In this document: one piece after another, positions 1 through 64,000 of the stretch
How the letters are laid out: each line of letters begins with the position of its first letter
How positions within the stretch are numbered: the first letter of the stretch is position 1
Notes under the pieces: generated by a model
Seen by the model: the letters and a program-made list of their open reading frames with translations, nothing else
The model's database searches: none
What the model was told of the DNA's origin: nothing
Position numbers and translations under genes: made by a program
Assembly (NCBI GenBank): GCA_947507875.1
Contig: CANNQP010000007.1
Coordinates: 62,001-126,000, forward strand
Direction: 5' to 3'
Source of the DNA: Verrucomicrobiaceae bacterium
GTDB taxonomy: Bacteria; Verrucomicrobiota; Verrucomicrobiia; Verrucomicrobiales; Verrucomicrobiaceae
DNA: 64,000 nt

Positions 1-2
1 TG

Positions 3-164
3 CAAGATGGGCACTTTGAGCCGCTTGGCAAGGAGGTGAATGCATCCGAGCCGGCGACTTCCTCTCTAGTCAGGCGGCGGCGGCGACCGCTCGCACCCTG
101 GCAAAGTCCACCAGGTGAAGTGGAAAAGAACTTTTTTCGGAGACCTGCACCCCGGGGTGGCTAG
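3..164 (+). CDS. possible 3' end of a gene cut by the window edge
   Basis: Frame 3 is open from the left edge to a TAG at 162-164 and would give a 53-residue basic tail (an RRRRR run, then proline-rich sequence). I do not recognise it and no domain is visible. It could equally be non-coding, since the other two frames close within 40 bases and the composition is GC-rich. Nothing upstream is available to decide. Low confidence. Confidence 0.25.
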   Translation, partial: QDGHFEPLGKEVNASEPATSSLVRRRRRPLAPWQSPPGEVEKNFFRRPAPRGG

Positions 165-315
165 CGCAACGACTAGCAGAAAAGAGAGCCCCTGCTGGAT
201 GGGAAAGGTTTGTTTTCGAGGCAGCGACATTTCTTCGGGGCGGCTGAGGCTTCTTTTTCACCCTTGGCAAAGTGTCCGCTTTACAGAGGCTTGCGCTCTT
301 CGTTAGCCTCTGCTC
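165..315. other. non-coding leader upstream of the denD-like gene, with hairpin
   Basis: No convincing reading frame lies here. The last part contains a perfect 8-bp inverted repeat, CAGAGGCT at 284-291 and AGCCTCTG at 305-312, with a 13-base loop; its 3' arm ends three bases before the ATG at 316. In an mRNA it would fold over the start region. There is no T-run, so it is not a typical terminator. Whether it regulates translation is inference. Confidence 0.35.
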
Positions 316-1299
316 ATGCGTCTTCTCATCACGGGTGGTGGTGGCTTTCTCGGCTCCCAGCTTTGTCAAAAAATCCTCGATCGCGTCAGTCTAACCGGAG
401 CCTCAGGGCAACCGGAGGTAGTCGAAGAGATCGTTCTGCTGGACACGGCTTTTGTACGTCCTGTCACTGATCCACGCCGGGTGCGCCAGGTCGTGGCGGA
501 CCTGTCGGAGCCCTCCGCGGTTTTTGCCGCTGCCGCTGGGGTGACGTCGATTTTTCACTTGGCCTCCATGGTTAGCGGTGAGTGCGAGGAGCGCTTCGAC
601 GATGCCTTGCGGGTGAATTTGGACGGCGGCCGCCATGTTCTAGAAGCTGCTCGGGCGAACGGCCCTGCCACGCGTGTCGTCTTCGCCAGCAGCATCGCTG
701 GCTACGGTGGAGAGGCCATGGAGGACCCGAACACGGACCGAACCAAGCTGACCCCCCGCACCACCTATGGCATGACCAAAGTCATCCTGGAGCTCTTGGT
801 GAACGATTATTCGCGCAAAGGCTTCCTGGATGGCCGTTCGGCCCGACTGCCGACGGTCATCATCCGTCCAGGGAAGCCCAATGCGGCTGCCTCCAGTTGG
901 GCCAGCGGCATGTTTCGCGAGCCTCTGGCCGGCCAGCCCTGCTTGCTGCCCATCCGTCGTGATCAAAGCCACCCCATGACAGGCTACCGCACGGTGATCG
1001 AATCCCTCATCGCCCTACATGAGGTGCCTGCATCGAGTCTGAAAGATGATCGCGCCTACGTGCTGCCCGCGCATCGGGTCACACCACAGCTGGCGGAACA
1101 AATCCTGCGCGAGGTAGCAGCGGAGCGCAGCCTCCAGCTGGGGCCGCTGGTCGATGCACCCGATGCCCGCATTCAGGGCATCGTCAGCCAGTGGCCTGTT
1201 GCCGTGGATGGCTCCCGTGCCGTGGCACTGGGGCTTCCGCAACCGCCAGACTTGAAAACCATCGTCTGCCAGTATTTGGAGGACTTTGCGCAAAGCTGA
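316..1299 (+). CDS. denD: NAD-dependent epimerase/dehydratase, D-erythronate dehydrogenase-like
   Basis: This 327-residue protein is a short-chain (extended SDR) oxidoreductase. The N-terminal GGGGFLG (residues 7-13) is the Rossmann glycine motif and TYGMTK gives the catalytic Tyr151 and Lys155, with SSIAGYGG supplying the upstream serine. The segment with [15 protein letters not shown] and the FREPL that follows resembles D-erythronate dehydrogenase (DenD), which oxidises D-erythronate to 2-keto-D-erythronate in four-carbon acid sugar catabolism. The usual DenD partners (an OtnK-type kinase, OtnC-type aldolase) are not next to it, so substrate assignment rests only on sequence resemblance; a generic nucleotide-sugar epimerase is the alternative. 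ATG at 316 directly follows a small hairpin. dtd begins 7 bases after its stop, suggesting cotranscription. Confidence 0.72.
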
Positions 1300-1306
1300 T
1301 CCTGCC

Positions 1307-1759
1307 ATGCGTGCCTTGATTCAACGGTCTCAGCAGGCCACCGTCACCATCGCGGGGGACATTTGCGGTCAAATCTCTCACGGCCTCGTGGTGCTCTTGG
1401 GGGTGGAGCATGAAGACAGCGCTGAGGATGCGGACTGGCTGGCTGGCAAAATCGTGCAAATGCGCATTTTCAGCGATGCCGAGGGGAAGATGAACCGCAG
1501 TGTCAAGGAAGCCGCTGGGGGGATTTTGGTGGTGAGTCAGTTCACTTTGCACGCCAGCACGAAGAAGGGCAATCGGCCCAGCTTCATCCGGGCGGCGCGG
1601 CCAGAGCACGCCATCCCGCTTTACGAGCACTTCCTGCGTGCGGTGGAGTCGATGCTGGAAAAGCCCGTGGCGCGTGGTGTCTTCGGCGCGGATATGCAGG
1701 TGGCTCTGGTCAATGACGGCCCAGTGACGATCTGGATGGATTCACGAGCTCGCGAGTGA
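1307..1759 (+). CDS. dtd: D-aminoacyl-tRNA deacylase
   Basis: Dtd removes D-amino acids (and misacylated glycine) from tRNA in the cytoplasm, a proofreading step in translation. The 150-residue length, the N-terminal MRALIQR, the SQFTL motif followed by a Lys-Gly-rich stretch, and the C-terminal NDGPVT (the Gly-Pro motif that faces the active site) are the family hallmarks. I chose ATG 1307 because homologues begin with MR(A/V)(L/V)(I/V)QR; an in-frame start at 1286 would add seven residues overlapping the upstream gene. It follows the denD-like gene after 7 bases. The 114 bases to alr contain no obvious terminator. Confidence 0.95.
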
Positions 1760-1873
1760 GATGGCCCGGAAGGGTTTACACCACATGACGCCGGTCGTGA
1801 GCACGGGCCTGGATTCGCACGGTTCCTCTCCGGTGGTTGCCATTGGGTCCAGCCTGCGGAAGATAAACCCGCG

Positions 1874-3043
1874 ATGCTAACCAGCGGTGACAGTTTTTCC
1901 GATGAATCCATACGCCCCACGCGAGTGGAGGTGGATTTGGGACAGCTGCGTAGAAATTTACAAGCCATTCAGCAGCATGTAGGGCCTGCGCGAGTTATGG
2001 CCGTGGTGAAAGCCAATGGTTATGGCCATGGTCTGATCCCCGTGGCTCATGAGATGGTGCAAGCTGGGGCTCATAGCTTGGGCGTGGCCTTGCTGGAGGA
2101 GGCCTTGCTATTGCGCGAGGCTGGGATCACCACCCCGATTCTTGTTTTCGGAGGAATCGCGGAGACTCAGATCCCGCTGTTTTTACGCCATCAGCTCACC
2201 CTCACCGCCCCTTCGGTGGAAAAGCTTCATCTCATTGATGCTGCTGCCGCAGCGATGGGTATCACCGCCCGGGTGCATTTGAAAATCGACACAGGCATGG
2301 AGCGCCTAGGCATCCATTACTACAGCGCTGAGCGCCTGCTAGAGGCTAGTCTCCAGGCGCGACACGTGTGCGTGGAGGGCATTTACTCCCATTTTGCTAA
2401 TGCGGATGCAGCCGATTTAGCCCATGCGCGGCTGCAGTTGGCACGGTTTCATGAGGTGCTTTCGTTTTACGAAAAACGTAGCTTGCCCACACCGCTCAGG
2501 CACATCGCAAACAGTGGGGCCATCTTGCAGTTGCCGGAGAGCCATTTGGATCTCGTCCGCCCTGGTATCCTGCTCTACGGCGTATCGCCTAGTCGCGAGT
2601 GTCCTTTGACTCTTCCAGTGCGCCCTGCGCTGACATGGAAGAGTCATGTGGCCTACTTTAAAGTGGTGCAGCCTGGGCATCCGGTGAGCTACGGCAGCAC
2701 TTGGATCAGTGATCATCCGGTGCGGATGGTGACCGTGCCGGTGGGGTATGGGGATGGCTACTTCCGTGCGCTGTCGAACAAGGCTCAAGTGCTCATCCGT
2801 GGCCAACGCCACCCCATCGCCGGACGGGTTTGCATGGATCAGGTCATGGTGAACCTAGAATGGGGCACGGCTTACTACCGGGATGAAGTGGTGCTGCTCG
2901 GCCACCAAGATGAGGAAACCATTTTGGCCGAAGACCTTGCGGACTGGGCTGGTACGATTGCCTACGAAGTGCTAACCAACATCAACACACGTGTGCCTCG
3001 GATTTACACGCGCACGGAGCCAAAGCCGCCTGCGCTTTCGTGA
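1874..3043 (+). CDS. alr: alanine racemase
   Basis: Alr is the PLP enzyme that makes D-alanine for peptidoglycan. The signature VKANGYGHG carries the PLP lysine (Lys46). The VSYGSTW motif in the C-terminal half supplies the catalytic tyrosine, and GRVCMDQ with NINTRVPR near the end are typical. At 389 residues the length is normal. The ATG at 1874 gives a short 14-residue lead before TRVEVDLGQL, where the barrel domain starts. The stop TGA (3041-3043) is immediately followed by the TTG that probably starts the kinase gene, so the two are likely cotranscribed and perhaps translationally coupled. Confidence 0.95.
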   Translation: MLTSGDSFSDESIRPTRVEVDLGQLRRNLQAIQQHVGPARVMAVVKANGYGHGLIPVAHEMVQAGAHSLGVALLEEALLLREAGITTPILVFGGIAETQIPLFLRHQLTLTAPSVEKLHLIDAAAAAMGITARVHLKIDTGMERLGIHYYSAERLLEASLQARHVCVEGIYSHFANADAADLAHARLQLARFHEVLSFYEKRSLPTPLRHIANSGAILQLPESHLDLVRPGILLYGVSPSRECPLTLPVRPALTWKSHVAYFKVVQPGHPVSYGSTWISDHPVRMVTVPVGYGDGYFRALSNKAQVLIRGQRHPIAGRVCMDQVMVNLEWGTAYYRDEVVLLGHQDEETILAEDLADWAGTIAYEVLTNINTRVPRIYTRTEPKPPALS

Positions 3044-6000
3044 TTGCCTGCGCTTCGACAAACTGCTTTTTCTGTCCACGTGCCAGATCAAGCTTCAGAC
3101 CCTCAGACGCAGGACGCTTCGCTGAATGAGACGATTCGCTGTGCTAAGACACCCATCACGCCGGCGCACTCATCTCCTGCGGTGGTGGGTACATCCACAA
3201 GCGCGGACCCTGGTCACTCGATTGCTCTGCTAGAGGAGCAGGGCGGCTGGCTAGATGGTAAATTTCGCCTCTTGGAAAAGCTAGGTGAAGGTGGTTTCGG
3301 GCTCGTGTTTAAGGCGGAGCAGGTCCAGCCCATCCAGAGGCTTGTGGCCGTGAAGGTTCTGAAGGCAGGCATGGACACTCAGCAGATCGTCGCTCGCTTT
3401 GAGACGGAACGGAAGTCGCTGGCACGCATGGAGCACCCCAACATCGCGCGCGTGCTAGACGCTGGGAAAACCGAACGTGGGCAGCCTTACTTTGTCATGG
3501 AATTGGTTCGCGGGCGTTCCATCACCAGCTATGCACGCCAACAAAAACTAACCTTGAGGCAGCGGATTGAGCTGTTCATTCCGGTCTGCCAAGCCGTGAA
3601 CCACGCGCATCAAAAGGGCATCATCCACCGCGACCTGAAGCCCTCTAACATCATGGTCATGGAGGAGGATGGAAAGCCCGTGCCAAAGGTCATCGACTTC
3701 GGTATCGCGAAGGTGCTGGAGGAAAAAAATCTGCGCCAGACACTGGTGACGGGTATGGACCAGCTCGTCGGCACGCCCGGCTACATCAGCCCTGAGCAAA
3801 TCGAACACGGCAGCGCCCACGTGGACACCCGATCGGATGTCTATGCTCTCGGTTCCATTTTGCTGGAACTGCTGAGTGGACGCGCATTGGTGTCATCGGC
3901 TGATTTGGCCAATCGGCCCTTGCACCAGATCCTGCACGATCAGGTCGAGCTGGACCCGCCACGGCCTTCCGCACGTGTGGAGGAGCTAAAAGGCGACTTG
4001 GACTGGATCATCCTAAAGGCTTTGGAGCGCGACCCAGCGCGCCGTTACGGTAATGCGGACGAGCTGGCAGAGGATCTGCGCCATTACTTGAATGATGAGC
4101 CTGTGCGCGCCATGCCGCCTAGCCGCACTTATCTTTTGCGCAAGTTCGTCAAGCGCCACCGGGTCGGTGTGGCCTCAGCGGCTGCTGTGGTGCTGGCACT
4201 GTTGGCTGGTGGCATCACGAGCACCGCGCTCTATGTAAAGGCGGAAAACCATCGCCGCGAATTGCAGCACGCTTCTTCGATCTCCGATGGCCGCATGGCT
4301 GCGCAGGTGCAGCTTTCGGAACCACCAGATTTTCAAAATGCAGCGGCACTTCTATGCCGGGCTCTGCGCACCGATCCTGACAACCAAGCGGCGTCTGTGA
4401 ACCTGCTTTCCCTACTGCAGCACGCGCAGTTCATCCAGCCTGCGACGCGGGAGCTGTCTCTCCCTGAAGGTGCGGAGGAGGCGCGCCTCGTCGCCATCAG
4501 CCGTGAAGCAGGCTTGGCGCTGGCAATATGCCGCCCGAGTCGCACAGGGCCTGAGGTGCTCAGCTTTTGGTCGCTGGAAAAAGGCACTCGAACGGATCAC
4601 CCGCTGCCAGAGGGTGTGCAAGCCACCGCCCTGCTTGTTTCTAGGGATGGTAAGCAGGCCTATGTGTCGGATGACCTGGGACAAATCCAGCGATGGACTT
4701 TGGCGACGGAAACGGCTGAGGCTATCGAACCCCGCCTTCCCTCAAACCCTGATGGCAGCCCACAGTCGGTGCTGACACTGGCTTTCTCAGGCGATGGCAT
4801 GACGCTGGCTGCTGGGGGCGAGGCTGGTACGGTGCAGGCCTGGGATTTGCGACGACCTCAAACCAGAGGGCTGGTCATGGAGCACCCATCGTCGAGATCC
4901 GTGCCGCAACCAATCAACGAACTGAGTCTGGATTACCTGGGCACGCTCGCCGTGACGGCTAGCAACAAGGGCCTCACCCTGGCGGGTGCTGCGCAGGCAG
5001 TGGTCGCGGTGTGGGATCTGGAGACTGGGCAGCTGCTGGGGGATCTGCTCCAGCTGGATCACGGTGTGGGGGCTGTGGCCATTCATCGGGAGAGCAACCT
5101 GCTCGCGGTTGGGCTGCATAATGGAGAGGTACATCTGGTGAATTTCCGTGCCCAGGAGACCGGCGCACCCGACCTACGTCACCCCTCTGCGGTCATTTCC
5201 ATGGCGTTCAGTTCCGATGCCTCGACTCTATGGGTAGGAGATGGGGCCGGCTACTTGCACACTTGGCTTGTGGCAGAAGGAAGGCCTGCAATCCCCGCAC
5301 AGCGCCATGACGGCGAATTGATGTCGCTGCACTCTTCCCTGGAGCGCGGGCAGCTTGTCAGTATCTCGCGTCATGGTGAGCTGCGTGTACGGGATACGGA
5401 GACAGGCGCGATGCACGGTATCCGTTTGGGTCAGCCTCTGGCTCAGACAGCGATGACGCCAGATGCGGCGCTTTTGGTTACCGCAGCGCGGGCAGCCCCT
5501 AGCCTTCGTGTCTGGCGGGTCTATCAGCGCAAGGCAACCCGACGCCTAATCATGGCAGCGGAGGAAGATCTATTGAAACCACCACCGCCGCCGGACACGT
5601 TGCCGCCGCCGCTGCGCTCGTACGGACAGGTCAAGGCTTGGAACCGAGCGGGCACGCGTGTGGTCATCGCGAGCAAAGACGGCAAGGCGAGTGTGTTTGA
5701 TGGCCGTTCTGGGCGTGAGCTTTGCCCGGCGGTGAGTCATCCCCCCGCGATTGGGGCTGTGGCCATTTGCGAGGATGGCCATCTTTTTGCTACCTCGGGT
5801 CGTGATCAACAGGTGCGGTTTTGGCAAGGTGCGACCGGACAAACTACAGGCGTCAGTCTGCGGCTGAATCGATTCATCATTGCCATGGCTCTGAGTTCCT
5901 CAGGCGATCGACTGGTGACGCTGACGGAGGACGGTGAGGCTAGGTCATGGAATACGCGAGATGGGCAGAGCCTGAGCCCACCTCTAGGGCTGGGGCAGGC

Positions 6001-6412
6001 TGTGCAGCGTGTGGACATCTCTGCCGATGATCGCCGTTTGCTTTATCGTCTGTCGGATCGGGTCTGGTATTCCCTGCCGATGCCACCCCAACCTCAGCGG
6101 CCACTGCCCCATTGGTTCCTTAATCTCGCTGAGGCGATGGCGCGATTGCGGCTAACTCCAGAGGGACAGCTGCAAGCGCTGGATCTCGATGCCTGGCAGA
6201 GCGCGGTCCTTGCAGTGCCTGGTGAGCCTGATGGGGGTGATCCATTGGCATGGCGCTGGGCGAAATGGTTGCTGGCCCCGGCCGCAAAGCGAGCCCTAGA
6301 TCCTGAGGATGAAGAGTCACTCGCTGACTATGCGTGTCGTTTGGAAAAAAATGACTCACCGCATGCCAAGGACGAGCTGCGGCACTTTCGGTTCGAGTCT
6401 GCTGCGCGTTAG
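3044..6412 (+). CDS. membrane Ser/Thr protein kinase with WD40-like C-terminal domain
   Basis: This 1,122-residue protein has an N-terminal Hanks-type kinase domain (about 74-350): glycine loop GEGGFGLVF, VAVK lysine (Lys104), HRDLKPSN (Asp197), DFG (Asp218) and GTPGYISPEQ. A single hydrophobic segment (about 374-397) follows, then a long region with WD-like blades (for example VAVWDLETGQ, VQAWDLRRP). The kinase should face the cytoplasm and the propeller the periplasm. This layout is common in Verrucomicrobiota and Planctomycetota; targets are unknown. No ATG precedes the kinase domain, so the start must be non-ATG: TTG at 3044 abuts the alr stop and GTG at 3080 is an alternative. A run of prolines near residues 845-860 separates two groups of blades. 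Confidence 0.9.
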   Translation: MPALRQTAFSVHVPDQASDPQTQDASLNETIRCAKTPITPAHSSPAVVGTSTSADPGHSIALLEEQGGWLDGKFRLLEKLGEGGFGLVFKAEQVQPIQRLVAVKVLKAGMDTQQIVARFETERKSLARMEHPNIARVLDAGKTERGQPYFVMELVRGRSITSYARQQKLTLRQRIELFIPVCQAVNHAHQKGIIHRDLKPSNIMVMEEDGKPVPKVIDFGIAKVLEEKNLRQTLVTGMDQLVGTPGYISPEQIEHGSAHVDTRSDVYALGSILLELLSGRALVSSADLANRPLHQILHDQVELDPPRPSARVEELKGDLDWIILKALERDPARRYGNADELAEDLRHYLNDEPVRAMPPSRTYLLRKFVKRHRVGVASAAAVVLALLAGGITSTALYVKAENHRRELQHASSISDGRMAAQVQLSEPPDFQNAAALLCRALRTDPDNQAASVNLLSLLQHAQFIQPATRELSLPEGAEEARLVAISREAGLALAICRPSRTGPEVLSFWSLEKGTRTDHPLPEGVQATALLVSRDGKQAYVSDDLGQIQRWTLATETAEAIEPRLPSNPDGSPQSVLTLAFSGDGMTLAAGGEAGTVQAWDLRRPQTRGLVMEHPSSRSVPQPINELSLDYLGTLAVTASNKGLTLAGAAQAVVAVWDLETGQLLGDLLQLDHGVGAVAIHRESNLLAVGLHNGEVHLVNFRAQETGAPDLRHPSAVISMAFSSDASTLWVGDGAGYLHTWLVAEGRPAIPAQRHDGELMSLHSSLERGQLVSISRHGELRVRDTETGAMHGIRLGQPLAQTAMTPDAALLVTAARAAPSLRVWRVYQRKATRRLIMAAEEDLLKPPPPPDTLPPPLRSYGQVKAWNRAGTRVVIASKDGKASVFDGRSGRELCPAVSHPPAIGAVAICEDGHLFATSGRDQQVRFWQGATGQTTGVSLRLNRFIIAMALSSSGDRLVTLTEDGEARSWNTRDGQSLSPPLGLGQAVQRVDISADDRRLLYRLSDRVWYSLPMPPQPQRPLPHWFLNLAEAMARLRLTPEGQLQALDLDAWQSAVLAVPGEPDGGDPLAWRWAKWLLAPAAKRALDPEDEESLADYACRLEKNDSPHAKDELRHFRFESAAR

Positions 6413-6416
6413 CGCA

Positions 6417-7289
6417 TCAGCCCTGCACGCTCACGCTTGTGGTGATGACGTGCTGTCCGCCTGGTAGAATGCGAACTGCAGCCTCGCCAGCATTGGCGGC
6501 TTCGACGCACAGAAAACGTTTATAATCCTCGTCGGGCAGATCCGCTAGGCGCTTGGATTTTTCAATCCATGGATTCCACACAACCGTGGTACCGCTGCCC
6601 AGCTTATCCACGATGATCTTTCGTTCCCAGGTCGGGTCATCAATGACTACTCCTGCAGTGCTAACGTATTGGCGATCCACCTCGCGGTCAAAGATGACAT
6701 CGCCATCTTGTTGGCGTTGGGTGGGTTCGCCGACGGTGTCGAGGTAACGCGCCTCAGCCAATCCGCGAACGGTGGTTCGCTGGATATCGCCCACGCTCAG
6801 GTAGGTGTGCAGGGCTTCCGTGACGATCATGGGTTCGGCCCCTAGATTTTGCGTCATGAGAGAGACCTCGAGCTGAGCGCCAAGGCTGATGCCGAGATGA
6901 CAGACAAAATCATGCGGCCAAAGCGCGCGCGTTTCGGGTGAACTTTGCAGGCGGAAAAGCAGCGTCACATGACGCTCTTGAGCATCCGCGCGCAGAAGCT
7001 CCCAGGACTGAATGCGGGCGATGCCGTGCATGGGCTTCGTGGTATCCGTGGCATGAGCATTGAACCAAGGCCAGCAGATGGGGATGCCCCCACGGATGGC
7101 TTTGCCTACGCCGAAAATGGCCTGGGGACTGAGGTAGAGCACCCCATGGGTCTGACCACTGGGAGTCCACTCCATGACATGAGCACCGTGGCCTGACACC
7201 TTGGCTGTGACGGCAGGATGCTGGATGTGATAGACGAAGTAGCCGCTGGGATCTTCCACGGTGCGAATGCAATCGGGCAGGGTCATCAT
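6417..7289 (-). CDS. hexose-6-phosphate mutarotase (YeaD/aldose 1-epimerase family)
   Basis: The protein belongs to the galactose-mutarotase-like fold that interconverts alpha and beta anomers of glucose-6-phosphate. Family motifs are GHGAHVMEW, the FGVGKAIRGGIPICWPWF block that binds the phosphate/sugar, MHGIARIQSWEL with a catalytic histidine, and ALHTYLSVGDI. Length from the chosen start is 290 residues, normal for the family. The frame continues upstream to an ATG at 7394, but that would add 35 very basic residues and its start codon overlaps the oppositely oriented start at 7393, so I favour the ATG pair at 7289/7286. It converges with the kinase gene, four bases between stops. Confidence 0.85.
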   Translation of the reverse strand: MMTLPDCIRTVEDPSGYFVYHIQHPAVTAKVSGHGAHVMEWTPSGQTHGVLYLSPQAIFGVGKAIRGGIPICWPWFNAHATDTTKPMHGIARIQSWELLRADAQERHVTLLFRLQSSPETRALWPHDFVCHLGISLGAQLEVSLMTQNLGAEPMIVTEALHTYLSVGDIQRTTVRGLAEARYLDTVGEPTQRQQDGDVIFDREVDRQYVSTAGVVIDDPTWERKIIVDKLGSGTTVVWNPWIEKSKRLADLPDEDYKRFLCVEAANAGEAAVRILPGGQHVITTSVSVQG

Positions 7290-7392
7290 CGTGCTGCCTA
7301 TCACAACAGCCACACGAAGTCGTCTAGTTCTTTTGCGAGAAGATGGCTTCCGGATTGAATGCCCACGCGCACGTGACAGTCTCTGATGCCGC

Positions 7393-8295
7393 ATGTGGAC
7401 TCTCCCTCAACGATGCTTAACTCGTGCCTTACAGGCTTCGCTTTTCCTCATGGTGCTGCTCTCTGGAATCGCGGACACACTATGTGCCCAGGATGCGGTC
7501 CCGCGGCAGGTTTGGGAGAAAAGCCTCACGCACGCAGTACCCGGCACATTTCTGCCCCTCATGCCATGCCGGGTGCAGTATGAGCTAAGCTGGAACAACC
7601 TGCTGTCAGCCGGCCTGGCCAATGTCTTGCTGCAAGAGGCGGGTGAGCATCAGGTGGCGAAAGCCCAGGCAGGTACAACAGGTCTCGCACGTGCGCTCTG
7701 GCGCTACGATTGTGCGATGACCTCTGTGATGAAGCGCCCGGGTTTGCGGGCTCATTACATGGAGCATTCCGAGACCGACTCGCGCGAGACCGTATCCTAC
7801 CAAGTGCATTTTGATCAACACCAAATCCGAACGATGACGGATCTGAAGCCGGTCGGAGGTACGCTGCAGCGCAAGCACTCAGTTTGCCCTCTGGGTGGTG
7901 TCGATGACCTCCAATCTGCCATCCTCTATGTGCGCAGCCACCCTCTGCGGGTGGGGGATAGTTTCACTCGTGTCGTGCAGCCTTTTGACCGGCCTTACTT
8001 AACGATCTTTACCGTCATGGGGCGCGAAAAGCGCAAGGTGCAAGGTGTTCTCTACCCGACAATCCAACTTGATGTGAAGATCCGCCGCATGGATCTCCGC
8101 ACGCTGGCTTTGGGAAGTTTTAAGAAAATGAAAACCGCCACCATCTGGGTTAGCGATGATGAATGGCGCCTTCCTGTGGAGATGCACGCCAGCATTTACG
8201 TGGGCTTTATCTCTGCCACGATGACGAAGCGCGAACTTCTCAAAGACCAAGCTGCGCAGGCTAGTCTGCCTGCTAGCATGTTGCACGGTCGATGA
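7393..8295 (+). CDS. exported DUF3108-family protein
   Basis: A 300-residue protein with an N-terminal signal peptide (basic start, hydrophobic ALQASLFLMVLLSG core, likely cleavage after LCA). The mature part starts with the YELSWNNLLSAGLANVLL pattern typical of DUF3108, a beta-barrel-like periplasmic domain of unknown function, and has further matches in the region around KVQGVLYPTIQLDVKIR. It is divergent from the mutarotase gene and converges with the symporter gene. Function is unknown. Start confidence is good because the signal peptide begins right at this ATG. Confidence 0.8.
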   Translation: MWTLPQRCLTRALQASLFLMVLLSGIADTLCAQDAVPRQVWEKSLTHAVPGTFLPLMPCRVQYELSWNNLLSAGLANVLLQEAGEHQVAKAQAGTTGLARALWRYDCAMTSVMKRPGLRAHYMEHSETDSRETVSYQVHFDQHQIRTMTDLKPVGGTLQRKHSVCPLGGVDDLQSAILYVRSHPLRVGDSFTRVVQPFDRPYLTIFTVMGREKRKVQGVLYPTIQLDVKIRRMDLRTLALGSFKKMKTATIWVSDDEWRLPVEMHASIYVGFISATMTKRELLKDQAAQASLPASMLHGR

Positions 8296-8303
8296 GCGAC
8301 TGA

Positions 8304-9596
8304 TCAGCTAGGCTCCGGTAACTTTGGAGGTTCTCGCAGCGCGGCCTCAAGCATGGCTGGAGTCACCTCGCCCTCCCAACGGCTGATGGCGACTGCGGCC
8401 ACTCCATTGCCAATGAAGTTCGTGAGCGCGCGGCACTCACTCATGAAGCGGTCGATGCCTACGATGAGCGCCAGAGATTCGATCGGAATGCTTGGCACAA
8501 TGGCGAGAGTCGCTGCTAGCGTCACAAAACCAGCGCCTGTTACCCCGCTTGCGCCTTTGGAGGTAATCATTGCAACGAATAACAAACTAATCTGTTGCCC
8601 AAGACTTAAAGGCGTATCGGTCGCTTGAGCCAAAAACACCGCTGCCATGGTCATGTAGATGTTCGTGCCATCCAGGTTGAAGCTATAGCCCGTCGGCACC
8701 ACCAATCCAACCGTGGCAGGCGCACAGCCTAAGCCTCGAAGCTTTTGAATCAGGGCAGGAAGAGCAGTCTCCGACGAACTCGTTCCCAGGACCAGCAGCA
8801 GTTCCTCGCGAATGTAGCGCAAATAACGCAAAATGGAAAAACCGCAGGCACGGGCGATGCCACCCAAAACCACCAGGACGAACAAACCTGAGGTTAGGTA
8901 AAAGCCTAGCATGAGTGAAACCAAACGACCAAGGGACCCGATGCCATAACTGGCCACAGTGTAGGCCATCGCACCCAAGGCCCCGACAGGTGCCATTTTC
9001 ACCAACAAGCCCATCATTTTGAAAAAGACTTCCCCTGCTTGCTCAATGACCGCCAAGGCTGGACGCCCTTTGGCTCCCATGCCCGCGAGAGCAAAAGCCG
9101 TGACCAGAGCTATGAAAAGCACCTGCAGAAGATCACCGCCAGTGAACGCCCCCAAGAAACTGCTCGGGATGATGTTCAGTAAAAAATCCGCGGTATTCAG
9201 GTGCTCGGCTTTTTCAGCATAGACTTTCACGGATGGAGAGTCACTCAAAGTGTCCATTTGAGCATGAAATCCAGCGCCTGGCTGCAGCAGATTCACCACG
9301 ACCAACCCGACCACCAAAGCCAGAGTAGAAACCGCTTCGAAATAAAGCAGGGCTTTGCCGCCGATGCGCCCTAGCTTTTTCAGGTCGCCCATCGACGCAA
9401 CTCCTTGAACCACAGTGCAAAAGATGATGGGAGCAATCATCATCTTGACCAGCTTGATGAAACCGTCTCCCAGAGCTTTGAAAGACTTTCCCTCATGCGG
9501 AAACCACCAACCGATGATGATTCCGGCTACCACACCCATAAGGACCTGGACATAAAGAATGCGATACCAGGGTGCCCTGGCAGAAAAAGAGGCCAT
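8304..9596 (-). CDS. dicarboxylate/amino acid:cation symporter (DAACS family)
   Basis: An inner-membrane secondary transporter that takes up C4-dicarboxylates or glutamate/aspartate with Na+ or H+. The protein is strongly hydrophobic with about eight helices plus re-entrant loops. Hallmarks are KMMIAPIIFCTVVQGVASM, the serine-rich loop LGTSSSETALPAL, and the NLDGTNIYM motif of the substrate site. Homology to DctA/GltP is clear but the substrate cannot be fixed. I place the start at ATG 9596 (MASFSARAPWYRILY); an upstream ATG at 9638 would add 14 residues. It is transcribed away from the ribosomal cluster, so the 297-base gap up to rpsL carries both promoters. Confidence 0.9.
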   Translation of the reverse strand: MASFSARAPWYRILYVQVLMGVVAGIIIGWWFPHEGKSFKALGDGFIKLVKMMIAPIIFCTVVQGVASMGDLKKLGRIGGKALLYFEAVSTLALVVGLVVVNLLQPGAGFHAQMDTLSDSPSVKVYAEKAEHLNTADFLLNIIPSSFLGAFTGGDLLQVLFIALVTAFALAGMGAKGRPALAVIEQAGEVFFKMMGLLVKMAPVGALGAMAYTVASYGIGSLGRLVSLMLGFYLTSGLFVLVVLGGIARACGFSILRYLRYIREELLLVLGTSSSETALPALIQKLRGLGCAPATVGLVVPTGYSFNLDGTNIYMTMAAVFLAQATDTPLSLGQQISLLFVAMITSKGASGVTGAGFVTLAATLAIVPSIPIESLALIVGIDRFMSECRALTNFIGNGVAAVAISRWEGEVTPAMLEAALREPPKLPEPS

Positions 9597-9893
9597 ACAG
9601 GCGGTATCAAACCGCAGCACAGCCTGCCTTGTGAACATCTTTTTAAAAAAACCTGCCTGAAAGTTAAAATTCCATTTGCCTATTTTTTATCCTGACCCAC
9701 TGTCGCGCCCCCCAGCCCCGGACTTTCCCCAAAGTCTTGCTGAAATGAACCTCTCGAGGTTCCTTTTGCTATCGGAGCAGTGAACCGGAAAAACACTGTG
9801 CGACTCTGAACTAGACAGAGCAGGCACATTGTCTCTCCCGTTCCCGCCCGACGAGGCCTCAAATAAGGATCGGATTTTCTTCCACAAGACAAC
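9597..9893. other. divergent intergenic region, symporter gene / rpsL
   Basis: No coding frame is supported in this stretch. It must hold the promoters for the symporter (leftward) and the ribosomal cluster (rightward), but I find no clean -35/-10 pair. A short inverted repeat GAACCTC/GAGGTTC at 9747-9762 with a 2-base centre is followed by CTTTT and could act as a weak terminator or operator. There is no Shine-Dalgarno sequence before the rpsL ATG. Confidence 0.4.
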
Positions 9894-10301
9894 ATGCCAA
9901 CCATCAATCAGCTCGTCAGACACGGCCGCAAAGACAAGGCGGAGAAGTCGAAGTCGCCTGCGCTTGCCAAGTGCCCGCAGCGCCGCGGAGTCTGTCTACA
10001 GGTCATGACCCGCACCCCGAAAAAGCCTAACTCAGCGCTTCGTAAGGTTGCCAAAGTGCGTCTGACTAACGGCTACGAAGTGATTGCCTACATTGGCGGT
10101 GAAGGCCACAACCTCCAGGAGCATAGCATTGTTCTTGTGCGTGGCGGTCGTGTGAAAGACTTGCCCGGTGTTCGCTATCACATCGTCCGTGGTACGCTTG
10201 ACTGTCTTGGTGTGGAGAAGCGTCGTCGTGGTCGTTCCAAATATGGTGCGAAGCGTCCGAAGCCAGGTGCCGCAGCTGCCCCAACTAAAGGCAAGAAGTA
10301 A
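9894..10301 (+). CDS. rpsL: 30S ribosomal protein S12
   Basis: S12 lines the decoding centre of the 30S subunit and is where streptomycin-resistance mutations occur. Conserved blocks are [22 protein letters not shown], and [10 protein letters not shown], whose aspartate is the site of beta-methylthiolation. At 135 residues it carries a basic, Ala/Pro/Lys-rich tail (about ten residues longer than E. coli). First gene of the cluster; rpsG follows 42 bases later. No purine-rich ribosome binding site precedes the ATG. Confidence 0.98.
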
Positions 10302-10343
10302 TCTCCTTTTTAACCGCTCTTTTAAACTCAGCATTTCGTTCTT

Positions 10344-10817
10344 ATGGCCCGCAGGAAACGCGTTTACGACAAGAATGTCGTCAAAGACTCCCGCTACGAT
10401 AGTGAAATCGTCGCCCGCCTCATTAGCCGCGTGATGGTTAGCGGTAAGAAATCCGTAGCGGAGAGCATCGTCTATTCTGCCATCGATTTGCTAAACGAGA
10501 AAACCGAGACCGTGGATCCCTTGGAGCTTTTCCATCGTGCGATCGACAACGCCAAGCCAAAGGTTGAAGTCAAGGCTCGCCGCGTTGGCGGTGCGACTTA
10601 TCAAGTGCCACTCGAGGTTTCCTCTGCGCGTTCTGAATCTTTGGCCATGCGCTGGATTGTTGGATACGCCCGCGGTCGCAAAGGTCAGCCCATGCATCGC
10701 GCTCTTGCGAATGAGCTCAAAGAGGCGGCTCAAGGACAGGGATCGTCCGTTCGCAAGCGCGATGACGTCCATAAGCAAGCTCAGGCCAACCGTGCCTTCG
10801 CTCACTTCCGCTTCTAA
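10344..10817 (+). CDS. rpsG: 30S ribosomal protein S7
   Basis: S7 nucleates assembly of the 30S head and contacts the E-site tRNA. The 157-residue protein shows the family pattern: MARRKR start, the AKPKVEVKARRVGGATYQVP hairpin region, and ALRWI-like AMRWIVGYAR. The C-terminus HKQAQANRAFAHFRF is the usual S7 ending. Preceded by a pyrimidine-rich leader without a Shine-Dalgarno motif; fusA starts 53 bases after the stop. Confidence 0.98.
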   Translation: MARRKRVYDKNVVKDSRYDSEIVARLISRVMVSGKKSVAESIVYSAIDLLNEKTETVDPLELFHRAIDNAKPKVEVKARRVGGATYQVPLEVSSARSESLAMRWIVGYARGRKGQPMHRALANELKEAAQGQGSSVRKRDDVHKQAQANRAFAHFRF

Positions 10818-10870
10818 TCGCGGATTTCATTCCACCGTAACAAGCTGCCCAGCCCCCTTTCCTTCAGACC

Positions 10871-13021
10871 ATGGCTAACCCCAACTCTCCTAACCGCGAA
10901 TTCCCCTTGGAGCGCACCCGGAATATCGGGATTTGTGCGCACATCGACGCGGGTAAGACGACGCTGACCGAGCGAATCCTATTCTACACCGGCATGATCC
11001 ACAAGATCGGTGAGGTGCATGATGGTGCCGCGACGACAGACTGGATGGAGCAAGAAAAAGAGCGTGGGATCACGATCACTTCTGCTGCTGTGACGGCCAA
11101 GTGGAAGCAGCTCAAAGAAGAGGGCATCTACAAGACACGGGAACTTGAAGACATTCGTGTTAACATCATCGATACCCCAGGGCACGTGGACTTTACCGCC
11201 GAGGTGGAGCGTTCTTTGCGTGTTCTCGACGGTGCTATTTTCGTTTTATGCGGTGTTGCAGGTGTCCAGCCACAATCGGAGACCGTTTATCGCCAAGCAG
11301 AGAAGTATGGTGTTCCGCGTATCGCCTTTGTGAACAAAATGGACCGAACAGGTGCCAATTTTGAGCGTGTGGTGGCGGATGTTCGCGAGAAACTAGGTGC
11401 ACCCGCTTTCCCGATTCTCATTCCTATTGGTGCGGAAGATCAACTAACCGGTCAGATCGATGTGGTGAACCAAAAAGCCATCATCTACTCAGACAGCGAT
11501 AAGTGGGGATCTACTTACGAGGTTCGCGAGCTCGAAGGAGACGAAGTGGCCAAGGCAAAAGCCGCGTACACGGAACTCTTGGATGCTGTCTGTAGCGCAG
11601 ATGATGAGCTAGGCATGATGTTCCTCGAAGAGCAGCCCATCGGCCCGAAAGAGTTGAAAGCAGGACTCCGCCGCGCAGTCATTGCAAACAAGATCATCCC
11701 GATGGCAGGGGGATCGGCATTCAAAAACAAAGGCGTTCAGTATTTGATTGATGCCGTGATCGACTACCTGCCAGGACCTCTCGACATTGATCCTCAGAAA
11801 GGAACGGTCGTTGACGAGCCCGAAAACGTCATTGAAGCTATTCCTGACGACAATGGCAAATTCATTGCCTTGGGCTTCAAGCTCTGGTCTGACAAGTTTG
11901 GTCGCTTGGTATTCTTCCGTGTTTACTCTGGCAAAGTCTCCAAAGGTGACACCATTTACAATCCACGCACACGCAAATCAGAGCGCGTGGGTCGGTTGAT
12001 CCAGATTCAAGCAGCTGTCCATAAGGACATTGACACCTGTTACTCAGGTGACATCGCTGCTCTCGTGGGTGTCAAAGACGTCAGAACAGGTGATACCTTC
12101 TGTGATGAAAGTCTTGAGGTGCAGTTGGAGCCACCAACTTTCCCTGAGCCCGTTATCAGCATGGCAGTAGAGCCGAAAACAAAGGGTGACCAGGAGCGGA
12201 TGGCGAATGCCCTTCAGCGACTTTCGGAAGAAGATCCCACGTTCTTCGTCAAAACGGATGAAGAAACAGGCCAAACGATCATTGCAGGAATGGGTGAACT
12301 TCACCTGGAAATTCTTTGCGACCGCCTCAAGCGCGAGCACAAGGTCGAAACCAATACAGGTAAGCCACAAATCGCTTATCGTGAGACCCTAACTCAAGCG
12401 GCAGACGGCGAAGGTAAGTTGGTGAAGCAGTCTGGCGGACGTGGTCAATACGGCCACGTGGTGATCAAAGTTCGCCCCGGTGAAAAAGGTTCAGGTATTG
12501 TTGTCGAAAACAAAGTGGTTGGCGGCACGATTCCTAAGGAGTTCATCAATCCAGCTAAAGCTGGCTGTATCGAAGCAGCCCTCAATGGAATCATCGCTGG
12601 TTATCCTGTGATTGATATGCACATTGATCTCGTTGATGGTTCCAGTCATGAAGTGGACTCCAATGAAAATGCCTTCAAAATGGCGGGCATTTTCGCAGTC
12701 AAAGACGCTCTGAAGAGAGCAAAATGCATTCTCCTTGAGCCAATCATGGCCGTGGAATGTACAACCCCAGAAGATTATCAAGGGGATATCATGGGTGACT
12801 TGAATCGTCGCCGTGGTAAGATCCAAGGCATGGATAGCCGTGGTGCGACAGCCATTCTGCGCGCTGAAGTGCCTTTGGCAGAAATGTTTGGTTATTCTAC
12901 AGCCATCCGCACACTTTCCTCCGGTCGTGCTAGCTACTCGATGCAGCCTAGCCACTTCGAACAAGTTCCTCAGCAAATTGTTGATCAGATTGTTGAGCAG
13001 CGAGGCGGCAAGCAGGCTTGA
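10871..13021 (+). CDS. fusA: translation elongation factor G
   Basis: EF-G is the GTPase that drives tRNA-mRNA translocation and, with RRF, ribosome recycling. G1 is AHIDAGKTT, switch I ERGITITSAA, G3 DTPGH, and G4 NKMD; domains II-V follow, including GMGELHLEI and the domain IV sequence SGGRGQYGHV. At 716 residues it is slightly long; part of this is a charged insertion of roughly seven residues relative to E. coli between the switch I helix and the DTPGH strand (KQLKEEGIYKTRELED). In the usual str operon tuf follows, but here rpsJ begins 38 bases after the stop. Start ATG 10871 has no Shine-Dalgarno sequence. Confidence 0.98.
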   Translation: MANPNSPNREFPLERTRNIGICAHIDAGKTTLTERILFYTGMIHKIGEVHDGAATTDWMEQEKERGITITSAAVTAKWKQLKEEGIYKTRELEDIRVNIIDTPGHVDFTAEVERSLRVLDGAIFVLCGVAGVQPQSETVYRQAEKYGVPRIAFVNKMDRTGANFERVVADVREKLGAPAFPILIPIGAEDQLTGQIDVVNQKAIIYSDSDKWGSTYEVRELEGDEVAKAKAAYTELLDAVCSADDELGMMFLEEQPIGPKELKAGLRRAVIANKIIPMAGGSAFKNKGVQYLIDAVIDYLPGPLDIDPQKGTVVDEPENVIEAIPDDNGKFIALGFKLWSDKFGRLVFFRVYSGKVSKGDTIYNPRTRKSERVGRLIQIQAAVHKDIDTCYSGDIAALVGVKDVRTGDTFCDESLEVQLEPPTFPEPVISMAVEPKTKGDQERMANALQRLSEEDPTFFVKTDEETGQTIIAGMGELHLEILCDRLKREHKVETNTGKPQIAYRETLTQAADGEGKLVKQSGGRGQYGHVVIKVRPGEKGSGIVVENKVVGGTIPKEFINPAKAGCIEAALNGIIAGYPVIDMHIDLVDGSSHEVDSNENAFKMAGIFAVKDALKRAKCILLEPIMAVECTTPEDYQGDIMGDLNRRRGKIQGMDSRGATAILRAEVPLAEMFGYSTAIRTLSSGRASYSMQPSHFEQVPQQIVDQIVEQRGGKQA

Positions 13022-13059
13022 TTCATTAAAACTCTCATCATTCACGACGGACTCACGCC

Positions 13060-13368
13060 ATGAACAATCAGAAAATTCGCATTCGTCTCCGCGCCTACGA
13101 TTATCGCACGCTCGACAAGAGCACCGCTGACATCGTTGAGACAGCCAAGCGCACGGGCGCTAAGGTTGCAGGCCCTATCCCGCTTCCGACCCGTATCGAG
13201 AAGTTTACCGTGAACCGCTCTCCACACGTGGATAAAAAGTCCATGGATCAGTTTGAGATTCGGACCCACAAACGCCTCCTAGATATTGTTGATCCTACTT
13301 CAAGGACTGTGGATGAGCTCAAGAAGCTCAATCTTCCTTCCGGAGTCGACATCACGATCAAGATCTAA
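13060..13368 (+). CDS. rpsJ: 30S ribosomal protein S10
   Basis: S10 is a 30S head protein that in E. coli doubles as NusE in antitermination. The 102-residue protein has the standard [15 protein letters not shown] start, the [23 protein letters not shown] loop (shown here across residues 46-68), and the GVDITIKI ending. It heads the S10 block and follows fusA directly because tuf is missing. Only a weak GGA lies upstream of its ATG. Confidence 0.98.
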
Positions 13369-13394
13369 ACAGAAACCTCAAAGAGGAAAAAATT

Positions 13395-14048
13395 ATGGCA
13401 CTCGGCTTGATTGGAAAAAAACTTGGAATGACGAAGGTCTACACCGAAAAGGGTGAAGCCATCGCAGTGACTGTCGTGGATGTATCTGGTAACAAGGTCA
13501 TTCAGGTGAAGAACAAGTCCGGCAAGGACGGCTACAGCGCTGTTCAAGTTGGTTATGGCGAACAGAAAGAGTTTCGCGTAAACAAACCTTTGTTGGGACA
13601 CTTCAAGAAGCATGGTACTTCTCCCAAGCGCATCATCAAAGAGTTTCGATTCACCAGCGACGAACAACTCCCAGCCGCAGAAAGCGAACTCAAAGCAGAC
13701 TTGTTTAGCGCCGGACAATGGGTTGACGTGATTGGTACCACCAAAGGAAAAGGCTTCCAAGGTGTAGTGAAACGCTGGAATTTCAGCGGTCAGCCTGCAA
13801 CTCATGGTCACATGATGCATCGTCGTCCTGGTTCCATTGGATGTCGTTTGACGCCAGGTCTTGTCTGGAAAAACCAGAAGATGCCAGGTCACGATGGCGT
13901 GGAGCGTGTGACGACACAAAACCTAAAAGTCATTCAGGCACGCCCTGAAGACGGCGTTTTGCTCATCAGTGGTTCGATCCCAGGAAATAAGGGTAGCATT
14001 GTTGTGGTTCGCCCTTCCAAGAAGAAGCCCGCACCAGCGGCCAAGTAA
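13395..14048 (+). CDS. rplC: 50S ribosomal protein L3
   Basis: L3 helps form the peptidyl-transferase centre region of 23S rRNA. The 217-residue protein begins GLIGKKLGMTKVY and contains the central loop GQPATHGHMMHRRPGSIG, where a glutamine is methylated in E. coli. A Shine-Dalgarno-like AAGAGGA at 13381-13387 lies seven bases before the ATG, one of only a few in the cluster. rplD follows after 20 bases. The Lys/Pro/Ala-rich tail is slightly long. Confidence 0.98.
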   Translation: MALGLIGKKLGMTKVYTEKGEAIAVTVVDVSGNKVIQVKNKSGKDGYSAVQVGYGEQKEFRVNKPLLGHFKKHGTSPKRIIKEFRFTSDEQLPAAESELKADLFSAGQWVDVIGTTKGKGFQGVVKRWNFSGQPATHGHMMHRRPGSIGCRLTPGLVWKNQKMPGHDGVERVTTQNLKVIQARPEDGVLLISGSIPGNKGSIVVVRPSKKKPAPAAK

Positions 14049-14068
14049 TCTAAGAAAGTTCATCCATC

Positions 14069-14677
14069 ATGTCCGCTACTGTTCTTTCGATCGACGCCGC
14101 TAAGCAGGCGCAATTAAACCTTGTGGAAGGCCACAAAGGAAAACAAGCTCTACACGAAACCGTTGTCGCCTATCGCGCCAATCGTCGTCAGGGCAATGCA
14201 CACACCAAGAACCGCTCTGAAGTCGCAGGTTCTGGCAAGAAGCTCTGGAATCAAAAAGGAACGGGCAATGCTCGTATGGGTTCCAAGCGTTCGCCTATCT
14301 GGAGCGGCGGTGGTGTTGTCTTCGGTCCTCGCAATACCACAGTTTGGGCGAAGAAAACTACGAAAGCGACGCGCAAATTAGCATTCCGCACGGCTTTAAC
14401 CGCTCGCATTGCCGATGGCGCTGTGGCCACGATTGCCGGACTTTCTATCGCCGATGGTAAAACGAAGAGTTTTGTCGGTGCTGTTAAAGAGCTTTCGACT
14501 GCTAATAAGCTTCTTGTTATCGGAACTTTCGATGAGACAACGTTCCGCGCTGCTCGCAACGTGCAGAGCGTGCAATTGATCTCGGCTGAAGATGTTAACG
14601 CTGAACAGCTCTTGAATTACCCACAGGTGCTCGTGACCAACGAAGCCCTTTCTACACTCGCACGGAGGACTGCCTGA
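14069..14677 (+). CDS. rplD: 50S ribosomal protein L4
   Basis: L4 lines the polypeptide exit tunnel with a long loop and in E. coli represses the S10 operon. The loop is recognisable here as NRSEVAGSGKKLWNQKGTG (residues about 49-67) followed by RMGSKRSPIWSGGGVVFGP. Length is 202 residues, normal. Its stop overlaps the leader of rplW: the rplW Shine-Dalgarno GGAGG lies inside the last rplD codons, with one base between stop and start, implying coupled translation. Confidence 0.97.
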   Translation: MSATVLSIDAAKQAQLNLVEGHKGKQALHETVVAYRANRRQGNAHTKNRSEVAGSGKKLWNQKGTGNARMGSKRSPIWSGGGVVFGPRNTTVWAKKTTKATRKLAFRTALTARIADGAVATIAGLSIADGKTKSFVGAVKELSTANKLLVIGTFDETTFRAARNVQSVQLISAEDVNAEQLLNYPQVLVTNEALSTLARRTA

Positions 14678-14678
14678 T

Positions 14679-14966
14679 ATGACACTAGACCCTCAATCTG
14701 TTATCCAAACCATTCGTTTAAGCGAAAAAGCGACACGCCTGGGTGAAGTCAACAATGAGTATGTGTTCATTGTGAGTCGCTCCGCGAATAAACTCCAAAT
14801 CAAGTTCGCTATCGAGAAGCACTTTGGCAAGAAAGTCGCTGCTGTTAGGACTTCGACTTTTGATGGCAAAGCTCGTCGTGAGCGTCGCGCTGATGAAGGT
14901 CGTACGAATCATTACAAGAAAGCTATCGTGCGGTTGAAAGACGGAGAACGTCTTGACCTCGTCTAA
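14679..14966 (+). CDS. rplW: 50S ribosomal protein L23
   Basis: L23 sits at the tunnel exit and is the docking site for trigger factor and signal recognition particle. The 95-residue protein has the SEKATRLGEVNNEYVFIV segment and KLQIKFAIEKHFGKKV, both typical of the family. Start ATG 14679 is one base after the rplD stop; a GGAGG inside rplD is placed about ten bases upstream. Followed after 46 bases by rplB. Confidence 0.97.
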   Translation: MTLDPQSVIQTIRLSEKATRLGEVNNEYVFIVSRSANKLQIKFAIEKHFGKKVAAVRTSTFDGKARRERRADEGRTNHYKKAIVRLKDGERLDLV

Positions 14967-15012
14967 TCCATTAACCCCGGTTCTGAATTTTTAACCAGAA
15001 GGACTCACAGCC

Positions 15013-15852
15013 ATGGCGCTGAAAACTTTCAAGCCCAACACCCCATCGAACCGCTACAAGGAGTGGAACTCTTTCGAGGAGATTACCAAAGATAAACCAG
15101 AGCGCGCATTGACGATTGCTCTGAGGAAATCTGGCGGACGCAACAATACAGGTCGCATCACTTGCCGTCATATCGGCGGTGGAGCAGTGCGTCGTTATCG
15201 TCTTATCGATTTCAAGCGTGAAAGACGCGATGAGGCAGCAAAGGTCGTCGCCATTGAGTACGATCCTAATCGCTCTGCTCGAATCGCTTTGATCGAATAT
15301 AAAGACGGCCAGAAAGCCTACATCCTAGCCCCAGCGGCTCTTGTTGTGGGTGCTAGTGTGATGGCTGGTGAAAAAGCAGCTCCTGAAGTCGGAAACGCGC
15401 TTCCGCTACGCAAGATTCCTCTGGGAACAAGCATCCACAATGTGGAGCTTGTTCGTGGTCAAGGTGGTGTTGCTGCACGCGCAGCAGGACAGGCTGCTAT
15501 TCTATCTAACCGTGAGGGTGATTATGCTCTTGTGCGTATGCCTTCAGGTGAAGTGCGAAAAGTCCATGCTGAATGTTACGCTACTGTGGGCGCTGTTGGT
15601 AACAGCGAGCACATGAACGTTGTCTCTGGTAAAGCAGGCCGCACCCGGTGGAAGGGTACACGCCCAACCGTCCGTGGTATGTGTATGAACCCGATCGACC
15701 ACCCCAACGGTGGTGGTGAGGGACGCTCCAAATCTGGTGGTGGTCGTCAGCACCTTCTTAGCCCATGGGGCCACGCGAAAGGTGAGAAAACGCGCAACAA
15801 GAAGAAGGCAACCGGCAAGCTTATTGTTCAGACTCGCCACGCGAAGAAGTAA
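15013..15852 (+). CDS. rplB: 50S ribosomal protein L2
   Basis: L2 is one of the most conserved ribosomal proteins and is needed for subunit joining and peptidyl transfer. The 279-residue protein shows [25 protein letters not shown], and the C-terminal block [19 protein letters not shown], which contains the conserved histidine near the catalytic centre. AAGGA at 14999-15003 gives a Shine-Dalgarno nine bases before the ATG. The C-terminus ends in a Lys-rich tail as usual. Confidence 0.98.
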
Positions 15853-15872
15853 TCTCGATTCATTTTTGATCC

Positions 15873-16154
15873 ATGCCACGTTCCCTAAAAAAAGGTCCTT
15901 TTGTCCAGCAAGCCTTGCTCGACAAAGTTGACAAAATGAATGAAGCCAAAGGAGCTAAACGCCCAATCAAAACATGGGCACGCTCCTCCATGATCACCCC
16001 TGATTTGGTGGGTCACACTTTCCTCGTCCACAACGGCAAAGACTTTGTCAGCGTGTACGTTACGGAAAACATGGTAGGTCACCGTCTTGGTGAATTCGCT
16101 TTGACCCGTATCTTCAAGGGTCACGGCGCTCACACGGTGAAAGCAGCTAAATAA
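15873..16154 (+). CDS. rpsS: 30S ribosomal protein S19
   Basis: S19 is a 30S head protein near the A-site finger. [11 protein letters not shown] is the invariant N-terminus; the central [21 protein letters not shown] and [11 protein letters not shown] segments are standard. At 93 residues the length is normal. Twenty bases after its stop comes not rplV but an exported coiled-coil protein gene. Confidence 0.98.
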
Positions 16155-16174
16155 TTGAATCCAGATTCATTATC

Positions 16175-16954
16175 ATGAAGCTTTTGCGCTATATTCTTCA
16201 ATCCTTTGCATTGCTTTTGGTGGCAATGCATGGGGTAGAAGTGAATGCGCAGACTTCGTTTGAGCTACAAGAGCTGAATACTACGTTGCAAGTCGCAGCC
16301 CAAAAGATTCAGATGCTTGAGGCTCAGATTGCTTCTTCGAAAGAAAAGGGTGAAGCACTAGCCCAGAGTGCTGCAGTTTCGAGCCAAGAAGCCCAAGAGT
16401 TGAAAGATCGCTACGAGCGACTAAGAGGTCTCTTGGAAGGTCTTGGCATTGCTGCTCTAGAGAACAACCGTGAAGAAACTCAGGACCGTCTGCTTTCTGC
16501 GCTTGCTGATCTTCGTGTAAGTGAAACATCACGTCAGAAGCTAGCCGATAGTCTGATGGAACTAGCGGAGGTCTCCTTGGCGTTCGCCAAGACAGTGCAG
16601 AATCCCGATCCGCTGACTGGAGATCGATTGCAAAAGGCACTCGTGAAGGCAGAATCTACCCTGGCCACTGCCTCCAATAAAACCGTTCAAGATACGCAGT
16701 CACTTGGAGATCTTCAAAACGTTCGAATTGTTAGTTTGAAAAATGAGTTGGGCATTGCTGTCTTTGCTGCAGGTATCAAAGAAGGCGTTAAACCAGGAAT
16801 GCCATTTGATATTTACCGCGAGGATAAGCCTATCGCAAAAGCTCTTGTCACAGAAGTTAGGAATTCAGTCAGCGGTGCCGTGATACAAGAATTGGCTTCG
16901 CTTTCTGACCCTGTCCGTGTTGGCGACCGCGCCAAAGTTTCCATCAATCGTTGA
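16175..16954 (+). CDS. exported coiled-coil protein of unknown function inside the ribosomal operon
   Basis: A 259-residue protein I do not recognise. It starts with a clear signal peptide (MKLLRYILQSFALLLVAMHG, cleavage likely after VNA around residue 25). Residues about 29-140 form a charged heptad-like coiled coil rich in Gln, Glu, Leu and Ala. A compact C-terminal domain (about 181-259) has the pattern GIKEGVKPGMPFDIYR and ends VRVGDRAKV, resembling small beta-barrel domains found in envelope proteins. It lies 20 bases after rpsS and 13 bases before rplV on the same strand, with no terminator, so it must share the ribosomal transcript. Nothing suggests an RNA-binding ribosomal protein. 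Likely periplasmic or outer-membrane associated; role unknown. Confidence 0.85.
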   Translation: MKLLRYILQSFALLLVAMHGVEVNAQTSFELQELNTTLQVAAQKIQMLEAQIASSKEKGEALAQSAAVSSQEAQELKDRYERLRGLLEGLGIAALENNREETQDRLLSALADLRVSETSRQKLADSLMELAEVSLAFAKTVQNPDPLTGDRLQKALVKAESTLATASNKTVQDTQSLGDLQNVRIVSLKNELGIAVFAAGIKEGVKPGMPFDIYREDKPIAKALVTEVRNSVSGAVIQELASLSDPVRVGDRAKVSINR

Positions 16955-16967
16955 TCCCTGTTGTTCT

Positions 16968-17342
16968 ATGGAAGTTCGATCCACCTACAAATACGCCCGC
17001 ATCTCCTCCCAGAAGGCGCGCCAAGTCACTCGCGCGATTACTGGTATGCCTGTCTCCCAGGCACTCAGCGTGCTTGATTTCACTCCCAAGAAGGCTGCTT
17101 TCTTGGTCGGCAAAGTTCTGCGTAGCGCGATTGCGAATGCTACCAATAATCATGAACTTGATGCTGAGGAAATGGTTGTGGCAAGTGCAGTTGCTACGCC
17201 AGGACCTGCTCTCAAGCGCATCATGCCACGTGCTCGTGGATCTGCTTCTTCCATCAAAAAACGCATGACACACATCACCGTCGTGCTTGGCAATAAGCCA
17301 GAAGAAGCCGTGAAGCCCGCTTCCAAATCGTCGGCAGAATAA
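16968..17342 (+). CDS. rplV: 50S ribosomal protein L22
   Basis: L22 reaches into the exit tunnel with a beta-hairpin. The 124-residue protein starts [20 protein letters not shown] and contains the hairpin sequence [20 protein letters not shown], the usual macrolide-resistance region. I use ATG 16968; an in-frame upstream ATG at 16917 lies inside the coiled-coil gene and adds sequence without family resemblance. No Shine-Dalgarno motif. The C-terminus is extended by a short Ser/Lys/Glu tail. Confidence 0.97.
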
Positions 17343-17368
17343 ATTCACTACTCAATTCAAGCACCTTT

Positions 17369-18154
17369 ATGGGACAGAAAGTAAATCCGATCGGCTTTAG
17401 GCTCGCAGTTTCGAAAGACTGGCGCTCCAAGTGGTTTGCCACGGGCAAAGAGTTTTCCGATTCACTTCACAGTGATATTGCCATTCGCAACTACCTGAAA
17501 GAAAAGCTCAATGGCGCAGCTCTCTCCAAAATCGTTATTGAACGTGCTTGGAATCAGGTTCGGGTGACGCTACACACGGCACGTCCTGGGCTTGTCATCG
17601 GCCGTAAAGGTCAAGAGATCGAGGTAATGAGCCAAAAGATCTCTGAGATGTGCGGAGGCAAGCAGGTCAAAATCGATATCTTTGAAATCAAGCAGCCGGA
17701 AATTGATGCCCAACTCGTCGCTGAGGGTGTGGCCGTTCAGCTGGAACGCCGTATTTCTTTTCGTCGTGCCATGAAGAGATCTGTGCAAACTGCCATGGAT
17801 CTTGGGGCGGATGGCATCCGTATTCGTGTCGCAGGACGCTTGGGTGGCGCGGATATTGCGCGCGCCGAGTGGTATCGTCAGGGTAAAGTTCCTCTCCAAA
17901 CACTTCGTATCCCCATTGATTATGGCTTCTATGAAGCCAAGACCGTTTATGGAATCATCGGAGTCAAAGTTTGGCTGAATCGCGGCAATGCTGGCGAAAA
18001 TGGTGTCGCTCCTCCTCGTCGTGAGCGTCGGGAACGTCGTGACCGTGATGACCGTGGAGGTCCGCCACGCCGCGGCGAACGTGCTGTTCGTGCTCCTCGT
18101 CCTGAGGCAACCGCAGAAGTTGCTCCAGAAGCTGAGGTCGTCTCTGCTGCATAA
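17369..18154 (+). CDS. rpsC: 30S ribosomal protein S3 with extended C-terminal tail
   Basis: S3 forms part of the mRNA entry site and has helicase-like activity with S4/S5. Conserved parts are [12 protein letters not shown], the KH-domain GRKGQEIE, and the C-terminal [14 protein letters not shown] with [13 protein letters not shown]. At 261 residues it is about 28 longer than E. coli S3; the extra tail (from about residue 215) is first Arg/Asp/Gly-rich ([15 protein letters not shown]) then acidic and Ala-rich. Such tails are disordered and differ between phyla. rplP starts 60 bases later. Confidence 0.97.
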
Positions 18155-18214
18155 GATTGAATTCTCTCGCCGAGTTCCGAATAACTTTCTCTAACTTATT
18201 CCTTTTAGATCTTC

Positions 18215-18634
18215 ATGGCTCTTCTTCCCAGTCGCGTAAAATATCGTAAGACCCAGCGCGGTAGCCGCTCGGGTAACGCCACCAGTGCAAACAAACTGGA
18301 CTTCGGTGAGTTTGGTCTGCAAGTGCTTGAGCGTGGCTGGCTGAAAAACAACCAGATCGAGGCTTGCCGTGTTGCCATCACCCGGTTCCTGAAAAGAAAA
18401 GGTAAGGTTTTCATCCGAGTATTCCCACACAAGCCCGTCACTGCGCGTCCCCCTGAAACTCGAATGGGTAAAGGTAAGGGTTCACCGGAGTTTTGGGTTT
18501 CTGTTATCCTTCCAGGACACATGCTGTTTGAAATTTCCGGCGTTAACGAGGCGACCGCACGTGATGCATGCCGTTTGGCAGCGAATAAGCTTGGTTTCAG
18601 AACGCGTTTTGTCACCCGCGCTATCTCTCACTAA
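18215..18634 (+). CDS. rplP: 50S ribosomal protein L16
   Basis: L16 organises the A-site region of the 50S subunit. [15 protein letters not shown] at the start, [15 protein letters not shown]-like central sequence and the [13 protein letters not shown] loop, which carries the arginine hydroxylated in E. coli, are all present. Length 139 residues is normal. The 60-base gap from rpsC is pyrimidine-rich with no ribosome binding site; rpmC follows after 21 bases. Confidence 0.97.
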
Positions 18635-18655
18635 TTTTTATCAACGAATCTAACC

Positions 18656-18862
18656 ATGAAGATCAAAGAATTACGTGAGCTGTCAGTCGATGAGCTTGGC
18701 TCTCGCAAGCGTGAACTCCGTCAAGAGATGCTCAATTTGCGCGTGCAGCAGCAGATCGGTCAGTTGGAAAATCCTTCAAGATTGCGCACTCTTCGCCGCG
18801 AAGTGGCACAAATTGAAACACTGATCACCCAGCGCAGCAACTCTGCCGTTAAAGCTGCCTGA
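18656..18862 (+). CDS. rpmC: 50S ribosomal protein L29
   Basis: A 68-residue two-helix protein at the tunnel exit next to L23. MKIKELRELS, ELGSRKRELRQEMLNLRVQQ and the helix with RTLRREVAQIETLI match the family well. Its place between rplP and rpsQ is the universal order. No Shine-Dalgarno sequence. Confidence 0.96.
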   Translation: MKIKELRELSVDELGSRKRELRQEMLNLRVQQQIGQLENPSRLRTLRREVAQIETLITQRSNSAVKAA

Positions 18863-18895
18863 GGATGAATAACCCTTTGAATTGAACATAGAATC

Positions 18896-19174
18896 ATGAG
18901 CGAAACAGCAACAGCACCGGCTACGGCCAAGGCTCCAGTGCAGAAGACCCGCGTTGGCGTCGTCGTCTCTGCCAAAATGAATAAGACTATCGTCGTCGAG
19001 GTTGAGCGCCGTGTGCCCCACGCCCAATTTAAGAAGATCGTTCGCAAGACTTCCAAATTCTATGCCCACGATGAAAGTAGCCAAGCGAAAGAAGGGGATA
19101 AGGTTTTGATTTCCGAAACCAGGCCTCTTAGCAAGCTGAAGCGCTGGAATCTTGTGGAAGTGCTGAAGCACTAA
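18896..19174 (+). CDS. rpsQ: 30S ribosomal protein S17
   Basis: S17 is an OB-fold protein that binds 16S rRNA helix 11. The core reads [20 protein letters not shown], then [37 protein letters not shown]. An N-terminal extension of about 13 residues rich in Thr and Ala precedes the core, so the 92-residue length slightly exceeds E. coli (84). rplN follows after 53 bases. Confidence 0.97.
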
Positions 19175-19213
19175 TTCACACGCGATTCGAGATACTCGTT
19201 AACCCTAACATTC

Positions 19214-19220
19214 AGGAGGA
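19214..19220 (+). promoter_or_regulatory. strong Shine-Dalgarno sequence of rplN
   Basis: AGGAGGA lies eight bases before the rplN ATG at 19228. It stands out because most genes of this cluster lack any such motif. Confidence 0.85.
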
Positions 19221-19227
19221 ATAATCA

Positions 19228-19596
19228 ATGCTTCAGATGGAGTCATCAATCCCGGTAGCTGACAATACCGGTGCCCGCATGGCCGAAATGATCGGTGTGC
19301 TGGGCAAAAAAAACACACGCTTTGCATACGTAGGTGACATCATCACGGCGCACGTCCGTGAGTCCACACCCACAGCGAGCGTTAAAAAGGGTGAAGTTGT
19401 TCGTGCTGTTGTTGTGCGCACAGCCCACCCAATCCGTCGTAATGATGGTTCTATCCTTCGCTTCGACAAGAACGCGATCGTCATCATCGATAAGGACAAC
19501 AACCCCAAAGGCACTCGTATCTTCGGACCTGTTGCGCGTGAACTGCGTGACAAGAACTTCATGAAGATTGTGTCTCTCGCCCCAGAAGTTCTGTAA
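19228..19596 (+). CDS. rplN: 50S ribosomal protein L14
   Basis: L14 contacts the 30S subunit at bridge B5/B8 and is the RsfS silencing-factor target. [36 protein letters not shown], and [26 protein letters not shown] match the family throughout (122 residues). It has the only canonical AGGAGG ribosome binding site in the cluster. rplX starts three bases after its stop. Confidence 0.98.
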
Positions 19597-19599
19597 TTT

Positions 19600-19830
19600 A
19601 TGAGCCGTATCAAGACCCACGTCAAAAAAGGCGACACTGTTGTCGTCATCTCGGGAGCCCACAAAGGTGCTCAGGGTACCATCAAAGAGGTGCAGCCGAC
19701 CAAAAGTCGTGTCATCATCGAAGGAGTGCGCATGATCAAAAAAACAGTGCGTCCTAGCCAGCAAAATCAGGCAGGTGGTATCATTGAGAAAGAAGGCCCT
19801 GTTCACATCTCGAATGTGAAAAAAGTCTGA
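19600..19830 (+). CDS. rplX: 50S ribosomal protein L24 (short form)
   Basis: L24 initiates 50S assembly and sits by the tunnel exit. The KOW motif reads [20 protein letters not shown], followed by [19 protein letters not shown] and the closing [18 protein letters not shown]. At 76 residues it ends where many L24 proteins continue for another 25 or so residues with a zinc- or Arg-rich tail, so this is a compact version rather than a broken gene. It is the last gene of the cluster; rplE, which normally follows, is not in the window. Confidence 0.95.
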
Positions 19831-19865
19831 TCCACTAGACCATTCTTTTTGCTCTGCATGCTCAC

Positions 19866-19898
19866 GCCGCCTCGGCCTTGTCGAGGCGGCTTTTTTTT
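19866..19898 (+). terminator. rho-independent terminator of the ribosomal cluster
   Basis: GCCGCCTCG (19866-19874), a 7-base loop, then CGAGGCGGC (19882-19890) and eight T residues. A perfect 9-bp GC-rich stem with a long U-tract, 35 bases after the rplX stop. Confidence 0.95.
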
Positions 19899-19953
19899 GC
19901 TTGTCTTGTTTTTGAAGCGAACCTCCCGAGGTGATTGCGATCGCATTGAGTCT

Positions 19954-20574
19954 ATGAAACAGCCCGCTTTGCTTTGTGATATTGGAAACGTCTTGGTAAG
20001 CTTCGACTTTGGTCTTGCCGCAACGAGATGTGCACGTTTTTGTGATCAACCTTCACACGCATTGCTATCGTGTCTAGATGGCATCAAACAACCTTATGAA
20101 AGAGGTGATATTGATGACGCTGAATTTGTTGTGCGTGCGATTGAGGCTCTTGGATTCAGTGGCACGCAGGAAGAATTTGCGACAATTTGGTGTGAAATCT
20201 TTGAAGAGAATCATGCCATGAAAGCGTCACTCGCTGGATTTTCATCTTATTCGGAACGGCTGTTCCTTCTTTCAAACACCAGTGGTTTGCATAAAGATTA
20301 CCTGTTCGAGAGCTATGATGTTTTTCGGCTCTTCCGCGGCGGCATCTATTCTTATTCGGCCAAGTGCGCGAAACCTGAGCGACAGATTTTTGAAATAGCG
20401 ATCCAGCAATTCGATCTTCATCCTGAAGCGACGCTTTATGTGGATGATTTGGAGGCCAATCTAGTCACGGCGAAAGAGCTGGGTTTTCAAACCCACCTGT
20501 ATTGTCTAAACAATCATTCCGCCTTTGAAGTCGCCTTAGAGGAATGGAAAGTGTCGGTTGGTCTATCTTCGTGA
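19954..20574 (+). CDS. HAD-superfamily hydrolase, subfamily IA
   Basis: A 206-residue cytoplasmic phosphatase-like protein. Motif I is DIGNVLVSFD (the second acidic residue of the usual DxD is replaced by Asn in the DxGN form common to YihX-like enzymes), motif II LLSNTSG, motif III has Lys in AKCAKPERQIFE, and motif IV is YVDDLEANL. YihX-type enzymes hydrolyse alpha-glucose-1-phosphate or related phosphates; the substrate here is unknown. ATG 19954 (MKQPALLCDIGN) is chosen since an earlier in-frame start at 19849 would run through the ribosomal terminator. lpxI starts 10 bases after the stop. Confidence 0.88.
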   Translation: MKQPALLCDIGNVLVSFDFGLAATRCARFCDQPSHALLSCLDGIKQPYERGDIDDAEFVVRAIEALGFSGTQEEFATIWCEIFEENHAMKASLAGFSSYSERLFLLSNTSGLHKDYLFESYDVFRLFRGGIYSYSAKCAKPERQIFEIAIQQFDLHPEATLYVDDLEANLVTAKELGFQTHLYCLNNHSAFEVALEEWKVSVGLSS

Positions 20575-20584
20575 ATTTTGATCC

Positions 20585-21406
20585 ATGTCTATTGATCTGT
20601 CTTCCATCGCTCTCATTGCTGGTAATGGCATTTATCCTGAGACCTTTGTTGCTGCTGCTAGAAAGGCAGGAGTGGCGCGGTTAGTGGCTGCCGCCTTTCT
20701 TCAGGAAACCAAGCCCAGTTTGAGTTCCATGGTGGATTCGATAGCTTGGTTTAGAGTTGGGCAGTTGGGTAAGATGATTTCCTTTCTGAAGAAAGAGGGC
20801 GTCAGGCAAGCCGTCATGGTAGGGCAAATTGCTCCCAAGAATCTCTTTGATCTGATGCCAGACTTTCGGACGCTGCTCATGCTTGCCAAACTCAAGCGGC
20901 GTAATGCAGAGACACTGTTTGGGGCCATTGCAGATGAGCTCTTGAAGGATGGGATCACCTTATTGCCAGCGACTACATTTTTGGAACATCTGATGCCTTC
21001 TACGGGTCATGTAGCAGGGCCACTACTAAAAAAGAGACGATGGGAGGATGCTGAATACGGCTTCAGGATCGCGAAAGAAACGAGCCGATTGGACATTGGC
21101 CAGACCGTCATTGTAAAAAATGGAACTGTGCTGGCTGTCGAAGCCTTTGAGGGAACCAATGCGGCAATGAAACGTGGGGGTGAGATGGGAAAGGGCGGGG
21201 CTACCATGGTCAAGGTTTCCAAGCCTGATCAGGACATGCGTTTTGATGTGCCTGTGGTGGGGCCTGACACGATTCGAAATGCGGCGGAATCGAATGTCGA
21301 TGTAATTGCCGTGGAGGCTGGAAAAACACTGCTCTTAGGCCGTGAAGAACTGATGAATGAGTGTCAGCGACTCAAGATCAGCCTTGTGGCCGTGAAGTGC
21401 TCGTAG
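20585..21406 (+). CDS. lpxI: UDP-2,3-diacylglucosamine diphosphatase LpxI
   Basis: LpxI (formerly DUF1009) hydrolyses UDP-2,3-diacylglucosamine to lipid X and UMP in lipid A synthesis, replacing LpxH in many Gram-negative lineages. IALIAGNGIYPETF at the start, AVMVGQIAPKNLF, the RLDIGQTVIVKNGTVLAVEA block with EGTNAAMKRGG, and FDVPVVGPDTI are the family motifs; 273 residues is the usual length. It is ten bases after the HAD phosphatase gene and probably shares its transcript. Together with waaA at 61 kb it indicates a lipid A-Kdo outer membrane. Confidence 0.93.
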   Translation: MSIDLSSIALIAGNGIYPETFVAAARKAGVARLVAAAFLQETKPSLSSMVDSIAWFRVGQLGKMISFLKKEGVRQAVMVGQIAPKNLFDLMPDFRTLLMLAKLKRRNAETLFGAIADELLKDGITLLPATTFLEHLMPSTGHVAGPLLKKRRWEDAEYGFRIAKETSRLDIGQTVIVKNGTVLAVEAFEGTNAAMKRGGEMGKGGATMVKVSKPDQDMRFDVPVVGPDTIRNAAESNVDVIAVEAGKTLLLGREELMNECQRLKISLVAVKCS

Positions 21407-21532
21407 CCATTTTAGGCTGGGGATTATTTTTTCAAAAGTGCGGTTATGCCTTGATTTAAAAGGTGGAGTTATGAAAAAATGAGCGCTTCCCGTTGTGTGC
21501 GGGTCTCAATGTGTCCATCATAACCAACCCAT

Positions 21533-23185
21533 ATGTTACTTACTGCAATTAAAATGAAACTGGCAGCGCTGGTCGCTGTCGCCGGCATTGACACCGCCGA
21601 GATGAGCAACCCGAGTTCAGAACTCGTGTCGGCTCTCCAGAGTTTAGCCAATGATCAAGCTGCTGCCCAAAAAGCCGTGCAGGAAAAGACAGCAGGCCCT
21701 GACGTCAACAAAGCCTTCAACGACGCTCTGGTCAAAGTTCGCGAGCTTGTCTCGAAGAATGACAAGGACGCCCAATACGTGCTCGCCCACTGGGGCGTGT
21801 TGAGCAACAGCAACGTAGCTGAGATCATCGAGCTGTATCGCAAAGCAGCTTCTCAAGGCCAAGTGCTTGCCAAGGTCGAGCTCGCTCAGGTTCTACTTCA
21901 GGCTTACCCGCAAGATCAAGATCGTGCGAAAGAAGCCGTTCAGCTGATCCAAGACGCTGAAAGTGCCAACAACAAACTCGCTCGTCGTCTGCTCGCGAAT
22001 CTCAGCCTTTCAGGTGCTCCGAATGTCGGTATTCAGCAAGACATCAACAAAGCACGTACCTTGCTGGAAAAAGGTAGCAGTGAAAATGATGGTGAGGCTA
22101 CTCTCGGCCTCAGTCAGCTGTATGCAGCTGGAGTTCCTGGCCTACCCAAAGATGATCAAAAGTCCCTCGACTATCTGATCAAGGCAACTGAGCAAAAAAA
22201 CGCCGTCGCGATGAGCACCTATGCGACACGTCTCTTCAATGGGGATCCTGAAGGTGGCAGTTCGAAGCCCTTGGTGAAAAAGGACCCAGCCAAAGCCATG
22301 AAGATGTTTGAAGATGCTTCAGCGTCGGGTTTTGCAGCAGCAAGCCGTCTGCTGGGTGCCATTTATGAGCAAGGTCTGGGTGGCAATACGCAGGACCTGA
22401 AAAAGGCAGTCGAATACTACACCAAGGCAGCCAACGGCAACGACGCCGCAGCGCTCTTCCGCCTGGGCAACTACTTCGAAGGTGGCCTGCGCAATGGCAC
22501 CGACGAGAAAGCGGAAATTATCGTCCAGCCTAATGCCAAAAGCGCACTCGATCTCTACCGCATGGCTGCTCAGAATGGTTCAGCCGAAGCTTTCTACAAC
22601 GTCGGCGTTTATTATGAAAACGGTACCGTGGTGGACAAAGACCTGGAAAAAGCTTTCAGCTTCCTGCTGCGCGCTGCGAACTCTGGAATTACGCAAGCAC
22701 AGTTCCGTCTTGCTGGATTGTATCAGCAGGGTGGTGGCACTCAGCAGGACAGCGTCGCTGCAATGGCTTGGTTCCAGCGCGCTGCGAACGCCAACTTTGC
22801 TCCTGCTCAGATCGCTCTGGGTCAGATGTTTGAAACCGGCACAGGAGTGGGTGGCCCGGATTACACAGCTGCTGCTAGTCAGTATGAGTTGGCTGCCGAG
22901 CAGGGAGTGCCTCTGGCCATGCTCCGTTTGGCCAGCCTAAATGAGCGTGGTCTGACAAGCATCAAGGACGGTAAGCCAACACCAAATCTTTCCCGCGCGT
23001 ATGCCTATGCACTTCTTGCGGTGGATGCTTCCAGCAACGCTGATCTAGCCGTTCGTTATCGTGACGAGCTCAAGAAGAACATGAAGTCTGATGAGATTTC
23101 TGAAGGCGACAAAATTTATGCTTCCAAAAAGAAAACTCCTGAGGCTGCACCAGACAAAGCACCCAAAGGAGCGAGCAAAAAGTAG
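21533..23185 (+). CDS. Sel1-like repeat (tetratricopeptide-type) protein
   Basis: A 550-residue protein made of about ten Sel1-like repeats, each around 36 residues with the pattern A..LG.(I/L)YE.G...D..KA..(Y/W)...AA..G (for example LGAIYEQGLGGNTQDLKKAV, YYENGTVVDKDLEKAF). Such arrays are protein-interaction scaffolds. The N-terminus has a hydrophobic KLAALVAVAG stretch but no convincing signal peptide. The C-terminus is Lys/Pro/Ala-rich. Partner and role unknown. The 126 bases upstream contain no clear promoter; a strong terminator and tRNA-Ala follow. Confidence 0.88.
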   Translation: MLLTAIKMKLAALVAVAGIDTAEMSNPSSELVSALQSLANDQAAAQKAVQEKTAGPDVNKAFNDALVKVRELVSKNDKDAQYVLAHWGVLSNSNVAEIIELYRKAASQGQVLAKVELAQVLLQAYPQDQDRAKEAVQLIQDAESANNKLARRLLANLSLSGAPNVGIQQDINKARTLLEKGSSENDGEATLGLSQLYAAGVPGLPKDDQKSLDYLIKATEQKNAVAMSTYATRLFNGDPEGGSSKPLVKKDPAKAMKMFEDASASGFAAASRLLGAIYEQGLGGNTQDLKKAVEYYTKAANGNDAAALFRLGNYFEGGLRNGTDEKAEIIVQPNAKSALDLYRMAAQNGSAEAFYNVGVYYENGTVVDKDLEKAFSFLLRAANSGITQAQFRLAGLYQQGGGTQQDSVAAMAWFQRAANANFAPAQIALGQMFETGTGVGGPDYTAAASQYELAAEQGVPLAMLRLASLNERGLTSIKDGKPTPNLSRAYAYALLAVDASSNADLAVRYRDELKKNMKSDEISEGDKIYASKKKTPEAAPDKAPKGASKK

Positions 23186-23217
23186 GAGCTCACTTGTCTC
23201 AGTTTTTTCCATAAAAT

Positions 23218-23235
23218 AGCTTGTCAAAACAAGCT
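23218..23235. repeat. short hairpin after the Sel1 gene
   Basis: AGCTTGT-CAAA-ACAAGCT, a perfect 7-bp stem with a 4-base loop lying 13 bases before the main terminator stem. No U-tract of its own. It may assist termination or RNA processing. Confidence 0.5.
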
Positions 23236-23248
23236 TCGACTCTAATTT

Positions 23249-23282
23249 CCGGCTCCCCAAAAGTGGGGAGCCGGTTTTCTTT
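23249..23282 (+). terminator. rho-independent terminator after the Sel1 gene
   Basis: CCGGCTCCCC (23249-23258), AAAAGT loop, GGGGAGCCGG (23265-23274), then TTTTCTTT. A perfect 10-bp stem. It ends only two bases before the tRNA-Ala gene. Confidence 0.93.
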
Positions 23283-23284
23283 CC

Positions 23285-23360
23285 GGGGCATTAGCTCAGT
23301 TGGTAGAGCGTCTCAATGGCATTGAGAAGGTCAGCGGTTCGAATCCGCTATGCTCCACCA
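23285..23360 (+). tRNA. tRNA-Ala (anticodon GGC)
   Basis: A 76-base tRNA with acceptor GGGGCAT paired to ATGCTCC, the D-loop box TAGCTCAGTTGGTAGAGC, anticodon arm TCTCA-ATGGCAT-TGAGA giving GGC at positions 34-36, T-loop GGTTCGAATCC, discriminator A and an encoded CCA end. Anticodon GGC reads GCC/GCU alanine codons. It starts two bases after a strong terminator, which leaves no room for an ordinary promoter between them. Confidence 0.97.
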
Positions 23361-23486
23361 AACGGCATCAGCGCAAAGCTTAGCCTCCTCTGAGTCTCGA
23401 AGGTAGCTTCACCGGTGAATTGCATTCACTTTTAATTTGGCTGATAGGAGTCAGGGAAAGACCCATCCTCTAGCACCAAGATCCAA

Positions 23487-25070
23487 GTGAGCGCCCATCG
23501 ACAAACTGCACCCTCCCGTCAGCCTTCTTTCTTCAGTCGCCTTGTGGGACGTCTGAAAAAAATCATCGGTTTATCAGCAGCAAAAGTGGTGGATGACAGC
23601 CAAGCTGATCGAAGCCAATCCACCACGGAGACCGACCGACCTCCCTTTCGTGACAAGCAGCGTCGTCGAGACGCAGGAGCTCCTGTTGCCGAAGGAACTC
23701 GTGTGCGTGGAAGTCAGCGTGAGCGTTCTGGCCGTCGAGGTGATGAGCATGGGGCACCGCGCCGCGAACGTGGTGGCGACCCGCGCCGCGAACTAACAAC
23801 GGAAAAGCGAGCCACGATCCAAAACTTCGAACCGCTCCCCCCTCCTCCTGTGCCACCGACTCCAGAAGGGCCTTATCCAGAAGCCTTTGAGGCGCTGGGC
23901 CTTTCGGCAGCAGTTTTGGCTGCGATTCGTGAGACTGGTTATAGCACGCCTACGGAGATTCAGCAGCGAGCCATTCCTGTGGTCTTGGAAGGCCGAGATG
24001 TGATTGGGGCTTCACAAACTGGTACAGGTAAGACAGCAGCTTTTGCGCTACCATCGATCAGTCGCCTAGGACCTCCCGCAGGTTTTCGTTGCCTTGTGCT
24101 TGAGCCCACCCGTGAGTTGGCACTTCAGGTGGTGGAGCAGTTCGAAAAATACGGCAAACACTCCGGTTTACGCATTTTGGCTGTGTATGGCGGTGTAGGC
24201 TATGAAAAGCAGCGCAAAGCCCTCCAGCAAGGTGTGGATGTCGTGGTGGCGACACCTGGCCGTTTGTTAGACTTCATGCAGGATGGCACCGCCAACTTGA
24301 ATGGATTGGAAGTTTTAGTGCTCGATGAAGTGGATCGCATGCTCGACATGGGGTTTCTTCCCGACGTTAGGCGGATCGTCGAACGCACACCGAAGACACG
24401 GCAGACCTTGTTCTTTTCTGCCACCATGCCGCCGCAAATCAAAAGTTTAGCGGACTTCGCTCTCAAAGAGCCACTCAGTGTGGAGGTCGGTATTCGTTTT
24501 TCACCGGCCGAGACGGTGAGCCACTACATGTACCCAGTGGCTAGCGATCAGCGAGAGGAGTTGCTACTCGCGATCCTGAAACAGACGCACTTCAACAGCT
24601 TGATGGTCTTCACGAGGACCAAAGCGCAGGCGGATCAGCTGTATTCATCACTCAAACAAAGCGGCGAATACAAGGTGGCAGTGATGCACTCTGACATCAG
24701 TCAAAAAGAACGTGAACGCGCGCTCAAAGGTTTTCGTGACGGTGAGTTTGAGATGATCGTCGCGACGGATCTTGCGGCTCGTGGATTGGACATCAGCGGC
24801 GTGACACATGTGATCAACTACATGGTGCCTGAGAATTCAGAAGACTATGTGCACCGCATCGGTCGAACAGGACGTGCGCAAAAGGAAGGCGATGCCTACA
24901 CCCTCTTCTCCGCTGAAGAATTGCCTTATGTGGCCAGCATTGAGCGTCTGATTAATCAAAAGATTGAACGCAAGAAGCTTGAAGGCTTTGCCTACAAATA
25001 CACCACGGTGTTGGACGAAGAAGACAAGGCGCGTGCCATCTTGCATGGCCGCAAGAAGAAGCGCCGTTGA
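23487..25070 (+). CDS. DEAD-box RNA helicase (RhlE-like)
   Basis: An ATP-dependent RNA helicase of 527 residues. Residues about 1-125 are a disordered, Arg-rich extension (RSGRR, RRERGGDPRRE). The helicase core contains the Q motif (GYSTPTEIQQ), motif I ASQTGTGKT, Ia PTRELALQ, GG, TPGR, DEVDRMLD (a DEVD form of motif II), SAT, and motif VI HRIGRTGRA. It stops soon after with a short basic tail KKKRR. Likely roles are ribosome assembly or mRNA decay; which cannot be told. There is no ATG before the core, so GTG 23487 (VSAHRQ) is the most likely start; other non-ATG starts are possible. Confidence 0.9.
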   Translation: MSAHRQTAPSRQPSFFSRLVGRLKKIIGLSAAKVVDDSQADRSQSTTETDRPPFRDKQRRRDAGAPVAEGTRVRGSQRERSGRRGDEHGAPRRERGGDPRRELTTEKRATIQNFEPLPPPPVPPTPEGPYPEAFEALGLSAAVLAAIRETGYSTPTEIQQRAIPVVLEGRDVIGASQTGTGKTAAFALPSISRLGPPAGFRCLVLEPTRELALQVVEQFEKYGKHSGLRILAVYGGVGYEKQRKALQQGVDVVVATPGRLLDFMQDGTANLNGLEVLVLDEVDRMLDMGFLPDVRRIVERTPKTRQTLFFSATMPPQIKSLADFALKEPLSVEVGIRFSPAETVSHYMYPVASDQREELLLAILKQTHFNSLMVFTRTKAQADQLYSSLKQSGEYKVAVMHSDISQKERERALKGFRDGEFEMIVATDLAARGLDISGVTHVINYMVPENSEDYVHRIGRTGRAQKEGDAYTLFSAEELPYVASIERLINQKIERKKLEGFAYKYTTVLDEEDKARAILHGRKKKRR

Positions 25071-25095
25071 GCTGGGCAGAAGAGGATAGGGAATC

Positions 25096-26658
25096 TCACA
25101 GCAGACGTGCGGCAGCCTCAGCTAGTGGGCTACGCTCACCTTTGCTGAGTGGCACGTGGGCAGCGAAGGGTTGTCCACGCATCCGTTGGCGAGTGTAGAC
25201 GAGACCATTGCTGCGACTGTCCACGTAGGGGTTGTCGATCTGCGCGGGATCCCCAACAAGCACCAACTTCGATCCGCGTGACATGCGTGTCACGACAGTC
25301 TTCGCTTCAAGGGGAGTCAGCTGCTGGGCTTCATCCAGCACAAAGAAACGATCAGGGATACTGCGGCCACGAATGTAGCAGAGGGCTTCTATCTCGATGA
25401 CGCCTTGTTGAATCAAGGGATCGTAAGGAGCGGCGGCTTCCGCGGCAGAGGGTGCGTCTGGCAGGAATCGATTTTTTTTGCGTTGAGGACCTTGATGATT
25501 GTCTACCGGACGCATCAATAGGTCGAGCGCGTCATATACGGGTTGCAGCCACGGGCGCATTTTTTCTTGCAGCGAACCTGGTAAGAAACCGACGGTTTGC
25601 CCCATGGCTACGATGGGACGACTTACGGTTAGGCCATTGTAGGTTCTTCCAAACACCTGAGACAATCCTGCGGCGACGGCGAGCAGCGTTTTTCCTGTGC
25701 CTGCCTGACCGTAACAGGTCACAAGGCTGATTTCAGGATCGAGCAGGGCGTCCAGTAAGCAGGTCTGACCGAGGTTCATCGGTTTCACCGCCCGCCCTTG
25801 GCCGACCTTGATCGACTCGGGCGTGTTCAGGAGTCGTGTTAACTCGCCTTGGCTGTTGATTTTGGCAGGCATGGATGCCTTTTCTCCAGCCGTGAGCAGA
25901 GCGTATTCGTTGATGGCGATGTCTCCGAGTCTTTTTGCTGGAAGCGTGAGTTTGCCACTGCTGGCAAAGCGCTGGAGTTCATGATTGCTGACCTCGATCC
26001 GAGCGATTTCAAAATTGGATACTTCTCGCGGTTCGACTTTGTCGTTCAGGTAGTCTTCGCATTCAATGCCAACCGCTCGCGCTTTGAGCTGCATGTTGAT
26101 GTCCTTGCTGACAAGGATCACGGGTGGTTGGACTAGCTCTCGGAGCTGCAAGACGCAGGCGATGATGCGGTGATCGGTCTTTTCGCTTCCTGGGAAGATG
26201 CGCTCAAACTCACGCACGGCGGCTAGGCTGCGTGCTGCTTCGGGATCATAGGTCACTAACTTCAAGAGGCCACCGCCGTCGGTTTTTATGCCATCCATGA
26301 TGCTGGCTCCAGGTGCGGAGAAAGCCTTCATGAGTGCGCGATGCACTTCCCGCGCATTCGCTCCGCGTTCGGTCATTTCATTCTTAAAGCGATCCAGCTC
26401 ACTGAGCACATCCACCGGGATGCATAGCGTGTGTTCAGCGAATTTATGAATGCATCCTGGATCGTGAAGCAGGACATTGGTGTCCAGGATGAAGGTCTTG
26501 GTGCCAATCGGCAAGGCCGAGTGGCGGTGGCTGGTAGGGGCCTTGCGTCTGCTTTTTGCGGAGCGGGATCGTGGAGGGGACGTGGGAGAGATGGAGTCGA
26601 GCTGGAGCGGGTTGATGATCGTGGGGGCAATGTTGGCGGTCTGTTCGTCGCGGTCCAT
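25096..26658 (-). CDS. PhoH-family protein with N-terminal PIN domain
   Basis: A PIN-PhoH (PhoH2/YlaK type) protein: the N-terminal PIN ribonuclease domain begins FILDTNVLLHDP with the acidic residues of the active site (DTN, and ELDRFKNE), and the C-terminal PhoH ATPase has Walker A GQAGTGKT and Walker B VLDEAQQLTPLEAKT. The family is thought to be a sequence-specific RNA helicase/nuclease. I place the start at ATG 26658 (MDRDEQTANI, 520 residues); the frame is open 58 codons further upstream, into the inverted repeat described below. It converges with the helicase gene (25 bases), and both are RNA-acting, but opposite orientation makes joint expression unlikely. Confidence 0.9.
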   Translation of the reverse strand: MDRDEQTANIAPTIINPLQLDSISPTSPPRSRSAKSRRKAPTSHRHSALPIGTKTFILDTNVLLHDPGCIHKFAEHTLCIPVDVLSELDRFKNEMTERGANAREVHRALMKAFSAPGASIMDGIKTDGGGLLKLVTYDPEAARSLAAVREFERIFPGSEKTDHRIIACVLQLRELVQPPVILVSKDINMQLKARAVGIECEDYLNDKVEPREVSNFEIARIEVSNHELQRFASSGKLTLPAKRLGDIAINEYALLTAGEKASMPAKINSQGELTRLLNTPESIKVGQGRAVKPMNLGQTCLLDALLDPEISLVTCYGQAGTGKTLLAVAAGLSQVFGRTYNGLTVSRPIVAMGQTVGFLPGSLQEKMRPWLQPVYDALDLLMRPVDNHQGPQRKKNRFLPDAPSAAEAAAPYDPLIQQGVIEIEALCYIRGRSIPDRFFVLDEAQQLTPLEAKTVVTRMSRGSKLVLVGDPAQIDNPYVDSRSNGLVYTRQRMRGQPFAAHVPLSKGERSPLAEAAARLL

Positions 26659-26770
26659 GGTGGTTAAGGTTGGATGCCTGCCCGTGGAAAAGTGTTGATC
26701 TGCACCTCGGGAAGGCAATTGACCTCTTGGCGCTGGTAGCGTGCCAAGTATGCCCTTCCACGTTCTAATT

Positions 26771-26828
26771 CTTGTGAGCGACTCACGGGTATGGAGGGAG
26801 GCTGTCAAAGATTGTAGCCGCTCACAAG
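26771..26828. repeat. 10-bp perfect inverted repeat upstream of the PhoH gene
   Basis: CTTGTGAGCG (26771-26780) and CGCTCACAAG (26819-26828) are exact reverse complements 38 bases apart, in the gap between the PhoH gene and miaB. It could be a pair of operator half-sites, a cruciform, or the base of an RNA fold in the PhoH leader. An internal GTGAG-CGA-CTCAC overlaps the left arm. Confidence 0.6.
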
Positions 26829-26893
26829 TCATTTATTCACACGAAATGTTTTTTGCGAACGAGCCTCTGCTTGGTCTGTGAACTCCGGCAGCT

Positions 26894-26938
26894 AGCCTGT
26901 GCAGGCTGTCTTGTCTTCTTGATAAAGTCGCCTACTAT
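26894..26938 (+). promoter_or_regulatory. candidate promoter and operator of miaB
   Basis: TTGTCT (26911-26916), 16-base spacer, TACTAT (26933-26938) resembles a sigma-70 promoter; a 14-bp palindrome AGCCTG-TG-CAGGCT (26894-26907) ends three bases before the -35. The predicted start point would leave a leader of only about ten bases before the miaB ATG at 26954, and no Shine-Dalgarno is present. Confidence 0.4.
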
Positions 26939-26953
26939 CCGGCCCCTTTTCCC

Positions 26954-28315
26954 ATGCCCCGCGTTTACATCAAGACATACGGCTGCCAAATGAACGAGCG
27001 TGACACTGAGCAAGTGTCCCAGATGTTCGTCGAACGTGGCTACACCATGACCACCACGGATGAAGATGCCGATGTGGTGTTGATCAATACCTGTTCGGTG
27101 CGTGATCAGGCAGAACAAAAAGCCGTCGGCAAAATGGGCATGGTGCGGCGGCGGCGTATTCCCTTGGTCACGGGATTCATGGGCTGCATGGCTCAGAGCC
27201 GTGGCTCGGAGTTGGTGGATAAGGTCAGTGTCGATTTGGTCGTAGGCACGCAAAAGTATCACCGCGTGGTGGATTACGTGGATGAGATCATTCGAGCCAA
27301 GGAGCAGCGCTTGATGGATGAGGAGCGCTTTTCCATCGTGGATATCGACGAAGAAGAGGCCAGCCAGAACGCCATCCGTGATCATACGCTGAAGGAGCGG
27401 CAGGGAGCGGCCTTTGTCAGCATCATGCAGGGTTGCAACATGAAGTGTACCTTTTGCATCGTGCCTTACACGCGTGGCAGTGAGAGAGGGCGCCCGATTG
27501 CGGACATTGTGGAGGAGGTGCGCCGCCTTGCGGATCGTGGCGTGAAGGAGGTGACGCTGCTCGGTCAGATCGTGAATCTCTACGGCCGCCATGAGTTTCC
27601 GATGGTGGACGGGAAGAGCCCTTTCGTGCAGTTGCTAGAGGCGGTGCATGAGGTGCCTGGGATTGAGCGCATTCGCTTCACGAGCCCCCATCCGATTGGC
27701 TACAAAAAGGACCTGATTGAGGCCTTCACCTACCTACCCAAACTCTGCGAGCATGTGCATCTGCCGGTGCAGAGTGGCAGCGATGAGATCTTGAAAAAAA
27801 TGCATCGGCCGTACAGCTCCGCGAAGTTCACCGAACTCGTCGAGCGTATCCGTGCGGCGCGCCCTGGCATTGCTGTCACCACGGATGTGATCGTGGGTTT
27901 CCCTGGCGAGACGGAGAGGCACTACCTGGAGACGCGTGAGATGTTTGACCGGTTGAAGTTCGACAATGCCTTTATCTTTCGTTATTCGAAGCGTCGTGGC
28001 ACCCCTGCGGCGGAGATGGCGGATGAGATTCAGGTTAGCGAAAAGGAAAAGGAGCGCCGCAATCAAGACCTTTTGGCTCTCGTGAATGGCCACGCTTATC
28101 CGCGGTATCAGGAGCTGATCGGTCAGCGGGTCGAAATCCTGTGTGAAGGGCCGAGCAAGACGAATGAGTCACGGTTGACTGGCCGCACGCGGACCAATCG
28201 CATTGTCGTCTTTGAGGGCAATCCTGAGCGCCATACGGGTGAGATCTTTCAAGTCAATGTCACTCATTGGGCAAATTTCACGCTGTTTGGGGATCCGGTG
28301 CTGACAGCCGATTGA
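26954..28315 (+). CDS. miaB: tRNA-2-methylthio-N6-dimethylallyladenosine synthase
   Basis: MiaB is the radical-SAM methylthiotransferase that modifies A37 of tRNAs reading UNN codons. The N-terminal UPF0004 domain begins YIKTYGCQMNERD and has INTCSVRDQAEQK; a third Cys is in GFMGCMAQ. The radical-SAM cluster site is GCNMKCTFCIVPYTRG, and a C-terminal TRAM domain ends with the RTRTNRIVVF region. At 453 residues the length is as expected. It converges with the response-regulator gene 44 bases away. Confidence 0.96.
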   Translation: MPRVYIKTYGCQMNERDTEQVSQMFVERGYTMTTTDEDADVVLINTCSVRDQAEQKAVGKMGMVRRRRIPLVTGFMGCMAQSRGSELVDKVSVDLVVGTQKYHRVVDYVDEIIRAKEQRLMDEERFSIVDIDEEEASQNAIRDHTLKERQGAAFVSIMQGCNMKCTFCIVPYTRGSERGRPIADIVEEVRRLADRGVKEVTLLGQIVNLYGRHEFPMVDGKSPFVQLLEAVHEVPGIERIRFTSPHPIGYKKDLIEAFTYLPKLCEHVHLPVQSGSDEILKKMHRPYSSAKFTELVERIRAARPGIAVTTDVIVGFPGETERHYLETREMFDRLKFDNAFIFRYSKRRGTPAAEMADEIQVSEKEKERRNQDLLALVNGHAYPRYQELIGQRVEILCEGPSKTNESRLTGRTRTNRIVVFEGNPERHTGEIFQVNVTHWANFTLFGDPVLTAD

Positions 28316-28359
28316 GCCGTGCGCGCCGGTGGGTCGGGCAATCTACGCCAAGCGGGGCC

Positions 28360-29706
28360 TCACTCGCGCGCCAGCAGGTCTCGCAGCTTCCGGCGCAGGG
28401 TGGCGCGGTTCATGTTTAGCGCCGCCGCTAGCCGCGTCGGTTTGTCTTCAAAGCGGGCTAACAACGTCTCCAGCATCTGCTTTTCCACATGTGCCAGCAG
28501 GGCATCGTAGTCGGGCCAGTCGGTCTCTGGGCCAGTCAGCCGCTGGTCGAGCCAGACATTCAGGGCCCGGCTCAGGGTGGCGTCCAGGTGACCGGCTGAC
28601 TCAGTGGCCATGCTGCTGGACACGGCCTCCGGCAGGTGACGTGGCAAAATGACTGCGCTTCTGCAGATGGCAGCGGCGTGCTGCATGGCGCTGGCCAGTT
28701 CTCGGACATTCCCTCGCCAATGGTGCGCTTTCAGGCAGGCCATGGATTCGGGTGAGATGGTTAGTTCGAGGCCTGGGGCGGCACGGCCAAGTAGGTAGGC
28801 CGCTAGGGCGGGCAGGTCTTCCACTCGATCTTGCAGCGGAGGCAAGGTTAGCTGAAGAACGCCGAGCTGATAAAACAGATCTTCGCGGAAACGACCTGCT
28901 TCGATCTCTTCGGCCAGATTGGCTGAACTGGTGGCTAGGATGCGTGCTTGATTTGGCCCACTCGCGGCACTTTGCGCCCGCATCAGCACGCCTTGCAGGG
29001 GCAGGGGGAGTGCGGCGACTTCCTCGATGAGAAGGGATCCCCCTGCCGCACGGGTCAGGGCCACTTGCAGCGCTTGTTCCTGTTCACTGGTGGGCCATTC
29101 ATCGGGGCGAAAGGCGGTTAGCTCACGCGTGCTGCGGGCGCTGTTGCGGTGGATGACCTGGGCGGCGAGCGTCTTCCCCGAGCCCCGGGGGCCGCAGAGT
29201 AGAACGGGTGCATCATTGGCGCAGGCCTGGGCTACGATGGCAAAGGCGCGCTGCATACCCGGTGCGGCACCGATCATGATGGCCTGTGTAGGGTCAGGCG
29301 GCGTGTCAGCGATGGCTGGTCGGGCGGCGGTTGAGCTGCTGTCCGCCGCAGGACTTAGCAGGCTGCGCAGGCTGGCCTGCATCTCGGCAAGGTTCAGCGG
29401 TTTGAGGAAATAGTCCCGCGCGCCGAGGCGACGTGCTTCCAGGGCATTGTCCAAGGTGCCGTGGGCGGTGATGATGAGCACCTCAGGCATCTTCGGCAAT
29501 CGGTGGATCTCGGCTAGCACCTTCAGGCCGCTCATGTCGGGCAGGCCGATGTCCAGCAGCACGAGGTCAAAGCTGTGGCGTGAGACTTTGTCCAGCCCAC
29601 CCTGGCCCGAGGCTGCCACGACGGGCTCGGCCCCCAGGCGGCGGACGACGGTCGCAAGGGCGGCAGCGAGGGCATATTCGTCTTCGATGATCAGGACGCT
29701 GGGCAT
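28360..29706 (-). CDS. NtrC-like response regulator lacking the GAFTGA loop
   Basis: A 448-residue regulator: receiver domain (1-118) with phosphoacceptor Asp52 in LVLLDIGLP and the conserved Lys in FLKPLN; a central AAA+ domain with Walker A CGPRGSGKT, the arginine-finger region GRFREDLFYQL, and HHWRGNVREL; and a C-terminal Fis-type helix-turn-helix (LAAALNMNRATLRRKL). The sequence that should contain ELFGHEKGAFTGA is shortened to about 25 unrelated residues, and Walker B reads SLLIEEV in place of FLDEI. By known biology of this family, loss of the GAFTGA loop prevents sigma-54 contact, so it probably acts with sigma-70 or as a repressor. It is 44 bases downstream of its histidine kinase. 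Confidence 0.88.
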   Translation of the reverse strand: MPSVLIIEDEYALAAALATVVRRLGAEPVVAASGQGGLDKVSRHSFDLVLLDIGLPDMSGLKVLAEIHRLPKMPEVLIITAHGTLDNALEARRLGARDYFLKPLNLAEMQASLRSLLSPAADSSSTAARPAIADTPPDPTQAIMIGAAPGMQRAFAIVAQACANDAPVLLCGPRGSGKTLAAQVIHRNSARSTRELTAFRPDEWPTSEQEQALQVALTRAAGGSLLIEEVAALPLPLQGVLMRAQSAASGPNQARILATSSANLAEEIEAGRFREDLFYQLGVLQLTLPPLQDRVEDLPALAAYLLGRAAPGLELTISPESMACLKAHHWRGNVRELASAMQHAAAICRSAVILPRHLPEAVSSSMATESAGHLDATLSRALNVWLDQRLTGPETDWPDYDALLAHVEKQMLETLLARFEDKPTRLAAALNMNRATLRRKLRDLLARE

Positions 29707-29750
29707 GGCGAGAAGGGGCAGGGGGCGTGCAACTTACGGGGAGAAGGCCT

Positions 29751-31100
29751 TCAGGGAAGCAGGGGCAGGGTGACTTCGACCCAGGCTCCGCCTTGTGGAT
29801 GATTTTTGAGCATCATTTTCCCGCCATGGGCAGAAACGATCTCCTGCACCACGTTCAGGCCGACGCCCATTCCGCCTTCTTTTTCAGAAAAGAACAATTG
29901 TGAGCCATGCACCAGGGCGGAAGGAGAAAAGCCCGGTCCATGATCGCGAAAGGCCAGCAGACACTGACCGTGCTGTTTGTCCAGGGAGATTTCCAGTCTG
30001 CCACCCTGGGCCATGGCTTGGATGGCATTCAGCATCAAATTTCTGCACACTTGCAGCAGGCGCGCTCGGTCGCCATGCACGAGGGCCTGCCAAGCCTCTG
30101 TGCATGGCGTGCAGTGCAGGGTCACGCCTGCATGAGCGGCGGGCGCTCGCAGCGTGGCTAGCGCCTCCGCCATGACATGTCCCAGCGCCAGCGGCTCCAT
30201 CTTGGGCGGTGTGGGCCGTGCGAGGTAGAGCCATTGGTTCACCAACCCTTCGATCACTTTACCCTCGGCCTGTACATGGCGCAGGGACTGGGCCGATTCC
30301 TCATCCAACACGCTGGCATCGACGAGCTGGGCATGGAGCTGGATGGAGGCCAGTGGGTTTTTGATCTCATGGGCGAGCCCTGTGGCTACGCGGCCCAGCA
30401 GGGCGAGTCGTTCCGATTGCTCGCGGCGTTGGCGCTCCTGCTCCAAAGCTTCGCGAGCGCGCACCAGTGCCCTGGCTAACTCGCCGATTTCATCCGCGCG
30501 GCTTGTCTCCAAGGGCGTAGTTTGTGCTGGGTCAAAGAAGGTGGGCAATGCTCCGGTGAGCTGCACCAGCGGATGCACGACTTGGCGGGCGATGATCCAG
30601 GCAACGGCGCCGGATAGTAGCCAAAAGACGAGCAGGGCATTTCGCGTAGCTGGGTGCCAGAGGCTTAGCGCCACCTTGGGCGCGCGCCGCAGGAAGATCA
30701 TGTCATGCCTAGCATCGAGCCGTAGGCGTAGCGCCTCCCAGCCATCGGCCAGGCGGCGCACTTTCGCCTGCGGCAGGGTTTTTAGTGGAGCGGCAGCCAC
30801 AGCTTCTACCGCAGGTTCCAGGTGCCCCTGGCTATCCATGAAGTGAATTTGCAAGCCCAGTAGCTGCCCGAGATCGGCCGCTAGCTTCGCGCTGCGCGGT
30901 AGATTTTGCTGTCGTACGAACTCCGCATCCGCGCCAGCCAGGGCCGTGAACACGCGCTCCTGTTCTGCCTGCTGCTGATGCCGTAGCCAGCCGAGCAGCA
31001 GCAGGGAGCCGACGATGACAAAGGCCGCGAGCAGCACGATGAGGCGTGTGGCCAGGGGGCGGCGGGAGGGCGGACTCAGGCTAGTGACGGGGTGGGACAC
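29751..31100 (-). CDS. sensor histidine kinase
   Basis: A membrane histidine kinase, the partner of the downstream regulator. Two transmembrane helices (first: RLIVLLAAFVIVGSLLLLGW; second: NALLVFWLLSGAVAWIIA) bracket a periplasmic sensor region of about 110 residues without a recognised domain. A HAMP-like linker leads to the H-box GLAHEIKNPLASIQ, N-box RNLMLNAIQAM, G1 DHGPGF and G2 GMGVGLNVV. The frame extends to 31274, but that would run over the tmk start region, so I use GTG 31100; TTG 31136 is another possibility. Divergent from tmk. Signal unknown. Confidence 0.88.
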   Translation of the reverse strand: MSHPVTSLSPPSRRPLATRLIVLLAAFVIVGSLLLLGWLRHQQQAEQERVFTALAGADAEFVRQQNLPRSAKLAADLGQLLGLQIHFMDSQGHLEPAVEAVAAAPLKTLPQAKVRRLADGWEALRLRLDARHDMIFLRRAPKVALSLWHPATRNALLVFWLLSGAVAWIIARQVVHPLVQLTGALPTFFDPAQTTPLETSRADEIGELARALVRAREALEQERQRREQSERLALLGRVATGLAHEIKNPLASIQLHAQLVDASVLDEESAQSLRHVQAEGKVIEGLVNQWLYLARPTPPKMEPLALGHVMAEALATLRAPAAHAGVTLHCTPCTEAWQALVHGDRARLLQVCRNLMLNAIQAMAQGGRLEISLDKQHGQCLLAFRDHGPGFSPSALVHGSQLFFSEKEGGMGVGLNVVQEIVSAHGGKMMLKNHPQGGAWVEVTLPLLP

Positions 31101-31203
31101 GGCGCTTAGGGTGGAGGCGGTGCTTTTGTTCGACAAGAGCGGCCTGCGGGCTAAATCATGCACTCGGCCTTGGTTTGTCCGCTCCCGTTTCCGCTTCCTC
31201 CAC

Positions 31204-31860
31204 GTGTCAGTGTCTGCCCCCAGTTCCGGTTTCTTCCTGTCGTTTGAAGGCTCAGAAGGCTGTGGCAAGTCCACGCAGATTCGGCTGCTGCACGAGCGTT
31301 TGCTTCAGGTAGGGCAGACGGTGCATGTCATGCGCGAGCCAGGAAGCACGAACGCGGGGGAAGCCATCCGCCATCTGCTGCAGCATGCGAGTGAAGGCAG
31401 TGGCCTGACGCCGGAGGCAGAGTTACTGCTTTTCGCGGCCAGTCGCGCGCAGCTCGTGCGTGAGCGCATCCGCCCGCTGCTCCGCGCGGGAGCTTTTGTC
31501 ATCCTGGACCGCTTTCTCGACTCGACCTCCGTCTATCAGGGCATGGCCCGTGGTTTGCCTGAGGAGGCTGTCGCTGCCGTGAATGCCCTGGCGGTCGGCG
31601 GCACCCTGCCGCAGCTGACGGTGCTCCTGGATCTGGACACCGACACGGCTTGGGCACGCATCCATGCCACGGGGCGCGAGCTTGACCGCATGGAGAGTCA
31701 GCCGCGGGCTTTTTATGAAAAGGTGCGCCACGGCTACCTACGACTCGCCCAGGAGAACCCAGATCGCATCGCCATCGTGGATGCCAGCCGCCCACCCGAG
31801 GTGGTGCATGAGGAGATCGTGAAGCTCGTGCAAGCCAGAACCCATGCCCTACAAGCCTGA
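31204..31860 (+). CDS. tmk: thymidylate kinase
   Basis: Tmk phosphorylates dTMP to dTDP. P-loop FEGSEGCGKST, the DR(Y/F) motif LDRFLDSTSVYQG, and a TGRELDRMES lid region identify the family. From GTG 31204 the protein is 218 residues, normal length; GTG 31210 is also possible, and no ATG lies near. The P-loop glycine-serine and missing Arg typical of the E. coli type place the lid arginine in the C-terminal half. The 3' end overlaps holB by 17 bases, a typical tmk-holB pairing. Confidence 0.93.
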   Translation: MSVSAPSSGFFLSFEGSEGCGKSTQIRLLHERLLQVGQTVHVMREPGSTNAGEAIRHLLQHASEGSGLTPEAELLLFAASRAQLVRERIRPLLRAGAFVILDRFLDSTSVYQGMARGLPEEAVAAVNALAVGGTLPQLTVLLDLDTDTAWARIHATGRELDRMESQPRAFYEKVRHGYLRLAQENPDRIAIVDASRPPEVVHEEIVKLVQARTHALQA

Positions 31861-32839
31861 TCATGCCCTGAAACTGCTGAAGCGTGCCCAGGAGTTGGGC
31901 AGGCTGGGCCATGCTTACCTGATCTCAGGTCCGCGGGAGGCGAGGTTGGAAGACTTCGCCGCGCAGATGCTCACGCTGGTCTCTGATGCTCGCCACCGCG
32001 AGTTGGATGATTGGGCGCAGGAGGGCGCGATCCTTTTGCGTCCGCAAATGAAGTCCCGTCGCATCGGCGTTGGAGAAAGCTCCGAGGAGGCGGGCACCAT
32101 GCGTTACCTGGAAAAAATGCTGCACCGCACCATCCAGCCAGGTCAGTACAAAATGGGCGTGCTGGTGGATGCGGAGCGCATGACCGTCCAGGCGCAGAAT
32201 GCCTTTCTGAAAACGCTGGAGGAGCCTCCTGCCCGCACCCTACTGCTGCTGCTCAGCAGCCACCCCGAGCAGCTCCTGACGACCATTCTTTCCCGTGTCA
32301 TTGAGATGCCTCTGCTGCCACCACCAGGGCAGCGCGTCTTTGATGAGCATGAGCAAAAGCTACTGACGCTTTTGGCCCGCATGGCAGAGCGCGCAGCCAC
32401 GGGTATTGGCGCGGCCATGGCTTTAAAGGCGGAGTTCCAAGACGTCCTTGCAGGGGTGAAGGAAGGCATTGAGGAGGAAATGGAGGACGAGTTTGATAAG
32501 GAGAAAGAGCACTACGGCCAGACCACGGATGGCACCTGGCTGAAGCGGCGTGAGGAGGAGGTCAGTGCCCGGGTGCAGGCCGCCTACCACCACCACCGCG
32601 ATACGTTGCTGGAGCTGCTGCTTTCCTGGATGGGAGACATCGCCCGTCTCCAGGTAGGTGCCCAGCATCTGGATCTCCCCACGTGGCAGGAGCACACGGC
32701 TCAGCTCGCGGCACGCTGGAGCCCGGAGTCCGTCATGAACCGGATGCGCGCGCTGCGCCGACTGGAGCAGCTCATGCACACGAACGTGAATGAAGGCTTA
32801 GCCCTCGACGTAGCTTTCATTCAGGCCTTTGGCCGCTGA
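31844..32839 (+). CDS. holB: divergent DNA polymerase III delta' subunit
   Basis: A clamp-loader-like protein of 331 residues placed directly after tmk, the usual holB location. LGRLGHAYLISGP and the AQNAFLKTLEEPPARTLLLLLSS segment with the following TILSRV are the clear delta' features. The P-loop is absent (GPREARLEDFA) and the four zinc cysteines seen in many clamp loaders are missing. An acidic insertion (about residues 203-235, rich in Glu and Lys) precedes the C-terminal helical domain. The assignment is confident by context and the LKTLEEPP motif. The coding regions overlap by 17 bases with tmk. Confidence 0.85.
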   Translation: MPYKPDHALKLLKRAQELGRLGHAYLISGPREARLEDFAAQMLTLVSDARHRELDDWAQEGAILLRPQMKSRRIGVGESSEEAGTMRYLEKMLHRTIQPGQYKMGVLVDAERMTVQAQNAFLKTLEEPPARTLLLLLSSHPEQLLTTILSRVIEMPLLPPPGQRVFDEHEQKLLTLLARMAERAATGIGAAMALKAEFQDVLAGVKEGIEEEMEDEFDKEKEHYGQTTDGTWLKRREEEVSARVQAAYHHHRDTLLELLLSWMGDIARLQVGAQHLDLPTWQEHTAQLAARWSPESVMNRMRALRRLEQLMHTNVNEGLALDVAFIQAFGR

Positions 32840-32854
32840 CCCCCGTCCTAAGCT

Positions 32855-34132
32855 ATGAACGCCGCCCATCCTTCGCACCGGGACGCGCATCATGTGCGGC
32901 GAAATTTATTGTGCCATGTGCTAGAAGGTGGGCTCTACATGGGGGGCACGGCCTTTTTGGCTCCTGAGAGTGTTTTGCCCAAGATGGTGCAGTCCTTAGG
33001 CGGTGCTTCCTGGGTCATCGCGGTCATGCCAGTGCTGCTACCGGCTTCCTTTGCCTTGGTGGGCCTTTTCATCGCCCCGCTCGTGGAGCGTCTGACGCGG
33101 TTCAAGCCCTGGGTGCTCGGCTTCGGTTTGCTGCAAAGGTTGCCCTACTTGATCACCGGTTTGCTCCTGCTGCTGAATGACGCCAATGATCACTGGCTGC
33201 TGCCACTCGTCGTGCTGACGCCTGTGGTTTCCGGTCTCATCGGCGGTGTCACCGTCGTCGCTTGGATGGAAATGGTGACTCGCATGGTGCCTGAGCGCGT
33301 GCGTGCGGCAGGGTGGTCGGCCCGCTACATCCTCCAGGCCGTGCTCGGCATCGGTGCGGGAGTGTTGATTCAGCGTGTGCTGACGCATCTGCCCGGCCAT
33401 GTGGGCTATGCTTGGCTGCATTTGGCTGCCTTTGCGCTACTCTTTCTCTCTTGGTTGGCCCAACTGCCGATGCAGGAGCATCCGGAACACCATGCTCACC
33501 TGCCGCCGCGCCCAGCGCCGCAGGCGTATTTAACTTACTTGCGTGGACTGCCTGCGCTGTTCTTTGCGCAGCCTTACCTGGGGCGGCTGGTGCTGGCCCG
33601 CTTCTTCGGCACGGGCTATCTCATGCTGGTGTCTTTCCTCACCATTCATGCCCTGCAGGTCACGGGCAGGCCGGAGGCGGATGAGGGGCACTTTGTCACC
33701 TGGCAGGCCGTAGGCACCGTGCTCGGTAGCCTGCTCGCGGGCTACGTGGGATGGAAAAGTGGCGGCAAGCTGGTCATCCTAGCCTCTCGGTTTGTCTGCT
33801 TGGGGCTCTGTGGTTGGGTCATCTTCAATGAAACTTTCACCGGGTTCGCCATCGCCTACTTCATCCTTGGCTTCGGTCTGTTCCTGGATCGTGTGGGCGA
33901 TCTCACCCTCGCTGCCGAGCTTTGCCCCCTGGAGCGCCGTTCCACGCTTCAGGCCATGCTTAGCTTTGGCAATGTCTTCTCCCTGCTGTTGGCCAGTCTG
34001 CTGGCCGGTTTGGTCTATCATCTAACGCAGTCCTTCAACTGCATCGCGTGGATGGCGGGCGGTTGCGCAGTGGTCTCCATCGCGATCCTCAGTCGCATCC
34101 CCGAGCCAAGAAAAGCGAATCTTACCGCCTAG
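32855..34132 (+). CDS. major facilitator superfamily transporter
   Basis: A 425-residue inner-membrane protein with about twelve hydrophobic segments in two six-helix halves separated by a hydrophilic loop near residues 205-230 (HPEHHAHLPPRPAPQ). Examples of membrane segments are WVIAVMPVLLPASFALVGLF and LVVLTPVVSGLIGGVTVVAW. I see MFS-like spacing but no motif that gives the substrate. It lies 15 bases after holB and so is probably read from the same transcript. It ends 76 bases before the Rex operator of nuoG. Confidence 0.82.
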   Translation: MNAAHPSHRDAHHVRRNLLCHVLEGGLYMGGTAFLAPESVLPKMVQSLGGASWVIAVMPVLLPASFALVGLFIAPLVERLTRFKPWVLGFGLLQRLPYLITGLLLLLNDANDHWLLPLVVLTPVVSGLIGGVTVVAWMEMVTRMVPERVRAAGWSARYILQAVLGIGAGVLIQRVLTHLPGHVGYAWLHLAAFALLFLSWLAQLPMQEHPEHHAHLPPRPAPQAYLTYLRGLPALFFAQPYLGRLVLARFFGTGYLMLVSFLTIHALQVTGRPEADEGHFVTWQAVGTVLGSLLAGYVGWKSGGKLVILASRFVCLGLCGWVIFNETFTGFAIAYFILGFGLFLDRVGDLTLAAELCPLERRSTLQAMLSFGNVFSLLLASLLAGLVYHLTQSFNCIAWMAGGCAVVSIAILSRIPEPRKANLTA

Positions 34133-34208
34133 CTGATGAGGCAGGCCAGATTCCAGCATCTGGGACCGTGGAAGTGCCTTTCGATCCGGCAGGGGCAGAA
34201 GTTCAAGC

Positions 34209-34226
34209 TTGTGAAATTTTTCACAA
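34209..34226. promoter_or_regulatory. Rex operator upstream of nuoG
   Basis: TTGTGAAATTTTTCACAA, a perfect 18-bp match to the Rex consensus TTGTGA-N6-TCACAA, lies 64 bases before the nuoG start. A possible promoter follows it (TTGCTG at 34234-34239, GATACT at 34256-34261, 16-base spacer), so Rex bound here could block initiation. The rex gene is 1.9 kb away in the same window. Confidence 0.88.
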
Positions 34227-34289
34227 AATCGGGTTGCTGCCATCTGTCCGGGTCCGATACTCGTTTTCGATTTCTGTACTCCTCCCCCC

Positions 34290-36026
34290 ATGCCTGCCCC
34301 TGAAGCTGCTCCCGCCCCTGCCGCAACTCCACCGCCGGCCGATCTTGTGAACGTCCAGATTGATGGCGTTTGGTACAAATTCCCCAAGGGCACCCGCATG
34401 ATTGAGGCCTGCAAGCAGGTCCAGAAAGAGGTGCCACACTACTGCTACCACCCCAAGCTTTCTAGCCCCGGCAACTGCCGCATGTGTCTCGTCGAGATGG
34501 GCATGCCACCGCGCCCAGCGCCCGGCCAAGAGCCTGAAAAAGACGAGCATGGCATGCCAAAGATTGGCTGGATGCCGCGCCCTGTCATTGCCTGCGCCAA
34601 CACCGTGGCAGAAGGCATGGGCATCCGCACGGAAAGCACGCTGACGCAAGAAGTGCGCAAGGGCGTGATGGAGTTCTTGCTGATCAACCACCCGCTCGAC
34701 TGCCCCATCTGCGACCAAGCCGGTGAATGCCGATTGCAAGAATTCAGCGTCGAGCACGGCCGGGGCGAGAGCCGCTTCCGCGAAGAAAAGGTGAAAAAAC
34801 CGAAGAACGTGGACATCGGCCCCCGCGTCCGTTTGGACGACGAGCGCTGCATCATGTGCAGCCGCTGCATCCGCTTCACCGCCGAGATCGCTGATGAGCC
34901 TGTGTTGGGCTTCACCGAACGCGGCAGCTACACCACATTGGCCGTGCATCCCGGCAAGCGTCTGGAGCACAACTATTCCCTCAACACCGTTGATATTTGC
35001 CCAGTGGGTGCCTTGACCAGCACCGACTTCCGCTTTCAGCAGCGCGTCTGGTTCCTTAGCGAGACCAACAGCCTCTGCACCAAGTGCGGGCGTGGCTGCA
35101 ATGTAGAAATCGGTGCTCGCGGTGACACGCTTTACCGCCAGACACCCCGCGAGAATAACGACGTGAACTCCACTTGGATGTGCGATCAGGGCCGTCTCGA
35201 CTTCCATTTCGTGAACAGTGAGTTCCGCCTGACCGACCCCATGGTGAAGACGGGCGGCAAGCACCAGATCGCCTCTTGGAAAAAAGCCCTGCAAACCGTG
35301 GCCGACGCCGTCTCGGGCATGAAAGGCGAGGAGATTGCCATCATCGCGAGTGCGCGCATGACCAATGAAGAGCTTTTCTTTGTGAAGCAATTGGCTCGTC
35401 TGTTGGGAACCGAAAACCTGGACGTGGTTCCCCGTACGGGTGGAGCGGATGCCTACCTACGTGCCGACGACTTGAACCCAAACACCACGGGGGCGAAGCA
35501 GATCCTCGGCATCGAACCAGGCACCAAGCTCGCAGGCATTGGCGAGCTGATGAGCCGTGGCCGGTTGCGTGTCGTCCTGGCACTGGGAGAAAACCTCCTC
35601 AAGGCAGGCTTCGAGCAGCGCGATCTGGAAAAAGTCGGCTGCCTCGTTTCCCTACACATTTTGGCGAATGCCAGCGCAGACTTGAGCCATGTCGTGCTAC
35701 CGGGCACGTCCTACGCCGAAACGCGTGGCAGCATGATCAACGTGACCGGCCGCCTCCAGCGCCTGAACAAAGCTGTGAAATCCCCCGGCAGCGCCCGCGA
35801 CACCTGGGAAATCCTGCGCGATCTCATCGTCGCCTGCGGTGGCTCGAATGGCCTGCACAGCATCGAAGACGTCTTCAGTCGTCTTGCCGCTGAGGTCAGT
35901 TGCTTCCAGGGCCTGAGCTTTGCCAAAATTGGCGACCTTGGGGTTCAAGTCGTGGAGACCGGTGAGACGGTGCCACTGCTAGAGCGCGAAAAAGAGCGCA
36001 GGGCAAAGGGCATCATCGTCGGCTGA
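34290..36026 (+). CDS. nuoG: NADH-quinone oxidoreductase subunit G (short form)
   Basis: NuoG is the large iron-sulphur subunit of complex I. The N-terminal domain has the 2Fe-2S cysteines (HYCYHP, GNCRMC), the 4Fe-4S site LDCPICDQAGEC, and CIMCSRCIRF; ICPVGAL closes the ferredoxin-like part. A molybdopterin-type domain follows with LCTKCGRGCNVEI. At 578 residues it is much shorter than the E. coli subunit (about 908). No other nuo gene is in the window, so the gene is separated from the rest of its complex, or the other subunits lie elsewhere. The N-terminus is Pro/Ala-rich. A Rex operator lies upstream, and it converges with rex. Confidence 0.92.
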   Translation: MPAPEAAPAPAATPPPADLVNVQIDGVWYKFPKGTRMIEACKQVQKEVPHYCYHPKLSSPGNCRMCLVEMGMPPRPAPGQEPEKDEHGMPKIGWMPRPVIACANTVAEGMGIRTESTLTQEVRKGVMEFLLINHPLDCPICDQAGECRLQEFSVEHGRGESRFREEKVKKPKNVDIGPRVRLDDERCIMCSRCIRFTAEIADEPVLGFTERGSYTTLAVHPGKRLEHNYSLNTVDICPVGALTSTDFRFQQRVWFLSETNSLCTKCGRGCNVEIGARGDTLYRQTPRENNDVNSTWMCDQGRLDFHFVNSEFRLTDPMVKTGGKHQIASWKKALQTVADAVSGMKGEEIAIIASARMTNEELFFVKQLARLLGTENLDVVPRTGGADAYLRADDLNPNTTGAKQILGIEPGTKLAGIGELMSRGRLRVVLALGENLLKAGFEQRDLEKVGCLVSLHILANASADLSHVVLPGTSYAETRGSMINVTGRLQRLNKAVKSPGSARDTWEILRDLIVACGGSNGLHSIEDVFSRLAAEVSCFQGLSFAKIGDLGVQVVETGETVPLLEREKERRAKGIIVG

Positions 36027-36078
36027 TCGGGATGCATCCCCAGGACAGGATGGGTCCCTTGCAGGCTGCTACCGCCGC

Positions 36079-36747
36079 TTAGCGGATGAAGTAGCTGAGA
36101 TTTTCCAGTTCCACGGCGAGGTCCACGCTATTCACGACCACTTGCTCTGGGACGTCCAGAATGGTTGGGGAGAAGTTCAGGATCGCCTGAATGCCTGCTT
36201 CCACCATCTGGTTGCTCACGACTTGAGCACTGCTTGCAGGCACGGTCAGGATCGCCATCTTGACCTGATTTTTCCGAATGAACTCAGCCATCTGCTCCAT
36301 GGGCAAGATGGGCGTGCTGAGGCCTGTCTGGGAGCGGGGAGCAAGGTCAAAGGCGGCAGCCACCTCAAAGCCCTCTTTGCGGAATCCGCCGTAGCGCAGC
36401 AGGGCTGAGCCCAGATTGCCCACGCCGACGAGGATGACCGGCTGTAGGTGGTTTTGGCCCAGCACCTTGGCGATCGTGCTGCTGAGTGCTTCGACATTGT
36501 AACCGAGACCCCGTGTTCCAAACTGACCAAAGTAGGTAAGATCCTTGCGCAATTGGGTCGGTTTTACTCCGGCGGCCTTAGCAAGTGCTTCAGAGGAAAC
36601 CGTGTCCACTGCGTTTTCCTTTAGCCTGCTAAGGCAACGTTGATAGATCGAAAGCCGGTAGATGGACTTGCGGGGTATATCTATTCGAGTCACTTGTGAA
36701 AATTCACCACGAAGCGTGATTGTCAAATTGGCCCTTTTAGGCTTCAT
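36079..36747 (-). CDS. rex: redox-sensing transcriptional repressor Rex
   Basis: Rex binds DNA when NAD+ is abundant and releases it when NADH rises. Its N-terminal winged helix reads IPRKSIYRLSIYQRCLSRL and the recognition region TQLRKDLTYFGQFGTRGLGY; the Rossmann domain has VGVGNLGSALL. The 222-residue length is typical. The start ATG (36747) overlaps the stop of the upstream dihaem cytochrome gene by four bases (ATGA), implying translational coupling. It converges with nuoG, whose promoter carries a perfect Rex operator. Confidence 0.95.
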   Translation of the reverse strand: MKPKRANLTITLRGEFSQVTRIDIPRKSIYRLSIYQRCLSRLKENAVDTVSSEALAKAAGVKPTQLRKDLTYFGQFGTRGLGYNVEALSSTIAKVLGQNHLQPVILVGVGNLGSALLRYGGFRKEGFEVAAAFDLAPRSQTGLSTPILPMEQMAEFIRKNQVKMAILTVPASSAQVVSNQMVEAGIQAILNFSPTILDVPEQVVVNSVDLAVELENLSYFIR

Positions 36748-37520
36748 CGTGGCGGAGCTTGGCTCAGGGTGGGCACCTCGGGCAATCGTTGGGACAAAAT
36801 CCAGGCAATCAAATCCCAGCGTTGTTCTGGGCTCAGCGCCGATGCGAAGCTGATCATCGGGGTGCCATTCAGTCCTGTGACCAAGACGCGATCGATGTCC
36901 TGTGGTCGATCTCCACAGCGCAAGTGTGGCTGGCGTAGGTCAGAGGGTCGCGACGCCTGGCCCCACAAATCCTTCAGCGCCACAGCGACTGGCCCCTGGC
37001 CGTTTGCCGTGGCCCCGTGGCAGGCGGCGCAGTGGGTTTGAAATAGAGGCGCTCCTCTCGCTGCGTGGGCCACGACCTCGGTCGGACGGCTAAGCCAAGC
37101 GGGCGGTGTTGGCAGGGCCAGCGGTACAATGTCGTTTTCCGCCTTGCGCCAGCGCCAGGAAAAAGACTTCACATACTGGATTAGCGCGGAGATTTCCTCG
37201 TCCGAAAGGTGAGAAAACATGCCCATCGCCGTGCCGGTGAGCCCATACTTGATCGTGTGGCGCAGGTCATCATCCGTGGGCAAGGCACCCCAGGGCGTGG
37301 TCCGGAACTTGAACTGCCCCTCCCGAAAGGAGCGTGGTCGCGGCACCAGGGTGGCTGCCATCTCGCCCTTGCCATCGCCACGTGACCCGTGGCAGACGAG
37401 ACAATGCCGTTCATACAGATACTTGCCCTCTAGGTAGCGGTTGAAGTCGAGGGGTGCAGGTTCGTTGGCACCCAGAGCACGAAGGGTGGCGATGAAGAGG
37501 AGGCAAAGGCAGCGACGCAC
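36744..37520 (-). CDS. exported dihaem cytochrome c
   Basis: A 258-residue protein with a short N-terminal signal peptide (RRCLCLLFIATLRALG). Two c-type haem sites are visible, CLVCH (Cys40-His44) and CAACH (Cys164-His168). Possible axial methionines lie in GTAMGMF and GTPMISF. The second half repeats the architecture of the first. It should be a periplasmic electron carrier. It is the first gene of a pair with rex, and this is the most direct hint that it belongs to a redox-controlled respiratory pathway. Confidence 0.88.
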   Translation of the reverse strand: MRRCLCLLFIATLRALGANEPAPLDFNRYLEGKYLYERHCLVCHGSRGDGKGEMAATLVPRPRSFREGQFKFRTTPWGALPTDDDLRHTIKYGLTGTAMGMFSHLSDEEISALIQYVKSFSWRWRKAENDIVPLALPTPPAWLSRPTEVVAHAARGAPLFQTHCAACHGATANGQGPVAVALKDLWGQASRPSDLRQPHLRCGDRPQDIDRVLVTGLNGTPMISFASALSPEQRWDLIAWILSQRLPEVPTLSQAPPR

Positions 37521-37617
37521 GGGATAGGCTCAGGTTACGGTAGGCTGCCCGCCTTTAATCGAGCGGTTGTGGTGCAAAAGGCTGCGGAAATTGTGTCCGC
37601 TACTTGGGGCCTGACGT

Positions 37618-39102
37618 TCAGCGTGCGAGGCCAGCCATCGAGAAGCGCTGAAACAGCGACCCTGAGGCGACGTAGAGGAAGCCGAACATGAACAGGGCAC
37701 GATAGGGAACAGCCCCCCAGTCTCCTGATTCTAGGGCGAGCCAGAGCAACCAACCGAAGTAACCTGCCAGAAGGATCTCGCCCCATAGCGCCACGGATTT
37801 GCCTGCTTTGTAGCGAAAGGATTGGGTCTTTGTCGCCACCTCGGCCTTGCGAGTGACGCCATACTTTGGTGTGCGGACAAACTCGGATTGATGGCCAAGC
37901 AGGGCCTCGATCACGGCGCGGGTGTTGTTCACCGTCATGCCGATACCCAGGGCCATGTAGAGGGGAATCAGTGGCATCGCCTTCAGCCAGCCCAGCGGAC
38001 GTTGCGCACCCTGGGCGGTCAAGTAAAAGGCGATCACGGTGATGGTGGCAAAAAAGAAGAGCGGAAGATCCAAGAACACCGCCTTCTGCCAGGAGTTTTG
38101 TGGCAGAAAATCCCAAGGGAACACCAGCACGAGGGACACCAAGGTCAGCAAGTTGGCAAAGTTTGCACCCAAGTGCGCCGTCGCCTCCAGCTTCGTGTGC
38201 AACGGTGCTGAACTGCGCCAGACTTGCCCTAGCATTTGCAAACAGACCTGGATGGAGCCCTTCACCCAGCGGTGCTGCTGAGATTTATAGGCGTCCATGT
38301 CGGGCGGCAGTTCGGCGGGCACGAGCACATCATTCAGATAGACAAATTTCCAGCCTCGGAACTGCGCACGATAGGTCAGATCCATGTCTTCCGTCAGGGT
38401 ATCGGCGCGCCAGCCGCCTGCGTCATCAATCGTCGTTCGCCGCCACAGCCCGGCGGTGCCATTGAAGTTGCAAAACTCCCCCCAGCGGCTGCGTGAGGTC
38501 TGCTCCAACATCAGGTGACCATCTAGCAGGATCGCCTGCAGGCGAGTCAGTAGGGAAAAGTCGCGGTTTCGATGAATCCAGCGTGCCTGCACAATACCGA
38601 CCTGCGGATCGGTGAAATGGTGAACCGTACGCAGGAGGAAATCGGGCGTTGGCCTGAAGTCGGCGTCAAAAATCGCGATGAATTCTCCCTTCACGGTGGC
38701 CATGGCCTCATCCAGCGCGCCGGCCTTGTAGCCTTGTCGGCTTTGGCGGTGGCGTAGTTCGACATCGAACCCATCCTGCCGCAACTGCGCGGCCTGGCTC
38801 TCCATCAATGCCGTGGTTTCATCGGTCGAATCATCCAAAATTTGGATCTGCAGCCGCTCGCGTGGATAATTCAGCACGCGGATATGATCGATCAACGGGT
38901 CCACAACATCCGCTTCATTGTAAAGCGGCAGCTGAACCGTGATGAAAGGCAGCTGGGCAAACGCACCCTGAGGTAGGGGCGGTTTTTTTCGAAACCGCCA
39001 ATAACCATAGAGAACCTTCAGCTTGTGCGCGCCAAAGGCGGACAATCCGAGGCAGAGAATGACGTAACTGGCGAGCCAGAGGAGGGTTTCCCATCGGGGC
39101 AT
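37618..39102 (-). CDS. processive glycosyltransferase family 2 (CslA/cellulose synthase-like)
   Basis: A membrane glycosyltransferase of 494 residues with an N-terminal helix (about 7-25), a cytoplasmic GT2 domain, and several C-terminal helices. Catalytic signatures are DDS (90-92), DAD (146-148), TED (237-239), and QQHRW (275-279), the Q(Q/R)xRW motif of processive synthases. The closest type, judged by layout, is the CslA glucomannan/beta-mannan synthase group; exact product unknown. It lies 97 bases upstream of the dihaem cytochrome in the same direction, without an obvious terminator between them. Confidence 0.88.
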   Translation of the reverse strand: MPRWETLLWLASYVILCLGLSAFGAHKLKVLYGYWRFRKKPPLPQGAFAQLPFITVQLPLYNEADVVDPLIDHIRVLNYPRERLQIQILDDSTDETTALMESQAAQLRQDGFDVELRHRQSRQGYKAGALDEAMATVKGEFIAIFDADFRPTPDFLLRTVHHFTDPQVGIVQARWIHRNRDFSLLTRLQAILLDGHLMLEQTSRSRWGEFCNFNGTAGLWRRTTIDDAGGWRADTLTEDMDLTYRAQFRGWKFVYLNDVLVPAELPPDMDAYKSQQHRWVKGSIQVCLQMLGQVWRSSAPLHTKLEATAHLGANFANLLTLVSLVLVFPWDFLPQNSWQKAVFLDLPLFFFATITVIAFYLTAQGAQRPLGWLKAMPLIPLYMALGIGMTVNNTRAVIEALLGHQSEFVRTPKYGVTRKAEVATKTQSFRYKAGKSVALWGEILLAGYFGWLLWLALESGDWGAVPYRALFMFGFLYVASGSLFQRFSMAGLAR

Positions 39103-39186
39103 ATCGGGAGCGACTCAGAGACGGCGGTATGGGGATGCCGTCAAGACCAATCGCAGCAGCAGAGCCACCGAGGCAGGTTCGACTTC

Positions 39187-39218
39187 AAAAAAAACGCCGC
39201 CTGGAGGTCCAGGCGGCG
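39187..39218 (-). terminator. rho-independent terminator of glnII
   Basis: On the minus strand, CGCCGCCTGGA pairs with TCCAGGCGGCG (39208-39218 and 39195-39205) across a two-base centre, followed by eight T residues (A-run 39187-39194 on the plus strand). It lies about 46 bases beyond the glnII stop. Confidence 0.92.
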
Positions 39219-39264
39219 CGGTGGCGGGAGACTTTGCTGGTCTTTAAGATTCGTGACGAAACAA

Positions 39265-40281
39265 TCAGGCTGTCGGCACTTCGGCAATCGTCTTGAGAAT
39301 GCGGGAAGCGATCTGGTAAGGATTGCCCTGACTGTTTGGACGGCGGTCCTCCAGGTAACCCTTGTAGCCGTTGTTGACGAAGCTGTGCGGCACGCGGATC
39401 GAAGCACCGCGGTCAGCAACACCCCAGGAGAATTTGTCGATGCTCTGGGTTTCGTGCAGACCGGTCAGACGCATGTGGTTGTCTGGACCATAAACGGCGA
39501 TGTGCTCCATGCAGTTCTTTTCAAAGGCAGCCATGAGGGCCAGGAAGTATTCCTTACCGCCGACTTCACGCATGTGCTTGGTGGAGAAGTTGGCGTGCAT
39601 GCCGGAACCGTTCCAGTCGGTTGCGCCGAGAGGCTTGCAGTGGAATTCCACGTCCACACCGTACTTCTCGCACAGACGCTGCAGGAGGTAGCGGGCGACC
39701 CAGACTTGGTCAGCAGCGGTCTTGGAACCCTTGCCGAAGATCTGGAATTCCCACTGACCCTTGGCCACTTCAGCGTTGATGCCTTCGTGGTTGATGCCTG
39801 CGTCCAAGCAGATGTCGAGGTGCTCTTCGACGATCTGGCGGGCGATGTCACCGACGTTCTTGTAACCGACGCCTGTGTAGTAGGGTCCCTGAGGCGCTGG
39901 GTAGCCGAACTCGGGGAATCCGATAGGACGGCCATCTTGATAGAGGAAATACTCCTGCTCGAAGCCGAACCAAGCCCCTTCATCGTCGAGAATCGTGGCG
40001 CGATCATTGGAGGCGTGAGCGGTACCGTCAGCGTTGTAAACTTCACACATGACCAACACGCCGTTTTTGCGAGTGGAATCAGGATAAACAGCGACTGGCT
40101 TTAGCACGCAGTCCGAGGAGCCGCCGGGTGCCTGCTGGGTAGAAGAACCGTCAAAGCCCCAGTTGGGAAGTTCTTCTAGCTTAGGAAAGCTGGAAAATTC
40201 CTTCAGCTGGGTCTTGCTGCGCAGGTTGCGGACAGGCTCGTATCCGTCGAGCCAGATGTATTCAAGTTTGTATTTGGCCAT
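39265..40281 (-). CDS. glnII: glutamine synthetase, type II (eukaryotic-like)
   Basis: GSII forms glutamine from glutamate, ammonia and ATP. The 338-residue size, WGFDGSSTQQAPGGSSD near residue 42, the catalytic GFEQEYFLY, AGINHEGINAEVAKGQWEFQ and NGSGMHANFSTK separate it from type I enzymes, and no adenylylation-loop tyrosine is needed in this class. ATG 40281 is the clear start (AKYKLEYIWLDG). It has a dedicated terminator and a sigma-54-like promoter about 90 bases upstream. Type II is used by a limited set of bacteria (for example rhizobia, actinomycetes) and is often nitrogen-regulated. Confidence 0.96.
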   Translation of the reverse strand: MAKYKLEYIWLDGYEPVRNLRSKTQLKEFSSFPKLEELPNWGFDGSSTQQAPGGSSDCVLKPVAVYPDSTRKNGVLVMCEVYNADGTAHASNDRATILDDEGAWFGFEQEYFLYQDGRPIGFPEFGYPAPQGPYYTGVGYKNVGDIARQIVEEHLDICLDAGINHEGINAEVAKGQWEFQIFGKGSKTAADQVWVARYLLQRLCEKYGVDVEFHCKPLGATDWNGSGMHANFSTKHMREVGGKEYFLALMAAFEKNCMEHIAVYGPDNHMRLTGLHETQSIDKFSWGVADRGASIRVPHSFVNNGYKGYLEDRRPNSQGNPYQIASRILKTIAEVPTA

Positions 40282-40367
40282 GGTTGTGGGTGTTCGACTT
40301 GGGATTTGGTCGCGGCGCGGGTGAAGAGCTTTTTAGGCGACACCTTAGCGGCGCAGGGAGGTGACAA

Positions 40368-40383
40368 AGCACACATCATGCCA
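40368..40383 (-). promoter_or_regulatory. candidate sigma-54 promoter of glnII
   Basis: On the minus strand TGGCATGATGTGTGCT matches TGGCAC-N5-TTGCT with an exact GG-N10-GC spacing between the -24 and -12 elements. It would place the start about 76 bases before the glnII ATG. Matches at 2 other positions differ from consensus (T for C, G for T). No enhancer-binding sequence can be pointed to. Confidence 0.55.
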
Positions 40384-40433
40384 GCTGGGAAAGCTTTTTT
40401 AAAAATTCTCCAGAGATTCCCGCTTCTCCAAGT

Positions 40434-41921
40434 TCAGTTCGAGCCACGCAAATCGTAGCAGAGCAGTCTCCGTCCTGCTTTTCGATCCATGGCGTCCTCC
40501 TGCTGGCGGATGTAGAGCAGGCCGTGACTCAGCACTGGAGCGCTCCAGCTCTGCAGGGCGTAGAAGAGCTGGCAGCGTTGCAGTTCGTCGCAGCCGTTCG
40601 GAGTCAGCCGTAGCCAGTGGAGGCTGCCGGTTTCTCCTAGGCAGAGGTAATCGCCATCAGCCCGGATCAGGCTGGCGCGCAGGATGCCTAGGCCCACGGG
40701 CTGGCTGCGCCCCATCAGGCCTGCTAGCGTGGCATCCTGCCATTCGAGTTTTTTGGACCACGCTTCGGCACCCGTCTCCGCGTTCACTGCCACGAGCCGG
40801 GCGTTGTTTTCCCGCTCTCCATCGATGGCATAGAGTTGGCCTTTTTCATAAAGCGGGGTCATCCAATGCACGCCGACCTTGGGGGAACGCCAGACTTCTT
40901 TGGCCTTGAAGCTCGCGTCATACTCCACCATCACGCCGCCGAGGGGGCGATTTTTCGGATAGCAGGTGGTGATGAAGGCGCGGTTTTTTTCAGGCACAAC
41001 CAGGGGGCTGCTGCCCGTGGCCTGGATGTATTCCTCGTCCCGCCAGGGAAAGCGGTCGTGCACGGTGCCCTGGGCTGGGTCCACGCACAGCAGGCCGCCG
41101 ATGGCGGGATCGCTCTCGCCACCAGCGTAGATCAGGACCTTCTCCTGGCCATGCAGGCGGGCCAACACGGGGGAGGCGTAGCTCGCTCCCCATGCGTCCT
41201 CGACCTTCCAGAGAACGGCCCCCGTGCGTAGGTCAAAGGCAGCCACGCTCACGCCTTTGGTCGCTAGCTTCCGCGCCCGTTCCCGACGGTCTTCAAAGCC
41301 ATCGAAGGCCTCCGCCTTGCCCCCGACATTCACGATCACGCGGCCCTGGTGGATCAGGGCGGACGAGCCCGCCCCGAAAAAGTCTTGCGGCACGTGGTAC
41401 TCCGCACGCAGGTCCTTGCGCCATAGCTCCGCCCCGGTGCGCAGGTCATGGGCGCAGAGTACGGAGGTCACGCCCAGGGTCACCACCACGCCGTCTGCGA
41501 TGACTGGACTGCCGCGCGGCCCATTGCCAAAGCCGTAGCGATCTTGGTACTCGATCGGGTAACCCCGGGACCAGTAGCGCTTGCCCGTCTCGCGGTGCAG
41601 GCACTCCACGGTCTCCTTCCCCTCCAGCGCGTGGAAGATCACGCAAAAGTTCCCGCTTACGGCCGGCGAGGTGTAGCCCTCGCCCATCGCCACTTCCCAG
41701 AGCAGCGTCGGTCCACCCTCGGGCCATTTTTTGCGCAAAGGCCGCTCGGGCGTCGAAAGGTCATCACTCGGTCCCAGCAAGCGCGGCCAGTCCGCCGTCA
41801 CTGCCCCCACTGCGAGTAGCGGTGCTGTCGCGTGGGACTTCAGCCGATCAAAGGCCTGCGGCTCCTGCGCCAGGAGGGGGCAGACGGCCAAACAAAAGGT
41901 CAGGAGAAAAAGAGCGATCAT
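40434..41921 (-). CDS. exported PQQ-like beta-propeller protein
   Basis: A 495-residue protein with a signal peptide (MIALFLLTFCLAVCPLLAQ). The mature part has propeller repeats of the PQQ-dehydrogenase type, for example GWARRLVAVNAETGAEAWSKKL-like, DLRTGAELWRKDL, and DLRTGAVLWKVED. It lacks obvious catalytic residues of alcohol dehydrogenases, so a structural or binding role (BamB-like or carbohydrate-associated) is possible. I use ATG 41921, since an in-frame TTG at 41945 adds eight residues ahead of the signal. It sits downstream, in the same direction, of nothing obvious; tyrS is divergent. Confidence 0.85.
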   Translation of the reverse strand: MIALFLLTFCLAVCPLLAQEPQAFDRLKSHATAPLLAVGAVTADWPRLLGPSDDLSTPERPLRKKWPEGGPTLLWEVAMGEGYTSPAVSGNFCVIFHALEGKETVECLHRETGKRYWSRGYPIEYQDRYGFGNGPRGSPVIADGVVVTLGVTSVLCAHDLRTGAELWRKDLRAEYHVPQDFFGAGSSALIHQGRVIVNVGGKAEAFDGFEDRRERARKLATKGVSVAAFDLRTGAVLWKVEDAWGASYASPVLARLHGQEKVLIYAGGESDPAIGGLLCVDPAQGTVHDRFPWRDEEYIQATGSSPLVVPEKNRAFITTCYPKNRPLGGVMVEYDASFKAKEVWRSPKVGVHWMTPLYEKGQLYAIDGERENNARLVAVNAETGAEAWSKKLEWQDATLAGLMGRSQPVGLGILRASLIRADGDYLCLGETGSLHWLRLTPNGCDELQRCQLFYALQSWSAPVLSHGLLYIRQQEDAMDRKAGRRLLCYDLRGSN

Positions 41922-42027
41922 GGGACGAGAGCATGACGAACCCAAACCTCATCGGCTTGCAAACGATGCGTGTGGCGTCTCATGAACAATCCCGGCAAGC
42001 GAGGTTGTCTTTGCCCTGAGTTTCGAC

Positions 42028-43233
42028 ATGGATCATGACTTCCGTTTTTTCCCCATGCTTTCCGTCCCCGACCAAATCGAAATCCTCAAGCGCGGCATCG
42101 TCACCCTTCATAGCGAGAAGGAATTGGCTGAAAAGCTAGCCCGTGGAAAGCCCCTGCGCATCAAGCTAGGCGTCGATCCCACCTCGCCCGACATCCACCT
42201 CGGCCATGCCGTCGGCCTGCGCAAACTGAAGCAATTCCAGGACCTGGGGCACCAGATCGTGCTCATCATTGGCGACTTCACCGCCATGATTGGCGATCCC
42301 TCCGGCCGCAGCACCACGCGTCCCCCCTTGACCTACGAGGAGGTGCTGGCGAATGCGAAGACCTACACCGAGCAGGCCTTCCTCGTCCTGGACCGCGAAA
42401 AGACGGAAGTCGTCTTCAACGGCTCCTGGTTCAAGGAGATGCCCTTCATGGAGGTCATCAAGCTCAACGCCCGCGTCACCCTCCAGCAGATGCTTCAGCG
42501 CGAGGACTTCAAAAACCGCGTCAACAACGGCACCGAAGTTCGCCTGCACGAGATTCAGTATCCCATCATGCAGGGCTGGGATAGCGTCGTCGTAAGGTCT
42601 GATGTCGAGATCGGCGGCAGCGACCAGCTCTTCAACATCCTCGTCGGTCGCGACCTTCAGAAAGAAGAAGGCATGGAGCCCCAGGTCTGCATGACCCTGC
42701 CGCTGCTGGAAGGCCTGGATGGCGTGAAAAAGATGTCCAAGAGCCTCGGCAACTACGTCGGCCTCACCGACGCGCCCAAGGACATGTTCGGCAAGCTCAT
42801 GAGCATCCCCGACGAGCTCATGGCCAAGTATTACCTGCTCGTCCTCGGCGAGGTCATGGATGCCGCCATGCACCCCATGGAGGCGAAAAAGCAGCTCGCC
42901 GCCAAGTGCGTGGCCACCTACCACAGCGAGGCCGCCGCGCGCGAATGCCGCGAAGACTGGGACACCCGCTTCAGCAAGCGCGATCTGGCCAGTGCCGAAC
43001 TGCCCAGCTACACCCTCGGCGAGCGTCGGGATGTCCTGGGCGTTGTCCAGCACGCCTACCTGACCGCCTTTCAGCAGACCATCTCCGGTGGCGATGCCCG
43101 CCGTCTCATCCAGGGCGGCAGCATCCAGCTCAACGGCGAAAAGCTCAGTGACCCCAAGGCCGAACCCGCCTGGGAAGCAGGAGCCGTCCTGAAGCTCGAC
43201 AAAAAGCGCAGCGTTCGCCTCACCGCGGTGTAG
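42028..43233 (+). CDS. tyrS: tyrosyl-tRNA synthetase
   Basis: A class I aminoacyl-tRNA synthetase of 401 residues. The HIGH-type motif is PDIHLGHAVGL, the KMSKS motif is KKMSKSLGNYVG, and a C-terminal S4 domain (IQGGSIQLNGEKLSDP) completes the protein. Its N-terminal form (SVPDQIEILKRGIVTL) belongs to the TyrRZ/TyrZ-like subgroup. ATG 42028 is used, although an in-frame ATG at 42055 (MLSVPDQIE) would give an equally sensible N-terminus. Divergent from the propeller gene, 106 bases apart. Confidence 0.96.
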   Translation: MDHDFRFFPMLSVPDQIEILKRGIVTLHSEKELAEKLARGKPLRIKLGVDPTSPDIHLGHAVGLRKLKQFQDLGHQIVLIIGDFTAMIGDPSGRSTTRPPLTYEEVLANAKTYTEQAFLVLDREKTEVVFNGSWFKEMPFMEVIKLNARVTLQQMLQREDFKNRVNNGTEVRLHEIQYPIMQGWDSVVVRSDVEIGGSDQLFNILVGRDLQKEEGMEPQVCMTLPLLEGLDGVKKMSKSLGNYVGLTDAPKDMFGKLMSIPDELMAKYYLLVLGEVMDAAMHPMEAKKQLAAKCVATYHSEAAARECREDWDTRFSKRDLASAELPSYTLGERRDVLGVVQHAYLTAFQQTISGGDARRLIQGGSIQLNGEKLSDPKAEPAWEAGAVLKLDKKRSVRLTAV

Positions 43234-43313
43234 TCCCCGGCCGAGCCGACGACTCATGAAACGGCCCGTGAAAGCGCTCATCTAGCCCGCACGCAAGCGC
43301 GTAACCCACGTCC

Positions 43314-44111
43314 ATGACAGAAACCCCGCTCCCGTCCTCGTCCCCAGCGTTTTCGACTTGCCTTGCCCAAGCCATCTCGGCGGAGCGTCAGGCCTTGTTG
43401 GGGCATCGGCTCTACGGCAAGCTTCATCGTCTCGAGGACTTGACGATCTTCATGCAGCATCATGCCTTCGCGGTCTGGGATTTCATGTCTCTGCTCAAGG
43501 CCCTGCAGGTGCGCCTCACCTGCGCGCGCGCTCCTTGGCTGCCTCAGGGGCATCCCCAGGTGCGGCGTTTGGTGAATGAGATCGTCCTCGCTGAGGAAAG
43601 CGACACGCTGCCTGGCGGTGGGGCGGCCAGCCACTTCGAGCTTTATTTGCAGGCGATGCGAGAAGCCGGTGCGGACACGGCGCAGATGGATCATTTCATA
43701 CAGCACCTGGAGCAAGGGCACTCGGTCGAGGTGGCCTTGGATCAGGCCCAGGTGCCAGCCCCCGTGCAGGCTTTTGTTCGGCATACCTTTGCGGTCATTG
43801 ACCGGGGGCGCGTGCATGAGATCGCTGCCGCCTTCACCTACGGGCGGGAGGATTTGATCCCCGAGATGTTCACTCATCTGGTGCATGGTCTGGAGCGCCA
43901 GTTTCCTGGTAAACTGGCCACGCTGCGCTACTACCTGGATCGTCACATTGCGCTCGATGGGGATGAGCATGGGGAAATGGGGCGCCAGATGGTGAACCTT
44001 CTTTGCGCGGGTGACCCCGTTCGCGAAAAGCAGGCCACGGAAGCCGCTGTCGAGGCGCTGCAATCCCGCCTCCGGCTCTGGGACGGCATCGCTGCCGCCA
44101 TTGCAGCTTAG
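43314..44111 (+). CDS. DUF3050-family protein (haem-oxygenase-like fold)
   Basis: A 265-residue soluble protein with the DUF3050 signature: HRLYGKLHRLEDLTIFMQHH, then FAVWDFMSLLKALQV, EIVLAEESDTLPGG, and several conserved His/Glu (FYHL/YYLDRHI, DGDEHGEMG) that in this fold family bind two metal ions. The activity is unknown. It is followed directly by a restriction-enzyme fragment, three bases after its stop. No Shine-Dalgarno in the leader. Confidence 0.85.
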   Translation: MTETPLPSSSPAFSTCLAQAISAERQALLGHRLYGKLHRLEDLTIFMQHHAFAVWDFMSLLKALQVRLTCARAPWLPQGHPQVRRLVNEIVLAEESDTLPGGGAASHFELYLQAMREAGADTAQMDHFIQHLEQGHSVEVALDQAQVPAPVQAFVRHTFAVIDRGRVHEIAAAFTYGREDLIPEMFTHLVHGLERQFPGKLATLRYYLDRHIALDGDEHGEMGRQMVNLLCAGDPVREKQATEAAVEALQSRLRLWDGIAAAIAA

Positions 44112-44114
44112 CGA

Positions 44115-44369
44115 ATGCTCCAGCGCGCAGTCAAAGCGAAGGTGGAGATCTGCACCCACTTCAACAGCAAGCAGCAGGTCTTTCTCGACTTCGTGCTGTC
44201 GCACTATGTCAGCGAAGGTGTCGAAGAATTGGCCACGGAGAAGCTAGCTCCTTTGCTCAAACTCAAATACGGACCTCCTGCGAATTGGATCGCCGACTTG
44301 GGGGAACCTGCGGAAGTCGGTGCGGCCTTCACGGCCTTTCAGCGCTACCTTTACGACGAGGTGGCTTGA
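44115..44369 (+). pseudogene. remnant of a type I restriction endonuclease R subunit (HsdR C-terminus)
   Basis: Eighty-four codons that match the C-terminal domain of type I R subunits: KVEICTHFNSKQQVFLDFVL, SEGVEELATEKLAPLLKLKY, and FTAFQRYLYDE. In an intact HsdR (about 1,000 residues) this is the end of the protein. The motor and nuclease domains are missing, and the fragment starts three bases after DUF3050 and overlaps the next gene by 19 bases on the other strand. It is most likely a decayed leftover of a lost restriction system; expression as a small protein cannot be excluded. Confidence 0.78.
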
Positions 44370-44848
44370 TTCGGGGTGGCGGCGTGGAGGGCGGTGTTTT
44401 TCGCCCACTGGCGGGTGCGCTGGTGGCGGTAGCTGAAGAGGGCGTGGAGGGTCAGGCGGACGCCAGTCTGCGAGAGCAGTCGGCCCCACCAAGTCGGGCG
44501 GAAGAGGTAGGTCACGCGGTCGTGCATGAGGCAGGTGCCGTCGGGTTGGGGGTCAAAGCGGTGCTCATGCACGAATTGGGCGAAGGGGCCTTCGAGCATT
44601 TCATCGACGAGCAGGGTCGGTGGCTGCACGGTTTGCCAGCGGCAACGCCAGCGCATCGGGATCAGCCCGAAGTCGATGCCCTCCAGCAGGATCAGCCCGC
44701 CTTCGCGCGCGGGGCTTTCGGCCTCCAACCGCGTCAGCTTCAGGGTAGGCGGCATGACGACGGTGATGTTGGCGGGGTTCGAATGAAAGGCGAAGGCGGT
44801 CTCTGCCGACACGGCAAGAGGGGTGCTTTTTTGAAAAACAAAAGGCAT
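44351..44848 (-). CDS. SRPBCC-superfamily protein
   Basis: From ATG 44848 (MPFVFQKSTPLAVSA) the protein is 165 residues. Alternation of beta strands and the pattern LAVSAETAFAFHSNPANITVV, then DRVTYLFRPTWWG near the C-terminus, resembles the START/SRPBCC polyketide-cyclase-like ligand-binding fold (COG4276 type). An in-frame ATG at 44860 adds only four residues; the frame is open to 44899. Ligand unknown. It converges with the HsdR remnant. Confidence 0.72.
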   Translation of the reverse strand: MPFVFQKSTPLAVSAETAFAFHSNPANITVVMPPTLKLTRLEAESPAREGGLILLEGIDFGLIPMRWRCRWQTVQPPTLLVDEMLEGPFAQFVHEHRFDPQPDGTCLMHDRVTYLFRPTWWGRLLSQTGVRLTLHALFSYRHQRTRQWAKNTALHAATPNQATSS

Positions 44849-44952
44849 GATGGGTGGCATACGCGGGTGCTCTCGCCTTTGCCGGATGAGAAAATGCAAA
44901 CCTGATGCACGGAGCGGGGCTTCTCACGGCGTACATGTCGGTCCTTTTTGTC

Positions 44953-47900
44953 ATGCGATCTGTTTCTCTAGTTTTGATGGGGCTGCCCATGCTGGCTCCA
45001 GCGGCCATTGATTTCTCCCGCGAGATCCGTCCGATCTTGTCGGAGAACTGTTTTTTCTGCCATGGGCCGGATGAAAAGAAGCGCGAGGCTGGGCTGCGCC
45101 TGGATGAGGAGGCGGCGGCGAAAGCGAGCAACGAGGGGGTCATCGCCGTGGTGCCGGGTGATCCTGAGAAGAGCGCCCTGATCCAGCGCATTGTGTCCAC
45201 CGATCCTGATGAGGTGATGCCTCCGCCCAAGCTGCACAAGGTGATCCCGGCGGCGCAGGTGGCTCTGCTGAAGGAGTGGATCCGGCAGGGAGCGCCTTGG
45301 GGAAAGCACTGGAGCTACGAGCGCGTGGCGCGTCCCTCGGTGCCCAAGGTGGAGCCGAAGGGGACTCCGCTTTCGCCGGTCGATGCGTTCCTGGCGGCGA
45401 GGTTGGCCAAGGAGGGTTTGGCTTTTTCCGCCGAGGCGGATGCGGCGACGCTGATCCGTCGCGTGGCGTTGGATCTGACAGGGCTGCCACCGACTTTGGA
45501 GGAGCTGGCGCGCTTGTCTCGCGCACCCTACGAGGCGGTGGTGGATCATTACCTGTCGCGGCCTGCGTTTGGTGAGCATTGGGCCTCCCAGTGGCTGGAT
45601 TTGGCGCGCTACGCAGATAGCTCCGGCTACCCGAGCGATCAGCCGCGCGAGATCTGGGCTTACCGCGACTGGGTGATCCGCGCGCTGAATGCGAACCTGC
45701 CCTTTGATCAGTTCACGCGGGAGCAGCTCGCGGGCGATCTTTTGCCGAATCCCACGGACGATCAGCTGATCGCCACGGCGTTTCATCGGAACACGATGAC
45801 GCAGAATGAGGGCGGCACGAGCGATGAGGAATTCCGCAACGCGGCCGTGATCGACCGCGTGAACACGACCTTCGCGGTCTGGATGGGCACGACGATGGCC
45901 TGCGCGCAGTGCCACACGCACAAGTATGATCCCCTGACGCTGAAGGAATACTTTCAGGCCTACGCCTTCCTGAATCAGAGCGCGGACAGCGACAAAAAGG
46001 ACGAGTCACCGCTGCATAGCTTCGAGACCGCTGAGCTGAAGCGGCAGCGGGCGGAGCTGCGTGCCAGCATAGCCGCGCTGGAGGCACGTTTTGCTAAACC
46101 GGAGCCCAAATGGCTGGCCAGGCTGGCGGCTTGGGAAAAAAATCTGCGCCAAGAGCTCGCTTGGAAGGTGGCTGAACCGCAGTCGATGATCACGCAATCC
46201 GGGCGGAAGGCCGTGATCGGCGCGGAGGGTTGGGTGACGCTATCGGCTCAGGCAGCCAAGGACGTTTACACGCTGGAGTTGCCGCTGCGGACGGCGACAT
46301 TGACGGCGCTGAGGCTAGAGACCCAGCCGACGGCAGGGCATGGCAATTTTGTCCTGACGCAGATGAAGGCCGAGCTGCTGCCGCCACCGAACGCCACGGC
46401 ACCGAAGGCTCGCTTCGCGCGCGTGGAGCTGCCGGGAAAAGGCAAGATGCTGCAACTGGCGGAGGTGCAGGTTAGGAGTGGCGGGCAAAATGTCAGCCTG
46501 CGCAAGCCCGCCAAGCAGAGCAGCACCTACGCTGGCGCCGCTGCCGCGCGGGCAGTGGATGGCCAGACGGAGGGCGACTACGCGAAGGGCAGTGTCTCCC
46601 ACACCAGCGGTCAGGAGGATGATCCGTGGTGGGAGGTGGACCTGCAGCAGGAGTGGCCCGTGGATCAGGTGGCGCTGTGGAATCGCACGGATGGCGGCAC
46701 GGGCAAGCGCCTGGAGGGCGTGCAGGTCGTGTTGCTGGATGCCAAGCGCCAGCTTGTCTGGAAAAGCACGCCCCAGCCTGCGCCAGAAAAAGAGCGTGTG
46801 GTGCAGGTCAGTGGGCCAGTGCCGCTAAACTTCAGCCAAGCCTTGGCCGATCATGAGCAATCGGGCTTTACCGCCGCGTCGGTGTTGCGCCCGGCGGATC
46901 GACAAAATCAAGGTTGGGCCGTCGCCCCCCAGGCGGATCGGCCTCATGCACTGACGCTGCTGGCAGCGACCCCGATCCAGGTGCCTGCGGGAGCGCGTCT
47001 GCGGGTCACCTTGGAGCAAAAGTCCGTTCATCTGCATCATACGTTGGGCCGCTTTCGCCTGCTCAGCACGGATGATGCTCGTGTGCGTCAGGCGGTGGCC
47101 TTGCCCAGCGATGTGCTGGCGGCGATCCATCTCGCCCCGGAAAAACGCAGCCCGGCCCAGTCGGCGCGCATCCAGGATCACTACGTGCGCCACATCGCCC
47201 CAGAGAACGCAGCGGAACGCCAGGAGCTGGCGGCGCAGCAAAAGCAGTTGGCCGAGCTGAAGCCCGTGACGGTGCCCATCATGAAGGACCTGACGGGGAA
47301 GGAGAGGCGCATCACCAAGGTGCAGCTGCGGGGCAACTGGCAGGCGCTGGGGGATGTGGTCAGCGAAGGCACGCCGGCGGTCTTTCATCCGCTGCCCACT
47401 GCTGCGCCGCGCAATCGGCTGACGCTGGCGAACTGGTTGGTGGGCCGTGACAATCCGCTGACGGCTCGCGTGCAGGTGAATCGGCTGTGGGAGACGCTGT
47501 TCGGCACGGGCATCGTGCGCACGAGCGAGGAGTTTGGCAGCCAGGGTGAGCTGCCCTTTCACCCCGAGCTACTCGACTGGCTGGCGGCAGAGTTCATGGA
47601 CTCGGGCTGGGATGTGAAGCACTTGATCAAGCTCATGGTCATGACCCGCGCCTACCGTCAGGTCAGTGCCACGTCGGCAGAGCTGGCGGCGCGTGATCCT
47701 GACAATCGCCTGCTGGCCCGTGGTCCACGTTTCCGACCAACGGGTGAGATGCTGCGCGACCAAGCGCTGGCGGTGAGCGGGCTGCTTTCGGCGAAAATGC
47801 ATGGCCCTGGGGTGCGTCCCCCCGCCCCGAATCTCGGGCTGAGCACGGCCTTTGGTCGTAGCAATGATTGGACGACGAGTGAGGGCGAGGATCGCTACCG

Positions 47901-48351
47901 CCGCAGCGTTTACACCGAGGTGCGTCGCAATGCGCCCTATGCCAGCTTCACCACCTTTGATGCGGGCAATCGCGAGGTCTGCATGATCCGCCGCAACCGC
48001 ACGAACACGCCCTTGCAGGCCTTTGTGACCCTGAATGATCCGGTTTTCATCGAGACGCATCAGGCCATGGCGCGCCGAGTCCTGCGTGACGCCGGGGATG
48101 ACGCCAGTCGCCTCGCGTTGATGTTCAAGCTCTGTGTCGCCCGCGAACCGACCGCTCAGGAGTCAGTCACGCTGAGTCAGTTGCTGGCAGAATCGTTGGT
48201 TAGCTATCGTCAGGATCTCGAGGCTGCGAAAAAGATGGCCACGGAACCTCTCGGTCCTGCTCCGGCTGACGTGGATCTGCCGACGCTGGCAGCCTGGACG
48301 ACGGTGGCGAATGTGGTGATGAACCTGGATGAGTTCGTGATGCGGCGCTGA
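44953..48351 (+). CDS. PSD1 cytochrome (DUF1549/DUF1553) with F5/8 type C domain
   Basis: A large exported protein (1,132 residues from ATG 44953, with signal peptide RSVSLVLMGLPMLAPAA). The N-terminal Planctomycete cytochrome C domain has NCFFCHGPDEKKREAGLRLD; DUF1549 follows (VDAFLAARL, VDHYLSRPAFGEHWASQWLDLARYADSSGY, ACAQCHTHKYDP); then an F5/8 discoidin-like domain (near residues 510-620, AVDGQTEGD and WWEVDL); and DUF1553 at the C-terminus (NRLWETLFGTGIV, ELLDWLAAEFM). Such proteins are typical of Planctomycetes/Verrucomicrobia and are usually paired with a DUF1501 sulfatase-like gene, which is not found here. Function unproven; often associated with polysaccharide use. Confidence 0.9.
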   Translation: MRSVSLVLMGLPMLAPAAIDFSREIRPILSENCFFCHGPDEKKREAGLRLDEEAAAKASNEGVIAVVPGDPEKSALIQRIVSTDPDEVMPPPKLHKVIPAAQVALLKEWIRQGAPWGKHWSYERVARPSVPKVEPKGTPLSPVDAFLAARLAKEGLAFSAEADAATLIRRVALDLTGLPPTLEELARLSRAPYEAVVDHYLSRPAFGEHWASQWLDLARYADSSGYPSDQPREIWAYRDWVIRALNANLPFDQFTREQLAGDLLPNPTDDQLIATAFHRNTMTQNEGGTSDEEFRNAAVIDRVNTTFAVWMGTTMACAQCHTHKYDPLTLKEYFQAYAFLNQSADSDKKDESPLHSFETAELKRQRAELRASIAALEARFAKPEPKWLARLAAWEKNLRQELAWKVAEPQSMITQSGRKAVIGAEGWVTLSAQAAKDVYTLELPLRTATLTALRLETQPTAGHGNFVLTQMKAELLPPPNATAPKARFARVELPGKGKMLQLAEVQVRSGGQNVSLRKPAKQSSTYAGAAAARAVDGQTEGDYAKGSVSHTSGQEDDPWWEVDLQQEWPVDQVALWNRTDGGTGKRLEGVQVVLLDAKRQLVWKSTPQPAPEKERVVQVSGPVPLNFSQALADHEQSGFTAASVLRPADRQNQGWAVAPQADRPHALTLLAATPIQVPAGARLRVTLEQKSVHLHHTLGRFRLLSTDDARVRQAVALPSDVLAAIHLAPEKRSPAQSARIQDHYVRHIAPENAAERQELAAQQKQLAELKPVTVPIMKDLTGKERRITKVQLRGNWQALGDVVSEGTPAVFHPLPTAAPRNRLTLANWLVGRDNPLTARVQVNRLWETLFGTGIVRTSEEFGSQGELPFHPELLDWLAAEFMDSGWDVKHLIKLMVMTRAYRQVSATSAELAARDPDNRLLARGPRFRPTGEMLRDQALAVSGLLSAKMHGPGVRPPAPNLGLSTAFGRSNDWTTSEGEDRYRRSVYTEVRRNAPYASFTTFDAGNREVCMIRRNRTNTPLQAFVTLNDPVFIETHQAMARRVLRDAGDDASRLALMFKLCVAREPTAQESVTLSQLLAESLVSYRQDLEAAKKMATEPLGPAPADVDLPTLAAWTTVANVVMNLDEFVMRR

Positions 48352-48365
48352 GCTTCTGCACCGCG

Positions 48366-49202
48366 CTAGTGTGGAGGATACAGCACCTGCATGAGGTAGA
48401 GTCCGCCCGCTGGCGCGGTCTGGTTGCTTTGCAGCCCTTCCGTGTGGGTCAGCAGATCGGTGAACCAAGTGAGGTCGGCGCGGCCTCGGGCGATGTGGAC
48501 CATGGTGCCCGTGATCATGCGCACCATTTTGTAAAGGAAGCCATCGCCCTCGAACTCTAGCTCCACGAGCTCGCCAACTTCGCGAACCTCGACCCGTCGA
48601 AGCGTGCGGGTGGTTTTGTCTGGCGTCGCGCGGCGTTGGGTTTCGGACATGTCACCGCGGTTGGCCGACAGGCGGACGAAGTTGTGCGTGCCGGTGATCG
48701 CTGTGGCACAGGCCTGGAGACGCGCAAGATCCAGCGGGCCGTGGATGTGCCAGGCACGATCAGCCTCAAAAGGCGAGAGCAGCCGAGGCCGCCAGATGCG
48801 GTAGCGGTAGATTTTGCCAATCGCATCAAAGCGCGCGTGGAAGCGCGTGTCGGCATCGCTGACCTGAACGATGCGAATGGTGAGCGGCAGGCAGGCATTG
48901 ATGGCATCGCGCCAGGCGTCGCCACTCATGCGCACGGTGGCAGGCACATCGCAGTGCGCCACCTGACCGTGGGCATGCACGCCTGCGTCCGTGCGTCCGC
49001 TGCCGTGGATGCGGGTTTGGATGCTGGTGGCTTTGCGGATGGCAGCCTCGATCTTGTCCTGGATGCCGCCGCCTCCGTCCTGGCTCTGCCAGCCACGCCA
49101 GGGCGTGCCGCAGTAGGCCACGCTGAGACGCAGCCGCTTCCAGCCTTCGGGGGCACCGTGGCCAAGGCCTAGGCTACTTTCGACGTCGCTTCGGGGGCTC
49201 AT
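48366..49202 (-). CDS. truA: tRNA pseudouridine synthase A
   Basis: TruA makes pseudouridine at tRNA positions 38-40. RLRLSVAYCGTPWRGWQSQD, the catalytic GSGRTDAGVHAHGQVAHCD (Asp in RTDAG), and the FLYKMVRMITGTMVHIARG block with the SANRGD region are all seen. From ATG 49202 it is 278 residues, normal. The same frame is open to 49610, but that part is just the shadow of ruvX. It overlaps the ruvX end by 29 bases, so the two are probably expressed together. Confidence 0.95.
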   Translation of the reverse strand: MSPRSDVESSLGLGHGAPEGWKRLRLSVAYCGTPWRGWQSQDGGGGIQDKIEAAIRKATSIQTRIHGSGRTDAGVHAHGQVAHCDVPATVRMSGDAWRDAINACLPLTIRIVQVSDADTRFHARFDAIGKIYRYRIWRPRLLSPFEADRAWHIHGPLDLARLQACATAITGTHNFVRLSANRGDMSETQRRATPDKTTRTLRRVEVREVGELVELEFEGDGFLYKMVRMITGTMVHIARGRADLTWFTDLLTHTEGLQSNQTAPAGGLYLMQVLYPPH

Positions 49203-49668
49203 CGGTCCAGGGCATGTCGTAAGCGCTGTCCGGGAGCAAAAAGGCCTCCGGGCCGCGCTGGCTGTTGAGGTAATCCTGCAAAATGACCACGGCGGCGAGC
49301 TGATCGACCACCTGCTTTCTTTCCCGAGGATCCGTGATGCCGGAGCGGGAGAGGGAGGCCTCGGCCTCGACGGAGGAGAGGCGCTCATCGACAAAAGCCA
49401 CCGGCACCTCGTGATCAAGCGCGCGCTCGAGCTCCTTGGCGAAACGCTCGACCCGCTCGGCAGCCTCGCCTTTGCGCCCGTCCATGTGGTAGGGCATGCC
49501 GATGACGACTTTGGCGATGTGCTTTTCCCGCACGATGCGGGCGATGTTTTCCACCGGGCGATCGCGAGCTTCCAGCGTACGCAGGGGATTGGCCACCAGC
49601 TCCATTTCATCGCTCATGGCCAGCCCGATGCGGGCGGTTCCGTGGTCGATGGCGAGGATGCGTGGCAT
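49174..49668 (-). CDS. ruvX: Holliday junction resolvase-like protein RuvX/YqgF
   Basis: YqgF/RuvX is an RNase H-fold nuclease involved in 16S rRNA 5' processing and linked to recombination. Its signature is LAIDHGTARIGLAMSD at the start, GMPYHMDG, and FVDERLSSVEAE with acidic catalytic residues (Asp7, Glu in DERLS). Length 164 residues, with a basic tail RRRK that overlaps truA. The pairing ruvX-truA is not common knowledge to me and may be coincidental. Confidence 0.92.
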   Translation of the reverse strand: MPRILAIDHGTARIGLAMSDEMELVANPLRTLEARDRPVENIARIVREKHIAKVVIGMPYHMDGRKGEAAERVERFAKELERALDHEVPVAFVDERLSSVEAEASLSRSGITDPRERKQVVDQLAAVVILQDYLNSQRGPEAFLLPDSAYDMPWTDEPPKRRRK

Positions 49669-49777
49669 GAGAGGCGTCTCGATCTAGGCTTTGTTTCGCA
49701 GCTGGCAAGGGCAGGCTTCAGGCGTAGAGGATGAAACCTGCGGAAGGGAGGGCCGCTGGGGAACGTTTGCAGACAGC

Positions 49778-50647
49778 ATGACTCGTGCAGCCCTTTTGTT
49801 CTGTTTTTTCCTGCGGGGCATTGGCCTTTCCCCGGCCGCCGATGGCAGCGAGTGGAAGTCCATCGTGCCGGACCTGGTCGTGCCGCCCGTACAGCGTGGG
49901 GTGATGCCTGCGCCAGGTCAGCGTGTGGAGCAGACCACGCCAGGCTGGGAGGCGACGGCGGTGCATCATCTGCTGCATCTGCCGAGCGACTGGCAGCCAG
50001 GAAGGAGCTACCCGGTCATTCTTGAGTATCCAGGCAATGGCCCCTATGCCGATGCGCGGGGCGATACTTGCGATGGTTCGGTGGAAAGCTGCCTGCTGGG
50101 CTATGGCATCTCTGGCGGGCGCGGCGTCATCTGGGCAGCCTTGCCATTCATTGAGGACAAAGAGGGCCGCGTCCAGAATGCAGCACGCTGGTGGGGCGAT
50201 GTCCGCCAGACGCGTGACTATGCTGTGAACACCGTGCGCCATCTTTGCCAGCGTTGGGGTGGCGATGCACAACGCATCTTCCTCGCGGGTTTTTCGCGCG
50301 GTAGCATCGCCTGCAATTTCATCGGCCTGCAGGATGACGAGATCGCTGCGCTGTGGCGCGGCTTCATCTGCCACAGTCATTACGATGGCTCGCGGGCTTG
50401 GCCTGAGTCAGGCGGGGGCGAGGCGGTGAAGCAGCGTCTGGCACGCCTGGGCACGAGACCGCAGTGGATCAGCCAAGAACTCAGCACCGAGGCCACGGAG
50501 CGTCTCTTGCGCAGCAGTGGACTCCGGGGTCGGTGGACCTTCGTGCCTCTGCCTTTTCCGAATCACAGCGCTGCCTGGGTGCTGCGTGATCTGCCTGAGC
50601 GTCGTCGCCTGCGCGCCTGGTTTGCAGATGCCCTTGAAGAAAAATAA
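49778..50647 (+). CDS. exported alpha/beta hydrolase
   Basis: A 289-residue protein from ATG 49778 with a signal peptide (ALLFCFFLRGIGLSPAA). The fold has VILEYPGNGPY (oxyanion region), nucleophile elbow AGFSRGSIACNF (Ser in GFSRG), and PFPNHSAAW with the candidate His. The middle part contains DTCDGSVESC with two cysteines that could form a disulphide. Substrate unknown; resembles peptidase/esterase-like secreted hydrolases. Earlier in-frame ATG at 49691 adds an unlikely N-terminus. Confidence 0.8.
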   Translation: MTRAALLFCFFLRGIGLSPAADGSEWKSIVPDLVVPPVQRGVMPAPGQRVEQTTPGWEATAVHHLLHLPSDWQPGRSYPVILEYPGNGPYADARGDTCDGSVESCLLGYGISGGRGVIWAALPFIEDKEGRVQNAARWWGDVRQTRDYAVNTVRHLCQRWGGDAQRIFLAGFSRGSIACNFIGLQDDEIAALWRGFICHSHYDGSRAWPESGGGEAVKQRLARLGTRPQWISQELSTEATERLLRSSGLRGRWTFVPLPFPNHSAAWVLRDLPERRRLRAWFADALEEK

Positions 50648-50707
50648 CGCCGCACCCCACAAAAAGCCTAGTAACCCACACGGCAGCCGCTAGCGTCCGC
50701 GCCTGTG

Positions 50708-51685
50708 ATGAGTTTAGGCTTCAATCCCAGAGGTGCGGCGTTGGCAGGATGCCTAGCAGCCGCTTTCACCGTAGGTGCAGCAGACGACATGCGTGTGGTG
50801 TTGAAGAATGGAGCCGAACTGGCCGGCCACCTACTGCGCCAGCGGGATGACGCGGTCATGATCGACCTTGGCTTTACGGTGCTGAGCGTGCCGCGTGTGG
50901 AAATCGCCCGCTTGGACAAGATCAGCGCCGCGCCAAAGGTCGCCGCTGCGAACAGCACACGCGGAGAGGACATCTACTTTGTCGAGCCCAGCCGCGAGCC
51001 GATGCCGGTGGAAAAAAATGTCGAGCGTGTGGCGGAGGCCGTGGTGCAGATCCAGACTGCCTATGGCCTAGGCTCTGGCTTCATCATCAACAAGCTCGGC
51101 TACGTCATCACGAATCAGCATGTCATCGCTGGTGAGCGCGAGATCACCGTCGTCGTGTATCGGAAAAAGCCTGATGGGCTGGAGAAACAGGCTTTTCCAA
51201 AGGTCAAAATCATCGCCATGAATGGCTTCCTGGACCTTGCCATTCTTCAGATCGATGACCCGTCGGTGGAGAGCCTGCCCTTTGTGCCCATCGGTGACTC
51301 CGATAGCCTCACTCAGGGTCAGGGGGTCTTTGCCATCGGCAGTCCACTGGGTCTGGAGCGCAGCGTGTCTCAGGGCATCGTTAGCATCAAGGCGCGCGAA
51401 AGTGGTGGACGATGGTACATCCAGAGCACCACGCAAATCAATCCCGGCAATTCGGGCGGCCCGCTTTTCAATAGCCGGGGTGAGGTCGTCGGCGTGAACA
51501 ACATGAAAGCCGCAGGCATCGGCGTGGAAGGCCTAGGCTTCTCCATCCCTGCCAACGTGATGAAGCTATTCCTGAAAAATCGTGATGCTTTCGCCTTCGA
51601 CCCACGCAATCCCAACGCGGGTTTCCGTTACCTGCCACCACCGGCACCCCCTGCGGTGAAACCACCTCAGCCCAAGCAGCCCTGA
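50708..51685 (+). CDS. exported trypsin-like serine protease (HtrA-like, no PDZ)
   Basis: From ATG 50708 the protein is 325 residues with a signal peptide (SLGFNPRGAALAGCLAAAFT, cleavage near GAA). An N-terminal domain (VVLKNGAELAGHLLRQRDD) resembles a small SH3-like fold. The protease domain has His in VITNQHVI, Asp in GFLDLAIL, and Ser in NPGNSGGPLF, the HtrA/DegP triad. A PDZ domain is missing, and the C-terminus is proline-rich (PPPAPPAVKPPQPKQP). It is probably a periplasmic quality-control or processing protease. GTG 50705 directly precedes the chosen ATG. Confidence 0.88.
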   Translation: MSLGFNPRGAALAGCLAAAFTVGAADDMRVVLKNGAELAGHLLRQRDDAVMIDLGFTVLSVPRVEIARLDKISAAPKVAAANSTRGEDIYFVEPSREPMPVEKNVERVAEAVVQIQTAYGLGSGFIINKLGYVITNQHVIAGEREITVVVYRKKPDGLEKQAFPKVKIIAMNGFLDLAILQIDDPSVESLPFVPIGDSDSLTQGQGVFAIGSPLGLERSVSQGIVSIKARESGGRWYIQSTTQINPGNSGGPLFNSRGEVVGVNNMKAAGIGVEGLGFSIPANVMKLFLKNRDAFAFDPRNPNAGFRYLPPPAPPAVKPPQPKQP

Positions 51686-51775
51686 GCTTCTGCCCACGTG
51701 GAAAAGAAGCACAAATTTCGACTCGCTGTTCTGCCTCCGCTTTCCTGCCTCTCGCCCCTTCTCTTCGTTGCCCTC

Positions 51776-53620
51776 ATGAAAACCTCTCTCCCCTTCCTTG
51801 TCGCTTTGACCGGCCTCTTGCTGCCTGTGGCGCTTCCTGCCGAGCAGCTCGAAACTTGGCAAAACATTCTGCCGAAGAATACCATCGGCTACTTGGCCAT
51901 CAAAAATGCGCCTGAGCTCGTGGCTGATTGGGAAAGGAGCGGTTATGGTCGTCTGCTGGCCGATGAGGCCGTGAAACAGTGGATGGCTCCCGCCTACAAA
52001 GACGGCGAGCCTGCCTGGGATACCGCGCTGAAAAAAGAAACAGGGGAGGGCCTGCAGGCGAATCTGCAACGTGTCACCGGTTCGGCCATGTTTGTGATCG
52101 CAGCGGATTCTCCGAAGGAGTTCGAAAGCATGCCGAAGGGGGCTCCCTTCATGATCTTGCTGGAGGTCGGCGACCAGCAGTCCAAGATCGAGGAGCTGAT
52201 CGCCAAATCGCGCAAGACCGCGCTAGAGAAGCATCCCGAGTGGAAAGAAATCACCCGTGATGTGGCTGGCGTGCCTTTGAAAGTACTGGCCAAGTCCGAA
52301 GATCCCGATGCCGCGATCGATAGCGCCTATGCCTTTTTGAATGGCGTCTGGGTCTTTGGAGATAAGCTGGCGCTTTTTGAGCATTTCCTGCCTGCTCTGA
52401 AAACAGGCACGGCCGAGACTTCCGAGACCGTGGCTAGCCACCTTTCCCGCCACACACAGATCAGCGATGGCCCCGGTGACCTCTCCTTTTATCTCAATGG
52501 TGAAGTGCTCATGCAGTGGGCCGAGACGGCTCTGGTCGAGGCCATGAAGTCCAAGAACAGCCCGGTGCCGCTGGACCCGAAGGCGATTTTTGCCACTTTG
52601 GGTTTGGCGGAGGTTCAATCCATGGGCCTTAACATCGACCTATCTCCCGAGCAGACCCGCACAGATCTCGCGATCCTTCATCCCGAAAAGCCCCAGGGCC
52701 TCATCAGCCTGTTGCTCGGTACCAGCAGGGAGGTGACCCCGCCTGCCTTTTTCCCGGCGGATGCTCTTTCCGCACAGGTCATGCGCCAGAGCCTCGGCGG
52801 CGTGTGGGATCGCCTTCTCGCCATGGTCAATAAGCTCGGCCCCGTGGCCATGATGGCCACCATGCAGCTCGGTCAGGTGGAACAGCAGGTCGGCTTCAGC
52901 ATCAAAGAGGACCTCTTGGGCAGTCTGGAGGACGAATACATCCAGCTCGATGCCGGCACAATCCAGGCACCGAGCCAGGTCATGGGCTTCAAGGTGCGTG
53001 ATCGCCAACGACTCTCGGGTGCCTTAGACAGCCTCAAGCGCTTCCTGGGGCAGGGCTTTGGTGCTGCCTTTGAAGACACCGAATACCTCGGTCATACCAT
53101 CAGCACCTACCGGGCGAGTCAGGCGGTGGCCACCCCAGGCGCAGCCTCCACCGAGATCGCTTACTGCCTAGCAGACGGCTACCTTCTCTTCAGCACTGGC
53201 AGTCAGGAGCTACTGAAAAAACTGCTCTCTCGCATGAAGGAGCCCAGTGGCCCGAGTCTCTGGGACAGCCAGCGCACGCAGGAACTCATCGCCAGCCTAC
53301 CCCAAGGTTATGTTGGCCTCGGGATCGCGGATGCCAGTGAGCAACTCCTCAACGTCATCAACGCCATGACCACGGTGGAGAAGCAGACCAAAGGCAAAAA
53401 GAAAGGGGTTGCGAAGAAAAAAGGCCCTGGGAAAGCCGCCGCCGACAAGGCTAGCCATGAAACAACCGAGGCCGCAGGCAACGGCATCTCCCTCTGGTTT
53501 GATCCCGCCGCGCAGCCTCCGCCAGAGATCTTCAAGAAATACCTCGGTACCGAAGTCAGTGGCACCTACAACCATCCCCAAGCGGTTCACTTTCGCATGC
53601 TCTCCAAGCCAGTGGAATGA
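51776..53620 (+). CDS. exported hypothetical protein (DUF3352-like)
   Basis: A 614-residue protein from ATG 51776 with a clear signal peptide (KTSLPFLVALTGLLLPVALPA). I do not recognise an enzyme. It contains ALKTG- and LSFYLNGE-like strands reminiscent of DUF3352, a beta-rich domain in secreted proteins of this group. A Lys-rich stretch (KQTKGKKKGVAKKKGPGK) lies near residues 540-557. It is 90 bases after the protease gene and probably cotranscribed. Confidence 0.7.
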   Translation: MKTSLPFLVALTGLLLPVALPAEQLETWQNILPKNTIGYLAIKNAPELVADWERSGYGRLLADEAVKQWMAPAYKDGEPAWDTALKKETGEGLQANLQRVTGSAMFVIAADSPKEFESMPKGAPFMILLEVGDQQSKIEELIAKSRKTALEKHPEWKEITRDVAGVPLKVLAKSEDPDAAIDSAYAFLNGVWVFGDKLALFEHFLPALKTGTAETSETVASHLSRHTQISDGPGDLSFYLNGEVLMQWAETALVEAMKSKNSPVPLDPKAIFATLGLAEVQSMGLNIDLSPEQTRTDLAILHPEKPQGLISLLLGTSREVTPPAFFPADALSAQVMRQSLGGVWDRLLAMVNKLGPVAMMATMQLGQVEQQVGFSIKEDLLGSLEDEYIQLDAGTIQAPSQVMGFKVRDRQRLSGALDSLKRFLGQGFGAAFEDTEYLGHTISTYRASQAVATPGAASTEIAYCLADGYLLFSTGSQELLKKLLSRMKEPSGPSLWDSQRTQELIASLPQGYVGLGIADASEQLLNVINAMTTVEKQTKGKKKGVAKKKGPGKAAADKASHETTEAAGNGISLWFDPAAQPPPEIFKKYLGTEVSGTYNHPQAVHFRMLSKPVE

Positions 53621-53659
53621 CGCGCGCGTCTTGCCTGACTTTTTCACGATCTGCCCATC

Positions 53660-55939
53660 ATGCGCCCTGTCCTTGCTGCTCTGCTTTCTGCTGCCACGCT
53701 CGTTGCTGCGGCAGATAAGTTATACTTAGATGCTCCCGAGATCGTGAAGCTCGACTGGAACACCTCCAGCCCACGGGCGGCGGATTTCAATGGCGATGGG
53801 CTCACGGACCTGGTCGTCGTCAATCCCGATCGAGCTCGCCTCGAGTTCTTGCTCCAGCGCAAGGACGGCGCCCGGCCGGGGGACCCGGAGCGAACTTCCC
53901 GCGAGGATCGTTGGAATCCCATCTTGGAAATCTCCCGCTTCGACAAGCAGCCGCTGGTCATCGGCCGCACCGCGCTTTCCCTCGCCGTGGGGGATTGGAA
54001 TGGCGACGCGAAGGCAGACATCGCCTACGTCACGGACGACAAAAAGCTCGTGCTCCGCACTCAAGGTGGCAAGCCAGGAGACTGGACGGCGAAGAAGGAG
54101 TGGGTCATCGACTCCGTGGCCAATGACACCGAAGTCCTCGTGCCTGCCGATCTGAATGCGGACGGACGTACCGATCTCAGCCTGCTGACCCAGACCCGGT
54201 TGAGGGTCTGGCTGCAAACGCATGAAGGCTGGGCTGAGCCGAAAAGCTACGTGCTGGGTCAGCCCGGCAGCGGTGGCCTGCGTGCTACGGATCTGGATGG
54301 CGATGGCCGCACCGATCTCGTCTGCACGGCACCGGATGGAGACGCCGTCTTCGTCCGCCTGCAGCAGGAAGGCGTTTCCTTTGGAGAAGAATGGCGTCTG
54401 GAGATGGAGGCGAGCCGCTGCTGGGCTCACCCCGTTCGCCTGGGACCCAAAGGCAAGCCCGCAGGACTCGCCACGCTCCAGGATAAATCTGGACTCATCA
54501 GCATCGCCAAACTCGCCGCTGGTCCTGTGGAGCCCAATGCCGATCGCGCCGCCAGCATCCGCTACGCCATGCCTGCCACCGATGCGAAAGGCGGCCCTGC
54601 GGCCTACGGCGACTTGAATGGCGATCAACTGCCCGATGTGGTGCTCTCCGAATCCAAAAATGCGCGGCTCTGGTTCTTCGCCGGACAGCCTGGTGGCACC
54701 TTCCGTGAGGGGCGTGAATTTCCAGCCCTCAGCAGCATTGAGGCGCTGTCCATCGCCGATCTAGATGGTGACGCGAAGCCCGAGCTTGTGCTCCTCAGCC
54801 CTGGCGAAAAAGCCGTGGCCCTCTCCCGCTGGCAGAAAGATCGCCTGACCTATCCAGAAGTGATTCACCAGAGCACCGATGCCCTACTGGCGCTGACCAC
54901 GGGTTCTGTCGCCGAGACGGCACAAACCTGCGTGCTCACGCTCGTGGATGCGAAAGCAAAAATCAGCCTCGTCTCGCTGCGCTGGGAGGCGGCGCAGAAG
55001 AAGTTTGTGACCACCAGCGTCGAGCTCCCCAGCAGCACGGTGGGAAAACCGAGCGCACTGCGGGTGGTGGATGCCAATCAGGATGGCCGTGGGGACCTCG
55101 CGCTCTTTTCCAATCTCTCGCCCATGCAGCTGCTCATCAGCCAGGCCGACCTCAAGGCCCCCTTCAAACGCGCCGAAGGCCTGCCTGACACCTTGGTGAA
55201 CAAACTTCAGCCCATCGCGCTCGCCACGGCCGATGTGGACGGTGATGGCAAAGCCGAGCTGATCTTGGCCAAAGACCAGTTTGCCCGCGCCATTCGTGTC
55301 GGAGCTGATGGCAAAGCTGTGACGGTGGAGCAGTTCAACGCGCCTGATCCCGCCTCTCAGCTCAGCGCCGTCATCATCAGCGGCACAGGGACCAAGCGCC
55401 GCATCCTGCTTGCCGACAGCGCTCAGAAAAAGCTCCATGAGATGGCCGCAAGCGCCGATGGCGTCTTCCGTGTCGTTCACACCCACGCCTTGTCTGCCCT
55501 TGCGGCGGATCAGCTCCACCTCACGGGAGATCGCTTGCTGGCCATCGGCAAGACGAGCTTTGACCTCACCCCGCTGTCAGGCCGCGCGCTTCGGCTAGAG
55601 ACCCTCGCGTCGCTGGATACCGAGCTGAAGGACACCCGACCCACCGATCTCATCCCTGCCGCTTTTTCGGGCCAGGAGGTGGATGACCTCGCCCTCGTCG
55701 ATTCCACACGCAGCCGGGTCATCGAGTTTCTCCAACCCGAAGCCGGCGCGGACAAAGACGCACCCACGTGGCGCAGCGCCATGTATTTCCGCGTCTTCGA
55801 GACCGACCCGCACTTCCGTGGCAAAGGCGGGCGTGAAAACGAACCGCACGACTACACCGCGCTCGACCTGAACAACGATGGCAAGCTCGACCTCGCCCTG
55901 CTCGTCCACGACCGTCTGCTGCTCTACGTGAGAAAGTAG
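53660..55939 (+). CDS. exported FG-GAP/VCBS repeat protein
   Basis: A 759-residue exported protein with a signal peptide (RPVLAALLSAATLVAA). At least nine Ca2+-binding-loop repeats of the DxNxDGxxD type are visible, such as DFNGDGLTDLVVV, DLNADGRTDL, DLDGDGRTDL, DVDGDGKAEL and the last DLNNDGKLDL. These make an integrin-alpha-like beta-propeller that binds calcium or partners at the cell surface. No catalytic domain is visible. It is 39 bases after the preceding gene in the same direction. Confidence 0.88.
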   Translation: MRPVLAALLSAATLVAAADKLYLDAPEIVKLDWNTSSPRAADFNGDGLTDLVVVNPDRARLEFLLQRKDGARPGDPERTSREDRWNPILEISRFDKQPLVIGRTALSLAVGDWNGDAKADIAYVTDDKKLVLRTQGGKPGDWTAKKEWVIDSVANDTEVLVPADLNADGRTDLSLLTQTRLRVWLQTHEGWAEPKSYVLGQPGSGGLRATDLDGDGRTDLVCTAPDGDAVFVRLQQEGVSFGEEWRLEMEASRCWAHPVRLGPKGKPAGLATLQDKSGLISIAKLAAGPVEPNADRAASIRYAMPATDAKGGPAAYGDLNGDQLPDVVLSESKNARLWFFAGQPGGTFREGREFPALSSIEALSIADLDGDAKPELVLLSPGEKAVALSRWQKDRLTYPEVIHQSTDALLALTTGSVAETAQTCVLTLVDAKAKISLVSLRWEAAQKKFVTTSVELPSSTVGKPSALRVVDANQDGRGDLALFSNLSPMQLLISQADLKAPFKRAEGLPDTLVNKLQPIALATADVDGDGKAELILAKDQFARAIRVGADGKAVTVEQFNAPDPASQLSAVIISGTGTKRRILLADSAQKKLHEMAASADGVFRVVHTHALSALAADQLHLTGDRLLAIGKTSFDLTPLSGRALRLETLASLDTELKDTRPTDLIPAAFSGQEVDDLALVDSTRSRVIEFLQPEAGADKDAPTWRSAMYFRVFETDPHFRGKGGRENEPHDYTALDLNNDGKLDLALLVHDRLLLYVRK

Positions 55940-55950
55940 GCCGTCTGCGC

Positions 55951-56187
55951 TCAGTCCATCGTTTCGAGAAAATCCAGCGCCTTGGAAAAACTCGCCTGCT
56001 GCAGGAAGTGGCTCAGCCGCCCCGGCAGGATGGGCTTTAACCGATGGTGCTCCGCAGAAATCAGCTCCGAAATCTGCTGCAACGCCGCTAAATGACCCGG
56101 TGCATCCGCATCGCGAAAGTCATGGTCGGCGATGAGATGCAGCCTGCGTTTCAAAAGAGCCTGGAGGGTGCCAAAGTCGGGGTTCAT
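55951..56187 (-). CDS. small hypothetical protein
   Basis: A 78-residue protein from ATG 56187 (MNPDFGTLQALLKRRLHLI) that I do not recognise. It is soluble, helical in appearance, with an Arg/Leu-rich start and SRHFLQQASFSKALDFLE-like C-terminal helix. It converges with the FG-GAP gene (11 bases between stops) and is divergent from the beta-helix gene. Coding status is likely, because the composition is not a simple shadow of a neighbour (nothing lies on the other strand). Confidence 0.55.
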   Translation of the reverse strand: MNPDFGTLQALLKRRLHLIADHDFRDADAPGHLAALQQISELISAEHHRLKPILPGRLSHFLQQASFSKALDFLETMD

Positions 56188-56356
56188 GGCCCAATTAACG
56201 CCGAGAGCCCCGCCCCTGCGCAACTGCCAACTTTACAAAGCCTCTCCGGACTTTTCCGCGCAGTCGTGCTTGGATCATCGTCGCCCAAGCTCGGTGTCGC
56301 ATTCTGCCTAGTCTTTGTCGTGGAGTCGGTCGGCTGATCTTCGTTATGTTTGCCTG

Positions 56357-57970
56357 ATGAAATGCTTCGTTTGCCTCGCTTTTCTCGCACCCGCGCTCCT
56401 CGCCGATGACACCGCCAAGCTCCTCGCACTGTTTGCCAAAGAGGGCGTCGTGACCGTTGCAGCCGGTGATTACCATCTGGATGGCACGAAGCCCATCGCG
56501 CTGCGCTCCAACACGACCGTCATGGCGCATGGTGCGCGTTTCATCTTGCCAGACAGACTGCCGGATCAGGCTCGCGTCGTGCTTTTCGCTGGAGAAAACA
56601 TCGCGCACTTTGCCTGGCATGGTGGCGAGTTCATCGGGCAGGTGTTTGACCCGGCGAAGCAGGACAATGCCTGGGAACCCAACGCGAACACCAAGGGCAT
56701 CGAGATCACCACGACGAAGGAAGGCGGCACCCATGATCTGCTGTTTCGCGACGTGAAGTCGAACGGCATGGCCGCCGCTGTCATTGGCGTGCATGGCCTC
56801 TACGACAAGAAGGACGAGGCAAAGGTGAAATGCTACGCGGAGCGAGTCGCCATCGAAAGCTGCACACTGGTGCGCAGTGGGAAGTTCATGTGGGACTACG
56901 GCTACCTCTGGCAGATCGTGACCTTCCCCGAGGCTTACGAGCCTTGGGAAGTGGAGCGGGCGCTGAAATACTTCCGCACCGATTTGATGCATGAGGTTTC
57001 GTTCGAGGGCGACCGCGTGCGTCTCGACAATACGAAGCGCCCCATCCCCGTCAGCGCCATGGATGAGCCGAAAGACGCGCTGACCTTGCTGGGAACTGAT
57101 CTGCCCAAAAACATCGTCCGCGGCCGACAATACTTTGTGGTCGAGTCTGCGGCCGATGTCATCAAGATCGCTGACAAGCCCGGCGGAGCCGCGATTCGCT
57201 TTGAAGCCAAGGGCAAAGGCCGACTCGCGCACAACCTCCAAGCGAACTATCTCGCGGCGTATGCCCCCACCGGCAGCGGACCTGGGAAAGGAGCCTTCGA
57301 CATCGTCGGCGCAAGCGAGGTGCGTGTCACCGGCTGCCAGCTCAGCGCCATCGGCGACACGATGCACATCCAGCGTTGCCGGAACATCGTCTTCGCGAAC
57401 AACCACATCCTCGGCAGCCGCATGGGCGCCTTCTTTTTGGCCGAGTTCTGCCAAAACGCCACCATCAGTGGCAATCTCGTCGATGGCACGAACGGCAGCC
57501 GCGTCATCAGCGTCGAGAAAAGCTGTACGGATGTCACCATGACCGGCAATACCTTCCGCGGTGGTGGACGCGGTGCGTGGATCAATCAGCCGGTCAACTT
57601 CATCATGACCGGCAACATCTTCATCAACAACACCACGAAGAACGACCCCGATCCACGCCTTGGTCGCATCGCCTTCCAGACCGCGAAGCCCGGCCAATTC
57701 CCCGAGCTCTACTTCACCCTCTACGAGCCGGGAGCGAGCTATGGCCCCATCCTCGTGAAGGACAACGTCTTCCAACTCGGCGACCACTGCCCCGAGGAAG
57801 CCGTCACGTTTGCTCCCAATGGCCACGACCTCATCTTCATCGGCAACACCTTCTCAAACAAAGCCGCCACCATCGTCGTCGATCCCACCTGCACTCGCAG
57901 CACCATCGACGGCAATCTGGGCGCGAAGACGGTCAAGAAGCCCGTCGATTTCAACCACGGGCGGAGGTGA
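56357..57970 (+). CDS. exported right-handed beta-helix protein
   Basis: A 537-residue protein from ATG 56357 with signal peptide (KCFVCLAFLAPALLA). The second half is a run of short parallel-helix coils: CQLSAIGDTMHIQRC, NIVFANNHILGSRMG, NATISGNLVDG, DVTMTGNTFRGGG, NFIMTGNIFINN, LIFIGNTFSNK. The first half is an N-terminal beta-rich domain. Proteins of this fold are often polysaccharide lyases or hydrolases; no catalytic residues can be named. Probably acts on polysaccharide outside the cell. An upstream in-frame ATG at 56315 adds 14 residues before the signal. Confidence 0.85.
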   Translation: MKCFVCLAFLAPALLADDTAKLLALFAKEGVVTVAAGDYHLDGTKPIALRSNTTVMAHGARFILPDRLPDQARVVLFAGENIAHFAWHGGEFIGQVFDPAKQDNAWEPNANTKGIEITTTKEGGTHDLLFRDVKSNGMAAAVIGVHGLYDKKDEAKVKCYAERVAIESCTLVRSGKFMWDYGYLWQIVTFPEAYEPWEVERALKYFRTDLMHEVSFEGDRVRLDNTKRPIPVSAMDEPKDALTLLGTDLPKNIVRGRQYFVVESAADVIKIADKPGGAAIRFEAKGKGRLAHNLQANYLAAYAPTGSGPGKGAFDIVGASEVRVTGCQLSAIGDTMHIQRCRNIVFANNHILGSRMGAFFLAEFCQNATISGNLVDGTNGSRVISVEKSCTDVTMTGNTFRGGGRGAWINQPVNFIMTGNIFINNTTKNDPDPRLGRIAFQTAKPGQFPELYFTLYEPGASYGPILVKDNVFQLGDHCPEEAVTFAPNGHDLIFIGNTFSNKAATIVVDPTCTRSTIDGNLGAKTVKKPVDFNHGRR

Positions 57971-57975
57971 GACCT

Positions 57976-58902
57976 TCAAGGCTTGGAGGGTTTGCCGAGA
58001 TGCTTTTGGAACCAGGCGGCGGCGAGGTCCACGGTCTCGGCGCACCAAGGGTCACTCATCCAGAAGGGATGCGGTGCCTGGCGCAGGGTGTGGAGGCCGG
58101 TTTCGATGCCAAGGGTCCGCATTTGTTCCATCATCTCGGCACGGCCGATCTTGAGTGTGTCTTTTTCACCTTCGATGAAAAGGATCGGTGGCATGTCAGC
58201 ACGCACATGGGTGATCGGAGAGGCGGCGGCGAAGACCGCGGGCTTTTCGGCGCAGGTGCCGCCGAAGAAGAGCTGGGCGTTCTCGTTGGTCTTTTCGCGA
58301 TTCGCGGTCACGAGATCTTGCGTGGCTGCCATGACGATGGCGGCTTTCACCCGACTGGATTGATCGCGATGAGGGCCTTCGCCTTCAAAGTCGGTTAGGC
58401 CTGAGGTGGCTGCGGTGAGGCCAGACAAATGGCCGCCCGCCGAACCGCCCATGCAGCCGATGCGTTCGGGGTCGATCTTGAGTTCACGGGCGTGAGCGCG
58501 CAGGTAGCGCAGGGCGGCTTTGCAATCGTGAAGCGCAGCCGGGTAGGGAGCCTCCGTGGCGAGCCGATAGCTCACCAAGGCGGTGACGAAGCCACGCTGC
58601 GCGAGACTCTCCATCATGGGTTTGTCGGAATCAATTTGGCGTGCCTTCCAGCCGCCGCCGTGGATGTCGAGGATGCAGGGCCAGGTGCCTTCGGCCTTGG
58701 GTACATAGACCTGCAGTTCCACACGGTGCTCAGGATAGGCCGCGACTTCCAGGGTGCGCAGCTCGTGGGTGCTGGGGGTTTGCGGGAGTAGCTTTTTGAA
58801 CCGAGGTTTTGGTTGGGTCGCAGGCGTGCTCGCTGGTTTCGGGGTTTCTGCCTGCGTGGCAAAGGCGAGGAGGACGAGGGTGAGGGCGAAGCGGAACGTC
58901 AT
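57976..58902 (-). CDS. exported esterase/lipase (HSL/BD-FAE type alpha/beta hydrolase)
   Basis: From ATG 58902 the protein is 308 residues, with signal peptide (TFRFALTLVLLAFATQAET). It shows the oxyanion motif DIHGGGW, the nucleophile GGSAGGH (Ser), and candidate acid and base EGEKDT and QAPHPFW. Pro-rich residues follow the signal. BD-FAE-like enzymes cleave feruloyl or acetyl esters from plant polysaccharides; the substrate here is unknown. It converges with the beta-helix gene (5 bases between stops) and is divergent from the peroxidase gene. Confidence 0.86.
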   Translation of the reverse strand: MTFRFALTLVLLAFATQAETPKPASTPATQPKPRFKKLLPQTPSTHELRTLEVAAYPEHRVELQVYVPKAEGTWPCILDIHGGGWKARQIDSDKPMMESLAQRGFVTALVSYRLATEAPYPAALHDCKAALRYLRAHARELKIDPERIGCMGGSAGGHLSGLTAATSGLTDFEGEGPHRDQSSRVKAAIVMAATQDLVTANREKTNENAQLFFGGTCAEKPAVFAAASPITHVRADMPPILFIEGEKDTLKIGRAEMMEQMRTLGIETGLHTLRQAPHPFWMSDPWCAETVDLAAAWFQKHLGKPSKP

Positions 58903-59093
58903 GAGGAAAGAGGCTAACGCGGGGCTGACGCTGGCTTTTCTGGAGAAAACCAAGCGCGGGTAACTTTTACCATCGCTTCACAAATCTGTCGGTCTGACGA
59001 CATCGAGCCTTAACATAGGGGAAGTCTATTGGGGGTGTGACAACGCTGGCGATGACCAGCAACGCCACATTCAACCACCATCCAAACTAGACC

Positions 59094-60941
59094 ATGAAAA
59101 CGTTCTCTACCTTGCTGATCGGCCACTGGTTCCCCGTCACCGCCTTGCTTGCTCTGGCTAATCTTGGCACCCAGGTTTCTGGCCAAATGGCAGCTCCCCG
59201 TGTGGGCAATCCACCCGTGACCACGTCTTCCAACAAGGTCGCCCCGATTCCCCGCACGACACCGGGCCAACCTCCAGCGCAGCCACCCACACCGCCGACT
59301 TCCTCCGGTGGCTCTCGCCCCTCACGCCCCACGCCGCCGACTCTACCCACGGGTCAGCCCCTGCCGCCCAGCCTGCCGAGTTCCTTTGTTTTGCCCGAAG
59401 AATTTCGCACGGCGAATGGCAGTGGCAATCACGTGACCCTGACCGCACGCGGCACGCCGGATCTACCCTTTCGACGTCTAGCCCCTGCCGCCTATGCCGA
59501 TGGCGTGAGTGAGCCTGCTGGCGGCACCCGTCCCAGCGCTCGTGCGATCAGCAATGCGGTGGCCAAGCAGCCTAACCTGCGTCCGAATCGCCGCGGAGCG
59601 AGCGACTTCCTCTGGCAGTGGGGCCAGTTCCTGGATCATGATCTGGATGAAACGCCGACAGCGAATCCGGCAGAGCCTTTTCCCATCGCGGTGCCGGCGG
59701 GAGATCCCGACTTTGACCCTGCCCGCACCGGCACGGTCACGATCGGTTTGAATCGCAGCAACTACGTGATGGTGGATGGAGTGCGGCAGCAAAAGAATGC
59801 GGTCACCGCCTGGATTGACGCTTCCCAGATCTATGGGTCCGATGCGGTGCGCGCGGCGGCTTTGCGTGCGAATGATGGCACGGGACGCTTGCGTGTGACG
59901 ACGAGTGAACATGGGGATCTCTTGCCGACTCATTCCGATGCTGTCGCGGCCTTGCCGCCTGTGCCCGGCTTCTTTGTGGCAGGCGATGTGCGGGTGAATG
60001 AGCAGGTCGGTTTGATCGCCATCCACACGCTGTTTTTGCGTGAGCATAACTTCTGGGCGGACCTGTATCGCACCGCGAACCCGGATGCTGAGGATGAAGA
60101 GATCTATCAATTCGCCCGCATGATCGTGGGCGCTGAGATGCAGGCCATCACCTATCGCGAGTTTTTGCCAACGCTGCTGGGTCCAGGTGCGATCAAGCCT
60201 TATCAGGGCTACAAGGCAGAGGTCGATCCTGCGATCTCGAACGAATTCGCCACGGCTGCCTATCGTCTCGGTCATAGCCTGCTTTCGCCCACGCTGTTGC
60301 GCCTAGATGCCGACGGCAACGAGATCGAGGCGGGACATCTCTCCCTGGCTGATTCCTTCTTTCAGCCTCAGCAGGTCAGTGACCATGGCATTGATGTTAT
60401 CCTGCGTGGTCTGGCGACGGGTCGTGCCCAGGAGCTGGATGAATGGCTCATTGATGATGTGCGCAATTTCCTCTTTGGTGCCCCAGGTGCAGGTGGCTTT
60501 GATCTCGCGGCCCTGAATATCCAGCGCGGTCGTGATCACGGCCTACCCAGCTTTGCTCAGATGCGGGTCGCTCTCGGTCTGCGTCCGGTGAATCGCTTTC
60601 AGGATGTGAATGCGAACCGCCAGGTGGTGGCAGAGCTAGATGCGGCTTACGAAAGCCCAGCGGACATTGACCTGTGGATAGGCGGCTTGGCAGAGGTGGA
60701 TCGCCCTGGCTCGATGGTGGGCGAGACCTTTCATCGCATCTTGGTCGATCAATTCACTCGTCTGCGCGATGGCGACCGCTTCTGGTATGAGAAAGTGCTG
60801 CCCTCCGCCATGGTGCGCATGATCCAGCAGCAGACGCTCAGCGTCATCCTGCATCGCAACACCAAGATCGGCACGGAGGTCGGTCGGAATGTTTTCATGG
60901 CACCGCCTCCTCGCCGTCCCGCGCGCACGGTTGCTCGCTGA
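59094..60941 (+). CDS. exported animal-type haem peroxidase
   Basis: A 615-residue peroxidase of the peroxidase-cyclooxygenase superfamily. An N-terminal signal-like segment is followed by a Pro/Thr-rich linker (about 36-95). The catalytic domain has the distal site GQFLDHDLDETP (Gln178, His182, Asp183 for Ca2+), the Arg/Glu pair in DVRVNEQ (Arg300, Glu303), FLREHN, the proximal His394 in YRLGHSLL, and LNIQRGRDHGLPSF. The Arg-x-x-Glu and proximal spacing match myeloperoxidase. It should oxidise halides or phenolics outside the cytoplasm; physiology unknown. ATG 59094 is the first Met and starts a plausible export signal. Confidence 0.92.
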   Translation: MKTFSTLLIGHWFPVTALLALANLGTQVSGQMAAPRVGNPPVTTSSNKVAPIPRTTPGQPPAQPPTPPTSSGGSRPSRPTPPTLPTGQPLPPSLPSSFVLPEEFRTANGSGNHVTLTARGTPDLPFRRLAPAAYADGVSEPAGGTRPSARAISNAVAKQPNLRPNRRGASDFLWQWGQFLDHDLDETPTANPAEPFPIAVPAGDPDFDPARTGTVTIGLNRSNYVMVDGVRQQKNAVTAWIDASQIYGSDAVRAAALRANDGTGRLRVTTSEHGDLLPTHSDAVAALPPVPGFFVAGDVRVNEQVGLIAIHTLFLREHNFWADLYRTANPDAEDEEIYQFARMIVGAEMQAITYREFLPTLLGPGAIKPYQGYKAEVDPAISNEFATAAYRLGHSLLSPTLLRLDADGNEIEAGHLSLADSFFQPQQVSDHGIDVILRGLATGRAQELDEWLIDDVRNFLFGAPGAGGFDLAALNIQRGRDHGLPSFAQMRVALGLRPVNRFQDVNANRQVVAELDAAYESPADIDLWIGGLAEVDRPGSMVGETFHRILVDQFTRLRDGDRFWYEKVLPSAMVRMIQQQTLSVILHRNTKIGTEVGRNVFMAPPPRRPARTVAR

Positions 60942-60969
60942 GTCTTGCCTTTTCCCCCTTGGAAAAAAG

Positions 60970-61004
60970 GACCCATGCTGCGCGAGCGGCATGGGTCTTT
61001 GTTT
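60970..61004 (+). terminator. rho-independent terminator after the peroxidase gene
   Basis: GACCCATGC (60970-60978), 10-base loop, GCATGGGTC (60989-60997), then TTTGTTT. A 9-bp perfect stem, 28 bases after the stop. An A-rich run precedes the stem, so it may work in both directions. Confidence 0.85.
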
Positions 61005-61017
61005 CGGAGATGAGCGA

Positions 61018-61083
61018 ATGAAAAAGACCTGTGCGCTGTTGGCTTGCCTCATTCTGCCGCCAGTGGCATGGACAGAGGCTTGA
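61018..61083 (+). CDS. possible 21-residue membrane leader peptide upstream of waaA
   Basis: An ATG (61018) opens a 21-codon frame MKKTCALLACLILPPVAWTEA that stops at TGA 61081-61083, overlapping the waaA ATG by one base (TGATG). The sequence has the basic start and hydrophobic core of a signal peptide but nothing after it. It could be a translational coupling leader or a chance frame. Coding status is uncertain. Confidence 0.35.
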   Translation: MKKTCALLACLILPPVAWTEA

Positions 61084-62405
61084 TGTCGCTCGCCTTTACC
61101 CTGCTCCTTTACAATCTGCTGCTGCCCCTCGGCCTGGTCTTTCTGCTGCCAGGAGCGGTGCGGAAGATGAAGGCGCGTGGGGGGCGCTGGTCTGATCTAG
61201 GCGAGCGCTTTGGGTTTTTGCCCATGGAGAAATGCGCGGCGCTCGCGTCCTTGCCTTGCGGTCAGGATCGACTCTGGATTCATGCGGTGAGCGTGGGTGA
61301 GGCGGGCATTGCCATCAAGCTCGTGACCCGGCTGCTGCGGGAGCGACCGCACACAGGCATTGTCATCACCACCACCACACCCACCGCGCAGGCGATGGTG
61401 CAGGACTTTGCCAGCAGGCATCCGCAGCGTGTCGTGGTGCTGTATTCGCCAGTCGATCTCCCCTGGGTGGGTTCTGCGTTTCTGGAGCTCATTCGCCCTG
61501 CGCAGATCATTCTGGTCGAGGCGGAACTCTGGCCCAACTTGGTTAGCATGGCCCGACGTCAGGGCATTCGGGTGTCGATGGTGAATGCTCGTCTTTCTGC
61601 CAAGTCGGAAAAGCGCTTCCGGCAGCTAGGTTTCTTGGTGCGGCCGATTTTTGCCATGCTCGATCGAGTGCTCGTGCAGGAGCCAGGAGATGCGGAGCGC
61701 TTTGCAGGCATTGGGGTGAAACGGGAGCACATCCAGCACACGGGCAGCATCAAGTTTGATCCGCAGGGGGCAGAGGCTGATCCTGAGCAGGTCGATGCGT
61801 TGTGGCAGGTTTTGCAGCGCGCAGGCATCACGGCTCAGCAGCGGGTCATCTTGCTCGCCAGCACGCACTCGGGTGAGGAAGTGCTGCTAGCGCGTGTGAT
61901 GCAAAGTCTCAGCCGACATCACCACGATCTCGCGCTGCTCATCGTGCCACGTCATGTCGAGCGCACGGAGGCGATCCTTGCTGCATTGAGCGAGATCGGT
62001 CTCGAGGCACAGCGGCGATCTGCGGTTTCCACCGCCCTCGCATCTGGCCTTCCTTCCTTGATCATCGACACGACGGGTGAGCTGCGTGCTTGGCAGTGCT
62101 TGGCTAGCATCGTCATCGTGGGCAAGAGCTTCCTCGCGGTTGGTGGCCAGAATCCTGCGGAGGCGGTGATGGCGAAAAAGCCAGTGCTCTTTGGTCCTCA
62201 CATGGAGAACTTCGAACCGCTTGTGGACTTGCTTTTGAAACACCAAGGCGCGGTGCAAGTGCCAGACGTGACTGCTTTGGAAAAGGAACTGGCTAGCCTG
62301 CTGACGGACGCGGTTCGTTGCCAACGGCTGGGCGAATCTGGTCATGCTGCGTTGCGGGCTCATGAAGGCGCGACGGACAAGACACTGGCTGCCCTTTTCG
62401 CATAA
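61083..62405 (+). CDS. waaA: 3-deoxy-D-manno-octulosonic acid transferase
   Basis: WaaA (KdtA, family GT30) adds Kdo to lipid A precursor at the inner membrane. From ATG 61083 the protein is 440 residues with an N-terminal anchor (SLAFTLLLYNLLLPLGLVFLL). WIHAVSVGEAGIAIKL, TTTTPTAQAM, EAELWPNLV, and the C-terminal GGQNPAEAVMAKKPVLFGPHMENF are strong family motifs. It starts by TGATG overlap with a 21-codon frame. With lpxI at 20.6 kb it indicates a conventional lipid A-Kdo outer membrane. It is followed after 24 bases by the NYN-beta-lactamase gene. Confidence 0.93.
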   Translation: MSLAFTLLLYNLLLPLGLVFLLPGAVRKMKARGGRWSDLGERFGFLPMEKCAALASLPCGQDRLWIHAVSVGEAGIAIKLVTRLLRERPHTGIVITTTTPTAQAMVQDFASRHPQRVVVLYSPVDLPWVGSAFLELIRPAQIILVEAELWPNLVSMARRQGIRVSMVNARLSAKSEKRFRQLGFLVRPIFAMLDRVLVQEPGDAERFAGIGVKREHIQHTGSIKFDPQGAEADPEQVDALWQVLQRAGITAQQRVILLASTHSGEEVLLARVMQSLSRHHHDLALLIVPRHVERTEAILAALSEIGLEAQRRSAVSTALASGLPSLIIDTTGELRAWQCLASIVIVGKSFLAVGGQNPAEAVMAKKPVLFGPHMENFEPLVDLLLKHQGAVQVPDVTALEKELASLLTDAVRCQRLGESGHAALRAHEGATDKTLAALFA

Positions 62406-62429
62406 AGTCGAGGCACTGGAGCGTAAACG

Positions 62430-63926
62430 ATGAAATCCACTTCCGTCATGCCCAGCTATCTCCTTGTGGACGGACACAACGTCATGCATGCCTGGCCGGA
62501 ACTGGCCAAGCACCTGCGCGTGACGAGCAAGCGTCATCTTGCGCGGAGTGAGCTGCTGCAGCGGCTGCGCCATCTGCAGGACATGACGGGCACGCAGATC
62601 GTGGTCGTCTTTGATGGAACCACGGCCAAGATCACGGAAGAGCGTGAACCGCATGGCTTGCAGATCATCTATGCCGATGCCGGCCATACGGCGGATGACC
62701 TGATCGAGCAGCTCGCCGCGAAGTATGCCAAGGACAGGCCCATGCGTGTGGCTTCGGCGGATGGGCTCGTGCGCGAGACAGTCACGGCCTTTGGCGCCGA
62801 CTGGATCAGCCCGGACATGCTGAGTCGGCTGTGTGACGATGCCGAACGCGACATGCGTGGCCGTGTGGAAAAGCTGCACACGCGGCGGCAAATGTTAGGC
62901 TGGTTTGGCCTGGGTGGATTGGGTTTGGGTAAGCCGGCGGCTGTGCGAGAAACCGCACGCCTTAGCGAAGCTGCGATCACTGCCGCAGTGAAGTATGCCG
63001 CTGAACGCAAAACGCAGGCGCTGCTCATCAAGCAGCACGGTCGCATCCTACACGAGAGTTATCCGAATGGCGGTGGGCGTCATCAGCGTCTGCGCATCTA
63101 CAGCGGCACGAAGGGCTTTTGGGGACTGGCCGCCATGGCCGCGGTGGAAGATGGGCTGATCGCGCTCGATGAGCCTGCGGCGGCGACTTTGCCCGAGTGG
63201 CAAGACGACGCTCAGCGCGCCAAGGTCACGGTGGAGCATCTGCTCGATTTCACGGGCGGACTGGAGCGTGGGCTCGCCATCCATGAAGACGGCCTGAAGG
63301 ACCGCAATGCGATGGCCATGAAGCAGCCCATGGTGGCCAGGCCGGGCAAGCGCTTCATTTACGGGCCTAGCCAACTGCAAATCTTCCATGAGGTGCTGAA
63401 GCGCAAACTCGCGCGCACGCGGCGCAAGGAATCGCCCACGAAGTATCTGGAGCGTCGGGTGCTGCGCCCGCTGGGATTGGGGCCGCAGCGCTACCTTGCT
63501 GATGCCGCAGGCAATCCCCTGCTGGCGGCGGGTTTCGTCCTGACGGCCAATCAGTGGGCTCGCTTGGGCGATTGCCTGCTGCGGGAGGGCGCGCCGCTGC
63601 TGAAGGCAACGTCCTTTCAAGCTCTGCTGGAGGGTTCTCAAGCCAACGCGGCTTACCGTTTCGGCTTCTGGAACAATCGCGCCGCAAAGCAGGAATCCGC
63701 GCGTGAGATCGACATTGAGGACCAGCTGGAGGTGGACTGGGACCGCCAATCCTGGTCACATGTCTGCCTCGGCAAACATCTGCCTGCGGATCTCATCGCC
63801 TGCATCGGCAGCGGCTATCAGCGCCTTTATGTCATCCCTTCGCAGGAGCTGGTCATCATCCGTCAGGGCACCAATGCGCGCTTTCGCGATGGCGACTTTC
63901 TGCGCACCGTGCTGGGTTCACGTTGA
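62430..63926 (+). CDS. NYN (YacP/Rae1-like) ribonuclease domain fused to a beta-lactamase-like serine hydrolase domain
   Basis: A single 498-residue frame with two unrelated halves. Residues about 9-150 are a YacP/Rae1-type NYN domain: YLLVDGHNVMHAWPEL (Asp14, Asn17), VVVFDG (Asp62), TADDLIEQLA, and VASADGLVRET (Asp111), all of the acidic residues expected for a metal-dependent ribonuclease. Residues about 180-498 resemble a class C beta-lactamase/serine hydrolase: ALLIKQHGRILHES, SGTKGFW with the SxxK motif (Ser225, Lys228), and the later VTVEHLLDFTGG. The tyrosine motif is weak (YGPS). A Gly-rich linker (GWFGLGGLGLGK) joins them. There is no signal peptide, which is odd for a beta-lactamase fold. 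ATG 62430 or 62448. Confidence 0.85.
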   Translation: MKSTSVMPSYLLVDGHNVMHAWPELAKHLRVTSKRHLARSELLQRLRHLQDMTGTQIVVVFDGTTAKITEEREPHGLQIIYADAGHTADDLIEQLAAKYAKDRPMRVASADGLVRETVTAFGADWISPDMLSRLCDDAERDMRGRVEKLHTRRQMLGWFGLGGLGLGKPAAVRETARLSEAAITAAVKYAAERKTQALLIKQHGRILHESYPNGGGRHQRLRIYSGTKGFWGLAAMAAVEDGLIALDEPAAATLPEWQDDAQRAKVTVEHLLDFTGGLERGLAIHEDGLKDRNAMAMKQPMVARPGKRFIYGPSQLQIFHEVLKRKLARTRRKESPTKYLERRVLRPLGLGPQRYLADAAGNPLLAAGFVLTANQWARLGDCLLREGAPLLKATSFQALLEGSQANAAYRFGFWNNRAAKQESAREIDIEDQLEVDWDRQSWSHVCLGKHLPADLIACIGSGYQRLYVIPSQELVIIRQGTNARFRDGDFLRTVLGSR

Positions 63927-63991
63927 CTCCACATCCCTGCTGGCGGTTTTTTCCGGCAGAACTACACTCGCCCCCACGTTCCCCATTTAGC

Positions 63992-64000
63992 CATGTCCAC
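63992..64000 (+). CDS. probable start of a gene running off the right edge
   Basis: ATG TCC AC at the very end is in a position typical of a gene start, 65 bases after the previous stop. Too short to identify. Confidence 0.25.

Follow-up and report, generated by a model that had tools for sequence, protein, structure and literature searches.

FlgT and TsaP, the latter a secretin-associated LysM protein, are periplasmic parts of envelope machines, and few bacterial gene blocks are as strongly conserved as the S10 cluster. Here we describe a gene, designated X, that brings these two subjects together. Its product is predicted to be exported and to carry a C-terminal beta-barrel like those of FlgT and TsaP, and the gene lies within the S10 cluster of a bacterium of the Verrucomicrobiota, a phylum with members in the gut and in soil, whose cell biology is poorly understood. 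X has stood beside rplV since the early history of this phylum, which ties an envelope protein, exported as far as can be read from its sequence, to a ribosome operon phylum-wide. Our searches of the open literature returned no earlier description of the gene.

A putative exported-protein gene between rpsS and rplV

The window, by which we mean the whole stretch of 64,000 nucleotides that was analysed, carries on its plus strand the gene order rpsL-rpsG-fusA-rpsJ-rplC-rplD-rplW-rplB-rpsS-X-rplV-rpsC-rplP-rpmC-rpsQ-rplN-rplX. The X gene (16175-16954, plus strand), supported by the ORF call, by homologues and by dN/dS, begins with ATG and encodes 259 amino acids plus a stop. It is separated from the upstream neighbour rpsS (S19; 15873-16154, plus strand) by 20 bases (16155-16174) and from its conserved downstream partner rplV (L22; 16968-17342, plus strand) by 13 bases (16955-16967). 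Across homologues the rpsS-X gap has a median of 22 bases, and the X-rplV gap ranges from 4 to about 45 bases among close relatives. Consensus scans found no sigma-70-like promoter and no convincing terminator between rpsS and rplV, including the 20-base gap, only weak stem-loops within genes, and an Rfam search of 9500-23500 returned tRNA only. The ORF call and the scans agree with the initial annotation, which had given the gene these coordinates, 259 residues, the same strand as its neighbours, gaps of 20 and 13 bases and no terminator. We infer that X is likely to be co-transcribed with the ribosomal genes.

Other features of the cluster were also observed. At 9894-13368, rpsL-rpsG-fusA lead straight to rpsJ, with no tuf gene in between. 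After rplX the cluster ends, and a HAD hydrolase, LpxI and a Sel1-repeat protein follow (19831-23185) in place of rplE and the remaining spc genes; a strong terminator-like hairpin lies at 19866-19890.

The predicted protein falls into three parts. Residues 1-25 (16175-16249, plus strand) resemble a signal peptide, with a hydrophobic core closed by V-N-A at residues 23-25, which reads like a cleavage site. In a simple hydropathy test of the first 50-60 residues, 170 of 189 distinct homologues have such a hydrophobic N-terminal segment, and the 19 that fail come mostly from apparently truncated contigs or have doubtful or mis-chosen starts, which supports the export proposed in the initial annotation. 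Residues 26-172 (16250-16690, plus strand) form a helical, coiled-coil-like region, modelled by AlphaFold2 as helices at 25-89, 92-97, 99-140 and 146-172. The C-terminal part, residues 182-259 (16718-16951, plus strand), is a predicted FlgT/TsaP-like barrel according to AlphaFold2, structure alignment and a profile match, with six strands between residues 183 and 255 at a pLDDT of about 92 (mean pLDDT of the whole model 81, pTM 0.37). A coiled coil followed by a small C-terminal domain had been proposed from the sequence, and the structure prediction favours this layout, with long helices and a six-stranded barrel. Among 41 members of the family, Pfam and NCBIfam scans gave only weak coiled-coil matches and sub-threshold FlgT_C matches. 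The C-terminal tail varies between homologues, and the conserved part is the folded barrel. Paralogues that share the hydrophobic N-terminus, the helical part and the C-terminal domain of X occur outside the ribosomal clusters on two other contigs of the same genome (C9 and C16); their similarity to X is low, about 22% over the C-terminal half for the C16 copy. Two of the paralogues stand in tandem on C9 (L124, positions 4492-6518).

The codon usage of X is ordinary. In the window's genome its codon adaptation is 0.715, where the background averages 0.691 and 35% of 281 ORFs are as high; most ribosomal neighbours rank within the highest few percent, with rplP, rpsC and rplW lower. In a second, complete genome (G054), 67% of background ORFs are as high as X. 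Because codon adaptation is ordinary in both genomes, synthesis of X at ribosomal rates, as the initial annotation had supposed, is not supported, judging by codon usage, and the idea that the position serves high output is weakened. A separate observation concerns the Sel1-repeat gene (21533-23185), whose codon adaptation of 0.798 is as high as that of the ribosomal genes and unlike that of its neighbours.

Distribution and inheritance across the Verrucomicrobiota

The initial annotation had made its interpretation depend on conservation in relatives and had proposed a comparison of the rpsS-rplV interval across Verrucomicrobiota genomes. In that comparison X homologues occupy this position in genomes across the phylum, far beyond chance expectation and far more widely than among relatives alone. 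A protein search matched a homologue in 55 of 56 related genomes. A usable contig was available for 52 same-order genomes; in every one rplV lies directly downstream of X, and rpsS lies directly upstream wherever the contig reaches; the other four of the 56 comprise one contig that starts at rplV and three incomplete assemblies in which no rplV was found. A scan of named genomes, which reached close relatives only, returned 43 loci, including Prosthecobacter, Brevifollis gellanilyticus and Verrucomicrobium, and every match was titled Verrucomicrobia or members thereof. Within the class, a profile of the 41 members matches 137 of 189 genomes at E 1e-3, a number that includes some paralogues, and all strong matches with a fetched neighbourhood sit between rpsS and rplV. 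Six families carry in this slot a short form of about 110-130 amino acids, in which the signal-peptide-like N-terminus is followed by the C-terminal domain and the helical part is missing; the short and long forms match each other in a profile-profile comparison (E 2.4e-11). In one genome (G177) the X ORF is enlarged to 558 amino acids within an rpsS-rplV interval of 2082 bases.

Outside the class, the order rpsS-X-rplV recurs in eight families. In seven named families and others (f59, f64, f69, f75, f82, f85, f88 among them) rpsS lies far from rplV, and an X-type gene is found directly upstream of rplV. The two ribosomal genes, where on the same contig, are about 37 kb apart in one genome (G312) and 0.9 Mb apart in another (G326), and the X domain was not matched in the fetched flanks of detached rpsS copies in 14 genomes. 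The window's group and the long forms of this rpsS-detached group align over 223 columns (profile-profile E 8.4e-18), and the AlphaFold2 model of one distant member has helices followed by a barrel, in the same order as X. The loci at which rpsS is split off and X is kept with rplV (eight listed, from L181 to L218, and others) fall in one deep group. The X domain stands upstream of rplV in 242 of 290 fetched rplV loci, a count over overlapping sets with many loci from the same genomes. The stable partner of X is rplV rather than rpsS. The initial annotation had taken rpsS and rplV to be adjacent in essentially all bacteria; in much of this phylum they are not.

True absences of X form several clades, in which the rpsS-rplV gap is mostly shorter than about 120 bases. 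Clean losses that leave gaps of a few bases occur, and X is absent from whole families with free-living-size genomes. In genomes without X at the slot, a search for a relocated copy returned paralogues only or nothing at E 1e-3. X is dispensable for some lineages, since it has been lost several times, including from these whole families. Two 0.9-Mb symbiont-like genomes have 148-313 non-coding bases without X in the slot, perhaps a decayed copy, and another genome (G104) has a 552-base rpsS-rplV gap whose longest ORF has no domain match, perhaps a broken or diverged copy.

On a tree of 98 tips built from L2, S19, L22 and S3, X is found on either side of the deepest sampled split. Parsimony requires at least 13 changes in presence, counts in which gain and loss are not separable, together with 3 changes for rpsS detachment and 4 between the long and short forms. 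Distances between X sequences follow those between ribosomal proteins (Mantel Spearman 0.75 over 67 genomes, 0 of 999 permutations as high), and pairwise dN/dS is 0.03-0.08 among the more diverged close relatives; very close pairs give noisy estimates of 0.12-0.14. X is therefore an old, vertically inherited and selected gene, since X and ribosomal trees agree and dN/dS is low. The identical position and the agreement of X with ribosomal distances favour one ancestral insertion followed by several losses.

Explanations for the position in the S10 cluster

The reading that we prefer, to which we assign a probability of roughly 0.45, somewhat below even, is that X is a housekeeping protein of the periplasm, a scaffold or an assembly factor; the supply of its message would keep pace with growth, and its yield would be moderate. 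X would have joined the S10 cluster, immediately in front of rplV, ahead of the divergence of the phylum's main lineages and would have descended vertically since. Read from the ribosomal-protein transcript, its message would follow growth, with X translation only moderate. The signal peptide would carry X across the inner membrane, leaving it periplasmic or membrane-anchored; the helical part would probably form a coiled-coil oligomer, and the FlgT/TsaP-like barrel would bind an envelope partner, which would make X a scaffold or assembly factor of the envelope. As the initial annotation suggested, X may link the making of ribosomes to the growth of the envelope. In a phylum-wide two-way version, X, as an exported scaffold made from the ribosomal transcript, would also act back on rplV translation through its own synthesis or export, tuning export capacity and ribosome synthesis to each other; this version strikes us as unlikely.

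The main rival is that X is real and selected but that its S10 placement has no regulatory meaning, the gene having landed there once and its removal or relocation risking polar damage to rplV and the genes beyond. Long conservation of gene order is usual in ribosomal clusters, and both the ordinary codon adaptation of X and the wide variation of the gap lengths on its two sides agree with such a passive neighbour. However, excision is possible, as the clean losses that leave no more than a few bases indicate, the breaks in the cluster fell on the rpsS side while X stayed with rplV, and no relocated intact X was found in the genomes searched, the weaker matches elsewhere being paralogues. We regard this rival as a credible explanation, somewhat less probable than the growth-coupled scaffold. 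A recent insertion without function can practically be discarded: nothing was found in its favour, and it is refuted by the presence of X across the deepest split, by purifying selection and by vertical inheritance. The initial annotation had named absence from all close relatives, or lack of translation, as grounds for such a view; the same-order genomes (52 of 52) and the dN/dS of 0.03-0.08, which marks X as a real gene, speak clearly against it.

Three further explanations would give X a more specific role. The initial annotation had also suggested an abundant structural periplasmic protein, which in the manner of Lpp or OmpA would be made in large amounts from the ribosomal transcript and would tether or space the envelope. 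The operon position and the exported, helix-rich architecture would suit this role, but the codon adaptation in two genomes is unlike that of an abundant protein, 35% and 67% of background ORFs being as high, and the short members have no helical spacer, which makes the idea improbable. We are about as doubtful, or slightly more so, that X is a TsaP-like accessory of a secretin machine, in a type IV pilus or type II secretion. Among solved proteins TsaP is nearest to the barrel in sequence, but X gave no LysM match, and the presence of X does not track secretins, which occur in 16 of 18 genomes without X and in 22 of 22 holders; a single family (f12), in which both genomes have neither X nor secretins, is the sole exception in this 40-genome comparison. 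Least probable of the three is a SecM-like secretion monitor, in which export of the nascent X chain would govern rplV translation and tune ribosome synthesis to export capacity. The product of rplV lines the ribosome exit tunnel, and a gene for a putative exported protein, kept directly upstream of rplV across the phylum and separated from it by a short gap, would suit such a monitor. Yet the junction shows double compensatory changes in 0 of 23 pairs, with a total energy of -7.3 kcal/mol over 8 close sequences, the C-terminal tail is variable where the folded barrel is conserved, and paralogues built in the same way lie apart from ribosomal genes; this reading is very unlikely.

Across this phylum the S10 cluster has long included, by inheritance, a gene for a putatively exported protein. 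X offers a concrete and testable way into the question of how the growth of the envelope is matched to the making of ribosomes, and it represents a conserved, uncharacterised protein family open to genetics in tractable members such as Verrucomicrobium spinosum, a genetically tractable species of the phylum. The V. spinosum TraDIS essential-genome paper reports 644 essential genes and 100 essential proteins of unknown function (PMC12283558).

Comparison with known envelope proteins

Among proteins of the same superphylum, X resembles the PVC signature protein CT421.2 in being lineage-specific, conserved and of unassigned function (PMC3444138). CT421.2 is described as 53-80+ amino acids long (PMC3444138) and X spans about 110-300, and by length and description the two appear to be different proteins.

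MreC (PF04085) has a layout like that of X, with an N-terminal hydrophobic segment, a coiled coil and a beta domain, and the MreC structure 2j5u is a weak Foldseek match to X (E 3.2e-4). An identification of X as MreC was rejected: X has no PF04085 match, and the genome has its own MreC on another contig (C27, E 1.2e-35). The neighbours differ as well, mreB being expected beside mreC and rpsS and rplV being found beside X in the loci examined. A separate mreC is reported for V. spinosum in its essential-genome paper (PMC12283558).

By sequence profile, the closest PDB match of the barrel is TsaP (3jc8), found in two stretches at E 2.3e-6 when a profile of 55 barrels was run by hmmsearch against PDB sequences. 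TsaP is exported, as X appears to be from its N-terminus. It has a LysM domain, whereas X has the helical region instead; LysM gave no match in the window protein at E values up to 10 and is absent from the commonest domain families of the 41 members.

By structure, the modelled X barrel has the same fold as the C-terminal domain of FlgT (PF16538), with a VIA-align Z of 11.6 against 3w1e and of 12.1 against FlgT in the LPHT ring 8z5n (rmsd 1.8 over 74 residues); over the two comparisons the rmsd is 1.8-1.9 for 74 residues at 15% identity. A weak FlgT_C Pfam match is seen in 7 of 41 members, the best at E 0.053 and under the Pfam cut-off, and a PF16538 scan of the whole genome returned nothing above the cut-off, the window protein being unmatched. 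The N-terminal barrels of the ATP synthase alpha and beta subunits also match by fold, at Z about 10; these subunits were rejected as relatives, the small-barrel fold alone being in common. The predicted X barrel is a small common fold, and because that fold is common and occurs also in the ATP synthase N-terminal domains, its likeness to FlgT is little guide to function. Unlike FlgT, X has none of the other FlgT domains, bears a long predicted helical region and is encoded in a ribosomal operon.

Follow-up and report, generated by a model that had tools for sequence, protein, structure and literature searches.

How does one gene come to encode both a ribonuclease of the Rae1/YacP type and a serine hydrolase with a class C beta-lactamase fold, and on which side of the cytoplasmic membrane do the two halves of its product reside? 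The gene lies in a stretch of 64,000 nucleotides of Verrucomicrobiaceae DNA (the window, in what follows), in which positions 62430 to 63926 of the plus strand form one unbroken frame of 498 codons, with a second possible in-frame ATG at 62448. A preliminary description of this locus had read the frame as a complete NYN domain followed by an SxxK hydrolase, without a signal peptide and with the hydrolase in the cytoplasm. Its reading of the frame is borne out, as both Pfam matches lie above their cut-offs and the motifs that it named are present. Pfam, solved structures and orthologues place a NYN_YacP domain at residues 11-152 (62460-62885, plus strand) and a serine hydrolase domain at residues 183-498 (62976-63923, plus strand). 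Between them, at residues 147-172 (62868-62945, plus strand), lies a Tat-like signal segment with n-region, twin arginines, core and c-region, which was delimited by conservation, a motif control and hydropathy. The gene is an unusual variant built from known parts. Searching for the same fusion elsewhere, as had been proposed, we covered 68 genomes of the family and found complete copies in 10, all of them in the window's genus (G000, G005, G009, G021, G023, G024, G069, G072, G073 and G077), so it is no sequencing accident.

The first half matches NYN_YacP (PF05991) over residues 11-152 with an E-value of 9e-28 (97.8 bits, cut-off 24.6), and its closest solved sequence relative is the YacP chain 5mq8, which aligned to residues 10-153 (E 5e-14). 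Rae1/YacP is a ribosome-associated endoribonuclease of Bacillus subtilis. It is described as an endoribonuclease of the ribosomal A site in PMC6613710, and PMC11346440 describes the aspartates of NYN nucleases as their active site. The corresponding acidic residues of the fusion are D14 (VDGH), D62 (VFDG), D89 and D111 (SADG); the first three are identical in all ten fusions, and so is D111 in the fusion alignment. Like 5mq8, the fusion thus has a full NYN_YacP domain with the same acidic residues, but unlike it, its NYN domain ends in the Tat-like segment and an attached hydrolase. The NYN half is a putative ribonuclease. A Pfam search of the ten fusion genomes returned exactly one NYN_YacP domain in each, inside the fusion.

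The second half matches the Beta-lactamase family (PF00144) over residues 199-405 (E 2.9e-18, 66.6 bits, cut-off 27), and its closest solved sequence relatives are class-C-related hydrolases. It carries an SxxK pair at S225-x-x-K228, and S225, K228 and Y311 are invariant in all 24 aligned hydrolases (alignment A2, 24 of 43 hydrolase rows) as well as in all ten fusions. By fold it resembles Lsa45 (8dc1, VIA Z 29.4), 6-aminohexanoate-dimer hydrolase (2dcf, VIA Z about 28) and EstG (7uda, VIA Z about 27); 285-291 residues align with these three proteins, but at ~18-21% identity. Y311 aligns with the tyrosine of the YSN motif of Lsa45, where the fusion has YGP instead. The third motif likewise aligns with its counterpart in Lsa45, but with the sequence GSGYQ. 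True class C beta-lactamases carry the motifs YxN and KTG, whereas the fusion has YGP at residues 311-313 and GSGYQ, its third motif, at G460-Q464. By these motifs it is a relative of class-C-fold enzymes and not a beta-lactamase, and together with the low identity they mean that the substrate of this putative hydrolase cannot be read from its relatives.

The junction between the halves has a common form in all ten fusions, namely KL-x-[ST]RR-x-[MLI]-[LM]-x-W followed by an uncharged hydrophobic core rich in Gly, Ala and Leu. Behind this core, an A/S-x-A/G (AxA-like) site was recognized by eye in nine of the ten. The twin arginines, R152-R153 in the window (62883-62888, codons CGG CGG), are identical in all ten fusions despite changing codons (CGG CGG, CGT CGG, AGA CGT, CGA CGT, CGC CGC and others), and distant fusion pairs show heavy synonymous change (dS about 0.7 or more). 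Identity between fusions is 65% at residues 149-170, compared with 75% in the NYN domain, 71% in the hydrolase and 29% in the linker at residues 171-182. Because identity drops to this low value in the 12 residues directly behind it, the signal segment appears to be more than a tolerated linker.

The hydropathy of the core ranges from 1.04 to 1.79 among the fusions and from 1.04 to 1.81 among the seven nearest stand-alone hydrolases. The mean at 610 other internal RR sites is 0.07, and 9% of these sites reach at least 1.0. Among 451 ORFs (147,473 residues), the 8 fusions then included were the only ones to have the motif with an uncharged core past residue 60, and 12 other ORFs had it at the N-terminus. 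This control is weakened by our having defined the pattern after the junctions were inspected. Against a Tat signal stands the window's own copy, whose segment is poorer than that of any other fusion, with a core hydropathy of 1.04, a lysine at residue 168 and no clear signal-peptidase site.

Two further features of the junction deserve mention. Trp158 (62901-62903 in the window), in the core directly behind the RR motif, is identical in all ten fusions and missing from the signals of the seven nearest stand-alone hydrolases. In four fusions (G024, G023, G072 and G073; loci L057, L061, L135 and L136) a lipobox-like cysteine (LPAC or LPSC) follows the core, and these four proteins might be Tat lipoproteins.

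The stand-alone relatives of each half indicate what was joined here. Stand-alone NYN proteins stop soon after the helix bearing DMRxRL or an equivalent. The seven nearest stand-alone hydrolases, from members of the same genus (G071, G018, G076, G068, G033, G034 and G017), have domains 64-69% identical to that of the fusion, and all seven begin with a Tat-like RR signal of the same sequence kind as the fusion junction. As in the fusion, this signal stands directly ahead of the hydrolase domain; unlike in the fusion, it is N-terminal and no NYN domain precedes it, the NYN protein being encoded by a separate gene elsewhere. Among the remaining stand-alone hydrolases, whose signals were classified by eye, many appear to have one of the Sec type. 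Because the nearest stand-alone hydrolases carry Tat-like signals and the fusion keeps one between its domains, the hydrolase of the fusion is more likely to be extracytoplasmic. There is indeed no signal peptide at the N-terminus of the fusion, but the preliminary description, in stating that none is present, overlooked the Tat-like segment inside the protein, and the cytoplasmic compartment that it gave to the hydrolase is probably wrong. If so, a domain list alone (ribonuclease plus beta-lactamase, no N-terminal signal) would lead annotation to the wrong compartment.

We therefore favor, as the likely though by no means certain reading, a gene product built to span the membrane, with the NYN domain in the cytosol and the hydrolase exported by the Tat pathway, an assignment based on motif, conservation and homology. 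Most likely once in the genus, a stand-alone Rae1-type NYN gene would have been fused in frame with the 5' end of one encoding a Tat-exported hydrolase, with loss of the NYN stop codon and the hydrolase start codon and retention of the Tat signal. The NYN domain would then act as a folded and unusually large n-region of roughly 150 residues before the twin arginines. TatC would bind the internal signal and the folded hydrolase would cross the membrane, leaving the NYN domain on the cytoplasmic face. In most of the relatives, cleavage at the signal-peptidase-like site would then free the hydrolase, and a hydrophobic tail would remain on the NYN domain. Where this site is poor, as in the window's species, the protein may instead persist as an uncleaved anchor with its N-terminus inside and its C-terminus outside. 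The Tat machinery itself is present, with one TatC in each of the ten fusion genomes and a TatA-type protein in nine, the exception (G021) being a genome that is 52% complete.

Such an arrangement has a partial precedent in the Streptomyces Rieske protein Sco2149, a dual Sec-Tat membrane protein, which is described as having an internal Tat signal (PMC13186574, PMC5449189). As in the fusion, a twin-arginine signal within the chain sends a C-terminal folded domain out, but Sec-inserted helices stand before the signal in Sco2149, whereas the fusion has a soluble folded nuclease domain there. According to PMC5449189, Tat signals ordinarily stand at free N-termini. The internal cases known come after Sec-inserted helices; the fusion lacks such helices and has its twin arginines at residues 152-153. 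No case of an internal Tat signal behind a soluble domain was found in the open literature searched, and a folded soluble enzyme ahead of such a signal would be new. If the segment works, Tat would here be using, in nature, an internal signal that a folded, soluble domain precedes, and the fusion would provide both a test of the free-N-terminus rule and a ready substrate for studying it. It would also place the only NYN_YacP nuclease of the genome at the membrane, which bears on the site of ribosome-linked mRNA cleavage. A more elaborate possibility, which we offer only tentatively, is that the fusion is a natural Tat polyprotein, from which export and cleavage would give a membrane-tethered ribosome-type ribonuclease and an extracytoplasmic hydrolase, the location or release of the ribonuclease being tied to the export of its partner.

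The alternative that both domains cooperate in the cytoplasm (the hydrolase might, for instance, attack an ester or a peptide close to the ribosome), with the Tat-like segment as a fossil linker, can be weighed against the predicted structure. In the AlphaFold model (mean pLDDT 92.2, pTM 0.68; alignment A1, 72 of 89 rows) both domains are well folded, and the helix of the NYN domain at residues 128-158 runs on through the arginines, which favors this alternative. However, residues 158-171 (62901-62942, plus strand), which make up most of the hydrophobic core, are disordered (pLDDT below 50) and the hydrolase begins only afterwards, with a helix at residues 180-192. For the domain interface, for which the preliminary description had called for a structure prediction, the model, with its disordered junction, offers no hint that the two domains dock. 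A cytosolic enzyme would also suit the absence of an N-terminal signal, given that PMC5449189 places Tat signals usually at free N-termini, and the poor core and cleavage site of the window's copy. Yet it would leave the twin arginines and core conserved in ten of ten fusions next to a linker that is free to diverge, and each of the seven closest hydrolases without a NYN domain appears to be exported. We therefore consider a cytosolic bifunctional enzyme unlikely.

Alternatively, the gene might have two starts, giving the full-length protein and also a shorter exported hydrolase that begins at M130 or M142 and has a canonical N-terminal Tat signal. M130 is encoded by ATG in all ten fusions and would give an n-region of 22 residues; M142 is encoded by ATG in seven but its position reads ATC in G023, G072 and G073. 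No Shine-Dalgarno-like match precedes either codon in any of the ten fusions. Moreover, M142 is common in stand-alone NYN proteins with no hydrolase behind them, so its conservation needs no role as a start codon. Internal initiation thus seems quite unlikely, and the membrane-spanning fusion exported through its internal signal remains the reading that we prefer.

The distribution of the two halves bears on how the fusion arose. At a threshold of E 1e-40, 52 of the 68 family genomes had a match. Besides the ten genomes with the fusion, 30 encode both halves separately, 6 the hydrolase only, 6 the NYN protein only and 16 neither. The preliminary description had held that the fusion would be an accident if relatives carried the halves as adjacent genes; in the 30 genomes with separate halves they are never adjacent: 29 of these genomes have them on separate contigs, and G015 has both on contig C1, at a distance of about 1.5 Mb. 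No additional NYN or hydrolase copy reached the E 1e-40 threshold in any of the ten fusion genomes. The fused clade is supported in the NYN tree (89/91) and in the joint tree of NYN and hydrolase (94/90); on the tree built from the hydrolase by itself two changes are required, but one fused clade is not rejected (p-AU 0.44). These trees, which cover 28 of the 39 genomes with both parts, give moderate support to a single fusion event in the genus.

Close relatives were also sought in 84,980 species, which yielded 12 loci. Five of these (L034-L038) are full fusions, and the records bear the labels Verrucomicrobiaceae, Brevifollis, Prosthecobacter or uncultured Verrucomicrobia. One of the five (L035) is from the named-strain record of Brevifollis gellanilyticus NBRC 108608. 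Five loci (L034, L036, L042, L044 and L045) were dropped from later counts as copies of G069, G077, G056, G075 and G074, respectively, with 100% neighbours; L035, L037, L038 and L039 were treated as G005, G021, G024 and G034. An assembly artefact is ruled out by the occurrence of the same fusion in ten genomes, and a phage origin was set aside after a scan of viral contigs returned no relative.

Both halves are under purifying selection. Among diverged fusion pairs, dN/dS is about 0.05-0.11 for the NYN domain and 0.12-0.17 for the hydrolase, and because it is low in each, both halves appear to have been retained as working proteins. The signal segment gave 0.10-0.25 and the linker about 0.3-0.5 where computable, values that are rough given the small size of these segments. 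That a lost stop codon merely joined unrelated genes in one lineage, with one half decaying or cut off without function, would fit the confinement of the fusion to one genus and the differing neighbours of its carriers (no operon logic links the halves), but it is very unlikely given this selection, the intact active sites in all ten fusions and the persistence of the fusion across divergence to about 65% identity in genomes without a separate copy of either half.

Beyond the family, 153 of 387 sampled genomes of the phylum have a NYN_YacP match. Among the matches listed, 12 loci with long frames were examined and none held a second fusion of NYN followed by hydrolase, several being long merely through an open frame upstream; the other listed loci were assessed by frame length alone. 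Nor did we find a paper on a fusion of NYN and beta-lactamase domains in the open literature searched. Four of the 12 long-frame loci, from distant members of the phylum (L151, L152, L153 and L154), have frames of ~620-630 residues that end in a C-terminal NYN_YacP-like domain behind a long helical-looking region; Pfam scans of two of these (L151 and L153) gave no further domains.

The gene upstream of the fusion in the window (61044-62405, plus strand) encodes a protein like 3-deoxy-D-manno-octulosonic-acid (KDO) transferase (Glycos_transf_N, PF04413, E 3.6e-54) and ends 24 bases ahead of the fusion start. Such a gene neighbours the fusion at only two of the eight fusion loci compared and is thus no constant partner. 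A conserved operon partner was therefore rejected, and because the neighbours differ in other fusion genomes, gene context offers no explanation for why NYN and hydrolase are paired. In many members of the genus (L101, L102 and similar loci), the stand-alone NYN gene lies between a PIG-L deacetylase gene and genes for a TPR protein and a hydantoinase. Farther upstream in the window are a gene for a 615-residue protein that contains a complete animal haem peroxidase domain (59094-60941, plus strand; PF03098, E 4.8e-153) and one for an alpha/beta hydrolase of the BD-FAE family (57976-58953, minus strand; PF20434, E 3.5e-47).
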